A stretch of 64,000 nucleotides of DNA from Streptomyces sp. DG2A-72 (GTDB lineage: Bacteria > Actinomycetota > Actinomycetes > Streptomycetales > Streptomycetaceae). The notes beneath the pieces were generated by a model. The model saw nothing but the letters and a program-made list of their open reading frames with translations, did not search any database and was not told the origin of the DNA. Of this stretch, positions 1-64,000 are shown in pieces (the first letter of the stretch is position 1; each line of letters starts with the position of its first letter). The stretch is taken from NCBI RefSeq assembly GCF_030499575.1, contig NZ_JASTLC010000001.1, forward strand, positions 3,310,001-3,374,000, given 5' to 3'. The position numbers and the translations under genes were made by a program.

Positions 1-65
1 CACGACGCTCCTCCTCCGGACGGGCCCAGCACTCGCGCCGCGCCACTCTTCAACGGTAAACGCAG

Positions 66-106
66 CGGGCAGGCCCGGAGTTCCAGAAAAACCCCGAACC
101 TGCCCG
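66..106 (-). terminator. Hairpin downstream of leuS
   Basis: An 8-bp inverted repeat (CGGGCAGG at 66-73, CCTGCCCG at 99-106) lies about 90 bases past the leuS stop. Its loop contains a T-run when read on the minus strand. It is a plausible leuS terminator. I see no gene in positions 1-195. Confidence 0.4.
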
Positions 107-195
107 TAGGGGACCACCCCTAGCCGGAGGCACAATCCCGGCTGGACACCCGCACCCGCACCGACGCGCGCCCGGCGCCCGCCCGGAAACGACGC

Positions 196-3072
196 CTACG
201 CGGGAACGATGTTCACCAGCTTCGGCGCCCGCACGATCACCTTCCGGATCCCGGCGCCGTCCAGCGCCGCGACGACCTTCTCGTCCGCCAGCGCGACCTT
301 CTCCAGCTCCTCCTCGGAGATGGCCGGCGAGACCTCCAGGCGTGCCTTGACCTTGCCCTTGACCTGGACCACGCAGGTCACGGTCTCGTCCACGACGTAC
401 GCGGGGTCGGCGACCGGGAAGTCCCGGTGCACCACCGAGTCCTCATGGCCCAGCTTGCGCCACAGCTCCTCGGCGATGTGCGGGGCCAGCGGCGCGACCA
501 GCAGCACCAGCGGCTCGGCGACCGACCGCGGCACCGCACCTCCGGCCTTGGTCAGGTGGTTGTTCAGCTCGGTGACCTTGGCGATGGCGGTGTTGAACCG
601 CATGCCCTCCAGGTCACCGCGCACCCCGTCGATGGCCTTGTGCAGGGCGCGCAGGGTGTCCTCGTCGGGGTCCACGTCGACGACGGTGACCTCACCGGTC
701 GCCTCGTCGACGACGTTGCGCCACAGCCGCTGCAGCAGCCGGAACTGGCCGACCACCGCGCGCGTGTCCCACGGCCGGGAGACGTCCAGCGGGCCCATCG
801 CCATCTCGTACAGGCGCAGGGTGTCGGCGCCGTACTCGGCGGCGATCTCGTCCGGAGTGACCGCGTTCTTCAGGGACTTGCCCATCTTGCCCAGCAGCCG
901 GGAGACCTTCTCGCCCTGGTAGTAGTACGCGCCGTCGCGCTCCTCCACCTCGGCGGCCGGCACCGCGATGCCACGGCTGTCACGGTAGACGTAGGCCTGG
1001 ATCATGCCCTGGTTGAACAGCTTGTGGAACGGCTCTGCCGACGACACATGCCCCAGGTCGTGCAGCACCTTGGACCAGAAGCGCGCGTACAGCAGGTGCA
1101 GTACGGCGTGCTCGGCGCCGCCCACGTACAGGTCGACACCGCCGTGCGGCTGCCCCTCGCGCGGGCCCATCCAGTACCGCTCGATCTCCGGGTCGACCAG
1201 CTTCTCGGAGTTGTGCGGGTCCAGGTAGCGCAGCTCGTACCAGCAGGAACCGGCCCAGTTGGGCATGGTGTTGGTCTCACGCCGGTAGGTGCGCGGACCG
1301 CGCCCGTCACCCAGGTCCAGGGTGACGTTCACCCACTCCTCGTTGCGCGACAGCGGCGTCTCGGGCTGGGTGTCGGCGTCGTCCGGGTCGAAGGTGCGCG
1401 GCGAGTAGTCCTCGACCTCCGGCAGCTCCAGCGGCAGCATCGACTCGGGCAGCGCGTGGGCGATGCCCTCCTCGTCGTAGACGATCGGGAAGGGCTCGCC
1501 CCAGTAGCGCTGGCGGCTGAACAGCCAGTCGCGCAGCCGGAAGTTGACCGTGCCCTCGCCGATGCCGGTGCGCTCCAGCCACTCGGTGATGCGCGCCTTG
1601 GCGTCGACAACACCCAGGCCGTCCAGGGAGACACCGTCACCGGTGGAGTTGACGATCTTCGCGTCGTACGACACGAAGGCCTCGTCCCACGCGGAGGTGT
1701 CCGTGCCACGGCCGTCCGTCGGCTCGACCACACAGTTGATCGGCAGCTCGAAGGCGCGCGCGAACTCGAAGTCACGGCCGTCGTGCGCCGGTACGGCCAT
1801 GATCGCGCCGGTGCCGTAGCCCATCAGCACGTAGTCGGCGATGAAGACGGGGATCTGCTCGCCGTTGACCGGGTTGGTCGCGTACGCGCCGATGAAGACG
1901 CCGGTCTTGTCCTTGGCCTCGGCCTGCCGCTCGACGTCGGACTTCGAGGCGGCCTGCGCGCGGTACGCGGCGACGGCCTCGGCCGGTGTCGCGTGGCCGC
2001 CGGTCCACACCTGGTGCGTGCCCTCGGGCCACTCCTGGGGCGTGAACTTCTCGACCAGCGGGTGCTCGGGGGCCAGCACCATGTAGGTCGCGCCGAACAG
2101 GGTGTCGGGGCGGGTGGTGAAGACCGTGATGCGCTCGCCGTCTACGGGGAAGTCGACGCGGGCGCCCTCGGAGCGGCCGATCCAGTTGCGCTGCTGCAGC
2201 TTGATGGCCTCGGGCCAGTCCAGCGCGTCCAGGTCGTCCAGCAGCCGGTCGGCGTAGGCGGTGATACGCATGTTCCACTGGCGCAGCTTGGCCTTGAAGA
2301 CGGGGAAGTTGCCGCGCTCGGAGCGGCCGTCGGCGGTGACCTCCTCGTTGGCCAGTACGGTGCCCAGGCCGGGGCACCAGTTGACCGGTGCGTCCGAGGC
2401 GTACGCCAGGCGGTACTCGCTCAGGACGTCGGCGCGCTCGACGGCGCTCAGCTCGTGCCAGGAGCGAGCGCCGGGCAGCGCGCGCTCACCGCTCTCGAAC
2501 TGGGCGACCAGGTCCGCGATCGGGCGGGCCCTGCGCACCTCGTCGTCGTACCAGGAGTTGAAGATCCGCAGGAAGATCCACTGGGTCCACTTGTAGTACG
2601 CCGGGTCGATCGTGGCGAACGACCGGCGCTTGTCGTGGCCCAGGCCCAGCCGGCGCAGCTGGATCTTCATGTTCTCGATGTTGGCCTCGGTGGACACCCG
2701 CGGGTGCGTGCCGGTCTGCACGGCGTACTGCTCGGCGGGCAGGCCGAAGGCGTCGAAGCCCAGGGTGTGCAGGACGTTGTGGCCGGTCATGCGCTGGAAC
2801 CGGGCGAAGACATCGGTGGCGATGTAGCCCAGGGGGTGACCGACGTGCAGGCCCGCACCGGAGGGGTACGGGAACATGTCCATGATGAACTTCTTGGGCT
2901 TGGCGGCCAGTTCGGGGTCGCCCGCCAGGTCGCCCTTGGGGTTCGGCGCCGCGTAGGTGCCGTCGGCGTCCCAGAAGTCCTGCCAGCGTGCCTCGATCTC
3001 CGCGGCCAGGGCCGCGGTGTAGCGGTGCGGCGCGGCCACCTCGGCGGCGGCAGCGGGGTTCGTCTCGCTCAT
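196..3072 (-). CDS. leuS: Leucyl-tRNA synthetase
   Basis: Class Ia aminoacyl-tRNA synthetase that charges tRNA-Leu in the cytoplasm. The 958-residue product has the HIGH-type motif within [15 protein letters not shown] near the N-terminus, a long CP1 editing region with [12 protein letters not shown], and the KMSKS-type loop as KMGKS followed by LKN. The anticodon-binding and C-terminal domains complete a normal-length enzyme. I use the ATG at 3072 ([11 protein letters not shown]), which has GAGG four bases upstream, rather than the longer reading to 3114, which would run back towards the attenuator. The gene stands alone on the minus strand. The upstream leader peptide and terminator (3130-3246) indicate control by charged tRNA-Leu. 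Identification is certain; the start is very likely. Confidence 0.98.
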
Positions 3073-3129
3073 GATCCTCAAAGCTCCATCGATCGTCTCT
3101 GCCAGCGGCGACATCCAAGAAACGAAAAA

Positions 3130-3149
3130 TCCCCTCGCACAGGAGGGGA
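3130..3149 (-). terminator. leuS attenuator terminator
   Basis: On the minus strand a 7-bp GC-rich stem (TCCCCTC/GAGGGGA, loop CTGTGC) is followed directly by a T-rich run (ATTTTTCG, then TTTC) at 3120-3130. It sits about 50 bases after the leader peptide stop and about 60 bases before the leuS start. An upstream stem (CGACCAC pairing with GTGGTCG, 3164-3188) between leader and terminator could form the competing structure. The arrangement is that of a transcription attenuator. Confidence 0.7.
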
Positions 3150-3195
3150 CGCCGCGCCGATTCCGACCACCAGGTCTCGCCGTGGTCGGGAGTGA

Positions 3196-3234
3196 TCAGC
3201 GCGGCTCGCTAAGCAGAAGGCGTACGGCACGCAT
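3196..3234 (-). CDS. Leucine leader peptide of the leuS attenuator
   Basis: A 12-codon open reading frame, MRAVRLLLSEPR, starts with ATG at 3234 and ends with TGA at 3196. Residues 6-8 are three consecutive leucines encoded CTT-CTG-CTT. CTT is rare in this GC-rich genome, so ribosome stalling here would be sensitive to scarce charged tRNA-Leu. The frame is followed by a potential competing stem and a terminator with a T-run, then leuS. The position, leucine run and terminator together indicate a regulatory peptide, not a functional protein. A TACCCT box ends six bases before the ATG, so the leader may be translated from a leaderless transcript. Confidence 0.75.
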   Translation of the reverse strand: MRAVRLLLSEPR

Positions 3235-3240
3235 GGCGTC

Positions 3241-3246
3241 AGGGTA
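3241..3246 (-). promoter_or_regulatory. Possible -10 box of the leuS leader transcript
   Basis: Minus-strand TACCCT matches the TAnnnT pattern. Its spacing places the start of transcription at or next to the leader peptide ATG (3234). I see no convincing -35 hexamer, so this is tentative. Positions 3247-3434 hold nothing else that I recognise. Confidence 0.35.
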
Positions 3247-3494
3247 CCGCAGCCGCCGAGGAGGCCGCGACGGGCTTCCATGGGGCACACTGACGCCTCA
3301 CAGCCGCTTGTGAAGATTCCGAAAAGCTGAACAACGTTCAATTATTACCCGGCGTAACAGTCGCTAATGGACAACACAGGCCCCGCTTGGCCCGTAGATA
3401 ACGACGCAATAACTCAAACGGCGTACCGGTCAGTTTGACTGGACTTAGAGTGCGGCAGCGGGACCGCTTTCCCGAACTGCTCGGAGTTGCCCCC

Positions 3495-4811
3495 ATGAAC
3501 CCTCGTCGTAGTAACAGCTCGCTCCCCCAGACAGGCCGGTCGGCCTACGGGGTGGTGTCGGCTGTCTTTCTGCTGGCCATACCCCTCGTCGTGGTGTACG
3601 GGGGCTTCTGGCTCCAGGACCTCCTCAACTTCGCGGCGGGCGTGGTGTCGCTCGTCCTGCTCACCTGCTCCGTGATCTGGGGCCTCGTCGCCCAGGACCG
3701 GATGATCCTCAACACCAGGCAGCGGATCATCGCGCAGGGCATCCACCGGGTGACCGCCGTGGGCTCGATCGCGTTCCTGCTGCTGCACATCGGAGTCAAG
3801 CTGGCGCTCGACCACGTCGGCTGGATCGCCGTGTTCATCCCCTTCGGCCTGGTGTTCGCCGGCGGCGACGAAATCCCGGGCAGCGCCGCCCTCATCGGCC
3901 TCGGCACACTGGCCGGCCAGCTCATGATCTTCGTGGGGATCACCGGCGCGCTGCGCAACCAGTTCGCGTCCCCGGCACCGATCGCCGCCCGCTGGCGGGC
4001 GATGCACATGTTGGCCTATCCGGCCTGGTGCGCCGGACTGCTGCACGGCCTGTACTCGGGACGCCCGGTGCAGAGCCCGGTCTTCACCGTCATGTACGCG
4101 CTCTGCGTGCTCGGCGTCATGGCGGCCCTCGCTCTGCGCGCGGCACCGCGCCCGTTCAAGCGCCAGGTCATGGACAAGGCCGCCGCGATCATCGGCACCG
4201 AGGAGAAGCCGGGCCGCGAGAACCTGGAGGAGAGCCGCGCCCGGGTCGCGGGCGGCGCCACCCTGCCCGGCTACGAGCGGGCCGACGCGACGGGCCCCCA
4301 GCCGCGTATGACACCCGGTATGGCACCCCGTACGGCGCCGCTGTACGAGCAGCCCGCCCCGGAGCCCGTGAACGGCTTCGCGGCCGCCTACCGCGCCGTC
4401 ACGCCCCCGCGCCCCCAGCAGCCGTACGCGGCCGACCAGACCGCCCGCATGGAGCTGCCGCTGGACATGCAGGCCACGGAGGCGATCCCGCGCGTCGACA
4501 GCGGCGGCAGCACCTCGGGCAGCTGGCCGATCCCGTCACCGCCGCCCGTCGGCGAGGCGCCCCCATCGGCGTACGACCCGCTCACCGACACGGGATACAA
4601 CATCCCGGCCTACGACAATTCGGGCACCGGCGGGTACGGCCAGAGTGATGTGTACGACACCGGTGAGACGAACACCCTCTACGGCACGTACAACCCCGAT
4701 GACACGTACAACAGCGGTCCCGCCAATGAACCAACGCCCGGCGATTCGTACGACTTCGACTCACCGGGTCCGGGCGAACCTTGGAACACGCCTTCCGGAG
4801 GCTATAGGTGA
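3495..4811 (+). CDS. Bis-heme ferric-reductase-like membrane protein
   Basis: A 438-residue protein with about seven hydrophobic helices in residues 15-215 and a Pro/Gly/Tyr-rich, probably disordered cytoplasmic tail (about 225-438). Four histidines, H84, H98, H171 and H184, are spaced 14 and 13 apart in two helices. This is the spacing of the heme ligands in the ferric reductase/NADPH oxidase membrane domain, so I infer a transmembrane b-type heme protein. No flavin or NAD domain is fused. Those functions are probably supplied by the next gene, which overlaps by four bases (GTGA). I chose the ATG at 3495, which has GGAG ten bases upstream, over a TTG at 3435. The electron acceptor is unknown. 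Confidence 0.75.
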   Translation: MNPRRSNSSLPQTGRSAYGVVSAVFLLAIPLVVVYGGFWLQDLLNFAAGVVSLVLLTCSVIWGLVAQDRMILNTRQRIIAQGIHRVTAVGSIAFLLLHIGVKLALDHVGWIAVFIPFGLVFAGGDEIPGSAALIGLGTLAGQLMIFVGITGALRNQFASPAPIAARWRAMHMLAYPAWCAGLLHGLYSGRPVQSPVFTVMYALCVLGVMAALALRAAPRPFKRQVMDKAAAIIGTEEKPGRENLEESRARVAGGATLPGYERADATGPQPRMTPGMAPRTAPLYEQPAPEPVNGFAAAYRAVTPPRPQQPYAADQTARMELPLDMQATEAIPRVDSGGSTSGSWPIPSPPPVGEAPPSAYDPLTDTGYNIPAYDNSGTGGYGQSDVYDTGETNTLYGTYNPDDTYNSGPANEPTPGDSYDFDSPGPGEPWNTPSGGYR

Positions 4812-6421
4812 ACGAGGCCCTGCCCGACGTACCCGAAGTCCGCGTGGTCGGCCTTCCGCAGCTCACGTCTGGCTTCGACCTTGTCGAAAGACTCGATCTG
4901 CCCATGCACCTGAAGGTGCACGGGCCGCTTGAACCCATGGGCGGCGAGCAACTCGCCAAGCTCGCCGAGAACATCAGCCTGAAGGGCCGCGGCGGCGCGG
5001 GCTTCCCCTTCCACAAGAAGCTGCGCTCGGTCGCCGAGGCGGCGATCAAGCGCGGTGTGCGGCCGGTCGTCGTCGTCAACGGAAGCGAGGACGAACCGGC
5101 CTGCCGCAAGGACACGGTGCTCATCAACCGTGCCCCGCATCTGATCCTGGACGGCGCCCTGTTGTGCGCCGAGGCCCTGGGTGCCCGCACGCTCGTGGTG
5201 GGGGTCACCCGGGAGTCCACCCAGCGCTCCATGGAAGCCGCACTCGCCGAACGCGGCCTGAGCAACGGCCGTAGGTCGGCGCTCCGCGCGCGCGTGCAGC
5301 GCAATCCCGTACGGATGGTCACCGGAGCGGCAGCGTCGCTGATCCGATCCATCGACGGCGGACCGGCGATCCCGCCCGGCCGCAAGATCAGCGCCTCCCA
5401 GAGCGGCGTCGGCGGCGCGCCCACCCTGCTGTCCAACGCCGAGACGTTCGCCCAACTCGCCATCGCCGCCCGCATCGGCCCGGAGCGCTACGGCAACACC
5501 GGCCTGTACGACGAGCCAGGCACCGTCATGCTCACGGTCTCCGGCGCGGTCGCCCGCCCCATGGTGATCGAGGTCCCCACCGGAGTGCCGTTGCGTTACG
5601 TCCTGCAGCTCGCCGGCGCCCCGCCGGTCCCGCAGGGCGTGCTGACCGGCGGCTACCACGGCAAGTGGATCGACGCCGCGACGGTCAACGAGGCGATCGT
5701 CTCCCGCAACTCGCTGGACGCGGTGGGCGGTTCGCTCGGCGCCGGCGCGATTCTGCCGATCAGCCAGGAGACCTGCCCGCTGGGCGAGTCGCTGCGCGTG
5801 GCCCAGTGGCTGGCCGAGGAGAGCGCGGGACAGTGCGGTCCCTGCTACCTCGGTCTGCCGGCCGCGGCGCGCGGCATGGAGGACATCCTCAACGGCGGCG
5901 GTCCGGCCGCCCTGGAGGCCCTCAAGCAGGTCGCCAAGAACGTGAAGCGGCGCGGCGCGTGCTCCCACCCCGACGGCTCCGCGATGTTCCTCGAGTCGAC
6001 CGTCAAGGCCTTCACCGACGACCTCGCGGCGCACGTCCTCGGAAACGGCTGCGGAAGGCCCGTGGAGGGCGTTCTGCCGCTCTTCGAGGGCGGCAGGACC
6101 CCGACGGGCCTCCCGGGCGGCGGCGAGTACGAGGAGAACGGCCCCAGCCGCCAGAAGATCTACGTCGACTGGACGCTCTGCCGCGGCCACGGCCTGTGCG
6201 CGGACATCCTCCCGGAGGTCTTCGAACTGGGCGCGGACGGCTTCCCGACCGTCGCGCAGGCACAGGTGCCGCGCTACGCGGAGGCCAAGGCGGTGCGTGC
6301 GGTGCGCCGTTGCCCCGCCCTCGCCCTGCGCATCGAGGAAGAGACCCAGCGCGACAAGGCGCCGGCCCGCAACCTCCCGGTCCTGTCCCAGGGCCGCGGA
6401 CGCCGCGCGCTGGGCCGCTGA
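4808..6421 (+). CDS. NuoF-like NADH/FMN flavoprotein with C-terminal ferredoxin domain
   Basis: A 537-residue protein homologous to the 51-kDa NADH-binding subunit of complex I. The glycine-rich GRGGAGFPF motif (about residue 61) and NGSEDEPACRKD (about 90-101) form the FMN/NADH region. CGPC (about 343-346) and RGAC (about 383) fit the iron-sulfur site. The last 90 residues carry CRGHGLC and RRCPALAL, the pattern of a small 3Fe-4S-type ferredoxin. It is not in a nuo operon. The GTG start overlaps the stop of the bis-heme protein, so I infer that it feeds electrons from NAD(P)H to that partner. The family call is firm; the pathway is inferred. Confidence 0.85.
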   Translation: MNEALPDVPEVRVVGLPQLTSGFDLVERLDLPMHLKVHGPLEPMGGEQLAKLAENISLKGRGGAGFPFHKKLRSVAEAAIKRGVRPVVVVNGSEDEPACRKDTVLINRAPHLILDGALLCAEALGARTLVVGVTRESTQRSMEAALAERGLSNGRRSALRARVQRNPVRMVTGAAASLIRSIDGGPAIPPGRKISASQSGVGGAPTLLSNAETFAQLAIAARIGPERYGNTGLYDEPGTVMLTVSGAVARPMVIEVPTGVPLRYVLQLAGAPPVPQGVLTGGYHGKWIDAATVNEAIVSRNSLDAVGGSLGAGAILPISQETCPLGESLRVAQWLAEESAGQCGPCYLGLPAAARGMEDILNGGGPAALEALKQVAKNVKRRGACSHPDGSAMFLESTVKAFTDDLAAHVLGNGCGRPVEGVLPLFEGGRTPTGLPGGGEYEENGPSRQKIYVDWTLCRGHGLCADILPEVFELGADGFPTVAQAQVPRYAEAKAVRAVRRCPALALRIEEETQRDKAPARNLPVLSQGRGRRALGR

Positions 6422-6440
6422 GCACGACAGATACGACGAA

Positions 6441-6468
6441 GGCGGGCCATCCGATCGGATGGCCCGCC
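6441..6468. terminator. Bidirectional terminator
   Basis: A perfect 12-bp stem (GGCGGGCCATCC, loop GATC, complement) lies between the end of the NuoF-like gene on the plus strand and the end of the tRNA-Ala gene on the minus strand. It can serve both. Confidence 0.8.
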
Positions 6469-6479
6469 CTCAATTTCTG

Positions 6480-6552
6480 TGGAGCTAAGGAGAATTGAAC
6501 TCCTGACCTCCTGCATGCCATGCAGGCGCTCTACCAACTGAGCTATAGCCCC
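6480..6552 (-). tRNA. tRNA-Ala (GGC), copy 1
   Basis: The minus strand folds into a complete 73-nt cloverleaf. It has acceptor GGGGCTA/TAGCTCC, a D-arm, anticodon stem CCTGC/GCAGG with loop ATGGCAT (anticodon GGC, reading GCC) and a T-arm with TTCAATT. The CCA end is not encoded. It is identical to the gene at 7321-7393. Confidence 0.97.
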
Positions 6553-6665
6553 GCGTTGCCCTGCCGGTTTCCCCCGGCGGCGACGCCAACATTACACGGT
6601 CCACCGGGGGGAACACCAAATCGTTTCCGTCGGCCCAGAGGTCCGCCACGGCAGGGGCGACGGCG

Positions 6666-6899
6666 TCAAGCCGTGACGAACGAATAGAACCGCTTGAGTG
6701 TGCAGTGCTCCTCCAGGAGCCGACCGTAGATCGGCTCGCCCTCCAGTTCACGGTACGTCTCGATGGGGTCGCCCTTTATGATCAGCGCCCTCGCGCATTC
6801 CTCGCACCAGTACTGGTAGTCGGGGTTGACCGGCTCCATGTCGCGGACGATCGGCGTCCCGCTGCCGCACCAGTCGCACTTTCGCCTGTGTGCACCCAT
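6666..6899 (-). CDS. Small conserved protein with two CxxC pairs
   Basis: A 77-residue protein with CDWC near the N-terminus and CEEC at about residues 33-36, a likely zinc ribbon. I do not recognise a named family or a function. The ATG at 6899 has GGAG eight bases upstream, and that box lies within the end of the preceding gene (stop at 6903-6905), so the two are co-translated. Both sit between two tRNA-Ala genes on the same strand. Confidence 0.75.
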   Translation of the reverse strand: MGAHRRKCDWCGSGTPIVRDMEPVNPDYQYWCEECARALIIKGDPIETYRELEGEPIYGRLLEEHCTLKRFYSFVTA

Positions 6900-6902
6900 C
6901 GA

Positions 6903-7076
6903 TCAGCTCCAGCTGTGGCCGCAGGCCGTGCACACGTAGGAAATTCCGCCGTTGTCGCCGAGGACCTGAGCGACATGGAGGGAACCGCAGGAAGGGCAGC
7001 TGAGCCGGGTCACCGTGTCCCGTGTCATCGCTGCGTCGAGGTGGTCACCGACCGCCTCACGGATGCTCGCAGGCAT
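6903..7076 (-). CDS. Small zinc-ribbon protein
   Basis: A 57-residue protein with CPSC and CTAC pairs about 20 residues apart, a classical zinc ribbon; the C-terminus is GHSWS. The function is unknown. I prefer the ATG at 7076, preceded by GGGAGG at a normal distance, over a longer reading to 7130. It forms a pair with the next small gene. Zinc ribbons of this type occur in nucleic-acid-binding proteins, but nothing here shows the target. Confidence 0.75.
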   Translation of the reverse strand: MPASIREAVGDHLDAAMTRDTVTRLSCPSCGSLHVAQVLGDNGGISYVCTACGHSWS

Positions 7077-7282
7077 CACTGGCTCCCTCCCGTCGGGCCG
7101 CGCCCCCTTCCGGCCGTTTGATTCTGCCACGGCCGGACCGATACGGTCAGCGACGCCTCAGTACCAGTCCGGACACGGCATTCGCCGCGACCGTCCCGGC
7201 CAGCGCGAACCTGCACGCCGGCGGCGTCTCCGTAGAGGTATACGCCTCCGGGGCCCAACTCACTCAAGCCGGTGCGAACAAA

Positions 7283-7313
7283 AAGATCCCGTCCCCGAGG
7301 GGGACGGGATCTT
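7283..7313 (-). terminator. Terminator of tRNA-Ala copy 2
   Basis: A 13-bp stem (AAGATCCCGTCCC and its complement) is followed on the minus strand by TTTTTGTT. It lies eight bases past the end of the tRNA at 7321-7393. Positions 7077-7282 hold nothing else that I recognise. Confidence 0.8.
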
Positions 7314-7320
7314 CGTCCTG

Positions 7321-7393
7321 TGGAGCTAAGGAGAATTGAACTCCTGACCTCCTGCATGCCATGCAGGCGCTCTACCAACTGAGCTATAGCCCC
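7321..7393 (-). tRNA. tRNA-Ala (GGC), copy 2
   Basis: Identical in all 73 bases to the copy at 6480-6552: anticodon GGC, full cloverleaf, no encoded CCA. The two genes are direct repeats about 840 bp apart. Confidence 0.97.
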
Positions 7394-7487
7394 TGGTGTT
7401 GCCCCAGCTGAGCGGGGCGAACAAGAAGAACTTTAGCCTGCGACCTGCCGGAAAGTGAAATCCGGGTCACGAGCCCTGGAGCAGGGC

Positions 7488-8150
7488 TCAGTCGTCGTCG
7501 CCGAGCACCGGCTCCGGCAGCGTCCCGGCGTTGTGCTCGAGCAGCCGCCAGCCGCGGGCGCCCTCGCCGAGGACGGACCAGCAGCAGTTGGACAGACCGC
7601 CGAGGCTCTCCCAGTGGTGGGCCCCCAGGCCGAGGAGACGTCCTATGGTGGTGCGGATCGTGCCGCCGTGGCTGACCACCACGAGCGTGCCGTCGTCGGG
7701 CAGTTTCTCGGCGTGCCGGAGCACGACGGGGGCGGCGCGGTCGGCGACCTCCGTCTCCAGTTCGCCGCCGCCGCGGCGGACCGGCTCACCGCGCTTCCAC
7801 GCGGCGTACTCCTCGCCGTGCCGGGCGATGATCTCCTCGTGCGTCAGCCCCTGCCAGACGCCCGCGTAGGTCTCGCGCAGCCCCTCGTCGTGGGTCACGT
7901 CCAGGCCGGTGAGCACGGAGAGCTCGGCGGCCGTGTGGGCGGCCCGCTTCAGGTCCGAGGCGACGATCGCGTCGGGCTGCAGGGAGGCCAGCAGCCGGGC
8001 GGCGCGGCGGGCCTGGGCGAGGCCTGCCTCGGTCAGGGCGACGTCCGTGGTGCCCTGAAAACGGCGCTCCACGTTCCACGCGGTCTGGCCGTGCCGCCAC
8101 AGGATGACGCGGCGGCCCCGGCCCGGCCTCGCGCCGGCGGGGGCGCTCAC
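7488..8150 (-). CDS. Histidine phosphatase family protein (phosphoglycerate-mutase-like)
   Basis: A 220-residue member of the histidine phosphatase superfamily. The catalytic motif RHGQT is near residue 19, followed by TDVALTEAGLAQARRAA, typical of phosphatases such as CobC, GpgP and PhoE rather than glycolytic mutases. SHGGT near residue 160 supplies the second catalytic histidine. The substrate cannot be read from sequence. The GTG start overlaps the rsfS stop by four bases (GTGA), so the two are translationally coupled. Confidence 0.9.
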   Translation of the reverse strand: MSAPAGARPGRGRRVILWRHGQTAWNVERRFQGTTDVALTEAGLAQARRAARLLASLQPDAIVASDLKRAAHTAAELSVLTGLDVTHDEGLRETYAGVWQGLTHEEIIARHGEEYAAWKRGEPVRRGGGELETEVADRAAPVVLRHAEKLPDDGTLVVVSHGGTIRTTIGRLLGLGAHHWESLGGLSNCCWSVLGEGARGWRLLEHNAGTLPEPVLGDDD

Positions 8151-8590
8151 CGCAGCCCTCCGAACTCGGCGGCGTCCTCCTCGGCCTGCAGCTTGGCGTG
8201 CTCGGCGGCCTTGCCCCGGGTGGCCTTGGCGTCGGCGGGCAGCTCGAGCTCGGGGCAGTCCTTCCAGAGCCGCTCCAGAGCGTAGAAGACCCGCTCCTCG
8301 CTGTGCTGGACGTGGACGACGATGTCGACATAGTCGAGCAGCACCCAGCGAGCCTCGCGGTCGCCCTCCCGGCGCACCGGCTTGACGCCGAGTTCCTTCT
8401 GCAGGCGCTCCTCGATCTCGTCGACGATCGACTTGACCTGACGGTCGTTGGGCGCGGAGGCCAGCAGGAAGGCGTCCGTGATCGACAGCACATCGCTGAC
8501 GTCGTAGGCGATGATGTCGTGGGCGAGCTTGTCTGCGGCCGCCTGCGCGGCGGTGTTGATGAGCTCGGTGGAGCGGTCAGTCGCGGTCAC
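8147..8590 (-). CDS. rsfS: Ribosome silencing factor
   Basis: A 147-residue RsfS/Iojap-family protein that binds L14 on the 50S subunit and blocks subunit joining during starvation. The conserved core is visible: DIIAYDVSDVLSITDAF, ASAPNDRQVKSIVDEIE and WVLLDYVDIVVHV. The C-terminus has a short acidic extension. In Streptomyces it normally lies between nadD and a phosphatase gene, as here. Confidence 0.95.
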   Translation of the reverse strand: MTATDRSTELINTAAQAAADKLAHDIIAYDVSDVLSITDAFLLASAPNDRQVKSIVDEIEERLQKELGVKPVRREGDREARWVLLDYVDIVVHVQHSEERVFYALERLWKDCPELELPADAKATRGKAAEHAKLQAEEDAAEFGGLR

Positions 8591-8664
8591 TACGTGGCTT
8601 TCGGTCGGCGGTCACTTGACATCAAGGGTCTCACGACCGCCGACGGCACCCCACGTGATTAAGG

Positions 8665-8704
8665 GATCACTCCCGATCACTCCTGATCGCTCCTGATCGC
8701 TCGC
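8665..8704. repeat. Four 10-bp tandem repeats
   Basis: Four consecutive units of GATC(A/G)CTCC(C/T) fill the junction between the LCP gene stop (8713) and the rsfS start (8590). The last unit ends GC. They are non-coding. The role is unknown. Confidence 0.7.
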
Positions 8705-8712
8705 TGCGGAGC

Positions 8713-10518
8713 TCACGACGAGGACGGCTCGTAGTCCTGGCCCAGCACCACCGACACGTCCGCGTTCGAGGACCCCTTGCCCTTGGTGACGGCGCTGGTG
8801 GGCAGGCCCAGGGTCTTGGCGACCTCGGTGGCGTTCTCCTTGTCGGCTGCATCGGTGTAGGTGACCTTGGACGCTGCCTGGGCGCCGGACGGCGTACCGC
8901 CCTCCAGGAAGGTGAAGCCGCCGTTGAGGAGCACCACGCGGGCCTTCTCGGTGTTGTCCTTGACGCCGCTGGCGTTCTGGACGGAGACGCGGACGGCCGC
9001 GTCCTTGTCGGGGCTCTTCGCGGTGCCGCCGAGGACGTCCTTGACCACGCTGTCGCTCGCCTGCGCGCTGAGCGTGCCGTCGGTCTGGACGGGCAGCAGC
9101 GCCGTCTTGTAGTCGCCGCCCTTGGCGAGGTCGGCGAGCTTGGCGAGGAAGGCGCCGAGGTCCTTGTCGGTCAGCGACGGGTCGAGGATCTGCGCCAGCG
9201 TCTGCACGGTGGTCGTGGCCGCGGTGGCGTCGGAGGACAGCTTGCGCAGCACGGCCTGCATGACCTGCCCGAACCGCTCCAGCTGGGCGTTCTGGGCCTC
9301 GCCGGAGGCGCGGTAGGTGGCGTAGGCGACGGCCATCTTGCCGCTGAGGGTCTGGTCCTCGCCCTTGCTCACCAGGGGCGCGGCGCCCTTCTTCTTGGCG
9401 TCGGGGTCGGGCACGTCGGTGTTGGTGGTGACATCGATGTTGCCGACCAGGTCCACCAGGTTCTGCAGATACGGGGTGTCCAGCCGCCAGGTGCCCTGGA
9501 TCTGGGTGCCGAGGACGGTGTCGAGGGCCTCGCGCGTTCCGGAGGAGCCGTCGTCCTCGACGGACTTGGCGAGGGTGGTCGTGGTGCCGTCGTCGCCGGT
9601 CATGGCGAGGGAGTTGGGCAACAGCACCGTGGTGCCCTGCTTGGTGGTGGTGTTGTCGACGAGCAGCGCCGTGGCGGTGCCGCCCTGCTTGGTGTCGTGC
9701 AGATGGACGACGATCACGTCCCGCTTCTGGGCACCCACGGCCGTCGCCTCGCCCGACTTCGAGTCGTCGGAGGAGGACAGGCCGGGCAGCTTGCCCGCGT
9801 ACCAGAGGTAGCCGACCCCGCCGACCGCGACCAGGGCGAGTACGACGACGAGGGCGACGACCCGGCTTCGGGCGCGGCGCCGGGCCTCCTCACGGCGCTC
9901 GGTGCGGTTCTCCGTGAACGCCAGCCAGTCGATGACGTCCTCGGAGTCGACGTCGGGATCCTCGACGAAGGCGAACTGCTCGGTGTGGTAGTCCCGTTCG
10001 GGCTGCGCGGGGGCGGCCTCGTGCTCGGCCGGACCGGCCTGCTGCGGGATGTAGGCGGTCTGCTCGGCGGTGCGCTGCTCGACGCGCGGCTGCCGGCCGC
10101 TGGTCGCGGCCTGGCCGTAGGGGTCGTACGGCGTGGCGGTTCCGGCGCCCCCTCGGCCGCGGTTGCCGAAGGCGTCGAAGGAAGAGGCGGTGGGCGCCTG
10201 CTGACCGGTGTCGTAGGGGTCGAACGACGAAACCGGTTGCTGGGAACCGGTGTCATAGGGAGGAACCGGTTGCTGCGCGCCCGTGTCGTACGGCTCGTAG
10301 GGGGGCACCGGCGGCTGTTGGCCCGTGCTGTACGGGTCGTAGCCGTAGCCCTGCTGGCCGCCGTGCTGTTGCTGTGCGTACGGGTCGTACGACTGCTGCT
10401 GCGGGAGCTGCTGGGCCGGGACCTGCCGGTACATCGGCCGGCCGTACTCGTCGTAGCCGACGAGTTCGTACTGATCGCCGTGGTCGCCGGGATACCCCGC
10501 GTCGTATCGGTCGTTCAC
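8713..10518 (-). CDS. LCP-family membrane protein with LytR_C domain, degenerate catalytic residues
   Basis: A 601-residue protein. Residues 1-190 are rich in Pro/Gln/Tyr/Gly with repeats of the type DPYDTGQQ. A basic stretch and one membrane helix follow (about 222-242), then an LCP-like extracytoplasmic domain and a C-terminal LytR_C domain (about 505-600). LCP enzymes normally ligate wall polymers to peptidoglycan using Asp and Arg residues at the pyrophosphate. Here the first motif reads VIVVHLHD and the RxD position reads ALLVDN, so catalysis is doubtful. The GTG at 10518 follows GAGGGG; longer readings run into nadD. It lies 16 bases after the nadD stop, probably in one operon. Confidence 0.85.
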   Translation of the reverse strand: MNDRYDAGYPGDHGDQYELVGYDEYGRPMYRQVPAQQLPQQQSYDPYAQQQHGGQQGYGYDPYSTGQQPPVPPYEPYDTGAQQPVPPYDTGSQQPVSSFDPYDTGQQAPTASSFDAFGNRGRGGAGTATPYDPYGQAATSGRQPRVEQRTAEQTAYIPQQAGPAEHEAAPAQPERDYHTEQFAFVEDPDVDSEDVIDWLAFTENRTERREEARRRARSRVVALVVVLALVAVGGVGYLWYAGKLPGLSSSDDSKSGEATAVGAQKRDVIVVHLHDTKQGGTATALLVDNTTTKQGTTVLLPNSLAMTGDDGTTTTLAKSVEDDGSSGTREALDTVLGTQIQGTWRLDTPYLQNLVDLVGNIDVTTNTDVPDPDAKKKGAAPLVSKGEDQTLSGKMAVAYATYRASGEAQNAQLERFGQVMQAVLRKLSSDATAATTTVQTLAQILDPSLTDKDLGAFLAKLADLAKGGDYKTALLPVQTDGTLSAQASDSVVKDVLGGTAKSPDKDAAVRVSVQNASGVKDNTEKARVVLLNGGFTFLEGGTPSGAQAASKVTYTDAADKENATEVAKTLGLPTSAVTKGKGSSNADVSVVLGQDYEPSSS

Positions 10519-10534
10519 CGGTGCCCCTCTCGGC

Positions 10535-11146
10535 TCAGTCGCCGCGGTACAGCTCGCGCTTGTCGATGTAGCGCACGACTCCGTCCGGCACCATGTACCA
10601 GATGGGGTCTCCCTTGGCGACTCTCGCACGGCAATCGGTGGACGAGATGGCCAGAGCGGGAACCTCGACGAGCGAGACACCGCCCTCCGGAAGGCCGGCG
10701 TCCGTCAGATGGTGGCCGGGTCGGGTGACCCCGATGAAGTGCGCGAGGGAGAACAGCTCCTCGGTGTCCCGCCAGGTGAGGAGCTGGGCGAGGGCGTCGG
10801 CGCCCGTGATGAAGAACAGGTCCGTGTCGGGGTTGAGCTCGCGCAGATCGCGCAGGGTGTCGACGGTGTACGTCGGCCCGCCGCGGTCGATGTCGATACG
10901 GCTCACCGAGAACTGCGGGTTCTCGGCGGTCGCGATGACCGTCATCAGATAGCGGTCCTCGGCCGGGGAGACCTTGCGGTGGCTCTTCTGCCATGGCTGG
11001 CCGGTCGGGACGAACACCACTTCGTCCAGGTGGAACTGCGCGGCGACCTCGCTGGCCGCCACGAGGTGACCGTGGTGGATCGGGTCAAACGTCCCGCCCA
11101 TGACGCCCAGGCGGCGCTTGCCCGCATTCGTCGGGCCGGTAGGCAT
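10535..11146 (-). CDS. nadD: Nicotinate-nucleotide adenylyltransferase
   Basis: A 203-residue enzyme that makes deamido-NAD from nicotinate mononucleotide and ATP. The nucleotidyltransferase motif [11 protein letters not shown] is at the N-terminus and the ISSTDCRAR motif near the C-terminus. I use the ATG at 11146, which has GGGAG at a good distance, over the ATG at 11161. The downstream order LCP gene then rsfS is the usual actinobacterial arrangement. Confidence 0.95.
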
Positions 11147-11207
11147 GTCCTGCTCTCCCATGCGTGCAGACCCTACCGGCCCGTCCTGAGGACTCCGGCC
11201 GGAGGCT

Positions 11208-11372
11208 TCAGCGGTCGCGGTTGAAGCGGGTGGTGATCCACAGCAGGAGCAGCAGGATGAAGAGCGCGCCGCCGCCCGTCAGATAGGCGTTGAGGCTCTC
11301 GTGGTTGCCGCTGTGCTCCTCGCCCTCGGCGGCGAGGGTGACCAACTGGGCTGCGGTGCTGTGGAAGCTCAT
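11208..11372 (-). CDS. Small membrane protein, 54 aa
   Basis: A 54-residue frame starting [10 protein letters not shown] with one strong membrane helix (about 34-47, [16 protein letters not shown]) and a basic C-terminus ending TTRFNRDR. It has no cysteines and no family that I recognise. The ribosome-binding site is weak. It sits between nadD and a second tiny membrane gene. The clean hydrophobic/basic layout suggests a real gene. Confidence 0.65.
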
Positions 11373-11502
11373 CTTCGGCAGTACCTATCCGGTGTGGGCG
11401 GGATAAAGATGTCGGCCCATGGTAAGCGGGCGGCCCGGCAGCCCTCACGCCGACTCCGCCGTCGGTACTCGGCAGACGGGCCGGAGGAACTTCCCGGCTG
11501 TC

Positions 11503-11664
11503 TCAGTCGTCCTTTTGTTTGTACCCCCGCAGCAGGAACCACGCGGTCAGGACACAGCCCAGCACCATCACGATCAGTACGACCCGGAGCAGATTCCCCG
11601 CCCCTTGCTGTTCGGCGGCGTTCGCGGCTCCGGCGAGCCAGGCGGACGCGGGGTTGTGCTCCAT
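11503..11664 (-). CDS. Small membrane protein, 53 aa
   Basis: A 53-residue frame, MEHNPASAWLAGAANAAEQQ, followed by one membrane helix (about 26-45) and the charged tail GYKQKDD. AAGGAG lies eight bases upstream of the ATG at 11664, strong support for this start. Longer upstream readings in this frame are antisense to the M48 peptidase gene and are not used. Function unknown. It is divergent from the peptidase gene at 11789. Confidence 0.7.
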   Translation of the reverse strand: MEHNPASAWLAGAANAAEQQGAGNLLRVVLIVMVLGCVLTAWFLLRGYKQKDD

Positions 11665-11788
11665 GACGGGACTCCTTCGCTGTACTGCCCGTCCACGGTA
11701 TATCCGCCTAGGCTGGGCTCTGCTTCGGGGGCGCAAAGGGCCGCACAAGGGTCCGCAAAGGGCCACACACACGCACATGGGGGAAGAC

Positions 11789-12934
11789 ATGTCCGACGGC
11801 CACGAGCACAACGGGCACGAGAACGTGCCGAGCAGGCAGCGCAGGCGCTTCCCTGGAATCTCCTCGCGTGCGTATGAGCATCCGGCCGACCGCTCCGCCC
11901 TGGTGGCGCTGCGCAAGCTGAGCGGCTTCGACACGGTCTTCAAGGCGCTCAGCGGACTGCTGCCCGAGCGCAGCCTCAGGCTGCTGTTCCTGTCCGACTC
12001 GGTGCGCGTCTCGGACCAGCAGTTCGCACACCTCAACGACATGCTGCGGGACGCCTGTTACATCCTGGACCTGGAGAAGGTCCCGCCGATGTACGTCAAC
12101 CAGGACCCGCAGCCGAACGCGATGTGCATCGGCCTGGACGAGCCGATCATCGTCGTCACCACCGGCCTGGTCGAACTGCTCGACGAGGAGGAGATGCGGG
12201 CGGTCGTCGGGCACGAGGTGGGTCACGCCCTGTCCGGCCACGCCGTGTACCGGACCATCCTGCTGTTCCTGACCAACCTCGCGCTCAGGGTCGCCTGGAT
12301 CCCGCTGGGCAACCTGGCGATCATGGCGATCGTGACCGCGCTGCGCGAGTGGTTCCGCAAGTCGGAGCTGTCCGCGGACCGCGCGGGCCTCCTGGTCGGG
12401 CAGGACCTCCAGGCCTCGATGCGCGGCCTGATGAAGCTGGCCGGCGGCAACCATCTGCACGAGATGAACGTGGACGCGTTCCTGAAGCAGGCCGAGGAGT
12501 ACGAGGCGGGCGGCGACCTGCGCGACTCCGTGCTGAAGATCTTGAACGTGCTGCCGCGCTCCCACCCCTTCACCACCCTCCGGGCGGCCGAGCTGAAGAA
12601 GTGGTCCGAGTCCCGCGACTACCAGCGGATCATGGACGGCCACTACCCGCGGCGCAGCGAGGACAAGGACACCTCGGTCTCGGACTCGTTCCGGGACTCG
12701 GCGTCGCACTACGCCACGCATGTGAAGACCTCCAAGGACCCGCTGATGAAGCTGGTCAGCGATCTCGCCGGCGGGGCGGGCGACCTGGGCGGCAGGGTGC
12801 GCCGCGGCTTCAGCGGCTTCGCCGGCCCGGCGGGCGGCTCGGCCGAGTCCACACCGAAGGACCAGCCGCCGCGCGACGACAGCACGGGCCCGGACGGCGA
12901 CGACAGCACGGGCCGGGACGGCGACAACCGCTGA
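11789..12934 (+). CDS. M48 family metallopeptidase
   Basis: A 381-residue zinc peptidase with HEVGH at residues 142-146 and the downstream ELSADRAGLL motif that supplies the third zinc ligand. A hydrophobic segment at about 155-185 may be membrane-associated. The C-terminal 60 residues are Gly/Asp/Ser-rich and end in repeats of DDSTG. M48 proteins such as HtpX take part in membrane protein quality control; the substrate here is unknown. The ATG at 11789 follows GGGGGAAG; an ATG at 11777 in frame is an alternative. Confidence 0.9.
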   Translation: MSDGHEHNGHENVPSRQRRRFPGISSRAYEHPADRSALVALRKLSGFDTVFKALSGLLPERSLRLLFLSDSVRVSDQQFAHLNDMLRDACYILDLEKVPPMYVNQDPQPNAMCIGLDEPIIVVTTGLVELLDEEEMRAVVGHEVGHALSGHAVYRTILLFLTNLALRVAWIPLGNLAIMAIVTALREWFRKSELSADRAGLLVGQDLQASMRGLMKLAGGNHLHEMNVDAFLKQAEEYEAGGDLRDSVLKILNVLPRSHPFTTLRAAELKKWSESRDYQRIMDGHYPRRSEDKDTSVSDSFRDSASHYATHVKTSKDPLMKLVSDLAGGAGDLGGRVRRGFSGFAGPAGGSAESTPKDQPPRDDSTGPDGDDSTGRDGDNR

Positions 12935-12960
12935 CGTCGTCATCGAGGCAGCCGCTGAGG

Positions 12961-12976
12961 CCGCGGTTTGCCGCGG
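12961..12976. terminator. Short hairpin between convergent genes
   Basis: CCGCGG-TTTG-CCGCGG forms a 6-bp stem in the 43-bp gap between the convergent M48 gene (end 12934) and the membrane-protein gene (end 12978). It may terminate both. Confidence 0.4.
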
Positions 12977-12977
12977 T

Positions 12978-14048
12978 TCACACCTTCGGCTGCGCGCTCT
13001 GCGCCAGCGTCCCGCACAGCGCCGGCGCGCTGCCCGTGGCGTAGGGGTCCGTGCCGGCCGGGCCGCCGCCCTTGGCGGTCTGGCCGGCCAGCAGCGGGCG
13101 CAGATGGCTGGTGGAGTCGGCGGCGCAGGAGACCGGCCCGGCCTGGACATAGGAGACGGCCAGCTGGGCCTGCTGGAGGCGCAGGTCGTCGCGGTCGAAG
13201 CGGAAGTGCAGCTCACGGCGGACGATGAACAGGGACGCCTCGGCCTTCTCGCCGGCGCCGGTGGGCCGTAGCGCGTACACGAAGGTGTGGTCCGAGGTGA
13301 CCTCGAGCGTGGACGAGTCGGCCTCGGCCGCGTGCAGGCTGCCCTGGACACGGATCTTGTCGTCGGCCAGCTCGGCCCTGTTCGGGTCGAAGCGAACCAG
13401 CCATCCGGTCGGCGCATGCCTGCCGTCGGCGGTCGGCTGCCGGAAGCTCTGGTCGAACTGGTCGAGTTGGTCCGGGGCGACCAGGGCACGCACAGGCCGG
13501 ACCTGTCCGCCGGTGAGCACCTCCGGGTAGAGGGAGGAGCGGACGAGGTAGTCCTTGGCGGTGTTCAGGGCGCTCACGACCTGACTGTCCGAGAAGTGCT
13601 CGGTGCGCCGGGTGGCGGGCAGTGGTATGCCCTCGGCGCCGACGCGGTACTGCGCGGCGGGGCTGTGCGCGAACAGTTCGTCGGGCTCGGCGGCGCCGGG
13701 CACCTTGCCCTGCGGGGCGAGCGGGATGACGGTCATCCGCAGGGGCTCGGCGGGCTGCCGGCTCTGCGGAGTCTGGTAGGGGTGTCGTACACCCATGTAG
13801 ATCGCGGCGCCGAAGGCGACCGCGATCAGCACGACCAGGATCAGCGCCTGCCGGGACAGGCCCCGACGCACCGGCGGACGGCGCCGTACGGCGGGCGCGT
13901 GGTCGGCCATGCGCTCCTGTGCGGAGAACTCCTGAAGGCGGGCAGCCCGGACGAACGACTCGTCGAAGACGACGGATCGGTATTCGTCCTCGCCACCTCC
14001 GGGGCCGCCCTCGGGTGTCCCCTCGGGTGGGTCTGAAGGCCCTCCCAT
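12978..14048 (-). CDS. Single-pass membrane protein with SVVFDE motif
   Basis: A 356-residue protein. Its acidic/Gly-rich N-terminus contains YRSVVFDESFVRAA (about 23-36). One membrane helix follows at about 70-86, then a roughly 270-residue extracytoplasmic domain with three cysteines near the end. I know no function. The neighbouring gene at 14149-14793 has the same cytoplasmic motif and topology but a much shorter outside part, so the two are probably related partners. The start is the ATG at 14048. Confidence 0.75.
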   Translation of the reverse strand: MGGPSDPPEGTPEGGPGGGEDEYRSVVFDESFVRAARLQEFSAQERMADHAPAVRRRPPVRRGLSRQALILVVLIAVAFGAAIYMGVRHPYQTPQSRQPAEPLRMTVIPLAPQGKVPGAAEPDELFAHSPAAQYRVGAEGIPLPATRRTEHFSDSQVVSALNTAKDYLVRSSLYPEVLTGGQVRPVRALVAPDQLDQFDQSFRQPTADGRHAPTGWLVRFDPNRAELADDKIRVQGSLHAAEADSSTLEVTSDHTFVYALRPTGAGEKAEASLFIVRRELHFRFDRDDLRLQQAQLAVSYVQAGPVSCAADSTSHLRPLLAGQTAKGGGPAGTDPYATGSAPALCGTLAQSAQPKV

Positions 14049-14148
14049 ATCTTCAGAGTAGGTCTCCGGGAGGCCAGGTAAACGCCCTGCTGTACGACAA
14101 GTTCTGACAGGTTCTCACCAGGATGGTCAGGGCCTGTCGGGGCAGGTG

Positions 14149-14793
14149 TCAGGGCGTGCGCGGGGTCGCGGGGACCGGTGGCTGGGAGTAGCTGGCGGAA
14201 GCGGAGGGTGCCGCCGCACTGCCCTGTTCGACGCCGGTGGAGGCGGGCGGCGGGACCCTGTCCCGGTTGCCCGAGGACGCGCCGCGGTAGACCGCCGTGA
14301 AGGCCAGCGCGACCATGCCGATGCCCATCAGGATGGCGAGCATCCAGGCGACCGGGCGGTGCCAGCGGACCTGCTTGCCGTAGGTCCCCGGAGCGCCGTA
14401 GCGGCCGTTGAGGGTGTCGGGCTCGTCCAGGTCGTCGAAGTCCGGATCATGGCCGAAACCGCCGTGATCGTCGGGGCCGTAGCCGTCCTCGTAGCGCTCG
14501 CCTCTGCGGTGGGCCCGGCGGGCCTCTGCCTCGGAGGCCTCGGCTCTGGCCTGGGCAGCGGCCAGGAGGCGTTCGACGGCGGTCGGCTCGTGCACCACGG
14601 CCGCCCGTACGAAGGCCTCGTCGAAGACCACGGAGGCGAACTCTTCGTCCGACACCCCGCGGTCGTGGTCGTCGTCGGGCTCCCAGCCGTCAGGGAACGG
14701 CGTGCCCCCCACGTCCTCCGGCACGGATCCAGAGTAGACCTGAGGGGTCAATTTGGGCAGACGGTATGGAAATTCATCCGCCTTGTGAGACAC
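14149..14793 (-). CDS. Single-pass membrane protein with SVVFDE motif (short)
   Basis: A 214-residue protein with an acidic cytoplasmic N-terminus containing FASVVFDEAFVRAA (about 51-64). A coiled-coil-like Ala/Glu/Arg stretch (about 72-100), one membrane helix (about 148-168) and a short Pro/Ser/Ala-rich outside tail follow. It starts with GTG at 14793, with GGAG eight bases upstream. It shares the SVVFDE(A/S)FVRAA motif with its downstream neighbour (12978-14048), and the pair probably forms an operon. Function unknown. Confidence 0.75.
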   Translation of the reverse strand: MSHKADEFPYRLPKLTPQVYSGSVPEDVGGTPFPDGWEPDDDHDRGVSDEEFASVVFDEAFVRAAVVHEPTAVERLLAAAQARAEASEAEARRAHRRGERYEDGYGPDDHGGFGHDPDFDDLDEPDTLNGRYGAPGTYGKQVRWHRPVAWMLAILMGIGMVALAFTAVYRGASSGNRDRVPPPASTGVEQGSAAAPSASASYSQPPVPATPRTP

Positions 14794-14796
14794 CTA

Positions 14797-14912
14797 AGCG
14801 CTCCGCTGGGAGTGCCGTGACGGGCGGTCGGCCGTCTGCAGGCCCGTCGTGGCTGGTCGCGCCCACGCGGCGGAGCCGCATATAGATACAGCCCCGCGCC
14901 CCTTCGGGGCGC
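14797..14912 (+). repeat. Interspersed repeat, copy A
   Basis: It begins AGCGCTCCGC, passes through CGTCGTGGCTGGTCGCGCCC and GCGGCGGAGCCGCA, and ends with ACAGCCCCGCGCCCC and a GGGGCGC hairpin arm. Related copies are at 25023-25140 and 33439-33609. It fills the gap between proA and the SVVFDE gene and lies over that gene's 5' flank. Confidence 0.85.
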
Positions 14913-16199
14913 TCAGCGCCGTACGTGTCCATCTCCCGTGACGATGTACTTCGTGCTGGTCAGCTCCGGCAGCCCCATCGGGCCGCGCGCGTGCAGCTTC
15001 TGCGTGGAGATGCCGATCTCCGCGCCGAAGCCGAACTGGCCGCCGTCGGTGAAGCGCGTGGAAGCGTTCACCGCGACCGTGGTGGAGTCGACCAGCTGGG
15101 TGAAGCGGCGGGCGGCCTGCTGCGAGGTCGTCACGATCGCCTCGGTGTGACCGGAGGTCCACAGCCGGATGTGCTCGACGGCCTTGTCGAGCGAGTCGAC
15201 GACCGCCGCGGCGATGTCGTACGACAGGTACTCGGTCTCCCAGTCCTCCGGCGTGGCCTCGACGACCGTCGCCTTGGAGTCCTTCGCGTACGCCAGCACC
15301 CGCTCGTCGGCGTGCACGGTGACCCCGGCCTCCGCGAGGGCGTCCAGGGCGCGCGGCAGGAACTCCGGCGCGATGTCCTGGTGGACCAGGAGCGTCTCGG
15401 CGGCGTTGCAGACGCTGACGCGCTGCGCCTTGGAGTTGATCAGGATGTCGATGGCCATGTCGAGGTCGGCGTGCGCGTCGACGTAGACGTGGCAGTTGCC
15501 GGTGCCGGTCTCGATGACCGGGACGATGGACTCCTGGACGACCGTCTGGATCAGCGAGGCACCGCCGCGCGGGATCAGTACGTCGACCAGTCCGCGCGCC
15601 CGCATCAGCTCGCGTACGCTCTCGCGGCTCTCGCCGGGCACGAGCTGGACGGCGTCGGCGGGCAGCCCGGCGCCGCCCACGGCGTCGCGCAGCACCCGCA
15701 CCAGGGCGGTGTTCGACTCGTAGGCGGAGGCGGAGCCCCGCAGCAGCACGGCGTTCCCGGACTTCAGGCAGAGCGCGGCGGCGTCCACGGTGACGTTCGG
15801 GCGGGCCTCGTAGATGATCCCGACGACGCCCAGCGGGACGCGGACCTGGCGCAGGTCGATGCCGTTCGGGAGGGTCGAGCCGCGGACGACCTCGCCGACC
15901 GGGTCGGGCAGGGCCACGACGTCCCGCACATCGGAGGCGATCGCCCGGACCCGCTCCGGCGTCAGCGTCAGCCGGTCGACGATGGCCTCGCTGGTGCCGG
16001 CCTCGCGGGCCTTGGCGATGTCCTTGGCGTTGGCCTCGACGATTTCGCTCGTACGGACCTCCAGCGCGTCCGCGATGGCGAGCAGCGCGTCGTCCTTCTC
16101 GGCCCGCGGCAGCGGCGCGAGGTCGGCTGCGGCGGCCTTGGCGCGGTAGGCGGCCCGGGTGACCGGGGACATCGAGTCGTACGGCGAAAGCGTGGTCAT
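14913..16199 (-). CDS. proA: Gamma-glutamyl phosphate reductase
   Basis: A 428-residue enzyme of proline synthesis that reduces gamma-glutamyl phosphate to glutamate semialdehyde with NADPH. It belongs to the aldehyde dehydrogenase fold family. [20 protein letters not shown], the [11 protein letters not shown] segment with the catalytic cysteine, and [21 protein letters not shown] near the C-terminus are clear. The ATG at 16199 ([10 protein letters not shown]) gives the normal family length; the frame open upstream to 16616 is antisense shadow. No ribosome-binding site precedes this ATG, but a TACGCT box sits at leaderless spacing. proB follows on the same strand upstream, separated by one hypothetical gene. 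Confidence 0.97.
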
Positions 16200-16205
16200 G
16201 AGGGA

Positions 16206-16211
16206 AGCGTA
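16206..16211 (-). promoter_or_regulatory. Possible -10 box of a leaderless proA transcript
   Basis: Minus-strand TACGCT fits TAnnnT and ends six bases before the proA ATG, which has no Shine-Dalgarno sequence. No clear -35 is visible. Confidence 0.35.
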
Positions 16212-16285
16212 GTGCGCGGAACGGGTCGGTCCGGCAGGCATCCCAAACCCCGAGACAAGCCGCCCAGACTCGGCAAAACGACCGC

Positions 16286-16747
16286 TCAATACGGGTGGAC
16301 GCCTACCGGTGACGCCGGTGGCGGTCCGTACCCTTCCGCGATCCGCTGGTGGTAGGTCTCGCGGTCGATGACCTCCAGGCCGACGATCTCCCAGGGCGGC
16401 AGTCCCGCGGACTGGCGGTGCTCGCCCCACAGGCGCAGGGCGACGGCGGCGGCGTCGTGCAGGTCGCGGGCCTCTTCCCAGTAGCGGATCTCGGCGTGGT
16501 CGACCGCGTAGCGGCTGGTCAGCAGAAAGGGGTGGTCGTGGGCGAGCTGCTCGAGGCAGCGCCGTACCTCCTTCAGCGGGGTCTCGGCGCCGGAGACGCT
16601 CAAGGTGACATGCCACAGGCGGGGCGCGTCCTTGGGCTCCTCGTACCGGTCCCCGGCCGCGACGCTGGTCAGGGCGCGCTCCTCGCCGCCCGCGCGGGAG
16701 GGAACACCATCGCGGGACGCCGCCGCCCCAGGGCGCACTCGTCTCAC
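16286..16747 (-). CDS. Conserved hypothetical protein between proB and proA
   Basis: A 153-residue protein with no signal or membrane segment. The central part ([44 protein letters not shown]) looks like a compact alpha/beta domain; I recognise no family. AAGGAGG lies six bases before the GTG at 16747, which fixes the start. It lies between the two proline-biosynthesis genes; co-transcription with them is likely but a shared role is not shown. Confidence 0.8.
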
Positions 16748-16859
16748 GACGGCCTCCTTACGATGGTCGTGCGGAATGGATCCCCAAGGGATTGGTCCCT
16801 AAGACAAAGTTGAGCAGGCCGCAAGCCGCCGCGGGGCTGTTTTGCGCAACGGTCACCTT

Positions 16860-17987
16860 TTACGGGTGCAGGATCACGAGGTCGTCCCTGTGTACGACTT
16901 CACGTTCGTACGCCGGACCCAGTTCACGGGCGAGTTCCCGGGTCGAGCGGCCGAGCAGCTGGGGGATCTCCTTGGCGTCGAAGCTGACGAGCCCACGGGC
17001 CACCGCACGTCCCTCGGTGTCGCGCAGCTCGACGGGGTCGCCCGCGCCGAACTCGCCCTCGACGGCGGCGATCCCGGCCGGCAGCAGCGACTTGCGGCGC
17101 TCGACGACCGCCCGCACCGCCCCGTCGTCCAGGGTCAGCGAGCCCTGCGGGGTGGACGCGTGCTGCAGCCACAGCAGCCGGTCGGCGGACCGCTTGCCCG
17201 TGGGGTGGAAGTAGGTGCCGGTGTCACCGCCGGACAGCGCCTCAGTGGCATGGATGGCGCTGGTCAGCACGACGGAGATGCCGGCTGCGGCGGCGATCCG
17301 GGCGGCCTCGACCTTGGTGACCATGCCGCCGGTGCCGACGCCGGCCTTGCCCGCGCTGCCGATCTCCACGTGCGCAAGGTCCGACGGCTCACGCACCTCC
17401 GCTATCCGCGCGGTACCCGGCTTGCTCGGGTCGCCGTCGTACACGCCGTCGATGTCGGAGAGCAGCACCAGCAGGTCGGCCCGTACGAGATGGGCGACGA
17501 GGGCGGCGAGGCGGTCGTTGTCGCCGAAGCGGATCTCGTCCGTGGCGACGGTGTCGTTCTCGTTGACGACCGGGAGGGCGCCCATCGCGAGGAGCTTGTC
17601 GAGGGTGCGCTGCGCGTTGCGGTGGTGGGCGCGGCGGCTCATGTCGTCGCTGGTCAGCAGCACCTGGCCGACGCGGACGCCGTAGCGGGCGAAGGAGGCG
17701 GTGTAGCGGGCGACGAGCAGGCCCTGGCCGACGCTGGCGGCGGCCTGCTGCCGGGCCAGGTCCTTGGGGCGGCGACGCAGGCCCAGCGGGGCGAGTCCGG
17801 CCGCGATGGCGCCGGAGGAGACGAGGACGATCTCCTTCTCTCCCCCGCTGCGGCTCTTGGCGAGGACGTCCACGAGCGCGTCGACGCGGTCGGCGTCCAG
17901 GCCGCCGGACGCGGTGGTCAGCGACGAGGACCCGACCTTGACGACGATCCTGCGGGCCTCGCTCACGGCCTGCCTTGCCCCTGCCAC
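16860..17987 (-). CDS. proB: Glutamate 5-kinase
   Basis: Catalyses the first step of proline synthesis, phosphorylating glutamate. The amino acid kinase domain runs from RRIVVKVGSSSLT through VLVSSGAIAAGL, NENDTVA and DIDGVYDGDPSK. A PUA domain occupies the last 90 residues. I use the GTG at 17987 (375 residues); a GTG at 17966, with AGGCAGG upstream, is an equally plausible start (368 residues). proA lies downstream. In most Streptomyces obg is the near upstream neighbour; here about 15 kb of variable genes intervene. Confidence 0.95.
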   Translation of the reverse strand: MAGARQAVSEARRIVVKVGSSSLTTASGGLDADRVDALVDVLAKSRSGGEKEIVLVSSGAIAAGLAPLGLRRRPKDLARQQAAASVGQGLLVARYTASFARYGVRVGQVLLTSDDMSRRAHHRNAQRTLDKLLAMGALPVVNENDTVATDEIRFGDNDRLAALVAHLVRADLLVLLSDIDGVYDGDPSKPGTARIAEVREPSDLAHVEIGSAGKAGVGTGGMVTKVEAARIAAAAGISVVLTSAIHATEALSGGDTGTYFHPTGKRSADRLLWLQHASTPQGSLTLDDGAVRAVVERRKSLLPAGIAAVEGEFGAGDPVELRDTEGRAVARGLVSFDAKEIPQLLGRSTRELARELGPAYEREVVHRDDLVILHP

Positions 17988-18154
17988 TTCGCTTTCCGTC
18001 CCCTCGCACTCGGCTGTCCGCAATCTACGCGAAGGGGGCCAGGAACCGCGCATCGATATCAGTCCCTGGACGTGCGTCCAGTAACGGTGTACTCACGGGT
18101 CGCGCACGGCAAAAAGGTTGTATTGGTTGCTTCTAAGATCGCCGCGGCGCCCGC

Positions 18155-18259
18155 GTGCAGCGCATTCTGCTCCGTTGCGGGAAGAGCCCGTACGACGTCG
18201 TCCCCATCGAGGCCCTGTTCTCCCGAAGCTACGGCGAAGTGACAAGTAGCTCTCTGTAG
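18155..18259 (+). pseudogene. 5' fragment of a polysaccharide pyruvyl-transferase-like gene
   Basis: A frame of 34 codons starts GTG and reads VQRILLRCGKSPYDVVPIE before becoming unrecognisable and stopping at 18257. From memory this opening resembles that of polysaccharide pyruvyl transferase proteins in Streptomyces wall-polymer clusters. The likely 3' part lies at 24562-25022, on the same strand, beyond an inserted ABC transporter, two-component system and recombinase remnant. The rest of 17988-18387 holds only the proB upstream region and nothing else that I recognise. Confidence 0.45.
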
Positions 18260-18387
18260 CGGATCTGGGGTGCGCTTGTCAGACCCGCCCGCCCGGCGTC
18301 GCTCCCGGTGGCTGGATCGTTGACCGGGTGTGGCGCCGGGCCGGGGAGGGGCCCGAAGCCACCGCGTTCGTGGTCGGCTCGATTCGG

Positions 18388-19224
18388 CTACGCGTTGCGC
18401 CTGTGCAGCAGCAGGCTGCCGACCAGCAGCGCGGCCGCGGCCCACGTGGCGAGCACGCCCAGGCCGGTCCATGGGCCGATGGGCAGCTCGTGCAGATGGA
18501 CGGTGGCTTGGACCGCGAGTCCGGCGGACATGGGCGAGATCTGCTGGAGGTGGCGCTGCCACTCCGGGTCGTTGACCACCTGGGTGACGACCGGGAAGAG
18601 GTAGAGCAGCCCGAGCACGATCCCGATGGCGGTCGCCGCCTCCCGTACTGCCGTCGCCACGCCGAGGCCGAGCAGGGCGATCAGGACGAGGTAGAGGACC
18701 GAGCCCACGGCCGCGCGCAGGGTCGGACCGTCGGCCAGGGACAGCGGGGCATAGCCGTGCGCCTCGGTGAATCCGTTGCCGGGCAGGATGTAGCGGCCGA
18801 CGAGGAGGGAGGCCAGGACGGCAGCCGTCCCGGAGGCCAGGACGACCGTGGTGAGGACCGTCGCCTTGGCGGTGAGGACGGTGAGCCGGTTCGGCACCGC
18901 CGTGAACGTGGTGCGGATCATCCCGGTGCCGTACTCGCCGCTGACGGCCAGCACCGCGAAGACGGCGATGACCGCCTGCCCGACGGTGACGCCGGTCAGG
19001 GCGAGCTTGACGGCGTCCTGGCCGCACCCCGCGTCCGGGCACTTCACGGCCTTGGCGGTGCCGCAGCCGACGGCCACGGTCAGCGCGACGGCGAGCAGGA
19101 GCAACCTGCCCATGTCCCCTGCGGTGCGCAGCTTCGTCCACTCCGCGCGCAGGGCGCGGCCGAAGTCCCCTCGCCACGCGCCGTCCGCCGTGCTCGTGAG
19201 TCGTGCACTTCTCAGGACACTCAT
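18388..19224 (-). CDS. ABC transporter permease
   Basis: A 278-residue ABC-2-type permease with six hydrophobic segments. It has AEWTKLRT at about residue 24, the cytoplasmic lead-in also found in the second permease, and SGEYGTGMIRTTFTAVPNR, a hallmark of Streptomyces ABC-2 permeases of this class. The ATG at 19224 overlaps the stop of the upstream permease (ATGA). It forms a three-gene operon with 19221-20783 and the ATPase 20780-21727. The substrate is unknown. A divergent two-component system is probably its regulator. Confidence 0.85.
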   Translation of the reverse strand: MSVLRSARLTSTADGAWRGDFGRALRAEWTKLRTAGDMGRLLLLAVALTVAVGCGTAKAVKCPDAGCGQDAVKLALTGVTVGQAVIAVFAVLAVSGEYGTGMIRTTFTAVPNRLTVLTAKATVLTTVVLASGTAAVLASLLVGRYILPGNGFTEAHGYAPLSLADGPTLRAAVGSVLYLVLIALLGLGVATAVREAATAIGIVLGLLYLFPVVTQVVNDPEWQRHLQQISPMSAGLAVQATVHLHELPIGPWTGLGVLATWAAAALLVGSLLLHRRNA

Positions 19225-20783
19225 ACGTCCCTCCCCCGCAGCCGCACCACGGCCAGACCGAAGGCGAGCGCGGCGTATCCGCACAGCACAGCGAGGCCGG
19301 CCCATGGCGCCAGCGGGTAGTAGCCGGTCGACGGCTCGTACACGCTGAGCACCTGCGCGTACTGCGGCAGGGTCTGCTGGATGGCGAAGCCCGCAGCCGG
19401 GGTCACCCGCAGCAGCCACTCCGAGACGCCCGGGGGCAGTACGCCGGAGGTGGCAAGCAGGAAGGGCAGCACGATCGACGCGATGACCAGGGCGACCGCC
19501 GTGCCGCTGCGCCGCAGCAGGGCACCGACGCCGAGAGCGAGCACGGCGGCGGCTGCGCAGAGCAGGCCGGTGCCGGCCATGACGCGCACTTCGGTCGCCG
19601 ACGTGACGGGGAAGACATGGAAGCCCCTGCCGCGCGCGCTGCGTTCCCCGATGGGAATGGTGATCGCGGCGGCCACCAGGCCGATGGCGAACGCGACGCC
19701 CCCGGCCACCAGCGCCTTGGCACCAAGCACCCGGCCCCGCAGAGGAGTCGCCGCCATGGTCGTACGCAGCAGACCGCGCCGGTACTCGCCGGTGATGAAC
19801 ACCGTGCCCACGGCGATCACCACGATCAGCCCGGCGAAGGTGCCGACGAGGAAGTTCTCGACGGAGAAGCCGACGCCCATGACGGGCCCGCCGACGACCG
19901 GTGCGATGTCACCGGCCCCCGTCACGATGAACCCGCCGCCGTCGGTCTGGGTGAAGCCGCCCTTGGTGGTGTTCGTGTAGCTGCCGGAGGTGCCCGCGTC
20001 GCCGCCCACCTGTGTGCCGCTCCACGCCCTCTGGGACCAGCCGCCGGTGAGGGCGGGACGGCCGAAGGTGCCGGTGGCCACGGCGGGGCTGAAGCCCGTG
20101 CCCGCCGCGGTGTCCTGCTTCGCCTCCGGTGACGTGGCGAAGAGCCCGGCCTGCACGGTGCGCGCGAGCCCCGGTAGCCTCGCATGGCCGACCTTGGTCC
20201 AGTGGAAGCCGTCGGTGGAGGTGGAACCGGTGAGACTGTCACCGGAGCGGACCAGGCGCAGCCAGCGCGGGGACTCCTGGGAGACCTTGCCGGAAGGGCC
20301 CGCCATGTCGTGCGTGTAGTCGTACTGCATGCGCACACCGTGGCCGCCGGTGGCCATGACCGCCGCGTACGGGGATCCCTGGGTGAGGCTTTCCTTCACG
20401 ATGATCCCGGCCTTCGCCCAGGGCTGGGCGCCCTGGGCCGTCTTGCCGGTCCCGGTGTCGGCCACACCAGTCAGCGACCGCAGGGGAACGGTGAGGGTGC
20501 CGTCACCGGTGAGCGTCTTGTGGACGAAGTAGAAGCTGTCGTTGACGGCCTCGCCGCCGGGGCCCTTCGGGTACGAGGCGGCGTCGGCGCCGCGACCGCC
20601 GGGGGCGGGGGCGGCCGTGCCGAGCAGGCCGACCACGATCGTCACCAGGAGCGCCCCCGCCATGGCGAGGACCCAGCCGCGTACCGTACGGAACTTCGTC
20701 CACTCGGCGTGCAGCGTCCTGAGGAACCCACTCTGCTCAGCGCGCCTCGTGGCCGGGGGGCGAGGGGTGAGGGTGGCGGTCAT
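19221..20783 (-). CDS. ABC transporter permease with inserted concanavalin-like outer domain
   Basis: A 520-residue permease. After LHAEWTKFRTVRG and a first helix (about 38-58), about 250 extracytoplasmic residues are inserted before five further helices (about 325-515). The insert contains WLRLVRSGDSLTG followed by DGFHWTKVG, the pattern of concanavalin-like/DUF1349 domains that bind sugars. The later GEYRRGLLRTTMAATP motif matches the partner permease. Overlaps of four bases on both sides (ATGA) indicate tight coupling. The outer domain may act as a sensor or substrate receptor; this is inference. Confidence 0.8.
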   Translation of the reverse strand: MTATLTPRPPATRRAEQSGFLRTLHAEWTKFRTVRGWVLAMAGALLVTIVVGLLGTAAPAPGGRGADAASYPKGPGGEAVNDSFYFVHKTLTGDGTLTVPLRSLTGVADTGTGKTAQGAQPWAKAGIIVKESLTQGSPYAAVMATGGHGVRMQYDYTHDMAGPSGKVSQESPRWLRLVRSGDSLTGSTSTDGFHWTKVGHARLPGLARTVQAGLFATSPEAKQDTAAGTGFSPAVATGTFGRPALTGGWSQRAWSGTQVGGDAGTSGSYTNTTKGGFTQTDGGGFIVTGAGDIAPVVGGPVMGVGFSVENFLVGTFAGLIVVIAVGTVFITGEYRRGLLRTTMAATPLRGRVLGAKALVAGGVAFAIGLVAAAITIPIGERSARGRGFHVFPVTSATEVRVMAGTGLLCAAAAVLALGVGALLRRSGTAVALVIASIVLPFLLATSGVLPPGVSEWLLRVTPAAGFAIQQTLPQYAQVLSVYEPSTGYYPLAPWAGLAVLCGYAALAFGLAVVRLRGRDV

Positions 20784-21727
20784 CGCGTGGCCTCCCCCGC
20801 CGGGATGCCCCGGTACTCCACCGCGTCCCGGGTGAGCTCCATGTACGCCTCTTCGAGCGTCGCCCGGTGCGTGGACACCTGGGAGAACGGCACCCCGTTC
20901 CGGGCAAGCAGAGTCACGATCTCCTCGTCGGGCAGGCCCGTGACGCCGAGGGTGTCGGGGCCGGTGGCGAGAACGGTGGCGCCCGCGCCGTGCAGGACCT
21001 GGGCGGCGCGCGGAGGCGCGGAGGTACGCAGGGTGACCCGGCCGCCGGACGCCTCGGCGAGCAGCTCGGACACGCTGGCGTCCGCGACGACCCGGCCGCG
21101 GCCGATCACCACGAGATGGTCCGCGGTGTCTTCGAGTTCGCTCATCAGATGACTGGAGACCAGGACGGCGCGGCCCTGCCGGGCCAGCGACGACAGGAAG
21201 CCGCGCATCCACACGATGCCGTCGGGGTCGAGGCCGTTGAACGGCTCGTCCAGCATGACGACCGGCGGGTCACCGAGCAGCGCCGCCGCGATCCCCAGGC
21301 GCTGGCGCATGCCCAGCGAGAAGCCGCCGGCCTTGCGCCGGGCCGCCGTGCCCAGGCCGGCCTGTTCGATGACCTCGTCCACCCGCCGGGCCGGCACGCC
21401 CTGTGAGTGGGCCAGCCACAGCAGGTGGTTACGGGCGGTGCGGCTCGGCTGCAGCGCGGAGGCGTCGAGCAGTGCCCCCAGATGCCGAAGCGGGCGACGC
21501 AGGGTGCGGTACGGCACCCCGTCGACCAGGGCCTTTCCCTCCTCAGCCGCGTCAAGGCCCAGGATCACGCGCATGGTGGTGGACTTGCCGGCGCCGTTCG
21601 GGCCGACGAAGCCGGTCACCCGTCCGGGCCGCACGGTGAACGTCATCCCGTCCAGAGCCAGCTGTGGCCCGAAGCGTTTACGCAGACCGATGACCTCGAT
21701 CGTCGCCTTCGTACTCTCATCGCTCAT
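20780..21727 (-). CDS. ABC transporter ATP-binding protein
   Basis: A 315-residue ATPase with Walker A GPNGAGKST, signature FSLGMRQRLG, Walker B VVMLDEPFNGLDPDG and the H-loop SSHLMSELE. The C-terminal 90 residues are the usual extension of drug/antibiotic-type ABC-2 exporters. I chose the ATG at 21727, with GGGGG just upstream, over a GTG at 21736. First gene of the operon; promoters for it and for the divergent histidine kinase must lie within 21728-21845. Confidence 0.93.
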   Translation of the reverse strand: MSDESTKATIEVIGLRKRFGPQLALDGMTFTVRPGRVTGFVGPNGAGKSTTMRVILGLDAAEEGKALVDGVPYRTLRRPLRHLGALLDASALQPSRTARNHLLWLAHSQGVPARRVDEVIEQAGLGTAARRKAGGFSLGMRQRLGIAAALLGDPPVVMLDEPFNGLDPDGIVWMRGFLSSLARQGRAVLVSSHLMSELEDTADHLVVIGRGRVVADASVSELLAEASGGRVTLRTSAPPRAAQVLHGAGATVLATGPDTLGVTGLPDEEIVTLLARNGVPFSQVSTHRATLEEAYMELTRDAVEYRGIPAGEATR

Positions 21728-21845
21728 GGCCCCCACCCTGTGACCGAGCGAGTTACAGGGGCCGAACGGCCGCTGTCATCTCGCTGTTAGGCGCCTCGGC
21801 TTAGCCTGGCCGGTACGTGTCCTGGTGCGGTGGCGAGAGGCGAAC

Positions 21846-23105
21846 ATGCGGATGAAATGGGGTCCGCCCCGACGGCTCGCGGGCCTGACCGCCCGGCTCG
21901 GCCTGCGCCGTGGCACTGCCCGCACTCGCTTCACCGCCTTGTACGTGACTCTGTTCCTGCTGTCGGGAACGGCGCTGCTCGCCGTCGCGGCCGTGGTGGC
22001 ATCCGGCGGATCGCGCTCCAGCCAGACCGCCCCCGACGGCGGCACCGATCAGCCCGCCACGACGGCACACGCCCAGGGCCGCATCGACGAGCTGGAGCAG
22101 CAGCTGGCCCAGGCGCACGACACCCAGTCCCGGCAGATCCTGATCGGCTCCGCCATCGCCCTCGGCATCATGGCGGTGATCTCGGTCGGCCTTGGCTGGT
22201 TCGTCGCCGGCCGGGTGCTGCGACCGCTGCGCGTGATGACAGCGGCCACCCGCCGGATCACCGCCGACAGCCTGCACGAACGCTTGGCCATCGGCGGCCC
22301 CGGCGACGAGGTGAAGGACCTCGCCGACACCATCGACGACCTCCTCGGCCGCCTGGAGGGCTCCTTCGACGCCCAGCGACTCTTCGTCGCCAACGCCTCC
22401 CACGAGCTGCGCACCCCGCTCACCACGATGCGGGCCTCCCTGGACGTGGCCCTCGCCAAGCCGGGCCCGGTACCCGAGACCACGGCCACGCTGGCCGCCC
22501 GGATGCGCGCCGAACTCGACCAGGTGGACCGGCTGCTGGAGAGTTTCCTCGTCCTGGCTCGCACCCAGCACGGCGAGTTCACCGACTCGGCGCGCCTCGC
22601 CCTCAGCCAACTCGCGCTGACCGCCCTGACCGGACGGGCAAAGGACATCACGGCCAAGGGACTGACCGTGCGTGAAAACCGGATCGACGACTCCGCGTGG
22701 GTGTGGGGCAGCCAGACGCTGCTGCGCCGCGTGGCCGACAACGTGGTCGACAACGCGATCGCGCACAACAACCCCGGGGGCTGGATCAGTGTCGCGGTAG
22801 GGGCCGAAGGAGACGACTCAGGCGCAGTGTCCCTCGTCGTCGAGTCCAGCGGGCCGGTCCTCGACCAGCGGCGGGTGACGGACCTCGTGCAGCCCTTCCG
22901 CCGCCTTGGCGCCGACCGGACCGGCACCGGCCAGGGAAACGGCCTCGGCCTCTCCATCGTCGCGGCCATCACCCAGGCCCACCACGGCACCCTGGACCTG
23001 AGCGCCCGCCCCGACGGCGGCTTGCGCGTGACCATCACCCTCCCTCGTACGGACGGCAGGGCGGCGGCGGAAGCCCCCGACACAGAGACGGGCGTGGCGC
23101 GTTGA
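21846..23105 (+). CDS. Sensor histidine kinase
   Basis: A 419-residue kinase with two membrane helices (about 30-53 and 98-120) enclosing a short outer region. A HAMP domain, the phosphoacceptor box FVANASHELRTPLT (H186) and a catalytic domain with DNVVDNAIAHN and GQGNGLGLSIV follow. It starts with ATG at 21846 after GAGAGG. The stop overlaps the TTG start of the response regulator. It is divergent from the ABC transporter, a common sensor/transporter arrangement, so it probably controls that operon. Confidence 0.95.
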   Translation: MRMKWGPPRRLAGLTARLGLRRGTARTRFTALYVTLFLLSGTALLAVAAVVASGGSRSSQTAPDGGTDQPATTAHAQGRIDELEQQLAQAHDTQSRQILIGSAIALGIMAVISVGLGWFVAGRVLRPLRVMTAATRRITADSLHERLAIGGPGDEVKDLADTIDDLLGRLEGSFDAQRLFVANASHELRTPLTTMRASLDVALAKPGPVPETTATLAARMRAELDQVDRLLESFLVLARTQHGEFTDSARLALSQLALTALTGRAKDITAKGLTVRENRIDDSAWVWGSQTLLRRVADNVVDNAIAHNNPGGWISVAVGAEGDDSGAVSLVVESSGPVLDQRRVTDLVQPFRRLGADRTGTGQGNGLGLSIVAAITQAHHGTLDLSARPDGGLRVTITLPRTDGRAAAEAPDTETGVAR

Positions 23106-23779
23106 GAGTCCTGGTGGTCGAGGACGCCCGCCCCCTCGCCGAAGTCATCGCCGAGGGACTGCGCGACCAGGGCATGGCCGTAGACGTGGCCCACGACGGG
23201 CTCGACGCCGCGACCAAGCTGGGCGTCAACGCGTACGACGTCGTCGTGCTCGACCGCGACCTGCCAGGCATCCACGGCGACACCCTCTGTCAGATGATCA
23301 CCGAGCGGGACGGCCGCGTGATGGTCCTGATGCTGACCGCTGCCGACTCACCCGGCGACCGCGTCAGCGGCCTCACCCTGGGTGCTGACGACTACCTCGC
23401 CAAACCCTTCCACTTTCCCGAACTCGTCCTGCGCATCCGCGCCCTGGCCCGCCGTCGTCCCGCTGCCCGGTCCCGCACCCTGAGCGCGGCGGGCATCGAA
23501 CTCGACCCGATGCGCCGCACCGCCGGCCGCGACGGCCGCCAACTCGACCTCTCCGTCAAGGAATTCGCGGTACTCGAAGCCCTCCTGAACACGAGCCCCG
23601 CCTTCCTCAGCGCGGAGGACCTCCTCGAACAGGTCTGGGACGAACACGCCGACCCGTTCACCAACACCGTCACGGTGACCATCAGCCGCCTGCGCCGCAA
23701 ACTCGGCGACCCTCCGGTCATCGCCACCACACCCGGTGTGGGGTATCGGATCATCGACCCAGCCGTCCCACCCGACTGA
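23102..23779 (+). CDS. OmpR-family response regulator
   Basis: A 225-residue regulator. The receiver domain starts directly with LRVLVVEDARPLAE, has the phosphoacceptor D51 in VVVLDRDLPG and the conserved K in LAKPFHFPEL. A winged-helix DNA-binding domain ends GVGYRIIDP. The start must be the TTG at 23102, overlapping the kinase stop (TTGA); no other start gives a complete receiver domain. It is the likely cognate regulator of the upstream kinase. Confidence 0.93.
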   Translation: MRVLVVEDARPLAEVIAEGLRDQGMAVDVAHDGLDAATKLGVNAYDVVVLDRDLPGIHGDTLCQMITERDGRVMVLMLTAADSPGDRVSGLTLGADDYLAKPFHFPELVLRIRALARRRPAARSRTLSAAGIELDPMRRTAGRDGRQLDLSVKEFAVLEALLNTSPAFLSAEDLLEQVWDEHADPFTNTVTVTISRLRRKLGDPPVIATTPGVGYRIIDPAVPPD

Positions 23780-23823
23780 GCAGCCGCCAGGGGCCGGCGG
23801 CCCGCGAGCGGAGGCGGTGCTCA

Positions 23824-24561
23824 GTGCACCTGACTCCAGTCATCTGCGCAGTCGACTTCGGAGACTCGTTCGCAAAACCCGTTCTCACTCAAAAGCGGGA
23901 CGGACCCCCTTCTGAGACTTGCATTGTGCGAAAATCCGGGCCCACGACGAACCCTCAGCAGCCTTCCCCAACCGACCGGTCGGACGCTGACGACGTCGAA
24001 CAGCACGCCTGTCCGAAGTGTGACGCACAGCCCGGCTCGCCCTGCCGCTCGCGCGGCGACTCGGTCGCCTCCGCTTACCACACCCGCCGCTTCACCATGG
24101 TGCCCCGGCTGAAGAAGGCGCTGCGGGTCCCCGGCCGTGGCGGCCGGGCACCCCGCCGCCGACGCCGATCGACCCGGACCTGCCGAGCGCGGACATCCGC
24201 ATCGGCTACGCCCGCTGCTCGACCCCCGGGCGGGAACTCGACTCCCAGCTCGACGCGCTCGCTAAGCACGGCATCCCGAGGGACAAGATCTTCAGCGAGA
24301 AGATCAGCACCCGGGTGCGGGTCCGCCCGAAGTTCGAGGAGGCGCTGAGGACGGCGCGGAAGGTCAAGGCGCACGTCCCGCACTGCCGGGTCATCTTCGC
24401 GGTGTACGAGATGAAGCGGCTCGGTCGCGACGCCGCCGAACTCACCGCCCTCACCGACCACCTCACCGCCCACGGCTTGGTCCTGGAGATGCTCGCCGGA
24501 CCCCTGCCCGGCATCTACGACCCCACCGGCCCTGGGAAGCTGCTGTTCGCGTTCTTCGCCG
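23824..24561 (+). pseudogene. Broken serine recombinase (resolvase) gene
   Basis: The first part encodes a zinc-finger lead (CPKCDAQPGSPCRSR). The second part, in another frame, encodes a resolvase catalytic domain: IRIGYARCSTPG with the catalytic Ser, then FAVYEMKRLGRDAAEL and LLFAFFA. A deletion of around 25 bases near 24130 shifts the frame between them. The gene then ends abruptly at the codons where related recombinases continue with MAETEREN, and joins unrelated coding sequence. It is therefore frameshifted and 3'-truncated: the scar of a mobile element. Confidence 0.75.
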
Positions 24562-25022
24562 TCGCGCACGCTGGAGCTGTGCCGCTACTTCGGCATCCCG
24601 CACCGCAGGATCGACCAGCTGCCCGAGGACCCCGAAGCCACGGATCCCGCGCGGCTGTACGAGGAGTCCGACGTCGCCGAGCTGACGGGCGGCCACCAGG
24701 AGCGCTTCGAGCGGTTCACGGCGTTCCTGGACCGCAACGGACTGCGGAACACCTTCACCCACGGCGACGGCGGCGCCGCCTTCGACGAGCGCATGCGCGC
24801 GCCGTCCTTCCCGGCCGGCATCCGCCCCTGGAACGACACGGACATCGCCTCGCTCACCTCCCGGTTCGGCCGGCTGCACAGCCGTATCGCCGAACTGGCC
24901 GTGGACAACGCCAAGTTGAAGCGGGAACTGAAGCGCTCGGCCAACCCGGCCGCGTCTCCGCCCCCGGCTTCGGTCTACCGCAAGGCCCGGCGGGCCGTGG
25001 GCAGGCCGATCCGCCGGGCGCT
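24562..25022 (+). pseudogene. 3' fragment of a wall-polymer gene, probably a polysaccharide pyruvyl transferase
   Basis: The frame reads TLELCRYFGIPHR then VAELTGGHQERFERFTAFLDRNG and ends in a coiled-coil-like tail (SRIAELAVDNAKLKRELKR). It has no start and is fused to the truncated recombinase at its 5' side. At its 3' side the natural stop is lost where interspersed repeat copy B begins. The RYFGIPHR phrase and tail resemble the C-termini of polysaccharide pyruvyl transferases; the assignment is from memory and tentative. It is probably the continuation of the fragment at 18155-18259. Confidence 0.5.
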
Positions 25023-25140
25023 AGCGCTCCGCTGGAAGTCCGGTGCTCGTCCGCAGGTCCGTCGTGGCTGGTCACGCCCGCGCGGCGGAGCCGCAAATCG
25101 ATACAGCCCCGCGCCCCTTCGGGGCGCGGCCGAACCGCAG
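25023..25140 (+). repeat. Interspersed repeat, copy B
   Basis: Same layout as copy A: AGCGCTCCGC start, CGTCGTGGCTGGTCACGCCC, GCGGCGGAGCCGCA, ATACAGCCCCGCGCCCC and a GGGGCGC arm. It extends into CCGAACCGCAG as copy C does. It ends seven bases from the stop of the GT2 gene. Confidence 0.85.
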
Positions 25141-25146
25141 GGAGTG

Positions 25147-26355
25147 TCAGGCCGCTGTCCGCATCCCGGATGCGGGCAGCGCCCGGCGTACCCGGCGGAT
25201 CACCTTTCGCGCGAACGAGTCGGCGCCGCCCTCGCGGTAGCCGGGGAAGACGCGGGCCTCGCGGGACTCGGCGAGGTAGACGGAGTCGGGTATGCCGGCC
25301 GCGCGGTCGCGGAAGAGGGGATAGACGAGGTAGACGCGGCGGCCCTTCTTCTCCAGCAGGGCGGCGGCCTGCTTCTTCGCCCGGAGGAACTCCAGGACCT
25401 CGACGAGGAGTTCGGACCGCTGCCTGGCCACCAGGTGCAGTCGCAGCCGCTCCTCGACCTTGAGGCGGCGGGCCACCTCTTCGGTCCAGTAGGCCTCCAT
25501 CAGCGGCTTGGCCAGCTCCAGCTTGTGGAGCCGTACCTCCTCGCTGTCCTTGAGGTAATTGGGGCCGAACTGCGGCAGCAGCGTGATCAGGAAGGGCCGG
25601 ACCATGAGCGTGTCGCGGCGCGGACCCGCCGGGACGAGGTCGGCGATCAGCCGCATCAGGGCGCGGGCGGAGTCGAAGCGCAGGGTGTAGCTCCCGCTCT
25701 TGGTCACATGCTTGCCGTCGTCGCGGCCGACCAGGTAGTAGCAGACGTAGTCCGCGACCACCGAGACGCCGTCGGCCCGCAGATACGCCTCCATCGTGAA
25801 CAGCGCGTCCTCGCCGGTCCACAGGGACTCGTCGAAGCGCATGCCGTGCCGGTCCAGCAGCGCGCGGCGGAACAGCTTCTGGGCGCTGAGCGTGAACTTG
25901 ATGTTGGAGGAGTAGACGTCGGTGCGCTCCAGCGTCTTGCCCCACATCGACCTGGGCGGCTTGCGGTTGATGCCCTCGACCTTGCCGAGGACGACGTCCG
26001 TGCCGCTGCGGTCGGCCATCGCGACCATCCGCTCCAGGGCCTCGGCGCCCAGCCGGTCGTCGGCGTCGAGGAAGAAGACGTACCGCCCGGCCGCCTTGCC
26101 CAGGCCGACGTTGCGCGGGCCGCTGGGGCCGCCCGAGTTCTCCTGACGGATCACGGTCACGCGCATCGGCGCGCGGGCCGCGAACTCCTCCAGATACTCC
26201 CCCGTGCCGTCCGTCGAACCGTCGTCGACCGCGATGACCTCGATGCGCTCCGGATCGATGGTCTGTGCCTCGACGGATGCCAGGCACTCGACCAGATACG
26301 GCATCGCTTCGTACGCCCCGATGATCACGCTCACATCAGGCTGCGCCACGGTCAC
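25147..26355 (-). CDS. Family 2 glycosyltransferase
   Basis: A 402-residue cytoplasmic GT-A-fold glycosyltransferase. VSVIIGAYEAMPYLVECL opens the nucleotide-sugar-binding domain, with VDDGSTDGT and the metal-binding DxD in FLDADDRLG. The C-terminal 200 residues resemble those of teichoic-acid-type glycosyltransferases. GTG at 26355 with GGGAG upstream is the start. It lies downstream of the TagF-like and IspD-SDR genes and probably acts on the same anionic wall polymer. A separate promoter is likely, because a terminator at 26509-26537 separates it from the TagF-like gene. Confidence 0.88.
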   Translation of the reverse strand: MTVAQPDVSVIIGAYEAMPYLVECLASVEAQTIDPERIEVIAVDDGSTDGTGEYLEEFAARAPMRVTVIRQENSGGPSGPRNVGLGKAAGRYVFFLDADDRLGAEALERMVAMADRSGTDVVLGKVEGINRKPPRSMWGKTLERTDVYSSNIKFTLSAQKLFRRALLDRHGMRFDESLWTGEDALFTMEAYLRADGVSVVADYVCYYLVGRDDGKHVTKSGSYTLRFDSARALMRLIADLVPAGPRRDTLMVRPFLITLLPQFGPNYLKDSEEVRLHKLELAKPLMEAYWTEEVARRLKVEERLRLHLVARQRSELLVEVLEFLRAKKQAAALLEKKGRRVYLVYPLFRDRAAGIPDSVYLAESREARVFPGYREGGADSFARKVIRRVRRALPASGMRTAA

Positions 26356-26508
26356 GTTTTCTCCCTCGCTAACGGGACATTCCTCCCGTATCTCTTTATT
26401 CGCAACCTTGTAGACGGATGAACAAGTGAAGTGGTTGCCTCAAGAGCATGAATTAGTGACCTACGTCATACGAATTCCAGGTGACGTCTATTCATCGGGC
26501 ACGGAAAA

Positions 26509-26537
26509 GGCCCCCGAGGATGCGCTCCTCGGGGGCC
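26509..26537 (-). terminator. Terminator of the TagF-like gene
   Basis: A 12-bp stem (GGCCCCCGAGGA and complement, loop of five) is followed on the minus strand by TTTTCC. It lies 24 bases after the stop at 26561. The gap 26356-26508 is AT-rich for this genome and presumably carries the GT2 promoter. Confidence 0.8.
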
Positions 26538-26560
26538 CTTGTCGGGCTTGTAACGGTCGG

Positions 26561-28618
26561 TCAGCCCGTCAGCTCCGCCTCCGTCGCCGCGATCCGTGAC
26601 TCCTGGCCGAGATTGCGGGTCTGGGCCTTCACCGCCAGGTTCGCCACGGCGGTGTTGAACTGGTCGATGGACGTCGGCTCGTCCGGGCCGAGCAGATACC
26701 GCTTCAGCTCCTTGCGGTCCGCGGCCAGCGGGTCGGCGGCCGGGTCGCGGACGGCGGCGAGCAGCCCGCCCAGTTCGGCGGCCCTGTTGCTGAGGACGAC
26801 GGCGGCGCGCACGGCGGTGTTCTGCCGCTTGAACTCCTCCTCGCCCAGCTCGGCGGAGTCGGTGACCGCGTACGGCTTGCCGCTGGCGATGAAGTCCGAG
26901 ACCACGCTGGAGATGTCGGAGACCATCGCGTCGGAGACGTTGAAGCAGTCGTACAGGCGCGGTTCGGCGCCCGTGATGACGCGGTGCTCATGGGCGGGGA
27001 AGGAGCGCCAGTAGGCGTCGTTCCACTCGGCCCGCAACCGGGCGATCTCCTCGTGCTTCGCCACGTCGACCACGCCGTCCCGGGTGGCCTCGGCCTCGTC
27101 GCGCTTCTCGGCGCCGGTGCCGGACAGCTCCGCGATACGGGCCTCGATGCGGGCCAGCTCGGCCCTGGCGGCGTCCTGCGCGGCCACATCCACAGGGCCC
27201 CGGGCCTCGGCGGCGGCCTTCTCGACCAGCGCGGTGATGCGCTGGTGGGCGGCCCTGGCCGCGGCGCTGCGGGTCCCGGTGAAGGGGTGCGGCTTGTACA
27301 GGACGCGGACCGGCGGGTCGGCGGTGATGAGGGTGCGGACGATGTTCTCGCCGGCGAGCAGGATCGAGGTGTTGCCGGGGTTGTCGTCCCAGCCCTCCCA
27401 GGTGGGGGCGTACAGGACGGTCGGGCAGCGTCCATCAGCGGCTCCGCCGCGGGGGCCCTCCGGCACGCCCTGCCACGTCTCGATCGGCGCCAGCTGCGGG
27501 CGGCCGACCTCCACGATGTCCTCGTCGCGGACCCCGACGTCGGCGATGGCGTAACGGTCGCGGCCCGCGCGCCCGGCGGTCCACACCTCGTCGTACACCT
27601 TGCTGAACGGGTTGACGCTGGCCAGCTTGTCGCTGTCGCCGTGGCCGATGAAGACGTGCTTCATGGTCGGGACGCGCAGCATGTGGATGTTCTTGCCGAC
27701 GTTCGCCGCGTACAGCGTGACGCGCACCGTGGAGAGGTCCATGTTCATCAGGTGCACCCCTCCGGGCACGCAGACGACGGGGACCGTGGTGGGCGCCATC
27801 CGCTCCAGGACGGCGCGCTCACGCAGGATGATCAGCGGCTTGGAGTCCAGCTGCTCCATGGTCTCCAGCCACATGTTGACCTGGTACGCGGAGTCCTTGG
27901 ACCCGGAGAAGTACAGCGCCGTCTCCGGCCGGTACTCGCCCAGCCAGTCGTCGACGGCGGCCAGCACCTTCTCCGCGTTCGGCGGGATCTTCGAGCCGCG
28001 GACGTACGGCACCAGCGCGAGGACGTACAGACAGCCCAGGAACAGCGTCACGCCGATGCCGATGAAGCCGGCCTCGGCCGACTCCATGCCCGCGGAGACG
28101 ATCACGCCGGTGACGGCCGCGAGGTCGAGGTGGAGCATCTTCTCTGCGGAGCGGTGCAGCAGCGGGCACGGCGGGGCGTCCGGGATGCGGATGCGGGAGG
28201 CCAGGTCGACATTGCGGGTGGCGACCGGCATCCGGCGGCGGTTGCGGATGAGGGTGACCAGCGCGCCGTGCGGGGCCTGGAGGCCGTAGAAGGCGATGAA
28301 GCCGGCGACGGCACCGTAGAAGATCAGGTCGTCCGCGAGGGAGAGGCGGGCCAGCAGCAGGACCAGCAGGAGCTGCCGGATCAGGAAGCGGATCGACAGA
28401 CCCGCGCGCACCTTGCTCAGGCGGTTGATCAGATAGCTGCTCTTGTGGTGCAGATAGTGGTCCGCCAGATACGTCACGGCGGCCGCGGCCGCGAAGGCGG
28501 GAACGCTCGGTACGAGCGCGGCCAGCATGAGCGCCGGGAAGCCCAGCATCATGAGGGCTGCCGCGGCCAGCTCGGCCGCGCTGCCCACCCGGGCGACGCG
28601 AATAGCGGTGGAAATCAC
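26561..28618 (-). CDS. Membrane protein with TagF-like CDP-alcohol phosphotransferase domain
   Basis: A 685-residue protein. Residues 1-215 carry several membrane helices. Residues 220-680 resemble CDP-glycerol/ribitol phosphotransferases of teichoic acid synthesis: YFSGSKDSAYQVNMW, GHGDSDKLAS, VLYAPTWEGWDDN, YKPHPFTGTR and the final SDISSVVSDFIASGKPY motif are recognisable. An Ala/Glu/Arg-rich coiled-coil insertion interrupts the domain. The GTG at 28618 is chosen because longer readings have no ribosome-binding site. With the neighbouring CDP-alcohol-forming enzyme and GT2 it suggests a poly(polyol phosphate) wall polymer. Confidence 0.8.
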   Translation of the reverse strand: MISTAIRVARVGSAAELAAAALMMLGFPALMLAALVPSVPAFAAAAAVTYLADHYLHHKSSYLINRLSKVRAGLSIRFLIRQLLLVLLLARLSLADDLIFYGAVAGFIAFYGLQAPHGALVTLIRNRRRMPVATRNVDLASRIRIPDAPPCPLLHRSAEKMLHLDLAAVTGVIVSAGMESAEAGFIGIGVTLFLGCLYVLALVPYVRGSKIPPNAEKVLAAVDDWLGEYRPETALYFSGSKDSAYQVNMWLETMEQLDSKPLIILRERAVLERMAPTTVPVVCVPGGVHLMNMDLSTVRVTLYAANVGKNIHMLRVPTMKHVFIGHGDSDKLASVNPFSKVYDEVWTAGRAGRDRYAIADVGVRDEDIVEVGRPQLAPIETWQGVPEGPRGGAADGRCPTVLYAPTWEGWDDNPGNTSILLAGENIVRTLITADPPVRVLYKPHPFTGTRSAAARAAHQRITALVEKAAAEARGPVDVAAQDAARAELARIEARIAELSGTGAEKRDEAEATRDGVVDVAKHEEIARLRAEWNDAYWRSFPAHEHRVITGAEPRLYDCFNVSDAMVSDISSVVSDFIASGKPYAVTDSAELGEEEFKRQNTAVRAAVVLSNRAAELGGLLAAVRDPAADPLAADRKELKRYLLGPDEPTSIDQFNTAVANLAVKAQTRNLGQESRIAATEAELTG

Positions 28619-28666
28619 GGAGAAACCTGCTCCTGGAGGGAGAATGCCGGTTTTGTTCTGTACGGC

Positions 28667-28715
28667 TTCAGGCCTCTGTGAACACCCCGTAAATGGGTAC
28701 CCACAAAGGCCTGAA
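28667..28715 (-). promoter_or_regulatory. Hairpin in the leader of the TagF-like gene
   Basis: TTCAGGCCT (28667-28675) pairs with AGGCCTGAA (28707-28715), extended by GTG/CAC. It lies between the IspD-SDR stop and the TagF-like start, in an AT-rich stretch. It may be a partial terminator or leader structure. Confidence 0.45.
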
Positions 28716-28740
28716 TTCAAGATCTATAAGGCGGTAATTA

Positions 28741-30237
28741 TTACACGCCGTCCTGGCGGTCGAGGACCGAGGCCAGCGCCGCATCGAAGCCGGAGGCCTT
28801 TGCCGCACCCGCCGTCGGGTCCTGCTGGCGGACGTCGATGACATGGCCGGTCAGCTCGGACAGCAGCACATCGAGCGAGGTGCGGGCGACGGCCTCGGAG
28901 GAGAGCAGGCTGCCCGCGGGCTCCTGGCCGAAGGCCTTGGTGCGCATCGGGGTGGCGGTGCGCTCCGGGTTGATGCAGTTGACGCGGATGCCGTCGCCGG
29001 CCCACTCGTCGGACAGGGCCTGGGTGAGGTTCACCATGGCGGCCTTGGTGGAGGAGTAGAGGCTGTACTCGGCACGGCCGCGGGTGTAACTGCTGGAGGT
29101 GTAGAGCAGCAGCTGGCCCTTGGTCTCCGCGAGGTACTTGTACGAGGAGCGCGCGATCTGCACCGGGGCCAGGTAGTTGACCTTCAGCGCTTCCTCGATG
29201 GTGGCGTTGTCCGTCTCGGCGAGCTTGCCGATGCGCAGCACGCCCGCCGTGTTGACGACGTAGTCGATGCGCCCGGTCTCGGCGTACGCCTTGGACAGCG
29301 CGTCGTCGACCTCCTCCGGGTTCTCCACGTGCGTGCCGGTGGTGGAGCGGCCCAGCGCGTAGACGTGGGCGCCGTACGCCTGCGCAAGTTCGCAGATGTC
29401 CTTGCCGATGCCGTACGAGCCGCCGAAGACGACGACCGTCTTGCCGCCGAGCAGTTCGCGGTAGGCCTCCTCGCCGAACTGCTCGGGCGTGGCGGTGGAG
29501 GCCAGCTGGAACAGCTTGTCGGCGATGAACACGTCGACGGGCTGGGTGACCTTCATGTTGTACTCGTCGCCCGCGACGACGTGGATCGGCACGTCCGGCA
29601 GATAGCGGAGTACGACCGTGCAGTCGTCCGTGGCCTGGAAGTTGGGGTCGCCGGCCGCGACCTCGTAGGCCCGCTTGATCGTGGACAGCTTGAACGCCTG
29701 GGGCGTCTGGCCGCGGCGCAGCCGGGAGCGGTCCGGGATCTCGGTGATGAACTCGCCGTCCTCGCCGTGCGTGCGGGTCACGATGATGGTGTCCGCGGAC
29801 GGGATGGCGACATCGACGGCCTGGTAACGCTCCAGCGCGGTCACGCAGTCGTCGATCACGCGCTGCGACAGCAGGGGGCGTACGGCGTCATGGAAGAGGA
29901 CGTTGCGGTCCTCACCCTCGGCCAGGCCCTCGCTGAGCGCGTCGATGGCGCGCTCGGTGGTCTCGTTCCGCGTCGAGCCGCCCTCGATGATCCTGGTGAC
30001 CTTCTGGAATCCGGCCTTGGCGACGATCTTTTCAATGTCCGGCACATAGCCCGGCGCCATCAGGACGATGACGTCGTCGATCGAGTCGGCCTTCTCGAAA
30101 GGGGTCAGGGTGTGCTCGATGACTGCCTTGCCGGCGATCTTCAGCAGCTGCTTGGGGATCGAGAGACCCACACGCTGGCCGGTGCCACCGGCCAGGATCA
30201 CTGCGGTGGTACGGGGCTTGGCAATGTGCTGTGACAC
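28741..30237 (-). CDS. Bifunctional cytidylyltransferase / SDR oxidoreductase
   Basis: A 498-residue fusion. Residues 1-230 are an IspD/TarI-type cytidylyltransferase (ILAGGTGQRVGLSIPKQLLKI; FHDAVRPLLS). Residues 255-498 are a short-chain dehydrogenase (VVVFGGSYGIG; YSLYSSTKAAM with the YxxxK site). Fusions of this type (Bcs1 in Haemophilus capsule synthesis) reduce ribulose 5-phosphate and form CDP-ribitol, so I infer a CDP-alditol supply for the TagF-like enzyme. The GTG at 30237 follows AAGGTAGG. It is the first intact gene of this small wall-polymer group. The gap 30238-30451 holds no gene that I can see. Confidence 0.88.
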   Translation of the reverse strand: MSQHIAKPRTTAVILAGGTGQRVGLSIPKQLLKIAGKAVIEHTLTPFEKADSIDDVIVLMAPGYVPDIEKIVAKAGFQKVTRIIEGGSTRNETTERAIDALSEGLAEGEDRNVLFHDAVRPLLSQRVIDDCVTALERYQAVDVAIPSADTIIVTRTHGEDGEFITEIPDRSRLRRGQTPQAFKLSTIKRAYEVAAGDPNFQATDDCTVVLRYLPDVPIHVVAGDEYNMKVTQPVDVFIADKLFQLASTATPEQFGEEAYRELLGGKTVVVFGGSYGIGKDICELAQAYGAHVYALGRSTTGTHVENPEEVDDALSKAYAETGRIDYVVNTAGVLRIGKLAETDNATIEEALKVNYLAPVQIARSSYKYLAETKGQLLLYTSSSYTRGRAEYSLYSSTKAAMVNLTQALSDEWAGDGIRVNCINPERTATPMRTKAFGQEPAGSLLSSEAVARTSLDVLLSELTGHVIDVRQQDPTAGAAKASGFDAALASVLDRQDGV

Positions 30238-30451
30238 AGGTGACCTACCTTGGGGCGACTGGGGACTTGGAAATGGTCCCACTTGTGGTTACCGCAGTGC
30301 AAGGTGAGCGACCTCCACTGCATATGTGCACGCAACCTGGCATTCACCTTGCACGCCTGGTCATGGGCGAGGACGTTCCATGAACCCCCGTGCAATTGCT
30401 GTGAGTAACTCCACAGGCGATCGGCATTGCGGAGCGTGACACCCAGGCGGC

Positions 30452-31146
30452 TCAGCGCCACCGCAGCCGCTTCAGGCACCGATGCCCGAGCACTTTCACC
30501 AGTTCCTTGGAAGACGTCTGGTGAACGGTGCGTGCCTTGGTGGGGGCGGTGTGCTTGACGGGCGCCGCGGCCTCCGCGGCCGGCGCGCCGTACAGGGCGT
30601 GTGCGGCCGCCTCCGGAGCGATCCGCGGCTCCCCAGCCATCTCGGCACCGATCTCGGAGGCGGCCTCGACGGCCCACTGGGGAGTGCCGATCTTCACGTC
30701 ATCGGGGCCGGGAGCGCACGTATTCTTCATATGCGTCACGGCGTCATATCGGACGAGCCGCGAATAAAGCCCCTCCGGAAGTCCACTGCCACGGAATTCC
30801 ACATCAAGATTCCGCAGCATTTCGGTCTCGGCGAGGGTGAGTGACCGGTTTGCGGTGTCCGGAGTGGGCCGCAGAAGATTCCCGGGCAGTCCGAGCAGCG
30901 CCTCGAAGATACGCATCAGCCCGCCTTTGCCCCGGTCGTCGACCACGACGACGGTGACCCGCTCGAGCCCAGCGCTCGATGAGCCGGTCGTGCCGGCGCC
31001 GGCGCCAGAAGCTGGGGCTGGTCTGCTCGTACGGGGCCTTGCGGAGCATGTGCGCGAGCCAGTCCTCGTAGCCCATGCGCAGGGTGATCAGCACATGCAC
31101 CCGGTTACCGCCGAGTTCCTCGACGACCCGGGCGATGGTAGCCAGA
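30452..31146 (-). pseudogene. Frameshifted, 5'-truncated sulfotransferase-like gene
   Basis: Two frames join into one recognisable protein. The upstream frame reads VEELGGNRVHVLITLRMGYEDWLAHMLR and FWRRRRHDRLIERWA. The downstream frame continues ERVTVVVVDDRGKGGLMRIFEALLGLP to the C-terminus ending at 30452. The shift is near 30965. The region resembles the C-terminal half of P-loop sulfotransferase-like proteins found in Streptomyces polysaccharide clusters (from memory). The N-terminal half with the P-loop is absent. The gene is non-functional. Confidence 0.6.
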
Positions 31147-31308
31147 GGAGGGTTCGTAACTGCTCGCCGGGTCTGCGTGACCGTGCGATCTGGGACGCCG
31201 AGTGCGGTGCCGGCGATCCGCCAGGTCGTGAGGGACTCCCCTGCCCCTCGGAGGTGAAAGCGGACGACCGGAACGGTAAGAGGACTCCCTGAGAGCGAAC
31301 CTCTGCTG

Positions 31309-31344
31309 AGAGAAGCCTGGGACGGTGTCGAGTCCCAGGCTCTC
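31309..31344 (-). terminator. Terminator of phoD
   Basis: GAGAGCCTGGGAC pairs with GTCCCAGGCTTCTC around an eight-base loop, 13 bases past the phosphatase stop on the minus strand. No long T-run follows, as is common in Streptomyces. Confidence 0.6.
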
Positions 31345-31356
31345 CCCTACCGACCG

Positions 31357-32907
31357 TTACACAAGGTGCACGCCCGGCACATCCGACTCCACCCGCAGCT
31401 TGGCCAGCGTGCTCGCCGCCGCCGTCGGCTGCCGCACCGTGTCCACGACCCGCACCTGCGCGTCGATCCCGTCGCGGCGGAGGTCGAAGAGGTGGTAGCC
31501 GCGGTGGGCGTCGAGCAGCTTCCAGTGCGGGTTGTCCGGCATCCGCGGGTCCCACTCCTTGCGGAAGGCCGCCTGGTCCTGGTCGCCGTTGCTGGAGATG
31601 GACGTGCCCACGAACTCGGCGCCGACCACGTCGGAGTCCGGGTTCGCGTAGTCCTTCTTCAGGTCGCTGATCATCGTCAGATGGCGGTCACCGGTGAGCA
31701 CCACCGGGTTACGGACCTCGGCGAACTCCGCCATCAGCGCGTTGCGTTCGACCTGGTAGCCGTCCCAGGCGTCGTAGAACCACTGCTTGCCCTCGCCGAT
31801 CAGCAGATCCGTCTCGGCGACCATTATCTGCGAGGCGACCAGGTTCCAGCGGGCGTGCGAGCCGTGCAGCCCGTCCAGCAGCCACTCCCTCTGCTCGGCG
31901 CCGAGCATGGTGAGCGACGGGCTCTTGGCGGCTTCCTGGCTGGTCACCTGGTCGCTGCGGTACTGCCGGGTGTCCAGCACATTGAGCCGGGCGAGACGGC
32001 CGAACTCCAGGCGGCGGTACATCTGGATGTGCGGCCCGCTGGGGATCGCGCTCGCCCGGACCGGCATGTGCTCGTAGAACGCCTGGTAGCCCGCGGTCAG
32101 CCGGGCCACGAACGCGTCGTGGGTCTGCTTGTCCGGGTCCTGCGGGATCTCGCCGGCGAAGTCGTTGTCGATCTCGTGGTCGTCGAAGGTGACCACGAAG
32201 GGCGCGCCCGCGTGCATCGCCGCGAGATCGGGGTCGGTGCGGTACTGCGCGTACCGGTTGCGGTACTGGGTGAGGCTGTACGGCTCACCGGTCCCCTCGT
32301 GCTTGCGCAGCGCCGTCGTCGACGGCGTCGACTCGTAGATGTAGTCACCGACGAACACCACGACGTCCGGGTCCTGCGCGAGCATGTCGGCGTACGGCGT
32401 GAAGTAGCCGTGCTGCCAGTTCTGGCAGGAGGCGAGCGCGACGCGCAAGGTGCCGCCGGAGCTGAGGCGGGAGGGCGCGGTGCGGGTGCGGCCGACGGGC
32501 GAAAGCTGGCCGGAGGTGCGGAAGCGATACCAGTACGTACGGCCCGGGCGCAGTCCCCGTACATCGACGTGAACGCTGTGCCCGTACTCGGGCCGGGCCT
32601 GGGCGAGGCCCCGGCGCACTCCCTTGCGGAACCGCTCGTCCTCGGCGATCTGCCACTCCACCGGCACGGTGCGCTCGGGCATGCCGCCGCCGTTCAGCGG
32701 GTCGGGGGCGAGCCGCGTCCACAGCACGATGCCGTCGGGCAGTGGGTCACCGGAGGCGACACCGAGGCTGAACACCCCGTCGGGAAGCGGGGTTTCGGCT
32801 GCTCGGGCCGCCGACGGCAGCCACAGCTGGGCGGAGGCGGCGGCGCCCAGGACGGCGGCGCCCGCGGTCAGAAAGCGGCGTCGGTCGGGGGATACGGCTG
32901 GGGTCAT
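31357..32907 (-). CDS. phoD: Alkaline phosphatase D, Tat-exported
   Basis: A 516-residue secreted phosphatase/phosphodiesterase. The N-terminus has a twin-arginine signal (SPDRRRFLTAG, hydrophobic stretch, then AARA cleavage). The PhoD core follows: SLGVASGDPLPDGIVLWTRL, then VFVGDYIYES and FDDHEIDNDF, which hold the metal ligands, and LTGDRHLTMISDL. Such enzymes release phosphate from phosphodiesters, including teichoic acids, which fits the neighbouring wall-polymer genes. The ATG at 32907 with AAGGGAG fixes the start. A weak PHO-box-like element lies upstream. Confidence 0.93.
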   Translation of the reverse strand: MTPAVSPDRRRFLTAGAAVLGAAASAQLWLPSAARAAETPLPDGVFSLGVASGDPLPDGIVLWTRLAPDPLNGGGMPERTVPVEWQIAEDERFRKGVRRGLAQARPEYGHSVHVDVRGLRPGRTYWYRFRTSGQLSPVGRTRTAPSRLSSGGTLRVALASCQNWQHGYFTPYADMLAQDPDVVVFVGDYIYESTPSTTALRKHEGTGEPYSLTQYRNRYAQYRTDPDLAAMHAGAPFVVTFDDHEIDNDFAGEIPQDPDKQTHDAFVARLTAGYQAFYEHMPVRASAIPSGPHIQMYRRLEFGRLARLNVLDTRQYRSDQVTSQEAAKSPSLTMLGAEQREWLLDGLHGSHARWNLVASQIMVAETDLLIGEGKQWFYDAWDGYQVERNALMAEFAEVRNPVVLTGDRHLTMISDLKKDYANPDSDVVGAEFVGTSISSNGDQDQAAFRKEWDPRMPDNPHWKLLDAHRGYHLFDLRRDGIDAQVRVVDTVRQPTAAASTLAKLRVESDVPGVHLV

Positions 32908-32959
32908 GCGCGAACTCCCTTGCCTCGCTGGCCTCTTGGACACTGCAAGGCTCACGCTT

Positions 32960-32981
32960 CCGGGCAGTCCACCCGTTGAAC
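32960..32981 (-). promoter_or_regulatory. Weak PHO-box-like element upstream of phoD
   Basis: On the minus strand GTTCAACGGGT is followed by GGACTGCCCGG. The first unit partly matches the 11-bp PhoP unit (GTTCACC-type); the second hardly matches. It is about 55 bases before the start codon. Reported only because phoD genes are usual PhoP targets. Confidence 0.2.
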
Positions 32982-33080
32982 AGAGGGGTTCGCGTGCATG
33001 ACAAATAGGGAGACAAGAGGAGACCCGTTGCGACACGGATACAGAACGACAAACGCGATCTTGCCGTAACGGGTCTCATG

Positions 33081-33273
33081 GGCCGTCAGGAGTCAGACGG
33101 CCGCCGGTTTCATCGGCCGTCAGGCATCGACCAGCCGACCAGCACCGGCCGTCAGAGAGTCGACCGACCGGGCTCACCGACCGTCAGAGAGTCGACCGAC
33201 CGGGCTCACCGACCGTCAGAGAATCTACCGACCGGCCTCACCGGCCGTCAGGAGTCGGCCGACCAGTCTCATC
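33081..33273. repeat. 32-bp tandem repeat array, six units
   Basis: Units start at 33081 (34 bp), 33115, 33147, 33179, 33211 (32 bp each) and 33243 (31 bp). Each begins G(G/A)CCGTCAG and ends CTCACC or a variant. Units 3 and 4 differ by one base. Partial units may flank the array on both sides. There are no spacers and no coding frame. It lies in the non-coding stretch 32908-33761 between phoD and obg. Confidence 0.85.
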
Positions 33274-33438
33274 GACGGTCGGTTGTCGGTCAGCCGAGGG
33301 GACGCAGCGTGCGAACTCACCGCCGAGGTCGGTCGGGACCGTGCCGGGCGTTCCCGCGCCGAGGCTGAGCGAGCCGGTCGCGTCGGGCCGGTGCCGGCGG
33401 AGCGGACGGCCCAGCCAAAGCAGCCTGGGCGAAGTCCG

Positions 33439-33609
33439 CTGCGGTTCGGCAGCGCCCCAAAGGGGCGCGGGGCTGTATCTGAATATGCGGCTCCGCCGCG
33501 ATGGGGGTCCCCCCCGGGTTCGAGCGAAGCCGAGAACTTGGGGGAGCGACCAGCCACGACGGCGCCGCAGACGACCGACGACCCATCACCGCACTTCCCG
33601 CGGAGCGCT
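33439..33609 (-). repeat. Interspersed repeat, copy C (with insertion)
   Basis: Read on the minus strand it has the same blocks as copies A and B, from AGCGCTCCGC through CGTCGTGGCTGGTCGC to GCGGCGGAGCCGCA and the GGGGCGC hairpin. An extra segment of about 40 bases, containing AAGTTCTCGGCTTCGCTCGA and a GGGGGGG/CCCCC pair, is inserted in the middle. Confidence 0.8.
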
Positions 33610-33619
33610 TAGCGTCGTC

Positions 33620-33690
33620 CCCCTGGTTCTCGCTCGCGGCGCCGACGCACAACTCGACCCGGCCGTCGCGGTCGGTGTCGACCAGCGGTG
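33620..33690 (-). pseudogene. Possible FG-GAP repeat remnant
   Basis: One minus-strand frame reads LVDTDRDGRVELCVGAASEN, very like the Ca-binding DxDxDGxxEL core of an FG-GAP beta-propeller repeat. There is no start, stop or continuation, and the next pieces fall in other frames. It is at most a decayed fragment between repeat copy C and obg. Confidence 0.35.
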
Positions 33691-33761
33691 TCGCTGCCGA
33701 AGAAGTCGTTCTGCTCCGCCGTACCCCGGCACGTTCGCAGCGGGGCTGGAACGAAGCCTCC

Positions 33762-35198
33762 CTAGAACGGATCGAAGTCGTCGAACTCCTGCTCCGCCTC
33801 GTCCCGCTCCGCCTGCCGGTCCCGCCGCCGCTGTGCCGCGGGCCTCGGCGCCTCGAGCCGATGGTCCTCGCCCCGTCGGCCCAGCATCTCCGCACCGGCC
33901 ATCACCGACGGCTCCCAGTCGAAGACGACCGCGTTCTCCTCGGGCCCGATGGCGACGCCGTCTCCGTTCCGGGCGCCCGCCTTCATCAACTCCTCTTCCA
34001 CACCAAGGCGGTTGAGCCGGTCGGCGAGGTAGCCCACGGCCTCGTCGTTGTTGAAGTCGGTCTGGCGCACCCAGCGTTCGGGCTTCTCGCCCCGCACCCG
34101 GAAGAGCCCGTCGTCCTCACGCGTGACGGTGAAGCCCGCGTCGTCCACGGCCTTCGGCCGGATGACGATCCGCGTCGCCTCCTCCTTCGGCTTGGCGGCC
34201 CGCGCCTGCCCCACCAACTCCGCGAGCGCGAACGACAGTTCCTTCAGCCCGATGTGCGCCACCGCGGACACCTCGAAGACCCGGTAACCACGAGCCTCCA
34301 GATCCGGCCGCACCATCTCGGCGAGGTCCTTGCCGTCCGGTACGTCGACCTTGTTCAGGACGACCATCCGGGGCCGGTTGTCGAGCCCGCCGTACTCCCG
34401 CAGCTCGGCCTCGATGACATCGAGGTCGGACACCGGATCGCGCTCGGACTCCAGGGTGGCGGTGTCGAGGACGTGCACGAGCACGCTGCACCGCTCCACG
34501 TGGCGCAGGAACTCCAGGCCGAGCCCCTTGCCCTGGCTGGCACCGGGAATGAGTCCCGGCACGTCGGCGATCGTGTAGACGGTGGACCCGGCGGTCACGA
34601 CACCCAGGTTCGGGACGAGGGTCGTGAACGGGTAGTCCGCGATCTTCGGCTTGGCCGCGCTCAGCACAGAAATGAGGGACGACTTGCCGGCGCTCGGGTA
34701 CCCGACCAGCGCCACATCGGCGACCGTCTTCAGCTCCAGGACGATGTCCTGCAGATCCCCCGGCTCACCGAGCAGCGCGAAGCCGGGCGCCTTGCGGCGG
34801 GCGGAGGCGAGAGCGGCGTTGCCGAGCCCGCCCCGGCCGCCCTGCGCGGCGACGTACGACGTGCCGTGCCCGACCAGGTCGGCGAGCACATTGCCCGCCT
34901 TGTCGAGGACGACGGTGCCGTCCGGCACGGGAAGGATCAGGTCCTGCCCGTCCTTGCCGGAGCGGTTGCCGCCCTCGCCGGGCTTGCCGTTGGTGGCCTT
35001 GCGGTGCGGGGAGTGGTGGTAGTCGAGCAGCGTGGTGACGGACTGGTCGACGGTGAGGATGACATCGCCACCGCGCCCGCCGTTACCGCCGTCGGGTCCG
35101 CCGAGCGGCTTGAACTTCTCACGGTGAACGGAGGCACAGCCGTGGCCTCCGTTACCCGCGGCGACATACAGTTCGACGCGGTCCACGAAGGTGGTCAT
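33762..35198 (-). CDS. obg: GTPase Obg/CgtA
   Basis: A 478-residue ribosome-associated GTPase, essential and linked to sporulation onset in Streptomyces. The glycine-rich Obg fold occupies residues 1-155 ([22 protein letters not shown]). The G domain has P-loop GYPSAGKSS (about 166), DVPG (about 210), NKVD and SAVA. An OCT domain (about 350-430) precedes a charged tail rich in Arg/Glu. Start ATG at 35198. It follows rpmA on the minus strand with a hairpin between them, as in most bacteria. Confidence 0.98.
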
Positions 35199-35249
35199 GT
35201 GGGGTGCCTCCAGTTACGTACGCGAATGTCTTCTGATCAACACGCGAAA

Positions 35250-35286
35250 GGCGGACCCGCTTCCCGTGAGGGAAGTGAGGTCCGCC
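35250..35286 (-). terminator. Hairpin between rpmA and obg
   Basis: GGCGGACC (35250-35257) pairs with GGTCCGCC (35279-35286), with an inner CTTCCC/GGGAAG stem. It could partially terminate the rplU-rpmA transcript ahead of obg. Confidence 0.6.
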
Positions 35287-35302
35287 TCGCGAAAGCTTCC
35301 GA

Positions 35303-35557
35303 TCAGGCGACCGGAACGATGTTCACGACCTTGCGGCCACGGCTGGTGCCGAACTCCACCGCACCGGCCTGCAGCGCGAACAGCGTGTCGTCGCCGCCAC
35401 GGCCGACGCCCGCACCGGGGTGGAAGTGGGTACCGCGCTGGCGGACCAGGATCTCGCCCGCGTTGACGACCTGACCGCCGAAGCGCTTCACGCCGAGGCG
35501 CTGAGCGTTGGAGTCACGACCGTTACGGGTGGACGATGCGCCCTTCTTGTGTGCCAT
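35303..35557 (-). CDS. rpmA: 50S ribosomal protein L27
   Basis: The 84-residue bL27 starts [16 protein letters not shown], the universal N-terminus that reaches the peptidyl-transferase centre, and continues [13 protein letters not shown] and ILVRQRGT. Length and sequence are typical. It is preceded by rplU after 14 bases and followed by obg. Confidence 0.99.
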
Positions 35558-35571
35558 CTCTCCTCAGTCCC

Positions 35572-35892
35572 TTACTTCGCAGCCGCGGGGATCTCAGTGA
35601 CCTTGATCGCCGTGTACTGCTGGCGGTGGCCCTGACGACGGCGGTAGCCGGTCTTGTTCTTGTAGCGAAGGATGTCGATCTTGACGCCCTTGTGGTGGTC
35701 CACGACCTCGGCCTGGACCTTGATGCCGGCCAGCACCCACGGGTCGCTGGTGACGGCCTCGCCGTCGACAACGAGCAGGGTCGAGAGCTCGACCGTGTCG
35801 CCAACCTTGGCAGTGGAAATCTTGTCAACCTCAACGATGTCGCCGACAGCAACCTTGTGCTGGCGACCACCGCTGCGCACGATGGCGTACAC
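35572..35892 (-). CDS. rplU: 50S ribosomal protein L21
   Basis: The 106-residue bL21: [24 protein letters not shown] at the start and [21 protein letters not shown] at the end. The GTG at 35892 gives the standard length; the frame remains open upstream to 36015 but without homology. First gene of the rplU-rpmA-obg group, downstream of RNase E, whose transcript ends at the hairpin at 36076-36112. Confidence 0.98.
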
Positions 35893-36075
35893 GCGGATCT
35901 CACTCTCTCGCTCGGGAACGGCACCCCCGCAGTCCAGCCGCCCGGCAGAGCGAGCAGCCTCTCCCGGCCGGTGCTGGCCCGAGAGGAAGAGGTTTACGGG
36001 GATGTGGCACGTCATCTGTGGACACGCCGACGGTCAAGGTTACGGGGCCACGGCCGAACGGGTCAAACCGGGCCC

Positions 36076-36112
36076 GCTGGTGTGCGGCCGAGGTGATCAG
36101 CCGCACACCAGC
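36076..36112 (-). terminator. Terminator of the RNase E gene
   Basis: A perfect 13-bp stem (GCTGGTGTGCGGC and complement, 11-base loop) lies eight bases past the RNase E stop codon on the minus strand. Confidence 0.8.
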
Positions 36113-36120
36113 GTTCGGTT

Positions 36121-39100
36121 CTAGCTCTCGTCGGCGGAGGCCGTGACGGACGGCTGCGTCTGCTCCGCCGCCACGGTCTTCTTCGACGTCGACTTCGCGG
36201 CCTTCTTGGTGGCGGTGGACTTCGCCGCCTTCTTGGCCGTCGTCTTCTTGGCGGCGGTCTTGGTGGCCGCCGTCTTCTTGGCGGCGGTCTTCTTCGCCGT
36301 GGCCTTCTTGGCCGTCTTACGGGCCGTCTTCTTGGCCGGAGCAGCCTCCTCGGCGCCCGCTGCTTCAGCAGGGGCCTCAGTGGCAGCCTCCGCGGCCGAC
36401 GGCATGACCACGACGGCCGTGTCCTCGGACGTGGTCGGCGCGGTTGCCTTCCGTACCGCACGGCGCCGCGTACGGGCCGGAGCCGCGCTCTCCTCGGCGG
36501 CCGGAGCCTCGACGGGAGTCTCGGCCTGCGGTTGTTCGGCGACAGCCGTGGGCGTGGCCTCGGCGACCGTCACCACGGCAGCCTCGGCGCCCGCGGGCGA
36601 ACCGGCCGGCGCGGACACCTTGCGGGTCGCGCGGCGACGCGTACGGCCCTTGGGCGCGGCCTCTTCTGCGGCCGGAACGACCGGGTCCTCGACCGCGACC
36701 GGCTCGGCGTGCGCCTCGGCAGCCGACTCCGGCTGCACCGGACGCTCGACCTCCCGCTCGATCTCGGCGGCCCGCTCGGCGCGGTCGGCCTTGTCCGCCT
36801 CTCGCTTGGGCGCGCCCGCCGGAGCCGATGCCCGACGGCCGGCCCGGCGCCGCGAACGGCCTCGTCCGACCGCGGCCTCCGCCTCGGCGACGCTGCTGTA
36901 CAGCTCCTCGTCCGGCGCGTAGTCGGGAGCGGTCAGCGCGACCGGCTCGGCGACCTCGGCGGCCACCTCGGCCTCGCTCTCCGCCTCCTGCTCGACGGTC
37001 TCGAAGGCCTCGGCGCCCTCGACGACGACCGCGGCCTCGTGCTCGTGGACCTGTCCGTCACCGCCACGCCCGCGCTTACGGCGCTTGCCGCCGCCTCCGG
37101 TGGAGGTCGGCTGCTCCATGTGCACGATGACTCCGCGCCCGTTGCAGTGGACGCAGGTCTCCGAGAAGGACTCCAGCAGCCCCTGTCCGACCCGCTTACG
37201 GGTCATCTGGACCAGGCCCAGCGAGGTCACCTCGGCCACCTGGTGCTTGGTCCGGTCCCGGCCCAGGCACTCCAGCAAGCGCCGCAGCACCAGATCCCTG
37301 TTGCTCTCCAGCACCATGTCGATGAAGTCGATGACGACGATGCCGCCGAGGTCCCGCAGCCGCAGCTGGCGCACGATCTCCTCGGCCGCCTCCAGGTTGT
37401 TCCTGGTCACGGTCTCTTCGAGGTTGCCGCCCTGGCCGGTGAACTTGCCGGTGTTGACGTCGATCACGATCATCGCTTCGGTCTTGTCGATCACCAGCGA
37501 ACCGCCGCTGGGCAGCCAGACCTTGCGGTCGAGGGCCTTCATCAGCTGCTCGTCGATCCGGTACGTGGCGAACACGTCGACCTCGGAGGTCCACTTCTGC
37601 AGCCGGTCCGCGAGATCGGGCGCGACATGGGCGACATACCCGTGGACGGTGTCCCAGGCCTCGTCACCGCTGACGATGACCTTGGAGAAGTCCTCGTTGA
37701 AGATGTCGCGGACGACCCGGACGGTCATGTCCGGCTCGCCGTACAGCAGCGTCGGAGCGTTGCCGTTCTTGGCCTTCTTCTGGATGTCCTCCCACTGCGC
37801 CTGCAACCGCTCGACGTCCCGGCGCAGCTCGTCCTCGCTCGCGCCCTCGGCGGCGGTGCGCACGATGACGCCCGCGTCCTCGGGGACGATCTTCTTGAGG
37901 ATGGTCTTCAGCCGGGCCCGCTCGGTGTCGGGCAGCTTGCGGCTGATGCCGGTCATGGAGCCCTCGGGCACGTACACGAGGTAGCGGCCCGGGAGGGAGA
38001 CCTGGCTGGTGAGCCGGGCGCCCTTGTGTCCGATCGGGTCCTTGGTGACCTGCACGAGGACGGACTGGCCCGACTTCAGCGCGGACTCGATACGCCGCGG
38101 CCCGTTGGCCATGCCGAGCGCCTCGAAGTTGACCTCACCGGCATAGAGCACGGCATTGCGGCCCTTGCCGATGTCGATGAAGGCGGCCTCCATCGAGGGC
38201 AGGACGTTCTGCACCTTGCCGAGATACACATTGCCGACGTACGAGGTCGCCTGCTCCTTGTTGACGTAGTGCTCGACGAGCACGCCGTCCTCCAGGACGC
38301 CGATCTGCGTACGCTCGCCGCTCTGCCGTACGACCATGACGCGCTCGACGGCCTCACGGCGGGCCAGGAACTCGGCCTCGGTGATGATCGGGACACGACG
38401 GCGCCCCTGCTCACGGCCTTCACGGCGGCGCTGCTTCTTGGCCTCCAGACGTGTGGAGCCCTTGATGGACTGCACCTCGTCGGACGGCTCGGCCTTCGGG
38501 CGGGGCTCGCGGACCTTGACGACAGTGCGCTCGGGGTCGTCGTCGGACAGCTCGCCGGCATCACCGCCGTCACCGGAGCGACGGCGACGACGGCGCCGAC
38601 GACGGCTGCTGCTGGAGCCGCCGGATCCACCACCCTGCTCCTCGCGGCCCTCGGCCTCTTCCTCGTCTTCCTCGACCTGCTCGGCGGTGTCCTCGGCGTC
38701 CTGCTCGGCGGCGGCCTCCTCGGCCTCCTCCGACTCGTCCTCGCCACCCGGCTCCGCGGACTCACCACGGCGACGGCGACGGCCGCCACGCCGACGGCGA
38801 CGACGCGAGCCGGTCTCCTCGGCCTCGTCACTCTCGACGGTGTCCTCGGCCTGCTCCTCGGCCTCGTCCGCCGCATCCTCCACGGCGGTCTCGGCGGCGG
38901 CCTGCGGCTCGGCCTCCTCACCGAAGGCGGCACCCCGGCGCCGGCGCCGACGCCGCGCCCCGGCCTGCTCCTCCGGGAACTCCTCGGGCTCCACGACCTC
39001 GGCCTCCGCAGCCGCCTCGGCCGCGGCCCGCTGGGGCGTCTGGAACTTCGGCTCGGTGAACACGGGCGCCTGGAACACCGGCGCGACCGGCCGCCTCGGC

Positions 39101-40125
39101 CGACGCGACGTCTCTTCCTCGCCCTCGGCGCCCTCCGCCGCGGCAGGCTGCGCGGGCTCGGCGAACCCGACGGCAGCCGAACGCACGGAACGGCGACGCG
39201 AACGCCGGGAGACAGCCCCTTCGGCAGCCTCGGCGGCGGGCTTCTCCGCGGCACGCGGCTCTTCCGCGGCCTCCTCGGCAACCTTCTCCGCCTCAGCCGG
39301 AGCTGCCTCTACGGCGGACTCGGCGGCGGTCACTCGCCGGGTGGCCCGGCGGCGCGCACGACGCGGGGCGGCCTCCTCGGCGACTTCGGCGACCTTCTCT
39401 GCCTCAGCGGCGGGCGCCTCGGTGCTCTCGACGACGTCGGCAGCGGCCGGAGCGGCGGTCTCGGCGGTCTCGGTGGACTCCACAGCCGCAGGCGCAGCGG
39501 CGGGCGCGGACACCCGTCGAGTGGCACGCCGACGCGCACGGGGCGGAGCGGCGTCCTCGGCGGCTTCCGCAGCCGCGACCGGCTCGGCGGCCACGTCGGC
39601 AGCGGGCTCGACGGTCTCAGCGGCGGGCACGACCACCTCGGTGGCCGGTACGACGGTCTCGGCGGTCTCGGCCGCCGCCGGAGCCCCGGCAGGCGCCGAC
39701 GCACGGCGGACAGCACGACGACGCGTTCGCCCAGCGGGCGCGGTCGTCTCTACCGCCTCAGCAGGCTTCTCAGCCTCTTCAGCCTTTTCGACCTCAGCGG
39801 CCTCTTCAGCCATAACGGCGTCTCCGGCCTCTTCAGTCTCTTCGGCCGCTGCAACCGCTGCGGCCTCTTCGATGTTCTCGGTCACGTCACTCACGACGCT
39901 CGCCTCGGCCACAGCGGCCCCGACTGCCTCTTCGGCAAGGTCCGCGGACTCAGCCACGGCCGGTATGGCCGGCGCGACGGTCTCCGCCGCGGCCTCTGGC
40001 GTGCCGGCGGGCGGTCCCGCCGGGCGGGAAGCGGCACGGCGCCGACGACGCGGCGGCAGGGTGTCGCTGGGGGTGTTCGGTTCGGAGTCCGTGACGGACT
40101 CATTCGGTTCGGTCGGCTCGAGCAT
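36121..40125 (-). CDS. rne: Ribonuclease E/G family protein (RNase ES type)
   Basis: A 1334-residue endoribonuclease. The catalytic half (about 590-1000) begins ERVMVVRQSGERTQIGVLED, has an S1-like domain, metal-binding DVNTGK (about 890) and DFIDM (about 931), and the zinc-link CVHCNGRG (about 990). Unlike E. coli RNase E the core is central. A roughly 590-residue Ala/Glu/Pro/Val-rich, low-complexity N-terminal arm and a C-terminal arm both carry repeats of an RRRAxRRxSAPA motif. The last 70 residues are a Lys/Ala-rich histone-H1-like tail. The arms probably scaffold RNA and degradosome partners. Start ATG at 40125. Typical for Streptomyces in length. Confidence 0.96.
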   Translation of the reverse strand: MLEPTEPNESVTDSEPNTPSDTLPPRRRRRAASRPAGPPAGTPEAAAETVAPAIPAVAESADLAEEAVGAAVAEASVVSDVTENIEEAAAVAAAEETEEAGDAVMAEEAAEVEKAEEAEKPAEAVETTAPAGRTRRRAVRRASAPAGAPAAAETAETVVPATEVVVPAAETVEPAADVAAEPVAAAEAAEDAAPPRARRRATRRVSAPAAAPAAVESTETAETAAPAAADVVESTEAPAAEAEKVAEVAEEAAPRRARRRATRRVTAAESAVEAAPAEAEKVAEEAAEEPRAAEKPAAEAAEGAVSRRSRRRSVRSAAVGFAEPAQPAAAEGAEGEEETSRRPRRPVAPVFQAPVFTEPKFQTPQRAAAEAAAEAEVVEPEEFPEEQAGARRRRRRRGAAFGEEAEPQAAAETAVEDAADEAEEQAEDTVESDEAEETGSRRRRRRGGRRRRRGESAEPGGEDESEEAEEAAAEQDAEDTAEQVEEDEEEAEGREEQGGGSGGSSSSRRRRRRRRRSGDGGDAGELSDDDPERTVVKVREPRPKAEPSDEVQSIKGSTRLEAKKQRRREGREQGRRRVPIITEAEFLARREAVERVMVVRQSGERTQIGVLEDGVLVEHYVNKEQATSYVGNVYLGKVQNVLPSMEAAFIDIGKGRNAVLYAGEVNFEALGMANGPRRIESALKSGQSVLVQVTKDPIGHKGARLTSQVSLPGRYLVYVPEGSMTGISRKLPDTERARLKTILKKIVPEDAGVIVRTAAEGASEDELRRDVERLQAQWEDIQKKAKNGNAPTLLYGEPDMTVRVVRDIFNEDFSKVIVSGDEAWDTVHGYVAHVAPDLADRLQKWTSEVDVFATYRIDEQLMKALDRKVWLPSGGSLVIDKTEAMIVIDVNTGKFTGQGGNLEETVTRNNLEAAEEIVRQLRLRDLGGIVVIDFIDMVLESNRDLVLRRLLECLGRDRTKHQVAEVTSLGLVQMTRKRVGQGLLESFSETCVHCNGRGVIVHMEQPTSTGGGGKRRKRGRGGDGQVHEHEAAVVVEGAEAFETVEQEAESEAEVAAEVAEPVALTAPDYAPDEELYSSVAEAEAAVGRGRSRRRAGRRASAPAGAPKREADKADRAERAAEIEREVERPVQPESAAEAHAEPVAVEDPVVPAAEEAAPKGRTRRRATRKVSAPAGSPAGAEAAVVTVAEATPTAVAEQPQAETPVEAPAAEESAAPARTRRRAVRKATAPTTSEDTAVVVMPSAAEAATEAPAEAAGAEEAAPAKKTARKTAKKATAKKTAAKKTAATKTAAKKTTAKKAAKSTATKKAAKSTSKKTVAAEQTQPSVTASADES

Positions 40126-40261
40126 GCGGGCGTTTCTCCCGTCAGGCTCCCGGGCGCCGCACCTGGTCCGGCGTGGATGCCGGTGACGTCCGCGGCTCGC
40201 GCGATGCGCGGTGCCGCCGTCCGGGGCGCGGGCGCCGCTCGGGAGCTCTCTGTGTCCTGTC

Positions 40262-40300
40262 TCGCCGGTTCCGTACGCCGATTTGCGTACGGCCTGGCGA
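40262..40300 (-). promoter_or_regulatory. Stable hairpin upstream of rne
   Basis: CCGTACGC and GCGTACGG form an 8-bp stem with loop CGATTT, extended by TCGCC/GGCGA. It lies about 140 bases upstream of the RNase E start, within the gap 40126-40387, where I see no gene. It may be a 5'-UTR element or the terminator of the TIGR03936-side transcript. Confidence 0.4.
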
Positions 40301-40387
40301 AAGTCTTCTGGTGGGTGCGCTGCCCGACCCAGGTGGCTCCCGAGTACCAGGGCGGCGCTACGACGTCCGTCCTACGCGGAACCTTCC

Positions 40388-41155
40388 TTACGCCGGCGCC
40401 TTCGCGGCGGCAGACGATGGTTCGGCCGATGGGGGGGCCGTGTCTGCCTCGCGGTCGGGCGCGAGCGGGTCGGTCACCGTGCCGGTCTCTTCATCGAACA
40501 GCCCCTGCGCCAGCCTGGTCACCCCTGCGGGGACCGGCGGCGCCAGGTCGGCCACGGCGCGGAGACCGGACAGGACGTCGTCGGGTCGTACGGCAGGCGT
40601 CACGTGCCGAACAACCAGCCGCAGTATCGCACAGGGCTGGTCGGTCGGCCTATCAGCCGCCGAACTGTGCGTTTCAAGGCTGACGACCGCGGGGCGGGCG
40701 TCAAAGGTCCGTACGCCGTTCTTGGTCATCCGCTGGACCTCTACGGACTCGGCGGTGGTGAAGGCCCGGACCGCGCGCTCGGCGTCGGCCGGGTCCACTC
40801 CGTCGAGCCGCAGCTCCCATTCGGATGCCGTGAGCCGGTCGGCGAGCCCCGAGGTCCGGGACTCGACCGCCTCGATGATGTCGAGCCCGGTGGGCATCGA
40901 CTCGTCGAGCAGAACCCTCAGCTTCTCCGGGTCGCGCGCCTCGGTGAGCGCGATCTCCAGGTACTCCGCCTCACTGCCCGTGCCGGTGGGTGCGGCATTG
41001 GCGTACGACACCTTCGGATGCGGCGTGAACCCCGCCGAGTACGCCATCGGCACCTCGGCACGGCGCAGCGCACGCTCGAAGGCACGCTGGAAGTCACGGT
41101 GGCTGGTGAACCGGAGGCGGCCGCGCTTGGTGTAGCGCAGTCGGATGCGCTGCAC
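40388..41155 (-). CDS. TIGR03936 family radical SAM-associated protein (DUF2344)
   Basis: A 255-residue protein opening QRIRLRYTKRGRLRFTSHRDFQRAFERALRRAEVPMAYSAGFTPHPK, the conserved DUF2344/TIGR03936 N-terminus. In many bacteria this domain is adjacent or fused to the TIGR03960 B12-binding radical SAM protein, and that partner lies here at 52284-54254, on the same strand but about 11 kb away because of intervening genes and the integrated element. The shared substrate of the pair is unknown. The C-terminus is a low-complexity Ala/Pro/Ser tail. Confidence 0.9.
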   Translation of the reverse strand: MQRIRLRYTKRGRLRFTSHRDFQRAFERALRRAEVPMAYSAGFTPHPKVSYANAAPTGTGSEAEYLEIALTEARDPEKLRVLLDESMPTGLDIIEAVESRTSGLADRLTASEWELRLDGVDPADAERAVRAFTTAESVEVQRMTKNGVRTFDARPAVVSLETHSSAADRPTDQPCAILRLVVRHVTPAVRPDDVLSGLRAVADLAPPVPAGVTRLAQGLFDEETGTVTDPLAPDREADTAPPSAEPSSAAAKAPA

Positions 41156-41203
41156 CGCGGGTGCGGGCGGCGGGCCTTCGGGCTGTCGCTTGCCCAGTGT
41201 CGT

Positions 41204-42322
41204 TCAGTCCTTCGTGAGAGCGGTCGTACTGCTACCAAGAGTACGTGTCTCGGCGCCCGCAGGTTCCCGCCGTACGACCTCCTCCCGCTCCCGCGGCCGG
41301 CCGAACAGCATCTGCCGGACGTCGGCCCTGGCCTGGCGCACGGACTCCCGCGCGGATTCCAGCGCCTGCCGGGCGACCCGCCCCACACCGCGCGCGGCCT
41401 CGGCGGCGGGCCGCAGCACGGCGTCCCGCACCACATGCCCCACCGGCGTCAGCACGCTCCGGTACACCCACCGCACCGGCTCGACGAAGATCCACCGCAG
41501 GAGCGTCCCGAGGAACCGCCCCACGGCCCGCGAGATCCGCCCCGCGACCCGCCACGCATGCCCGAGCGCCTCCCCGACCTCCCGCCCGATGACGGCGAGC
41601 ACCCGGCCGACGGGCACGAGGATGTACCGCCACAGCCCAAGGGCGGGCAGCACGAGGAGAACCCGCGCGGTCCAGTACAGGGCCACTCCGATCCCCGTGA
41701 CGATCATGCGCAGCACCCACACGAGCCCGTTCACGCACCACGCGATGGCCCGTCCGACGGGCGTGAGGACCCACTCGTACAGCCACAGAGCAGGTACGAC
41801 GAGCAGATACCGCACCAGCCAGGCCACGACGCCGTACACACCGACCGCGACCGCGGCAAGCACCATCCCGATGCCCCTGAGCACCCACATGATCCCGTGC
41901 CCGAGAGGCGTCAGCAGCCGCACGTAGATCCACTCGAGACCGGCCCCGATCCCCCGGGCCGCCCAGGCGATCGCATGCCCGACGGGAGTCAGCAGGTACC
42001 GATACGCCCACACACATGGCACGACGACGAGCACGTTCCCGAGCCACGCCAGCCCCTTGCCGAGGGGGACGACGGCATACCGCCACAACCCCACGAACGG
42101 CCACACGAAGACCGCCCGCCCCACCCACAGCAACGCCCGCCCGAGCGGCCGGAACACCGCGTCGTTCAGGAACCGCGCGGCGACGACAAGTCCGTCCCAC
42201 ACCATCCGCACCGGCACGACCAGCACAAGCACCACGATCCGTACGGGAATCCGAATCGCGACGACGAGGCACCCCTCGGGGTTCTGCTGCTGTGGCGGGG
42301 GCGGCGACTTCTCGAGATCCAT
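41204..42322 (-). CDS. Multi-helix membrane protein with seven PxG repeats
   Basis: A 372-residue protein built largely of tandem hydrophobic repeats. The phrase (L/V)xP(L/V)G(R/K/H) occurs seven times: RPLGRALLW, VPLGKGLAW, TPVGHAIAW, TPLGHGIMW, TPVGRAIAW, VPVGRVLAV and TPVGHVVRD. A Trp/Tyr-rich segment precedes most copies. The C-terminal 60 residues are charged and probably cytoplasmic. I recognise no named family. It lies just upstream of TIGR03936 on the same strand with a 48-base gap, so co-expression is likely. The ATG at 42322 gives a polar lead MDLEKSPPPPQQQ. Confidence 0.8.
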   Translation of the reverse strand: MDLEKSPPPPQQQNPEGCLVVAIRIPVRIVVLVLVVPVRMVWDGLVVAARFLNDAVFRPLGRALLWVGRAVFVWPFVGLWRYAVVPLGKGLAWLGNVLVVVPCVWAYRYLLTPVGHAIAWAARGIGAGLEWIYVRLLTPLGHGIMWVLRGIGMVLAAVAVGVYGVVAWLVRYLLVVPALWLYEWVLTPVGRAIAWCVNGLVWVLRMIVTGIGVALYWTARVLLVLPALGLWRYILVPVGRVLAVIGREVGEALGHAWRVAGRISRAVGRFLGTLLRWIFVEPVRWVYRSVLTPVGHVVRDAVLRPAAEAARGVGRVARQALESARESVRQARADVRQMLFGRPREREEVVRREPAGAETRTLGSSTTALTKD

Positions 42323-42365
42323 ACCTGCGTAGACGCTTCAGCACCCCGTCCGGATGCAGTAAGGA

Positions 42366-42872
42366 TCACGGTCCGGAGCTGGAGGCCGGTCTCGGATTGA
42401 TCGTGTCGAAGTAGACGCTGTCCGTACCTGAATCGAAGTGGAACGCGCCGTAGTCGGTGTCGCTCGTCATCTCACGGTCAAAGGACTCGCTCCGGACCCA
42501 CCTTGCGCTCTGCGGCATGAACTGCGTGAGGACACCCGGCGGTTGGTCCGGCTTCTCGGGCTGAAAGTCCCACTGCGGCGCCCCTGCGAGTGTGGCGACA
42601 CGACCCGCTCTCAGCCGCGCCAGGCCGACGACACGAACGTCCGTGGGGCCCGGCGCCGGCACCCGTGAGTCCGAGCCCATGACAATGCTCAGCCAATGAG
42701 CGTCGGAGAGTGGGCCGAGCGCGGTGAACCGGCGCTCCAGTGGTGCCAAGTCCGTACGGACCTTGTCGCCGTCGGTGCCGCTCGAACCCGACCGGCACGA
42801 GGAGAGCGCCACCGCCCCACCAAGCGCAAGCACAAGTGCTCTCCGACGTCCGATGTCTGCCGAGCCACCCAC
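42366..42872 (-). CDS. Putative lipoprotein
   Basis: A 168-residue protein with RRRALVLALGGAVALSSC near the N-terminus: arginines, hydrophobic core and a lipobox-like LSSC. It should be an anchored extracytoplasmic lipoprotein. The rest has no motif that I recognise. The GTG at 42872 is preceded by AAGGGAGG seven bases away, clearly better than the ATG at 42896. The upstream gene is the frameshifted small membrane protein, and the two would form an operon. Confidence 0.75.
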   Translation of the reverse strand: MGGSADIGRRRALVLALGGAVALSSCRSGSSGTDGDKVRTDLAPLERRFTALGPLSDAHWLSIVMGSDSRVPAPGPTDVRVVGLARLRAGRVATLAGAPQWDFQPEKPDQPPGVLTQFMPQSARWVRSESFDREMTSDTDYGAFHFDSGTDSVYFDTINPRPASSSGP

Positions 42873-42895
42873 GAAACGTCCTCCCTTGCAGTCCA

Positions 42896-43257
42896 TCAGC
42901 AGGCGCCCGCGCGCACCGACGCGAAGAGCTCCACCCGGTCGGGTTCCTCCATGTGCCCGGCCTGCAAGGCGAGCCATTCAGTGCCGTCGACCTCCCTGGC
43001 AAGACCCTCGGTGGCCGCCCGCACCTCGGCCGCGGACACCCCGTTGTCGTCGTGCCGATCACCATGACCACCACTCCCACCACCCCCGCGATGCGCCTGT
43101 AGAGGAACTGCTCGTCGGACGGTGTGAGCGCCCTGGCAGCCGCTTCGGGGGCGCGGTATTGCTCCATCCCCCTCTCAAAGAGCCGCCGCGGACCGATCAG
43201 CGTCATCACAAGAAGGACCGCGGCGACGACAAAGAACACCACAGCGATCCCGACCAT
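42896..43257 (-). pseudogene. Frameshifted small membrane protein gene (DUF6199-like)
   Basis: The first frame (from 43257) gives a membrane helix, LIGPRRLFERGMEQYRAPEAAARALTPSDEQ and a second helix RIAGVVGVVVMVIG. This layout resembles DUF6199-type proteins (from memory). After about 43052 sensible coding moves to another frame: DNGVSAAEVRAATEGLAREVDGTEWLALQAGHMEEPDRVELFASVRAGAC and a TGA at 42896. Adding one base at the ATCGGCAC/GACGAC junction restores a single frame of about 120 codons. Either a real one-base deletion or a sequencing error. Confidence 0.6.
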
Positions 43258-43392
43258 CGCTTCCCCCAGCCCGCGCCCAACATGAGCCCTGTTCCCGCCG
43301 ACTCCTCCTTGCGGACGCTATGCGCTCACAGACGGGAGGGGTCCCGGTTCGGTCAGCCACCACCTGGGGCGGCTGCACGGGACGGCCATCAT

Positions 43393-43452
43393 CGCTTCAC
43401 GAAGAGCTCACACGCTTCATGAAGATCTGACACGCTTCGTGAAGAGCTGCAC
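43393..43452. repeat. Three 20-bp direct repeats, each with palindrome CTTCNNGAAG
   Basis: Units at 43393-43412, 43413-43432 and 43433-43452 read CGCTTC-NN-GAAGA(G/T)CT with variable ends; the central pairs are AC, AT and GT. Two exact 20-bp steps place each palindrome on about the same DNA face. They end about 50 bases before the RibD-like start, and the opposite gene starts at 43257. The array looks like a cluster of operators for an unidentified regulator. Confidence 0.75.
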
Positions 43453-43504
43453 CAGCGAAGCTCGATCAGCAGTCGTGATCAGCAGACGGAAGGGAGCACC
43501 AGCC

Positions 43505-44152
43505 ATGTCGCTCGCCCGCGTCCACAACTTCTCCATCTCCCTCGACGGCTTCGGCACCGGTGACGGTCAGAGCCATGACGCACCGTTCGGCCACGCCGGC
43601 GAAAGGCTGCACGAGTGGATGTTCACCACCGGGTTCTGGCACAACATGACCGGCCGTCCCGGCGGGACCCGCGGCCTCGACGACGCCTTCGCGCGGCAGT
43701 TCGAGCCCGGCATCGGCGCCGAGATCATGGGCGCCGGCAAGTTCGGCTACCCCGGATGGCACGAGGACCCGGACTGGAAGGGATGGTGGGGGCCCAACCC
43801 GCCGTTCCACACACCGACGTTCATCCTCACCCATCACACGCGCCCGCCGATCGAGATGGAGGGCGGCACGACCTTCCACTTCCTCGACACCTCGCCCGCC
43901 AAGGCGCTCGAGACGGCCCGCGAGGCCGCGGGCGGCCAGGACGTACGCATCGGCGGCGGACCCACCGTGATCCGCGACTTCCTCGCCGCCGGCCTCATCG
44001 ACCACATGCACGTCGTGGTGACCCCGATCCTGCTCGGCCGAGGCGTCCGCCTCTGGGACGGACTGGAGGCCACCGAGCAGGACTACAACATCGAGGCCGC
44101 TTCCTCGCCCAGCGGAGTCACGCACGTGACCTTCACCCGCGCGGGCCTCTGA
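43505..44152 (+). CDS. Dihydrofolate reductase family protein (RibD C-terminal domain)
   Basis: A 215-residue RibD_C/DHFR-fold protein. FSISLDGFGTG at the N-terminus, PTFILTHHTRPPIEMEGGTTF in the middle and the IGGGPTVIRDFLAAGLIDHMHVVVTPILLGRGVRLW block at the C-terminus are standard for the family, which includes many NADPH-dependent reductases of unknown substrate. GAAGGGAG precedes the ATG at 43505. Three palindromic repeats upstream suggest specific regulation. The end of this gene is 33 bases from the displaced 3' end of the radical SAM gene. Confidence 0.9.
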   Translation: MSLARVHNFSISLDGFGTGDGQSHDAPFGHAGERLHEWMFTTGFWHNMTGRPGGTRGLDDAFARQFEPGIGAEIMGAGKFGYPGWHEDPDWKGWWGPNPPFHTPTFILTHHTRPPIEMEGGTTFHFLDTSPAKALETAREAAGGQDVRIGGGPTVIRDFLAAGLIDHMHVVVTPILLGRGVRLWDGLEATEQDYNIEAASSPSGVTHVTFTRAGL

Positions 44153-44185
44153 ACCACGTCAGCGACCCGCGCCGCGCAGGCGGAT

Positions 44186-44278
44186 TCAGTGAGCGTGACC
44201 GCTGGTCGCGGAGTTCTTGACCGTCAGCGGGAGCAACTTCTTCCCCGTAGGCCCGATTTGAATGGACGTGTCCATCTG
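44186..44278 (-). pseudogene. Displaced native 3' end of the TIGR03960 radical SAM gene
   Basis: Thirty codons and a stop read QMDTSIQIGPTGKKLLPLTV then KNSATSGHAH. The intact radical SAM gene at 52284 ends GKKLLPLTVKKDAPTSGHAH after QMDTWPQVSNS. The fragment has no start and begins exactly at the left junction core. The phrase QMDTxIQIGPTGKKLLPLTV is what I recall from uninterrupted Streptomyces homologues, so this is the original 3' end, cut off by integration. Confidence 0.85.
44271..44278. other. Left attachment-site core of the integrated element
   Basis: TCCATCTG is shared with the right junction at 52372-52379. To the left is host sequence (the severed gene end); to the right the serine integrase gene starts within 45 bases. 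The core encodes the QMD codons of the target gene. Confidence 0.7.
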
Positions 44279-44308
44279 GGCCATATACCAACGGGGTTAA
44301 ATCCACAC

Positions 44309-44314
44309 TACCGT
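44309..44314 (+). promoter_or_regulatory. Possible -10 box of a leaderless integrase transcript
   Basis: TACCGT fits TAnnnT and ends seven bases before the integrase ATG, which has no Shine-Dalgarno sequence. No -35 is recognised. Confidence 0.3.
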
Positions 44315-44321
44315 CGTTGAC

Positions 44322-45941
44322 ATGGGAAAACGAACGAGGACTAGGGCAGCAACTGATCGGCAGCAGTACGCCGTTGAGGCCGAGTGGAGCGAAGCGGATC
44401 TTGCACTTCTAGAGGAACTGAAGAGAGCGGACGCCCTCTTACCCGACGACGCCCCAAGGGCCCTGTTGTCCGTGCGCCTGTCCGTCCTCACCGACGACAC
44501 GACATCACCGGTCCGGCAAGAGCTTGATCTCAGGATCCTCGCCAGGGAGCGCGGCTATCGAGTCGTCGGTGTCGCCAGCGACCTCAACGTGTCGGCGACG
44601 AAGGTGCCCCCGTGGAGGCGCAAGGAGCTCGGGGACTGGCTGAACAACCGGGCGCCAGAGTTCGACGTACTGCTCTTCTGGAAGCTGGACCGTTTCGTAC
44701 GACGGCTCACAGACCTGAGCACCATGATCGACTGGTGCCTGAAGTACGGGAAAAACCTGGTCTCCAAGAACGACTCGATCGACCTGACCACGACGGCCGG
44801 AAAGATCATGGTCACGATCGTCGGCGGCATTGCCGAGATCGAAGCGGCCAACACGAGTACGCGCGTCGCGAGCCTCTGGGACTACACCAAGACACAGAGC
44901 AACTGGCTTGTGGGCAAGCCAGCGTTCGGCTACGAGACGGCGGTGGACGAGAACGGGAAGGTGGTTCTCGTGATCAACCGCAACGCGTACAAGGCACTGC
45001 ACTGGTGCCGGAACGCAGCGCTGAGGGCGAACGGTGCGTCCGCCCGGCGCATGGCCAAGGTCCTCGTCCGATCCGGGCTCTGCGGTCCCGGGCTGACGGC
45101 GACGACCCTGCTCCGGCGCCTCCGAAACCCGGCGCTCATGGGGTACCGCGTAGAGGAGGACAAGAACGGAGGCGTCCGCCGTTCGAAGATCGTTCTGGGC
45201 AACGACGGAAAGCCCATCCGCGTTGCCGATGGCATCTTCACCGAGGATGAGTTCCACAGCCTCCAAGCCGTACTGGATCAAAACGGGAAGGATCAACCGA
45301 CCCGAAACCCGGAGGGGGCAACGAAGTTCCTCGGGGTTCTGATCTGCCATGACTGCGGCACCAACATGACGGTGCAGAACACCCGCACCGAAGGTCGGTT
45401 GTACTCCTACCTGCGATGCGGCAAGTGCAAGAGCGGAGGCCAGGGCGCGCCGAACCCCGAGGCGATCTACAGCAAGCTTGTCGACGACGTCCTGAGGGTT
45501 CTGGGCGACGAGCCCGTCATGACCCGCGAGTACCGGCAGGGGGCCGAGGCCCGCAAGGAACAGAAGCGCCTCGAAGAGTCCGTCAGCTACTACATGACCG
45601 GCCTGGAGCCGGGAGGCCGCTTCACGAAGACCCGGTTCACCAAGGAGCAGGCCGAGAAGACGCTGGACGACCTCATCAAGCAGTTGGAGGCCATCGACCC
45701 CGAGTCGACCAAGGACCGGTGGATCGCGGTACACAACGGCAAGTCGTTCCGCGCCCAGTGGGAGGAAGGCGGCATGGAAGCCATGGCCGCCGATCTACTC
45801 CGGGTCGGCGTGCAGTGCAAGATCAAGCGGACGAAGGTGAAGGGCGTACGCGCTCCGCACATCCACATGAAGCTCATGATCCCCAAGGACGTGCGGGACC
45901 GCCTGGTACTCAAGGAAGACGACTTCGCGCAGGTCTTCTGA
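44322..45941 (+). CDS. Large serine recombinase (integrase)
   Basis: A 539-residue serine integrase. The resolvase domain carries SVRLSVLTDDTTSPVRQ with the catalytic serine at residue 54, and WKLDRFVRR. The recombinase domain follows (about 190-290), with GKPAFGYE and LRNPALMGYRV. A zinc ribbon CHDCG...CGKCKSG at about 347-370 and a coiled-coil region at about 410-470 complete the family layout. Enzymes of this type join short, non-identical attP and attB sites. It sits directly at the left junction and is complete, so it may still be active. ATG at 44322. Confidence 0.95.
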   Translation: MGKRTRTRAATDRQQYAVEAEWSEADLALLEELKRADALLPDDAPRALLSVRLSVLTDDTTSPVRQELDLRILARERGYRVVGVASDLNVSATKVPPWRRKELGDWLNNRAPEFDVLLFWKLDRFVRRLTDLSTMIDWCLKYGKNLVSKNDSIDLTTTAGKIMVTIVGGIAEIEAANTSTRVASLWDYTKTQSNWLVGKPAFGYETAVDENGKVVLVINRNAYKALHWCRNAALRANGASARRMAKVLVRSGLCGPGLTATTLLRRLRNPALMGYRVEEDKNGGVRRSKIVLGNDGKPIRVADGIFTEDEFHSLQAVLDQNGKDQPTRNPEGATKFLGVLICHDCGTNMTVQNTRTEGRLYSYLRCGKCKSGGQGAPNPEAIYSKLVDDVLRVLGDEPVMTREYRQGAEARKEQKRLEESVSYYMTGLEPGGRFTKTRFTKEQAEKTLDDLIKQLEAIDPESTKDRWIAVHNGKSFRAQWEEGGMEAMAADLLRVGVQCKIKRTKVKGVRAPHIHMKLMIPKDVRDRLVLKEDDFAQVF

Positions 45942-45999
45942 CCCCGACTCTGCCACCACACGACGCGACCGCCTTCCCGAGTCACGTGAAGTTGCTTGC

Positions 46000-46485
46000 T
46001 CAGGGCCGGAGCAGGCTGGAGCCCGAGTCGGGTGGCACGACGGCGGCAAGCGCCGCATAGTCCTCAAGAATCCGCAGCAGATGAGGTATCGGGACCAGCT
46101 CGCGTTCGCGCCGCACGAACGGGCCGATCGCCTCCCACGTGCGGACGATCCTGTTGTTGAGCGTCATCAAGTAGCGGTCGTCGATGATGCCCAACCGCTT
46201 GAGCACTACGAAGTTGTGGAGGAAGAAGGCCACGTCATAGATGGCCTCCTGAGCCTCCGTAGGCAGGCCGGAGATGCCGAGATCAGGATCGTGATCGGCT
46301 CCGAGCCGATGAATGACGTACCGATGGTGTTGATGAAACTTCGCTGACCGGAAGTCATCGAGCAACGCCACGTACGCAGGAAGGTAGTTGGCGCGCTTCA
46401 TGGACGACACCTGCTGGAAGGCGAAGTAGCTCGAACTCAGCAGTGCCAGTACTGACAGGCTGATCGCCACGATATTGAGAATCAT
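46000..46485 (-). CDS. Membrane-anchored hypothetical protein (DUF4760-like)
   Basis: A 161-residue protein with one N-terminal membrane helix (MILNIVAISLSVLALLSSSYFAF). A helical soluble region follows, including AIYDVAFFLHNFVVLKRLGIIDDRYLMTLNNRIVRTW. The pattern of helices and the LGIIDD phrase resemble DUF4760 proteins. AAGGGATGG before the ATG at 46485 supports the start; a longer reading to 46620 is not supported. Function unknown; it is carried by the integrated element. Confidence 0.65.
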   Translation of the reverse strand: MILNIVAISLSVLALLSSSYFAFQQVSSMKRANYLPAYVALLDDFRSAKFHQHHRYVIHRLGADHDPDLGISGLPTEAQEAIYDVAFFLHNFVVLKRLGIIDDRYLMTLNNRIVRTWEAIGPFVRRERELVPIPHLLRILEDYAALAAVVPPDSGSSLLRP

Positions 46486-46654
46486 CCGATTCCATCCCTT
46501 CGCCCAGAAACCTCCGCACCGGATAGACAGAGCTGGTGGGACCCCGGTTCCCAAGCACGGGTACCAGTCACCGCAGGCCAGCCTCTTCCTGGCCTTCACA
46601 AGCATCACCTGCACCCCCATCGGCTACCACCGACTCGCTAAATATGATTACTTG

Positions 46655-46822
46655 TTATTCGAACCAGGACGCTGGATCGAACGGCTCTTCCGTGCCGTCG
46701 TCATCAACGATCACTATTTCGCTTTCGATCAGACTCGAAGCCCTGTCGTCGCCAGCCCGGGGCAGCGCCGAGCGCCGAAGCTGCTGGGGTTCAACGTCGG
46801 GTAGTGGAGTTATCGGCCCCAC
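46655..46822 (-). CDS. Small acidic ORF overlapping the rep gene end
   Basis: A 55-residue frame begins with GTG at 46822, 13 bases before the rep stop, and ends IVIVDDDGTEEPFDPASWFE. AGAAGGGGA lies just upstream. In actinomycete integrative plasmids a small gene often overlaps the end of rep (for example xis), but this one shows no helix-turn-helix. It may be a remnant. Confidence 0.35.
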   Translation of the reverse strand: MGPITPLPDVEPQQLRRSALPRAGDDRASSLIESEIVIVDDDGTEEPFDPASWFE

Positions 46823-48170
46823 TCCCCTTCTTGTCTCACCTCCGCGCAGAGCCGCCTGGACACTGAGAGGTCTTCGGCGATTCCGGCTGCGATGAGTGCG
46901 GCGCCGGGGGTGTGGCCGGAGCCGACGTAGCGCCAGTGCCGATCGGTGACGGTCTCGGGGATGTCGGCGTGGCCGAGGTGGTGGGCGCGTTCGACGCGCA
47001 GTGCCTCGTATGTCGTGGAGTAGGCGCGGGACTTGGTGAGGATGTGGCCGCGGTAGCCGATGGTGTGGGCCCAGGTGCGCAGGTGTAGGGGTGTGTATTC
47101 GGAGAGTGCGCCGAGGCGCCAGCAGGTACGCATCAGGGTGCGAACATGTTCGCTTACGGATGCCGCGTCGACGTCGTCCCAGGTGGTGACCCTGTGGTCG
47201 ATGCCGGCGCCTGTCTCACTCGCTCCCTTGGTGACGTACTTGGCCACGTACGCGGCCACGACGTCATCATCCGGCCCGCCGCTATCGGGGCGCAGCGGAC
47301 GGGCGTCGATCTGGGCTCCCCATCGCAGCACCAGCTCACCCACGGCAGGGCTTTAGGGCGTGTGGATCAGGACCCGCCGGGCGGATCTACGTACGGCATC
47401 GGTGAGCAGTTGCGCAGTGCCCCAGGCCGGGGGCTCGTCGTCGGGTCCGCTCGGGCCGTCGAGGCGGATGATCGCGTGGACGTGGACAGCGGCGCGTTTC
47501 TGGTACTCGGCGACGCGGGCGAAGGACAGCCGGGCGTGCCGGGCGAAGTGGGACTGTACAAGGCCGACCGAGGAGGCGATGCGCCGCCGGACGTCGATGA
47601 CGAATCGGTCCCACAGCTTGGAGGCGTGCGCGTGCCACAGCACGTGGGCGGTGTAGTCGTAGCAGTCGGGGCAGAGCGGTTGGCCGACAACCAGCGCATC
47701 TGGGGCGTGGACGTCGCCGCAGCCAAGGGAGCGTCCGTGTTCACAGACGCCGCCATCGCGGCGGGGACGACATACTCCCCGGCACGGTGGACCGGGCCGA
47801 AGGACGGGGCAGTCAGGGTGACGAAGAGCCGGGGCCGGTGCCGGACCGTCGCGGGGACATTCTTGCCGCCGAGGAGGCCCGCGCGGACGAGGTGGAAGGT
47901 GTCGCCTGCGTGGAAGCGGGAGCAGGCCGGGCACACGGTTGCGCGTCGGTTGCGGCAGCGGACGAGGAGGCGTTCGCCGGGTTCGTCGCGAGTGTCGTAG
48001 TGGCGGAGGATCTCGCCGGTTGTGCCGTCCAGGGTGGTGGTCGAGCCGGAGAGGTGGACGGGGTGGGAGCAGCCGCCGGTTGCGGTGATCTGCTCCAGCC
48101 AGCGCGGAAAGTTTGGGTCTTGGGCGATGCGGATGGCGTCGCGGTCTGCTTCGGGGAGCTGACCCGACGT
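46810..48170 (-). pseudogene. Broken RepSA-type replication initiator
   Basis: Read through three segments, the region encodes a plasmid replication initiator. Segment one reads QITATGGCSHPVHLSG, CPACSRFHAGDTFHLVRAGLLGG and FVTLTAPSFGPVHRA. Segment two reads CRPRRDGG, CPDCYDYTAHVLWHAHASKLWDRF and EYQKRAAVHVHAIIRLDG. Segment three reads ELVLRWGAQIDA, AYVAKYVTKGA, RTLMRTCWRLG and YRGHILTKSR. A one-base shift near 47775 separates the first two. A TAA at 47353, where relatives have Tyr in PYSP, separates the second and third. No start codon is found for the first. AICE replication by this protein is lost. Confidence 0.85.
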
Positions 48171-48236
48171 GCACCGGACACGACCTCGACCGTACCGACC
48201 GAAGCGCGGAGCGTGTCCACCCCACCAGCGGAGGGG

Positions 48237-48992
48237 TCAGGACCCGGAGCAGCCCTCAGCCTTCATGGCCTTGTCGTGTGATCCATCATCGGAAACGTCC
48301 ATAAAGGACACACTCACTTCCTCACCTGCCTTAAGAAGAGAGGCACCGCCGGTGTAGTCATCGTTCGCAAATTGCCCTGGTAATCGCACCCACTTAATTC
48401 CATAGGCGTCGACGAAGCTCAGAGCGGTAACCCTTAGGCCATTCTGGATGTATTCCTGATCGGCAACGTCCCACAAGCCTCTGTTCTCTTCACGCGACGC
48501 CCATTCCCACGCGAGACGTATGGGGATCTCAAGTCGCGCACAAGGAAGCACCACCTGCCGGTACGTCGAGATGCGTTCCGTGAAGTCAAAATGCCTATTC
48601 GTGATCAAAGAAAACTCCACACGGACACCATATATTGGGTCGAGCGATCGGTTCAGGATGGCTACTTTCCCTCTCTTTTCATCCCCCTCGGTCCAGAAAG
48701 AAATCATTGCCGCTTGCCTGCGCTCTTCACGGTTCTGCTGATCTCGCGATTGCTCCAACTGATCGTCAGCCACTCGGGCACCATAATAGGTACTCCATGC
48801 AGTAAAAGCGAGCCCTAGAGCAGCGACTGCGGTTGTAACTAGGGTGGCTGCCTTTACCCAACTGTCGCCGCCGTTCTCAGCCCTTCGATCGCTGATTTTA
48901 TTGCTTCCCCGAGCACGCCTGAGGGACGCCGAGGAAAGCACACTTACATGAGAAGGACGTCGAAAGCGGCGAGATAATTGCCGTGTTCTCAT
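48237..48992 (-). CDS. Membrane-anchored hypothetical protein
   Basis: A 251-residue protein with a basic N-terminus and one membrane helix (about 46-66, AATLVTTAVAALGLAFTAW). A Gln/Glu/Arg-rich coiled coil (about 72-92, DQLEQSRDQQNREERRQ) and a beta-rich domain follow. ATG at 48992 with GAGGGAG close upstream. I recognise no family. The topology (anchor, coiled coil, soluble domain) resembles other accessory proteins on this element. Lower GC and AT-ending codons suggest recent acquisition. Confidence 0.6.
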   Translation of the reverse strand: MRTRQLSRRFRRPSHVSVLSSASLRRARGSNKISDRRAENGGDSWVKAATLVTTAVAALGLAFTAWSTYYGARVADDQLEQSRDQQNREERRQAAMISFWTEGDEKRGKVAILNRSLDPIYGVRVEFSLITNRHFDFTERISTYRQVVLPCARLEIPIRLAWEWASREENRGLWDVADQEYIQNGLRVTALSFVDAYGIKWVRLPGQFANDDYTGGASLLKAGEEVSVSFMDVSDDGSHDKAMKAEGCSGS

Positions 48993-49021
48993 TTCTCCCT
49001 CAATCGGCGAACAAGCCTTGT

Positions 49022-49885
49022 CTACTCGGCTGCGGCTGGATCATAGAAGCGCCCTCGATCTCGTGTGGGTAGGTCGGGGCGCCACTTCCACCACGGTCGA
49101 CCGTACCGAAGACAAAGATCACGATGAAGTCGAATCCTCGTGATCCATCGCAAAGACTTTGGAGCGGCGTACTGGACATACAGCGGTGTAGCCATGATCA
49201 GGCGGGAAGTCCATTCGCCATTCGGGAGATTGAAATTTACCCGTGCCAGCCCTTGCACCCTCGCACGCTGCAAAGGGGAGTGGTGCTTCTGGGCGATGCG
49301 GAAAACGTCTCTTGCTATCTGTTCGGGCCGATTGATCCTCGGCACAGAAAGCGCCCGCTGCGTCAGTTCCTCTGGGATTCCAGCCGCACCGACGTCATCC
49401 TGCTCATCGATTTTGAGGATGAGGTTGTGTAGCCACCTTGTACCGGAGCCCAGACGGCCAACTGTAGCGGTCCGCTCTAATAGATGCTCAGTTGCACCGC
49501 ACAGCATGAGATCAACCGTGGCAGGGCCGCCCGTGCGATCACCCGGCAGGGATCCGCAGAACAAGAGCACGTCGTCGAGGTCCGGCAAGGCGCTGTCTTC
49601 GTGCGACGTCCCCCAGCCCATTTCCAAATCGAAGTAGACCCAGTCGCCAGTCTTCAGATCTGGTGCGTAGAAGTGCGAAGCCTCCCGCTCCAGGTGCTGC
49701 CGCACCTTTCGAAGCCGTCGCACTTCTACCTCGGTTGGAGTGAGGGGAGCACCGGGACCGATCCCTATCGTTGCCACCTGAAGATCAACTTCGACGTTCC
49801 AAGAGGGCGACATGCCCGGAGTTCGTTCCGGAAAGAAAGCATCGAGTCGTCGACGAGAGAAGTAGATCATCTCGCTGAAGCGCAC
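49022..49885 (-). CDS. Hypothetical protein resembling the SAVMC3_10250 family
   Basis: A 287-residue soluble protein. The opening MRFSEMIYFSRRRLDAFFPE, the middle DWVYFDLEMGWG and LFCGSLPGD, and the later MATPLYVQYAAP resemble a Streptomyces family that I recall under the name SAVMC3_10250. The biochemical function is unknown. GTG at 49885 follows AGGGGG. It lies between two other unknown cargo genes on the same strand with clear gaps, so it may be transcribed separately. Confidence 0.6.
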   Translation of the reverse strand: MRFSEMIYFSRRRLDAFFPERTPGMSPSWNVEVDLQVATIGIGPGAPLTPTEVEVRRLRKVRQHLEREASHFYAPDLKTGDWVYFDLEMGWGTSHEDSALPDLDDVLLFCGSLPGDRTGGPATVDLMLCGATEHLLERTATVGRLGSGTRWLHNLILKIDEQDDVGAAGIPEELTQRALSVPRINRPEQIARDVFRIAQKHHSPLQRARVQGLARVNFNLPNGEWTSRLIMATPLYVQYAAPKSLRWITRIRLHRDLCLRYGRPWWKWRPDLPTRDRGRFYDPAAAE

Positions 49886-50007
49886 ACTGCCCCCTGCCTC
49901 TGCACATTGACTTCATGGCACAGGGAACATTGAAGCACTGCACCTACGTGAGTGCTTGTAGGGGGTGAGCCGACTCACTACTCACTCGCGGTCAACACAC
50001 GGCCAAC

Positions 50008-50032
50008 CAGAGCCATCCCGCATGGCTCTGGC
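50008..50032 (-). terminator. Terminator of the VanZ-domain gene
   Basis: A perfect 10-bp stem (CCAGAGCCAT, loop CCCGC, complement) lies 56 bases past the VanZ-domain gene stop on the minus strand. The remaining 49886-50088 holds a short sequence resembling the 3' end of the small ORF at 52097. Confidence 0.65.
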
Positions 50033-50088
50033 GCCGTTGCTGACCTCAGACCACTCCACATCGGAATGGATCGGTTGTGAGTTCAAGC

Positions 50089-51351
50089 TCAGTAGTCAGT
50101 AACAGTCACGCGTGCACCAGTCGCGGCGTCGATGGCAATGTCCTCTTTGCCGCTGCCGATGAGCCAGACCGGGCGCCACTCGCCCTTTACCTGTTGGGCG
50201 AGGAGCAGACCCTTATCGGCTGGCAGGCCAGTCACGTTGCGCACGAGGGCTCTGGCCTCGGCCTCGTCGATCTTTACCCGTTCAAGCGACGGGTCGTCGA
50301 CAGTCTTGGCCACGAAGCCGATGACACGTCCTGTCGTAGTGATCGTGAGGTCAAGGCGCATGGGCATCATGACCCCATCCTTGGTATATCGCCGGTAAAC
50401 CACGGCGTAAGCACGCGTTGGCCCGTCACCGAGAGTGCGGATTCGCTGTTTGCTTCCTACTACGTCCTTCGGGAACCACTTGCGGGCGAAATCATCAGCA
50501 GCCGCCGCTACTTGCTTTTCGCTGAGGTTTCCTTCATCGCCACGTGTATTCGAAGACCACGCGCGCTCCAAATCCTTCTGGGGCCACCAGCCAGAAATCG
50601 ACCCATGATTTGTCTCAGCGGTGATCTTAAGACGGTTCCCGTCCTTCTCTGTGGCGGTCTCGCGGGTCTGGGTATCAGCACCGAAGATTCCCTTGGCGGC
50701 CCCGGTGATCCACTCATCGGCTTGAATGGCCGCCTCCGCGCGGTCGTGCCGCTGATCGTCCTTGGCAACAACATCGACTGACTGAATCCGAGATTGGAAG
50801 AACCCCACAAGAGCGATCGTGCCGACTACTGCAAGCAACGATCCCCAGAGCAGGTCACGGACGGGACGGCCCAGTTGTTGCCGCCGCCAATACAGCCAGA
50901 GGGTCCCCATTACCGAACCCAATATGGCTCCTGTCGCATTTGCTGCGATGTCTGTCACGCTGCACGAACGGCCCAGGTTTGCCACGGACTGAACAAGCTC
51001 AATGGTTGCACTCAGGGACGTGAACACCGCAGCAACTGTGACTGGCCGCTTGTACAGCACGACAGCGAGCAGCGCACCCGGCGTGAAAAGAGCGACGTTC
51101 AGCAGGGAGCTCGCGGACGTGAACAGGTGGATGGGCGCGCCGGTGTCACATTGGTTCGATTCCAAGCCGGCATTGCCGGACAGGAGGGTGACTGCCAGAA
51201 TGCCAGCGATATAGACGGCGAGAACCACCGGCAGTGGCCATGGGTTGTCTCTGGCCTTGGCCACAAGAGCCGTCGGCACCGCGACAATAGCGGCGAGAAC
51301 CAGGAAGGTAACAATCAGGCCTGGCACCGCAGCGATAGATGCTTCAATCAC
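50089..51351 (-). CDS. VanZ-domain membrane protein with extracytoplasmic domain
   Basis: A 420-residue protein. Residues 1-165 contain four or five helices with the VanZ pattern (NVALFTPGALLAVVLYKR; LSATIELVQS; RSCSVTDIAANATGAILGSVMG). A further helix (about 170-188) leads to a roughly 230-residue outer domain. Its end, SLERVKIDEAEARALVRNVTG then IAIDAATGARVTV, resembles PepSY-like repeats. VanZ proteins can confer low-level teicoplanin resistance, but many have other roles. GTG at 51351, AAGG upstream. It is the largest cargo gene of the element and lies downstream of the secreted cysteine protein. Confidence 0.8.
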   Translation of the reverse strand: MIEASIAAVPGLIVTFLVLAAIVAVPTALVAKARDNPWPLPVVLAVYIAGILAVTLLSGNAGLESNQCDTGAPIHLFTSASSLLNVALFTPGALLAVVLYKRPVTVAAVFTSLSATIELVQSVANLGRSCSVTDIAANATGAILGSVMGTLWLYWRRQQLGRPVRDLLWGSLLAVVGTIALVGFFQSRIQSVDVVAKDDQRHDRAEAAIQADEWITGAAKGIFGADTQTRETATEKDGNRLKITAETNHGSISGWWPQKDLERAWSSNTRGDEGNLSEKQVAAAADDFARKWFPKDVVGSKQRIRTLGDGPTRAYAVVYRRYTKDGVMMPMRLDLTITTTGRVIGFVAKTVDDPSLERVKIDEAEARALVRNVTGLPADKGLLLAQQVKGEWRPVWLIGSGKEDIAIDAATGARVTVTDY

Positions 51352-51373
51352 AAGAGGACCTTCACAGCAGGAG

Positions 51374-51399
51374 GCCGGGGCGCTGACCTGCGCCCCGGC
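51374..51399 (-). terminator. Terminator of the secreted-protein gene
   Basis: GCCGGGGCGC-TGACCT-GCGCCCCGGC, a perfect 10-bp stem, lies 12 bases past the secreted protein stop and 23 bases before the VanZ-domain start on the minus strand. Confidence 0.8.
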
Positions 51400-51410
51400 T
51401 GCTGCGGAAT

Positions 51411-51803
51411 CTAACAGACGTCCACGTTCGGGGTGTAGTAGTTGCCGGTACTGGCCTTCATGTACCCGGCAATGTCACAGGATTCCGTGTCGGACTTCCT
51501 CTTTCCGCCCCAGCTGTGCGAGAGCGTCTGGCCCGAGGATATGGACTTCTGAGTGTCCAGGAAGAGCGAGTTCCCGTCGTCCATGGCCAGCTGAATCGTT
51601 ACCTTGTTGCCCCCGGTCTTCTTGTACGTCGTGGAGGAGTAATACAGGGTGCAGTTGCCGCTCACCTGACAGCCGTCACTCGCGGAGACGCTCAGAGTCC
51701 CGTTCGATAGCGCCGTGCTCTTCGTACCGAAGGCGAACGCACTCGTTCCTGTCATCACGAGCGCACTCGTCATGGCAGCGACGACCAACTTCTTACGCAA
51801 CAT
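51411..51803 (-). CDS. Small secreted four-cysteine protein
   Basis: A 130-residue precursor with a Sec signal peptide (MLRKKLVVAAMTSALVMTG, cleavage near AFA at 23-25). The mature protein of about 105 residues is Ser/Thr/Gly/Asp-rich, with cysteines at 45, 51, 109 and 130 (the last residue), probably two disulfides. I know no family. The ATG at 51803 has GGGGGA at proper spacing; the ATG at 51807 is too close to it. It precedes the VanZ-domain gene but is separated by a strong terminator. Confidence 0.75.
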   Translation of the reverse strand: MLRKKLVVAAMTSALVMTGTSAFAFGTKSTALSNGTLSVSASDGCQVSGNCTLYYSSTTYKKTGGNKVTIQLAMDDGNSLFLDTQKSISSGQTLSHSWGGKRKSDTESCDIAGYMKASTGNYYTPNVDVC

Positions 51804-51977
51804 GGCCATTCCCCCTCTTAGTCAAGGTTGACCTGCGTTAGTCACAAGATCAACAACCCAGGGAAGGCCAGAGGCTGTGGACTACAAAAGCCAGATCCGG
51901 CGGAATTTTGACTCAAAGCGATCTCGCAGGATGGCTTGATCGACTTCACATGAGGTTCCCCGGTCGAGATCCAGACG

Positions 51978-52013
51978 GAGGCTGGACCCTGCAAGGTCAA
52001 ACGCTCCAGCCTC
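51978..52013. other. Hairpin in the non-coding stretch 51804-52096
   Basis: GAGGCTGGA (51978-51986) pairs with TCCAGCCTC (52005-52013), 9 bp. It may terminate the small ORF at 52097. I see nothing else in 51804-52096 apart from the presumed promoter of the secreted-protein gene. Confidence 0.4.
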
Positions 52014-52096
52014 GTCCCTGATCTGCGACTCAGAACAGGCCGAACTGCCCCTGAGTCACAGAGGCTACGAACAGCCGCCTGAAGGGCGTCGGACTA

Positions 52097-52312
52097 TCAG
52101 ACCCACTCCACCTCTGAATGGATGCTCGGAACGCCTACAGAAGACGGCAGCGGGGTTCTGGGCGTGTCTCGTACAGAGCCCCGCCGCCGCACCTGAGCGC
52201 CGAGGGCCTTCAGTACGGCAGCTGCTTCTTCCTCGCTGCTGTCCGCCAAGACGTCGACGATGCGCCGCAACGCCTCACTCACGTCAGTGAGCGTGTCCGC
52301 TGGTCGGAGCAT
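52097..52312 (-). CDS. Small ORF at the right end of the element
   Basis: A frame of up to 71 codons overlaps the end of the radical SAM gene. A GTG at 52282, just after that gene's TGA (52284-52286), would give 61 residues (SEALRRIVDVLADSSEEEAAAVLKALGAQVRRR, then a Pro/Ser tail). The helical, acidic-then-basic sequence could be a real small protein. No ribosome-binding site is evident. The 3' end resembles a stretch at 50045-50072. Confidence 0.35.
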   Translation of the reverse strand: MLRPADTLTDVSEALRRIVDVLADSSEEEAAAVLKALGAQVRRRGSVRDTPRTPLPSSVGVPSIHSEVEWV

Positions 52313-54254
52313 CCTTCTTGACCGTCAGCGGCAGCAACTTCTTCCCGCTGTTACTTACTTGTGGCCAAGTATCCATCTGCGGACACACCCCGCAATCGAA
52401 GCACGGCGTCCACCGGCAGTCCTCGACCTCCGTCTCGTCGAGGGCGTCCTGCCAGTCCTCCCAGAGCCAGTCCTTGTCCAACCCCGAATCCAGGTGGTCC
52501 CAGGGGAGGACTTCCTCGTAGCTGCGTTCGCGGGTGGTGTACCAGTCGACGTCGACGCCGAAGGGGGCCAGCGCCTTGTCGGCGGACTGCATCCAGCGGT
52601 CGTAGGAGAAGTGTTCGCGCCAGCCGTCGAAGCGGCCGCCGTCCTCGTAGACCGCGCGGATGACGGCGCCGATGCGGCGGTCGCCCCGCGAGAGCAGGCC
52701 TTCGACGATGCCCGGCTTGCCGTCGTGGTAGCGGAAGCCGATCGAGCGGCCGTACTTCTTGTCGCCGCGGATCTTGTCGCGGAGCTTCTCGAGGCGGGCG
52801 TCCGTCTCCTCGGCGGAGAGCTGGGGGGCCCATTGGAAGGGGGTGTGGGGCTTGGGGACGAAGCCGCCGATCGAGACCGTGCAGCGGATGTCGTTGGACT
52901 TCGACACCTCGCGGCCCTTCTGGATCACGTTCATCGCCATGTCGGCGATCTGGAGGACGTCGTCGTCCGTCTCCGTCGGCAGGCCGCACATGAAGTACAG
53001 CTTCACCTGGCGCCAGCCGTTGCCGTACGCCGTCGCCACCGTCCGGATGAGGTCATCCTCGGACACCATCTTGTTGATGACCTTGCGCAGGCGCTCCGAG
53101 CCGCCCTCCGGCGCGAAGGTCAGGCCCGAGCGCCGGCCGTTCCTCGTCAGCTCGTTCGCCAGGTCCACGTTGAAGGCGTCGACACGCGTCGACGGGAGGG
53201 ACAAGCCGATCTTGTCCTCCTCGTAGCGGTCCGCGAGCCCCTTCGCGATGTCGCCGATCTCCGAGTGGTCCGCCGAGGACAGGGACAGCAAGCCCACTTC
53301 CTCGAAGCCCGTCGCCTTCAGGCCCTTGTCGACCATCTCGCCGATGCCCGTGATGGAACGCTCACGGACCGGGCGGGTGATCATGCCCGCCTGGCAGAAG
53401 CGGCAGCCGCGGGTGCAGCCGCGGAAGATCTCGACGGACATCCGCTCATGGACCGTTTCCGCCAGCGGCACCAGCGGCTGCTTGGGGTACGGCCACTCGT
53501 CCAGGTCCATCACCGTGTGCTTGGACACACGCCACGGGACACCCGACTTGTTGGGGACGACGCGGGCGATGCGGCCGTCCGGGAGGTACTCGACGTCGTA
53601 GAACGCCGGGATGTACACCCCGCCCGTCTTCGCGAGGCGGAACAGGACCTCCTCCCGGCCGCCGGGACGCCCCTGCGCCTTCCACTCGCGGATGATCCGC
53701 GTCATGTCGAGCACGGCCTGCTCGCCGTCGCCGATGATCGCCGCGTCGATGAAGTCGGCGATCGGCTCGGGGTTGAAGGCGGCGTGGCCGCCGGCCAGGA
53801 CGATCGGGTCGTCCGGTCCACGGTCCTTCGACTCCAGCGGGATGCCCGCCAGGTCCAGCGCCGTCAGCATGTTCGTGTAGCCGAGCTCCGTGGAGAAGGA
53901 GAGCCCGAAGACATCGAACGCGCGCACCGGCCGGTGGCTGTCCACCGTGAACTGCGGGACGTCGTGCTCCCGCATCAGCGCCTCCAGGTCCGGCCAGACG
54001 CTGTAGGTGCGCTCGGCGAGGACGCCCTGCTGTTCGTTCAGGACCTCGTAGAGGATCATGACGCCCTGGTTGGGCAGCCCGACCTCGTACGCGTCCGGGT
54101 ACATCAGGGCCCAGCGGACGTCGCACGACTCCCACGGCTTGACCGTGGAGTTGAGCTCTCCGCCGACGTACTGGATCGGCTTCTGCACATGCGGGAGCAG
54201 AGCTTCGAGCTGCGGGAACACGGATTCTGCGGCCGCAGCGACTTCGGAGGGCAT
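52284..54254 (-). CDS. TIGR03960 family B12-binding radical SAM protein, C-terminus replaced by the element
   Basis: A 656-residue enzyme with an N-terminal cobalamin-binding-like domain (ALMYPDAYEVGLPNQGVMILYE) and the radical SAM cluster motif CTRGCRFCQ at about 279-287. PEGGSERLRKVINK and a C-terminal EDCRWTPCFDCGVCPQMD follow. The natural partner is TIGR03936 (40388-41155). The target reaction is unknown. After QMDT the sequence reads WPQVSNSGKKLLPLTVKKDAPTSGHAH, encoded by the integrated element; the native end is at 44186-44278. The ATG at 54254 (GAAGG upstream) is preferred over 54299. Confidence 0.92.
   Translation of the reverse strand: MPSEVAAAAESVFPQLEALLPHVQKPIQYVGGELNSTVKPWESCDVRWALMYPDAYEVGLPNQGVMILYEVLNEQQGVLAERTYSVWPDLEALMREHDVPQFTVDSHRPVRAFDVFGLSFSTELGYTNMLTALDLAGIPLESKDRGPDDPIVLAGGHAAFNPEPIADFIDAAIIGDGEQAVLDMTRIIREWKAQGRPGGREEVLFRLAKTGGVYIPAFYDVEYLPDGRIARVVPNKSGVPWRVSKHTVMDLDEWPYPKQPLVPLAETVHERMSVEIFRGCTRGCRFCQAGMITRPVRERSITGIGEMVDKGLKATGFEEVGLLSLSSADHSEIGDIAKGLADRYEEDKIGLSLPSTRVDAFNVDLANELTRNGRRSGLTFAPEGGSERLRKVINKMVSEDDLIRTVATAYGNGWRQVKLYFMCGLPTETDDDVLQIADMAMNVIQKGREVSKSNDIRCTVSIGGFVPKPHTPFQWAPQLSAEETDARLEKLRDKIRGDKKYGRSIGFRYHDGKPGIVEGLLSRGDRRIGAVIRAVYEDGGRFDGWREHFSYDRWMQSADKALAPFGVDVDWYTTRERSYEEVLPWDHLDSGLDKDWLWEDWQDALDETEVEDCRWTPCFDCGVCPQMDTWPQVSNSGKKLLPLTVKKDAPTSGHAH
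52372..52379. other. Right attachment-site core of the integrated element
   Basis: TCCATCTG, identical to 44271-44278. To the right lies the intact body of the radical SAM gene; to the left the element-encoded replacement 3' end (52284-52371). Confidence 0.7.
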
Positions 54255-54334
54255 CTCGCGAACCTTCGTGAGCTGGACTGTACTGACGGGGGTGGCCATC
54301 CAGCCTAACGCGGCCGACGACCTCCCCCGCCCGC

Positions 54335-55855
54335 TCAGATGTCCGTCAGGGCCTTGATCTCGGCCCAGAGTCCGGGCAGCTCCGCCTCGTCCGCGGCGGC
54401 GCGCTGCTCCTCGCGGCCGTACAGCAGCCCGTAGGTGAAGGCGCTCTCCCCCGCCGCGTGCGCCTGCTGCGCCAGCTCCCGCAGGGCCTCCCGGGTCATC
54501 ACGCTGTCCTGGTGGTTGCCGAGCAGGTTCTGCAGGGACTTCATCGACTTCAGCAGGGCGGAGGCCGGATCGCCGAGGGCCGGGAGCGCGGACTCGGCCG
54601 AATAGCGGGTCCGCTTCGCCTTCTTCCGCGCCTCGTGCAGCGGGACGTCGCGGTCATGGCCCGAGGGCAGAACGAGGGCCTCCTCGATCAGCTCGGACAC
54701 CTTCGAGAAGTCCTTGCGTACGGCCTTCCCGATCACCTTCTCCGGACTGCCGGCCGCCGCTTCCAGCAGGGGCGGGTCGGCGATCAGGGCGTCGAGGGTT
54801 TCCAGCAGTGCGAGGTACCGCTTCCCGTCCAGTACGGCGATCAGCCGCCGCCGGGAGCCGCCGCGCCGGGCGTGCGACCAGGTGCGCAGCCGGGTGCGGA
54901 CGGGGCCGGAGATCAGGGTCCTGGGCAGTTCGTCGAGCGCGGCGGTGAGGCGCTCGGTCAGCACCTCCTGGTCGCGGTCGACGCCCAGCTCGCCGGCGAG
55001 CCATTTCAGCTCGTCGCCGATCGGGTCGGTGACGGTGCGGTCGAGGACTTTGCCGTACGACCTGAAGGCGCTGCGCATCCGGCGGGTGGCGACGCGCAGG
55101 CGGTGCACGGAGTCGTACACGTCCCGCCGGACAGCCGGGTCGAGCTCGACGATCGCGTCCCGCTGGGCCCGCAGATAGGCCAGCACATGGTCCCCGGCGG
55201 TCCGGGGCGCGGCGGTCTCGGGTGCGGGGGCCTGCTTGTCCTTGCGCCGCTTCTTCTTGGGGGCCGTGTCGGCCAGCGCGCGTGCCAGCTTGGAGGGCGA
55301 TGCGGACGGTCGTACGCCCGCTTTGCGGAGTCGTTTCTCCACCTTGTCGAGGAAGGCCGGGTCGCCGCCGTCGGCGAGTTCCACCTCGATCTCGGTCCAC
55401 TGGGCGGTGCCGCCGCCCTCGGTGAGCCGCTCGGCGCGTACGGCGTCGACGCTGACCTCGGCGAGCAGCCGGCCGTCGGCGTCCAGGAGGTCGCGTACGT
55501 CGCGGGCGGAGCGGAGCCGGACGACGGGGACCAGCTCCAAGTCCCGGACGCGGGAGCGGACGAGCCCGGCGAAGGTGCGCGGCAAGGCGTCGGAGAGGGG
55601 TGCCTGGATCTCGTCCCGGACCCCGGGGCCGACCGGGAACTTCAGATGCCAGCCGGCGTCCGAGCCGCCGGTCCTGCGGCGCAGGGTGATCGAAGCCGCC
55701 GCGAGACGGGTGTCGACCGTGTCGTAGTAGGTGGCGTCGAGTTCGGCGACACCCTTGTCCATGACGGCCGCGACTCCGGCGACGCCGGTGAGGTCGGGCA
55801 GACCGCTCTCGTCGGATTCATACTTGCGCTCGATTTCGCGCTTCGTGTCCGCCAT
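54335..55855 (-). CDS. CYTH and CHAD domain protein
   Basis: A 506-residue protein. CYTH (residues 1-200): REIERKYESDESGLPDL is the triphosphate-tunnel signature (ExExK type), with ATYYDTVDTRLAAASITLRRRTGG. A Lys/Ala/Pro linker precedes CHAD (about 215-500), rich in conserved His and Arg (VHRLRVATRRMRSAFRSY; LHEARKKAKRTRYSAE). CYTH enzymes hydrolyse triphosphates or polyphosphate and CHAD binds polyphosphate, so a polyphosphate role is likely. The ATG at 55855 has no Shine-Dalgarno but has TAGATT at leaderless spacing. Confidence 0.93.
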   Translation of the reverse strand: MADTKREIERKYESDESGLPDLTGVAGVAAVMDKGVAELDATYYDTVDTRLAAASITLRRRTGGSDAGWHLKFPVGPGVRDEIQAPLSDALPRTFAGLVRSRVRDLELVPVVRLRSARDVRDLLDADGRLLAEVSVDAVRAERLTEGGGTAQWTEIEVELADGGDPAFLDKVEKRLRKAGVRPSASPSKLARALADTAPKKKRRKDKQAPAPETAAPRTAGDHVLAYLRAQRDAIVELDPAVRRDVYDSVHRLRVATRRMRSAFRSYGKVLDRTVTDPIGDELKWLAGELGVDRDQEVLTERLTAALDELPRTLISGPVRTRLRTWSHARRGGSRRRLIAVLDGKRYLALLETLDALIADPPLLEAAAGSPEKVIGKAVRKDFSKVSELIEEALVLPSGHDRDVPLHEARKKAKRTRYSAESALPALGDPASALLKSMKSLQNLLGNHQDSVMTREALRELAQQAHAAGESAFTYGLLYGREEQRAAADEAELPGLWAEIKALTDI

Positions 55856-55861
55856 GGACTG

Positions 55862-55867
55862 AATCTA
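55862..55867 (-). promoter_or_regulatory. -10 box of a leaderless CYTH-CHAD transcript
   Basis: Minus-strand TAGATT, close to the TAGAAT consensus, ends six bases before the ATG at 55855, so transcription would begin at or near the start codon. Confidence 0.5.
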
Positions 55868-55946
55868 GTGGCAGTCGGGATCAGATGACAGTGCCTACAG
55901 GAGGTGAATCACGAATGAACGTCAGGGTTCCGGGAGGTTGAATGAC

Positions 55947-57143
55947 TTACGCCGACATGGGTCGTTGCACCCGAATCGACTGCAACAGTCCCACTGCCAC
56001 CCACACCGCGAACATGGACGAGCCGCCGTACGACACGAACGGCAGCGGCAGCCCCGCCACCGGCATGATCCCGAGCGTCATCCCGATGTTCTCGAAGGAC
56101 TGGAAGGCGAACCAGGCGATGATCCCGGCGGCGACGATCGTGCCGTACAACTCGGTCGTCTCACGGGCGATCCGGCACGCACGCCACAGCACCACGCCCA
56201 GCAGCACGATGATCAGGCCGCCGCCGACGAAGCCCAGTTCCTCCCCCGCGACCGTGAACACGAAGTCGGTCTGCTGCTCCGGCACGAACTGACCGGTGGT
56301 CTGCGAGCCGTGGAACAGGCCCGAGCCCGTCAGTCCGCCCGAACCGATCGCGATACGGGCCTGGTTGGTGTTGTAGCCGACGCCGGCCGGGTCCAGCTCC
56401 GGGTTGGCGAAGGCGGCGAAGCGGTTGATCTGGTACTGGTCCAGCACGCCCAGCTGCCAGACCGCGATCGCGCCCGCGACACCGACGCCGAGCAGCCCGA
56501 AGACCCAGCGGTTGGAGGCGCCGGAGGCCAGCAGCACGCCCAGCACGATGATCACCATGACCATGACCGAGCCGAGGTCGGGCATGAGCAGCACGATCAG
56601 CATCGGCACGGCGGCCAGGCCGAGCGCCTGCATGACCGTGCGATGGTCCGGGTACTGCTTGTCGCCCGCGTCCACCCGTGCCGCCAGCAGCATCGCCATG
56701 CCGAGGATGATCGTGACCTTCACGAACTCCGAGGGCTGGAGCGAGAAGCCGCCGCCGAGGACGAGCCAGGCGTGGGCGCCGTTGATGGTCGCGCCGAGCG
56801 GGGTGAGCACCAGCAGCACCAGGAACACCGAGAGGCCGTACAGGATCGGCACGGCGGTGCGCAGGGTGCGGTGGCCGAGCCAGACCGTGCCGATCATCAG
56901 GGCGAAGCCGATGCCGGTGTTGAGCAGATGCCGGATCAGGAAGTCGTACGGGTCGCCCTGGTTGAGCTCGGTGCGGTTGCGGGTCGCCGAGTAGACGAGG
57001 GCCGCTCCGATCAGCGACAGCGCGATGGCCGACAGCAGTATCGGCCAGTCGAGCCGGCGCGCGAGGGAGTCACGGGCGAACAGCCGGGTCCAGCCCGCGC
57101 GCTTGGGCCCGTACCCGGAGACGGAGAAGCTGTTGCCGGTCAT
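55947..57143 (-). CDS. rodA: RodA/FtsW family glycosyltransferase
   Basis: A 398-residue SEDS polymerase with ten or so membrane helices that extends glycan strands with a class B PBP. PLGATINGAHAWLVLGGGFSLQPSEFVK and GEELGFVGGG are signature segments; the family end, MPVAGLPLPFVSYGGSSM, is present. AGGAGG six bases before the ATG and an ATGA overlap with the PBP2 stop show coupling. In Streptomyces this gene (also called sfr) supports spore wall synthesis with the mre genes. Confidence 0.96.
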   Translation of the reverse strand: MTGNSFSVSGYGPKRAGWTRLFARDSLARRLDWPILLSAIALSLIGAALVYSATRNRTELNQGDPYDFLIRHLLNTGIGFALMIGTVWLGHRTLRTAVPILYGLSVFLVLLVLTPLGATINGAHAWLVLGGGFSLQPSEFVKVTIILGMAMLLAARVDAGDKQYPDHRTVMQALGLAAVPMLIVLLMPDLGSVMVMVIIVLGVLLASGASNRWVFGLLGVGVAGAIAVWQLGVLDQYQINRFAAFANPELDPAGVGYNTNQARIAIGSGGLTGSGLFHGSQTTGQFVPEQQTDFVFTVAGEELGFVGGGLIIVLLGVVLWRACRIARETTELYGTIVAAGIIAWFAFQSFENIGMTLGIMPVAGLPLPFVSYGGSSMFAVWVAVGLLQSIRVQRPMSA

Positions 57144-59383
57144 GTGCGCCTCCTGCGACGGCGTCTGTGCCTCCTGCGGGTGTCACGGTTGCCCGTCGCC
57201 GGCGTCCGCACGGTCGCCGCCTGCTGGGTCGCGTCCGGCTCGGCCTCCCCCTTCTGACTGGCCTGCTGCTCCTTCGCCGGGTCTCCCTTGACCTTCGGCG
57301 CGGTGATCGAACCGTCCGTCTTGATCTTCGGCAGGCTCTTCTGCGGCGTGGGCAGCAGCGCGTTCTTCGGGTTGATCTCGCCGTCGTCGGACACGCCGTA
57401 CAGCGCGTCGTAGATGTTGCGGACGGCCGGGCCCGAGGCGCCGGAGCCCGTACCACCCTGGGAGATCGTCATGACGACCGTGTAGTCCTTGGTGTACGTC
57501 GCGAACCACGACGTCGTCTGCTTGCCGTAGACCTCGGCGGTACCGGTCTTGGCGTGCATCGGGATCTTGTCCTGCGGCCAGCCGCCGAACCGCCAGGCGG
57601 CGGTACCGCGGGTGGCGACGCCGGCCAGGGCCTCGTTCATCTCGGCGAGGGTCTTGCGGCTGACGGGCAGCTTGCCGTGCGAGGAGGGCTTGATCGGCGA
57701 GATGGTCTTGCCGTCGGCGCTGATGATCGCCTTGCCGACGGTCGGGTCGTACAGGGTGCCGCCGTTGGAGATGGCCGCGTAGATGGTGGCCATCTGGATC
57801 GGGGTCACGAGGGTGTCGCCCTGGCCGATGGAGTAGTTGATCTCGTCACCGGCGCGCATCTTGTTGCCCTCGAGGCAGTTCTCGTACGAGATCTTCTCGA
57901 CGTAACTGCCGTTCTTCTTCCCCGTCTTGCACCAGGCGTCCTTGTTGGCCTCCCAGTACGACTGCTTCCACTGGCGGTCGGGGACGCGGCCGGTGACCTC
58001 GTTGGGCAGGTCGATGCCGGTCTCCTTGCCGAGGCCGAACTGGTGGGCGGCCTTGAAGAAGTAGTCCTTGGGCTCGCCCTTCTTCGGGTTGATGCCGCCG
58101 TCCTTCTTCCACTCGCTGTGCGCGAGGCCGTAGAAGACGGTGTCGCAGGAGACCTCCAGGGCCCGGCCCAGGTCGATCGGGCCGTAGCTCTGCGACTCGA
58201 AGTTCTTGAAGACCTGGCCGCCGACGGAGTAGGAGCTGGAGCAGTCGTAGTTGCCGTCGAACGGGTAGCCCGCCTCGACCGCGGCGGCCGTGGAGACCAC
58301 CTTGAAGATCGAGCCGGGCGCGGCCTGACCCTGTATGGCCCGGTTCAGCAGCGGGTAGTTGGAGGCCTTGCCGGTGAGCCGCGTGTAGTCCTTGGCGGAG
58401 ATACCGCCGACCCAGGCGTTGGGGTCGTACGACGGGTTGGACGCCATGGAGACGACGCGGCCGGTCTTGTTCTCCATGACGACGACGGCACCGGAGTCCG
58501 CCTTGTAGTTCTCGCCGGTGTTGTCGTCGAACACGTCGCGGGCCTTCTTCATCGCCTCGTTCAGCTCGTACTCGGCAACCCGCTGGACCCGGGCGTCGAT
58601 GCTGGTGACGAGGTTGTCGCCGGGCTGGGCGGCGTCGGCCTCGGCCTGGCCGATGACACGGCCGAGGTTGTCGACCTCGTAGCGGGTGACGCCGGCCTTG
58701 CCGCGCAGTTCCTTGTCGTACGCGCGCTCCAGGCCCGAGCGGCCGACCTGGTCGGAGCGCAGATAGGGCGAGTCGGTGTCCTGCGCCTTGGTGATCTCCT
58801 CGTCGGTGACGGGGGACAGATAGCCGAGGACCTGCGCGGTGTTGGCCTCGCCGGGGCTCGTGTACCGGCGTACGGCCTGCGGCTCGGCGGTGATGCCGGG
58901 GAAGTCCTCGGAGCGCTCACGGATCTGCAGGGCCTGGCGGGGCGTGGCCTCGTCGGTGACGGGGATCGGCTGGTACGGCGAGCCGTTCCAGCAGGGCTGC
59001 GGCGTCTTCGCGTCGCACAGCCGGACCTTGTCCATGACCTCCTTGGGCTTCATGCCCAACACGCTCGCGAGCTTGGTGAGGACGGCCTTGCCGTCGTCCT
59101 TCATCTTCAGCAGCTCGGTGCGCGAGGCGGACACCACGAGCCGGGTCTCGTTGTCCGCGAGGGCGACCCCGCGGGCGTCCAGGATCGAGCCGCGTACGGC
59201 GGGCTGGACGACCTGTTGGACGTGGTTGCCGGACGCCTCCTTGGCGTACTCGTCGCCCTCCCGGATCTGCAGGTACCACAGGCGTCCGCCGAGGGTGCCG
59301 AGCAGGGAGAGGACAAGGATCTGGATGACGACGAGCCGGATCTGCACGCGTGGCGTCCGGCCGGTCTCCGGGATGTTGGTCAC
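57140..59383 (-). CDS. mrdA: Penicillin-binding protein 2
   Basis: A 747-residue class B transpeptidase. An N-terminal membrane helix, the dimerisation domain, and the transpeptidase domain with SIFK (active serine near 359), YSIGQGDT as the second motif region, and KTGTAEV (about 610) are visible. The C-terminus is a Lys/Pro/Arg-rich tail ending in a run of arginines. GTG at 59383 with GGGGAGG. It overlaps rodA by four bases, its usual SEDS partner. Confidence 0.95.
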   Translation of the reverse strand: MTNIPETGRTPRVQIRLVVIQILVLSLLGTLGGRLWYLQIREGDEYAKEASGNHVQQVVQPAVRGSILDARGVALADNETRLVVSASRTELLKMKDDGKAVLTKLASVLGMKPKEVMDKVRLCDAKTPQPCWNGSPYQPIPVTDEATPRQALQIRERSEDFPGITAEPQAVRRYTSPGEANTAQVLGYLSPVTDEEITKAQDTDSPYLRSDQVGRSGLERAYDKELRGKAGVTRYEVDNLGRVIGQAEADAAQPGDNLVTSIDARVQRVAEYELNEAMKKARDVFDDNTGENYKADSGAVVVMENKTGRVVSMASNPSYDPNAWVGGISAKDYTRLTGKASNYPLLNRAIQGQAAPGSIFKVVSTAAAVEAGYPFDGNYDCSSSYSVGGQVFKNFESQSYGPIDLGRALEVSCDTVFYGLAHSEWKKDGGINPKKGEPKDYFFKAAHQFGLGKETGIDLPNEVTGRVPDRQWKQSYWEANKDAWCKTGKKNGSYVEKISYENCLEGNKMRAGDEINYSIGQGDTLVTPIQMATIYAAISNGGTLYDPTVGKAIISADGKTISPIKPSSHGKLPVSRKTLAEMNEALAGVATRGTAAWRFGGWPQDKIPMHAKTGTAEVYGKQTTSWFATYTKDYTVVMTISQGGTGSGASGPAVRNIYDALYGVSDDGEINPKNALLPTPQKSLPKIKTDGSITAPKVKGDPAKEQQASQKGEAEPDATQQAATVRTPATGNRDTRRRHRRRRRRRT

Positions 59384-59463
59384 TGCTGCCTCCCCCTCTC
59401 AGTACGTGTGCGACGTCTTCATATCCGACGGACCTGTGTGGGCTGCCGCCAACTCTCCTGGGA

Positions 59464-60135
59464 TCACAGCCGCTTGACCCCCTTGATGCGTCCGGCGCGG
59501 GCCACCCGCGCGCGGGCCGCCTTCACCTTGAGGCCGCCTCGCTGGCCGCCGATCCGCAGGCCGGTGCCGGAGGAGAGCCAGCCGGTGGAGATGTCGGCGG
59601 ACTTGGCGGCCGAGGTGGTGTCGGCGAGCGGATCGTTCTCCGCGCGCCGGGCCAGCGCCATGATCCCGGGGACGACGAAGGGGGCGAGCAGCAGGTCGTA
59701 CAGCGCGGCCGTGAACAGCAGGCTGCCGAGGCCGACATGGCGGGCGGCGGTGTCGCCGACGAGGGCGCCGACTCCGGCGTAGAGCAGGGTGGAGCCGATG
59801 GCGGCGGCGGCGACCACGACCATGGGGCCGGTGGCCGACTTCAGCCGGCCGTTCTCCGGTCTGACGAGCCCGGCGAGATAGCCGATGACACAGAGCACCA
59901 GCGCGTAGCGGCCGGCGGCGTGGTCGGCGGGCGGGGCGAGGTCGGCGAGGAGACCGGCGCCGAAGCCGACGAGGGCGCCGCCGACATGGCCGTACACCAG
60001 GGCCAGGCCCAGGACGGTGAGCAGCAGCAGGTCGGGGACAGCGCCCGGGAGGTGGAGGCGGGCGAGGACGCTCACCTGGAGCACCAGGGCGACGACGACG
60101 AGCGAGGAGGAGAGCAGGATCCGGTTGACGCGCAT
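59464..60135 (-). CDS. mreD: Rod shape-determining protein MreD
   Basis: A 223-residue membrane protein with five or six helices. NRILLSSSLVVVALVLQVSVLARLHLPGAVPDLLLLTVLGLALVYG is a typical MreD start and FGAGLLADLAPP a conserved loop. A basic cytoplasmic C-terminus (about 170-223) is longer than in E. coli. It lies between mreC (14-base gap) and PBP2, the standard order; GGAG precedes the ATG. Confidence 0.92.
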   Translation of the reverse strand: MRVNRILLSSSLVVVALVLQVSVLARLHLPGAVPDLLLLTVLGLALVYGHVGGALVGFGAGLLADLAPPADHAAGRYALVLCVIGYLAGLVRPENGRLKSATGPMVVVAAAAIGSTLLYAGVGALVGDTAARHVGLGSLLFTAALYDLLLAPFVVPGIMALARRAENDPLADTTSAAKSADISTGWLSSGTGLRIGGQRGGLKVKAARARVARAGRIKGVKRL

Positions 60136-60149
60136 GTGGGACTCAGCTC

Positions 60150-61097
60150 CTACTGCTCTTGCTCGGACTGGCCGTCGAGGGGCGCTTCGGCGGACGGCGT
60201 GACCGTCACCGTCACGGTAGGCGTGGGGGTGGGCTGCGGTTTGTCCGGCAGCACCGTGTCGCGCGGATCCTGCTTCGGGGTCTCGACGACCACGCCGATG
60301 ACGTCGAGCTTGGTGAAGTTGACATACGGCGTGACGTACAGCGTGCGGGTCAGGTCGCCGCCGGAGGGGTCGACGCGGGAGACCACGCCGACCGGGACGC
60401 CGGGCACGAACGGCTTGTCGGCCTGCGAGCCGAAGGTGACCAGCCGGTCGCCCTTCTTCACCTCGGCCTTGCCGTTGAGGAGTTCGACGCGCAGCGGACG
60501 GTCGCCCTGTCCGGAGGCGAAGCCGAGCTCGTCGCTGGCTTCCATCCGGGTGCCGACGGTGAAGTCGGGGTCGCTGGCGAGCAGCACGGTGGCCGTGTTG
60601 GGGCCGACGGTCGTCACGCGCCCGACCAGGCCGTCGCCGTTGAGGACGGTCATGTCGCGCTTGATGCCGTCGTTGGCGCCCGCGTTGATGGTGATGGTCC
60701 AGGAGAAGCCCTGGGCCGCCCCTATGGCGATGACCTCGGCGCCCTTGATGCCGTACTGGCCCTTGCCCGCGATCTTCAGCATCTTGTCGAGCTGGGCCAG
60801 CCGGCTGCGGTTGCGGTCGTCGCTGCCGAGCTTCGCCTTGAGGGCCGCGTTCTCCTGCTCCAGTGCGGCGAGCCGGTCGTGCCGCTCGCCGGAGTCACGG
60901 ATCGCGGAGACCGCGTTGCCGACCGGGTCCACCGCGCTGGACACCCCGTCCTCGATCGGGCCGAACACGGCTGCCGCCCCCTGGCGCGCACCGTCGACCG
61001 GTGAATCCTCCCCGCCGCGGATGTCCACCGTGATCAGTGCGAACGCGATGGCGATCAGCAGCACCAGAAGCAGCCGACTCTCTTTCGTGTCCCTCAC
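60150..61097 (-). CDS. mreC: Rod shape-determining protein MreC
   Basis: A 315-residue protein with one N-terminal helix (RLLLVLLIAIAFALITVDI), a coiled coil (ERHDRLAALEQENAALKAKL) and the two-barrel periplasm-facing domain (GLVGRVTTVGPNTATVLLASDPDF; GDRLVTFGSQADKPFVPGVPVG). A Pro/Thr-rich tail ends EQEQ. It scaffolds PBP2/RodA outside the membrane. GTG at 61097. It is separated from mreB by a hairpin that could lower its expression. Confidence 0.95.
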   Translation of the reverse strand: MRDTKESRLLLVLLIAIAFALITVDIRGGEDSPVDGARQGAAAVFGPIEDGVSSAVDPVGNAVSAIRDSGERHDRLAALEQENAALKAKLGSDDRNRSRLAQLDKMLKIAGKGQYGIKGAEVIAIGAAQGFSWTITINAGANDGIKRDMTVLNGDGLVGRVTTVGPNTATVLLASDPDFTVGTRMEASDELGFASGQGDRPLRVELLNGKAEVKKGDRLVTFGSQADKPFVPGVPVGVVSRVDPSGGDLTRTLYVTPYVNFTKLDVIGVVVETPKQDPRDTVLPDKPQPTPTPTVTVTVTPSAEAPLDGQSEQEQ

Positions 61098-61180
61098 GTG
61101 CGGCGGCCGTGCCTTCCCTCTAGGAATGTGCAGGTGTTGAAGAGCAGCGTTTATGGGTGAGCTTATGTCTCTATATCAAC

Positions 61181-61221
61181 GATCCGCCGTACAAGAAGAG
61201 ATCGTCTCGTACGGCGGAATC
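61181..61221 (-). terminator. Hairpin between mreB and mreC
   Basis: GATCCGCCGTAC (61181-61192) pairs with GTACGGCGGAATC (61209-61221) in the 135-base mreB-mreC gap. On the minus strand it lies just past the mreB stop. It is probably a partial terminator separating mreB from mreCD expression. Confidence 0.65.
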
Positions 61222-61232
61222 GAAGAGTTACG

Positions 61233-62264
61233 TCATCTGCGGGGCTGGGCGTCGAGCACCTGCTGCAACGCCTCGAACTCCTCGACACACTTACCGGAAC
61301 CGAGCGCCACGCTGTCCAGCGGATCCTCGGCGATATGGATCGGCATCCCCGTCTCCCGGCGCAGCCGCTCATCGAGGCCGCGCAGCAAAGCACCGCCGCC
61401 GGTGAGAACGATTCCGCGGTCCATGATGTTGCCGGACAGCTCCGGCGGGCATTTGTCGAGGGTCGTCTTCACGGCGTCGACGATGGCGTTGACCGGCTCC
61501 TCGATCGCCTTGCGCACTTCGCCGGCCGAGATGACGACGGTCTTGGGCAGCCCGGAGACCAGGTCCCGGCCGCGGATTTCGGTGTGTTCGTCAGCATCGA
61601 GGTCGTACGCGGAACCGATCGTGATCTTGATCTGCTCGGCCGTCCGCTCACCCAGCAGGAGCGAGTACTCCTTCTTGATGTGCTGGATGATCGCGTTGTC
61701 CAGCTCGTCGCCGGCGACGCGGATGGACTGGGCGGTGACGATGCCGCCGAGGGAGATGACCGCGACCTCCGTGGTGCCGCCGCCGATGTCCACCACCATG
61801 TTGCCCGTGGCCTCGTGGACCGGCAGGCCGGAGCCGATGGCCGCCGCCATGGGCTCCTCGATGATGTGCACCTGACGGGCGCCGGCCTGGGACGACGCCT
61901 CGATGACGGCGCGGCGCTCGACGCCCGTGATGCCGGAGGGCACACAGACGACGACCCGCGGACGAGCCAGATACCGCCGCTTGTGGATCTTCAGGATGAA
62001 GTAGCGGAGCATCCGCTCGGTGATCTCGAAGTCGGCGATCACGCCGTCCTTCAGCGGACGTACGGCAACGATGTTGCCGGGCGTGCGCCCGATCATCTTC
62101 TTCGCTTCGGCGCCGACCGCGAGAATGCCACCGGTATTGGTGTTGATCGCGACCACGGACGGCTCGTTGAGTACGATCCCGCGACCCCTGACGTACACCA
62201 GCGTGTTGGCGGTCCCGAGGTCGACAGCCATGTCACGGCCGATGAACGACATTGAGTTCCCCAT
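61233..62264 (-). CDS. mreB: Rod shape-determining protein MreB
   Basis: A 343-residue bacterial actin. [20 protein letters not shown] is phosphate loop 1, [18 protein letters not shown] phosphate loop 2, and [15 protein letters not shown] the adenosine site. In Streptomyces MreB acts mainly in spore wall formation. The ATG at 62264 (MGNSMSF) matches the length that I recall for S. coelicolor; the ATG at 62252 has a GGGGAA just before it and is an alternative. First gene of mreBCD-PBP2-rodA. Confidence 0.97.
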
Positions 62265-62471
62265 CAGGATTCGTCTGGCCTTCCCACAGAGCTTTTGAGG
62301 GCTTTTCAGGTCGGCGAAGTGGGTGCTGTGACGTGAAGGCTTCCATCGTAGACGCGCCTTCCCGAACACTGCGCGAGGGTCTTCGCCATTGTCAGCAGAT
62401 GATGAGCCGCCTCGCTGCCTCAGACGGTCCATCGGGGGCTCTCGTTCCCCCGATCGGCACGCATATGCCGG

Positions 62472-62499
62472 GGGACGGCCGGAAATAGCCAGCCGTCCC
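62472..62499 (-). terminator. Hairpin between ndk and mreB
   Basis: GGGACGGC pairs with GCCGTCCC around an 11-base loop, 72 bases past the ndk stop on the minus strand. The rest of the 306-base gap 62265-62570 should hold the mreB promoter and leader; I see no gene in it. Confidence 0.5.
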
Positions 62500-62570
62500 A
62501 GGTCAAGCAGGGTGACACGAGGGAACTGACGGCCTCTCAGATGAAGGCTCGGTGACGCACGGGCCTACGG

Positions 62571-62984
62571 TCAGGCGTGGCCAGGGAAGAAGATCTTCAC
62601 CTCGCGCTCGGCGGACTCCTCGGAGTCGGAGGCGTGGATCAGGTTCTCCCGGACGATCACGCCGTAGTCACCGCGGATGGAGCCGGGAGCGGCGGCGATC
62701 GGGTCGGTCGGGCCGGCCAGGGCACGCAGCCCCTCGATGACCCGCTCACCCTCGACGATCATGGCCACGACCGGGCCCGAGGCCATGAACTCCACCAGCG
62801 GCTCGTAGAAGGGCTTGCCCTTGTGCTCGCCGTAGTGCTGCTCCAGGGTCTCCTGGTCCAGGGTGCGCAGCTCCAGCGCGGTGATCTGCCAGCCCGCCTT
62901 GCGCTCGATACGGCTGATGATCTCGCCGGTCAAGCCACGACGTACGGCGTCGGGCTTGAGGAGGACGAGGGTGCGCTGGGTCAC
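62571..62984 (-). CDS. ndk: Nucleoside diphosphate kinase
   Basis: A 137-residue enzyme that transfers phosphate between nucleoside di- and triphosphates. TLVLLKPDAVRRGLTGEIISRIE opens it, and ENLIHASDSEESAEREV carries the catalytic histidine (NLIHASD). AAAGGAG seven bases before the GTG at 62984 fixes the start and gives the standard length. Confidence 0.98.
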   Translation of the reverse strand: MTQRTLVLLKPDAVRRGLTGEIISRIERKAGWQITALELRTLDQETLEQHYGEHKGKPFYEPLVEFMASGPVVAMIVEGERVIEGLRALAGPTDPIAAAPGSIRGDYGVIVRENLIHASDSEESAEREVKIFFPGHA

Positions 62985-63052
62985 GAGCGAGCTCCTTTGA
63001 ATCAAAGGTTGTGCGGGGTGGAATGAGCATACGGGCCGCGGCTGAGTGCTTG

Positions 63053-63406
63053 TTACGCAGCGTCAGGCTGATCCGCCTGGCCGGCCGCGAATCTGGCCTT
63101 CGCCTCGTCGATCTTCCTCCCGTAGTGCACCGACGCCCACCACAGGACCGCGAAGACCGCCCCCAGGAAGAACATGCTCGGCACGATGAGGCCGGAGGCG
63201 ATGAGGGCGAGCTGCAGGGCCCAGCCGAGGACGACGCCGCCGGGCCGGGTCACCAGGCCGCACAGCACCAGGCACAGGAACATCGCGATGCCGCTGACCG
63301 TCCACACCGTGGTCATGGACAGATCGTCGTCCTTCATCGCGACCAGACCGGCGAAGCCGATGATGAACAGCTCGGCGATCAGGGTCGAGGAACAGAGCGT
63401 ACGCAT
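63053..63406 (-). CDS. DUF4233 family membrane protein
   Basis: A 117-residue protein with four hydrophobic segments (LIAELFIIGFAGLVAM; VSGIAMFLCLVLCGLV; GWALQLALIASGLI; MFFLGAVFAVLWWASVHYG). This small actinobacterial family is usually encoded between folC and ndk, as here. Its role is unknown. The start at 63406 is eight bases after the folC stop, so it is translated from the same transcript. Confidence 0.88.
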   Translation of the reverse strand: MRTLCSSTLIAELFIIGFAGLVAMKDDDLSMTTVWTVSGIAMFLCLVLCGLVTRPGGVVLGWALQLALIASGLIVPSMFFLGAVFAVLWWASVHYGRKIDEAKARFAAGQADQPDAA

Positions 63407-63414
63407 GCGTGGAT

Positions 63415-64000
63415 TCAGCCCTTCCCCAGCAGCAGCCGGGCCTCGCCGACAGTGATGACGGAACCGGTGACGAGCACACCACCACCGGCGAACTCGCCCT
63501 CCTCCTCGGCGAGCGTGATCGCGGCCTCCAGCGCGTCCGGCAGCCGCGGCTCGACCTGCACGCGGTCGTCCCCGAACACCTCGACGGCGATCGCGGCCAG
63601 TTCGTCGGCGTCCATCGCGCGATGGCTGGAGTTCTGCGTCACGACGACCTCGGCGAAGATCGGCTCGAAGGCCTCCAGCAGCCCCCGTACGTTCTTGTCC
63701 CCGCTGGCCCCGACCACGCCGATCAGCCGGCTGAAGTCGAAGGCCTCCCCGATCGCCTCGGCGGTGGCGCGGGCGCCCGCCGGATTGTGGGCCGCGTCCA
63801 GGACGACCGTCGGGGAACGGCGTACGACTTCCATCCGCCCCGGCGAGGCGACGGAGGCGAACGCCTTGCGGACGTGGTCGATGTCGAGCGGGTCGGAACG
63901 CTGCGCGCCGACGCCGAAGAACGCCTCGACGGCGGCGAGCGCCACGGCCGCGTTGTGCGCCTGGTAGGGGCCGTGCAGCGGCAGATACACCTCGGGGTAT
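63415..64000 (-). CDS. folC: Folylpolyglutamate/dihydrofolate synthase, C-terminal part
   Basis: The C-terminal 195 residues of FolC, which adds glutamate to folates. YQAHNAAVALAAVEAFFG and VVLDAAHNPAGARATAEAIGE are the conserved Mur-ligase C-terminal motifs, and VLVTGSVITVGEARLLLGKG is the usual end. The 5' part lies beyond position 64000. It heads the folC-DUF4233-ndk group. Confidence 0.95.
   Translation of the reverse strand, partial: YPEVYLPLHGPYQAHNAAVALAAVEAFFGVGAQRSDPLDIDHVRKAFASVASPGRMEVVRRSPTVVLDAAHNPAGARATAEAIGEAFDFSRLIGVVGASGDKNVRGLLEAFEPIFAEVVVTQNSSHRAMDADELAAIAVEVFGDDRVQVEPRLPDALEAAITLAEEEGEFAGGGVLVTGSVITVGEARLLLGKG

Follow-up and report, generated by a model that had tools for sequence, protein, structure and literature searches.

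A phiJoe-type integrated element in Streptomyces carries an in-frame substitute for the end of its target gene, in close contact with its RDF gene

Layout of the element and its target gene

The window (the whole stretch of 64,000 nucleotides of Streptomyces DNA that was analyzed) contains an element of 8.1 kb, with 8,102 bp between crossovers, located inside a radical SAM gene (TIGR03960), at its 3' end. This gene (52284-54299, minus strand) codes for a B12-binding radical SAM protein, scoring 710.8 bits against a cut-off of 462.3, and terminates in the 3' end of the element, CGVCPQMDTWPQVSNSGKKLLPLTVKKDAPTSGHAH followed by a stop codon. Across the element, a headless 3' end of the native type is found at 44186-44278 (minus strand), which reads QMDTSIQIGPTGKKLLPLTVKNSATSGHAH up to its own stop and constitutes the B' half of attL. 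Based on homology with the mapped phiJoe site, we placed the crossovers at 44279-44280 (attL, GG on the plus strand) and 52381-52382 (attR), the crossover being the 5'-GG pair that adjoins TCCATCTG. The left end of the element is the P' arm of attP (44281-44304), 24 nt long if the annotated attP of phiJoe is taken as a guide. At the right end, and delimited by analogy with the 50-bp phiJoe attP, the P arm covers 52357-52380 (minus strand) with the in-frame reading QMDTWPQ(V), and the carried gene end, outside attP, occupies 52284-52356 (minus strand), finishing in SNSGKKLLPLTVKKDAPTSGHAH and the stop.

The gene at 44322-45941 (plus strand) encodes a serine integrase (PF00239) of 539 aa from the phiJoe/SCO2603 family, with around 67% identity to its best phage homologues, the integrases of R4-like Streptomyces phages. 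The GKK codons of the displaced tail lie 77 bp ahead of its start. Beside attR, and divergent from int across attP, we found the gene of a 61-aa recombination directionality factor (RDF, excisionase) similar to phiJoe gp52 (52097-52282, minus strand; 27% identity with E = 0.002 in a one-to-one comparison), whose GTG start is separated by 1 nt from the stop of the host gene. Regarding the interior, there are two cargo genes on the minus strand, for a SAVMC3_10250 family/DUF7019 protein (49022-49885) and a VanZ-like protein (50089-51351), and a broken RepSA replication initiator gene, also on the minus strand, in which an in-frame stop separates the C-terminal part (46810-47343, PF20199 positions 270-438) from the middle part (47353-48225, positions 122-261). 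Profile positions 1-121 gave no match in the ORFs scanned, so that the intact RepSA-type initiator of AICEs (pSAM2-like conjugative elements) is missing here. No FtsK-like transfer protein was detected among the eight larger ORFs of the element, nor a CcrA, CcrB or CcrC recombinase (best score 40.9 bits, for CcrB, against a cut-off of 900).

The original prediction had named phiJoe as a phage integrating in this neighborhood, and the two sites do coincide: the integrase belongs to the same family and attB lies in a SCO2606-like gene. According to the phiJoe work (Fogg et al. 2017, PMC5311408), the attB of phiJoe and SCO2603-type elements is 74 bp from the end of a SCO2606-like B12 radical SAM ORF, crossover takes place at 5'-GG, attP has at most 50 bp and gp52 is the RDF. 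The window element thus resembles them in integrase family, attB, GG crossover and the arrangement of int and a gp52-type RDF flanking attP. The same source allows that the gene may remain functional, as the insertion is so close to the end of the ORF. A literature search for the carried gene end of the phiJoe family led, among the matches listed, only to the phiJoe work, where we saw no mention of a carried 3' end or of the contact between stop and RDF start (the terms 'stop codon' and 'overlap' occur 0 times in the main text of PMC5311408).

Native and carried ends in Streptomyces and its phages

We collected 113 Streptomyces ends of this gene, chosen by gene similarity only, with the most similar ones first and not at random, and all of them could be parsed (113/113). 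A native-type arm running into the GKKLLPL motif was present in 91, and an element-type arm in the other 22. Outgroup ends from other families (19 of 20 parsed) presented the native-type arm in 19/19 cases, with the pattern CGVC...I[QE]xGP[TS]G..L[LI]P; in 13 of them the stop follows L[TS]VV, and the tails of five others are longer and unrelated. According to these frequencies, the fragment at 44186-44278 is of the native type and the version ending at 52284 is the carried one, as had been proposed, and we rejected the possibility that the 44186 fragment is unrelated to the radical SAM gene. The suggested comparison with empty sites agrees, since native-type ends are continuous from the gene body to GKKLLPL. 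The gene and the headless fragment differ at the two junctions, the element thereby bringing a substitute in-frame 3' end. The statement that both versions share their last 19-20 codons was correct for GKKLLPLTVK and TSGHAH, which are common to both, but not for the residues in between, which differ and include a one-codon indel. The difference between WPQVSNS and SIQIGPT was borne out, and it has two components: because the phiJoe attP annotation extends 24 nt beyond the crossover on the gene side, equivalent in the window to QMDTWPQ plus part of V, WPQV/SIQI is attP arm and SNS/GPT lies outside it.

Adding the window and 12 and 5 gene ends from two sets of integrase-bearing loci gave 131 ends, in which one genome is apparently present twice (L009 and L043). 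Thirty-six have element-type arms and 95 native-type arms, and the motif G-[KRQ]-K-[LM]-L-P-L is in exact frame in 131/131. Three classes of element-type arm were distinguished: WPQ, WVQV, and AIQI spelled ATA CAA. The last one, AIQIGPT, is native-like as a protein and has its own codons, with ATA at that position in 0/95 native-type ends, although the class was itself defined by ATACAA. The conserved glutamine is spelled CAA in 17/17 WPQ/WVQ arms versus 14/95 native-type ends. We had considered AIQIGPT ends beside an integrase as native and rejected this, given that the ATACAA arm is common to them and ATA is absent from native-type ends.

A search of relatives for similar mimics, as had been recommended, recovered such tails in phages and at other Streptomyces loci. 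In one set of 28 loci a displaced tail was found in 26 (all but L029 and L031), within approximately 125 bp of the integrase start in 23 and farther away in L005, L007 and L032; a second, integrase-bearing set, which overlaps the first, gave 21 of 25. From 26 integrase-bearing genomes we obtained 20 gene ends: integrases with at least 71% identity were accompanied by an element-type arm in 16/16 cases, and those with at most 65% by a native-type arm in 4/4. In G206, G261, G154 and G207 the gene and the integrase are on separate contigs. Loci with divergent or fragmentary integrases (L031, L032, L172 and L175, and also G154 and G207) had native-type arms.

Regarding phages, searching with the phiJoe tail peptide returned 54 records, all from Streptomyces phages and including GenBank and RefSeq copies of the same phage, and the tail adjoins attP in 19/19 records inspected. 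Fifty-four records had an integrase with 60-80% identity, and 30/30 of those listed also carry the tail. A plasmid search retrieved only integrases below 60% identity and 80% query coverage. The gene starts chosen by the submitters differ in some phage records.

Selection on the carried end, RDF contact and relics

Over the nine codons GKKLLPLTV just outside attP, pN/pS was 0.061 among 23 distinct element tails, 0.18 among 8 distinct phage tails and 0.084 among 70 distinct native-type ends, compared to 1.1-24 in the other frames; since some element tails are closely related to each other, these values do not represent independent lineages. Because a pN/pS of 0.06 is like that of the host ends (0.08), the carried tail looks selected for host-gene function, and such purifying selection fits the earlier proposal that the mimic evolved to preserve the function of the host gene.

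The tail is also in contact with the RDF. In the 15 phages fetched, the tail stop overlaps the start of an RDF-like ORF of 57-62 aa by 4 nt (ATGA or GTGA, 15/15), and a GGA motif is placed shortly upstream of this start in 14/15. The overlap is likewise seen in phiJoe, Lika, Brataylor and Triste. In chromosomes, an RDF passing the intact-ORF test follows 40 of the 131 gene ends. Taking the first start codon from -6 onward, 34 of these 40 begin at an offset of -4 to +2 nt relative to the stop. With the carried stop abutting the RDF start, integration makes the RDF the cistron directly after the host gene, and the RDF is probably translated by coupling to it. In E. coli, excision by the phiJoe integrase is 37.6% alone and 96.8% with gp52 (PMC5311408); constant RDF expression would therefore be costly, and coupling, if present, should be weak or conditional.

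One could argue that the tail serves the element, as a stop codon and ribosome entry for a coupled RDF, host-gene repair being a by-product. The stop-start overlap in the 15 phages, the narrow offset in chromosomes and the GGA motif are all in its favor. However, coupling alone would not keep GKKLLPLTV at the pN/pS observed, and the arm class spelling AIQIGPT is not accounted for, so we regard this reading as rather unlikely.

We favor instead an explanation in which the carried end keeps the host gene working, to which as a whole we assign a probability of roughly 0.8. The serine integrase would cross over at the CC/GG pair that immediately follows the codons for CGVCP in the TIGR03960 gene and, because it needs an attP unlike attB, the P-arm codons would change (SIQI to WPQV). 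The stretch past the P arm would prolong the reading frame (GKKLLPLTVKKDAPTSGHAH and a stop), in such a way that a full-length and presumably functional radical SAM protein should still arise after insertion, and selection on this protein would hold the carried stretch in frame. In the integrated state, the host gene would have the RDF as its next cistron, probably with coupled translation, and the displaced native end would no longer be read and would decay. The loss of a base beside the crossover would then lead to out-of-frame rejoining on excision and make the host dependent on the copy of the element.

Former insertions have left traces. An RDF copy or relic follows 22 of the 91 native-type gene ends (E < 0.01), and the reverse strand and shuffled sequences gave 0 matches at E < 0.1. 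RDF sequence was also found after 6 of 47 headless tails at E < 1e-3 (L006, L008 at 18047, L011, L027, L032 and L151), compared to 0/19 outgroup ends, for which the downstream stretches were shorter (102-240 bases versus around 400). Among native-type arms, RDF sequence accompanies long tails (21/72) more often than short ones (1/19, p = 0.035), a modest link, with p = 0.051 for all arms. We examined 9-15 kb downstream of the gene in 12 loci, ten with native-type arms and two with element-type arms (G011 and G266), and six of the 12 contained an additional tail. In G225 the gene end is followed by four RDF copies and two headless tails, and a phiJoe-type integrase is absent; in G011 we found a second element-type tail and homology to a third, plus a headless tail of the native type, two RDFs and an integrase that is truncated; and G033, G108 (with a broken frame), G141 and G266 have one additional tail each. 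In the same stretch, G258, G245, G170, G134, G268 and G267 contain RDF sequence and a second tail was not found. These stacked tails and RDF copies point to a succession of insertions, at least in some genomes, with the gene end overwritten each time. The intermediate codons GCC ATC CAA in L034, L111 and L131 suggest that element-type arms drift towards the native type, and recombination with other strains is also possible.

The RDFs behind native-type ends could otherwise belong to elements still present there and served by different integrases. The intact-ORF test was passed by the RDF ORF at eight of these 22 ends, but no integrase relative (E <= 1e-5) could be placed near the gene in the 22 genomes, several matches being on other, unplaceable contigs and the best relative in G258 lying 2.3 Mb from the gene. 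Together with G225, where stacked tails and RDF copies occur with no phiJoe-type integrase, this makes relics the better account and present elements an unlikely one. As a wider and still speculative picture, to which we give somewhat less than even odds, this phage family may have connected the switch for its excision to a host gene. By supplying the 3' end of the gene again, it would let transcription from the host promoter and the translating ribosomes continue into the RDF, RDF output would depend on integration and host expression, repeated insertion would have turned the C-terminus into a palimpsest with many long Streptomyces TIGR03960 tails as relics, and some hosts could not lose the element.

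The reading frame was intact in 36/36 element-type and 95/95 native-type gene ends. Of the 49 displaced ends (45 distinct), five had a broken frame, namely those of the window, L014, L017, L027 and L167; L024, flagged by the script, is a substitution and was left out of this count. The contrast between displaced (5/49) and carried ends (0/36) is not significant (p = 0.070), with p = 0.025 when 15 phage tails are added and p = 0.0013 against all 131 gene ends. The damage of displaced tails is underestimated, since detection demanded an in-frame motif. In Mantel tests on 22 loci, carried tails correlated with the integrase (rho 0.18, p 0.027) no better than with the host gene (rho 0.26, p 0.0025), which makes tail exchange with hosts likely. 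The mimic might be a host end captured recently, through recombination or because an excision was imprecise, without selective maintenance; the similarity of carried and host tails, a Mantel test that does not favor the element over the host and the non-significant carried-end contrast would all agree with it. Nevertheless, carried and displaced tail types can differ at one locus (L013, and L155 with L080, which belong to one genome; LSVVNK or LTVVNK in the displaced tail, SGHRH or SGHAH in the carried one), and phage tails have diverged (GGKMLPLTV) and are still in frame, with pN/pS far below 1, so we find this origin quite improbable. Finally, that the mimic is merely a part of attP required by the integrase, which it directly adjoins, is hardly credible and was dropped: it is outside the mapped phiJoe attP of at most 50 bp, attL/attR reporter half sites that lack it, as judged from the primer table of the phiJoe work, did recombine, and its variation is mostly at third codon positions, all of which supports the earlier view that it is dispensable for recombination.

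The window copy and known systems

The left junction of the window has a spacing of 3, instead of the 4 seen in 39 of 41 rows caught by our pattern, the remaining row (L025) being spurious and altered-core junctions escaping the pattern; the B' side beside the crossover is one base short. This may be a sequencing error. If it is real, the gene rejoined after excision would be out of frame, with impaired excision and a host that depends on the element as the expected outcome. In line with our preferred explanation, and with similar confidence, we view the element as a decaying integrated relative of phiJoe-type elements. Its carried end may also be poorer than the native one: in the best 120 of 8,000 scored homologues, the I[QE]xGP[TS]G motif occurs in 118 and an LLPL-like motif in 114, and the WPQVSNS arm replaces four nearly invariant residues (I645, G648, P649 and T650). 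An AlphaFold prediction from a 51-row alignment (mean pLDDT 60.8, below 50 at C-terminal residues 598-670) is uninformative on the tail, and the sequence search gave no relative of the radical SAM protein in the PDB.

The asymmetry between attP and attB seems to bar gene repair through shared sequence, and the phiJoe-type family bypasses it by placing a separate in-frame tail outside attP. This suggests a rule for spotting benign insertion sites. Regarding phiJoe-type vectors, one with a minimal attP would change how the host protein ends. Host-driven RDF expression is directly testable in Streptomyces. Elements that supply the 3' end of a gene are known; what is new is a separate in-frame tail outside attP that touches the RDF. 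Element e14 and the pneumococcal Int2a phages are tyrosine-integrase systems. As in the window, e14 in icd of E. coli (PMC6379469) and the Int2a phages (PMC7600539) supply the 3' end of a coding gene, but their homologous att sequence spans the gene end, whereas the window has a tiny core and its tail is outside the recombination site. The Bifidobacterium dnaJ2 prophages likewise reconstruct a coding-gene end, and gene conversion with hosts was suggested for them, but they use a tyrosine integrase and a 35-bp common core (PMC6109161), in contrast to the serine recombinase and short core found here in place of a tyrosine integrase with a long identical core. SCCmec and ECC in rlmH share with the window large serine recombinases, a conserved target gene that is entered in its 3' region and the presence of remnants, and differ in having CcrAB and direct repeats of around 50 nt (PMC6222049). 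The Int-S prophages of M. abscessus and Bxb1 are similar in their serine integrase, their core of 5-8 bp and their location within ORFs, which they are described as disrupting (PMC8092301).

Stacked relics at a related locus

In the Streptomyces genome G225, locus L213 carries four copies of the phiJoe gp52-like excisionase and, besides the gene end, a pair of headless tails, all within a 6.4-kb stretch (149-6415) that lacks a phiJoe-family integrase. These tails and excisionase copies are relics of stacked insertions.

An additional class of arms

The TIGR03960 gene ends at seven loci (L045, L049, L059, L062, L088, L136 and L175) showed an additional arm class beside the crossover, LDIQIGPT, with the variants PQLDLDIQ, PQLGLDIQ and PQMGLDIQ. 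This class may represent an attP arm that belongs to a divergent integrase. Divergent integrases were found in the genomes of L175 (G065, 65% identity) and L088 (G207, 55% identity).

Left junction and element content

One base is lost beside the attL crossover (window 44278-44281), a loss absent from all other junctions caught by our pattern. A reductase-like RibD_C-domain gene (43439-44152) adjoins the displaced tail on the opposite strand.

Within the element, an in-frame stop interrupts the RepSA replication initiator (46810-48225), making it a pseudogene, and none of the scanned ORFs matched RepSA profile positions 1-121. Given this pseudogene, the element could be the remains of an AICE-like one. 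The small protein encoded at 51411-51809 has a start resembling, by eye, a signal peptide, and a weak, below-cut-off similarity to Phage_tube_2.
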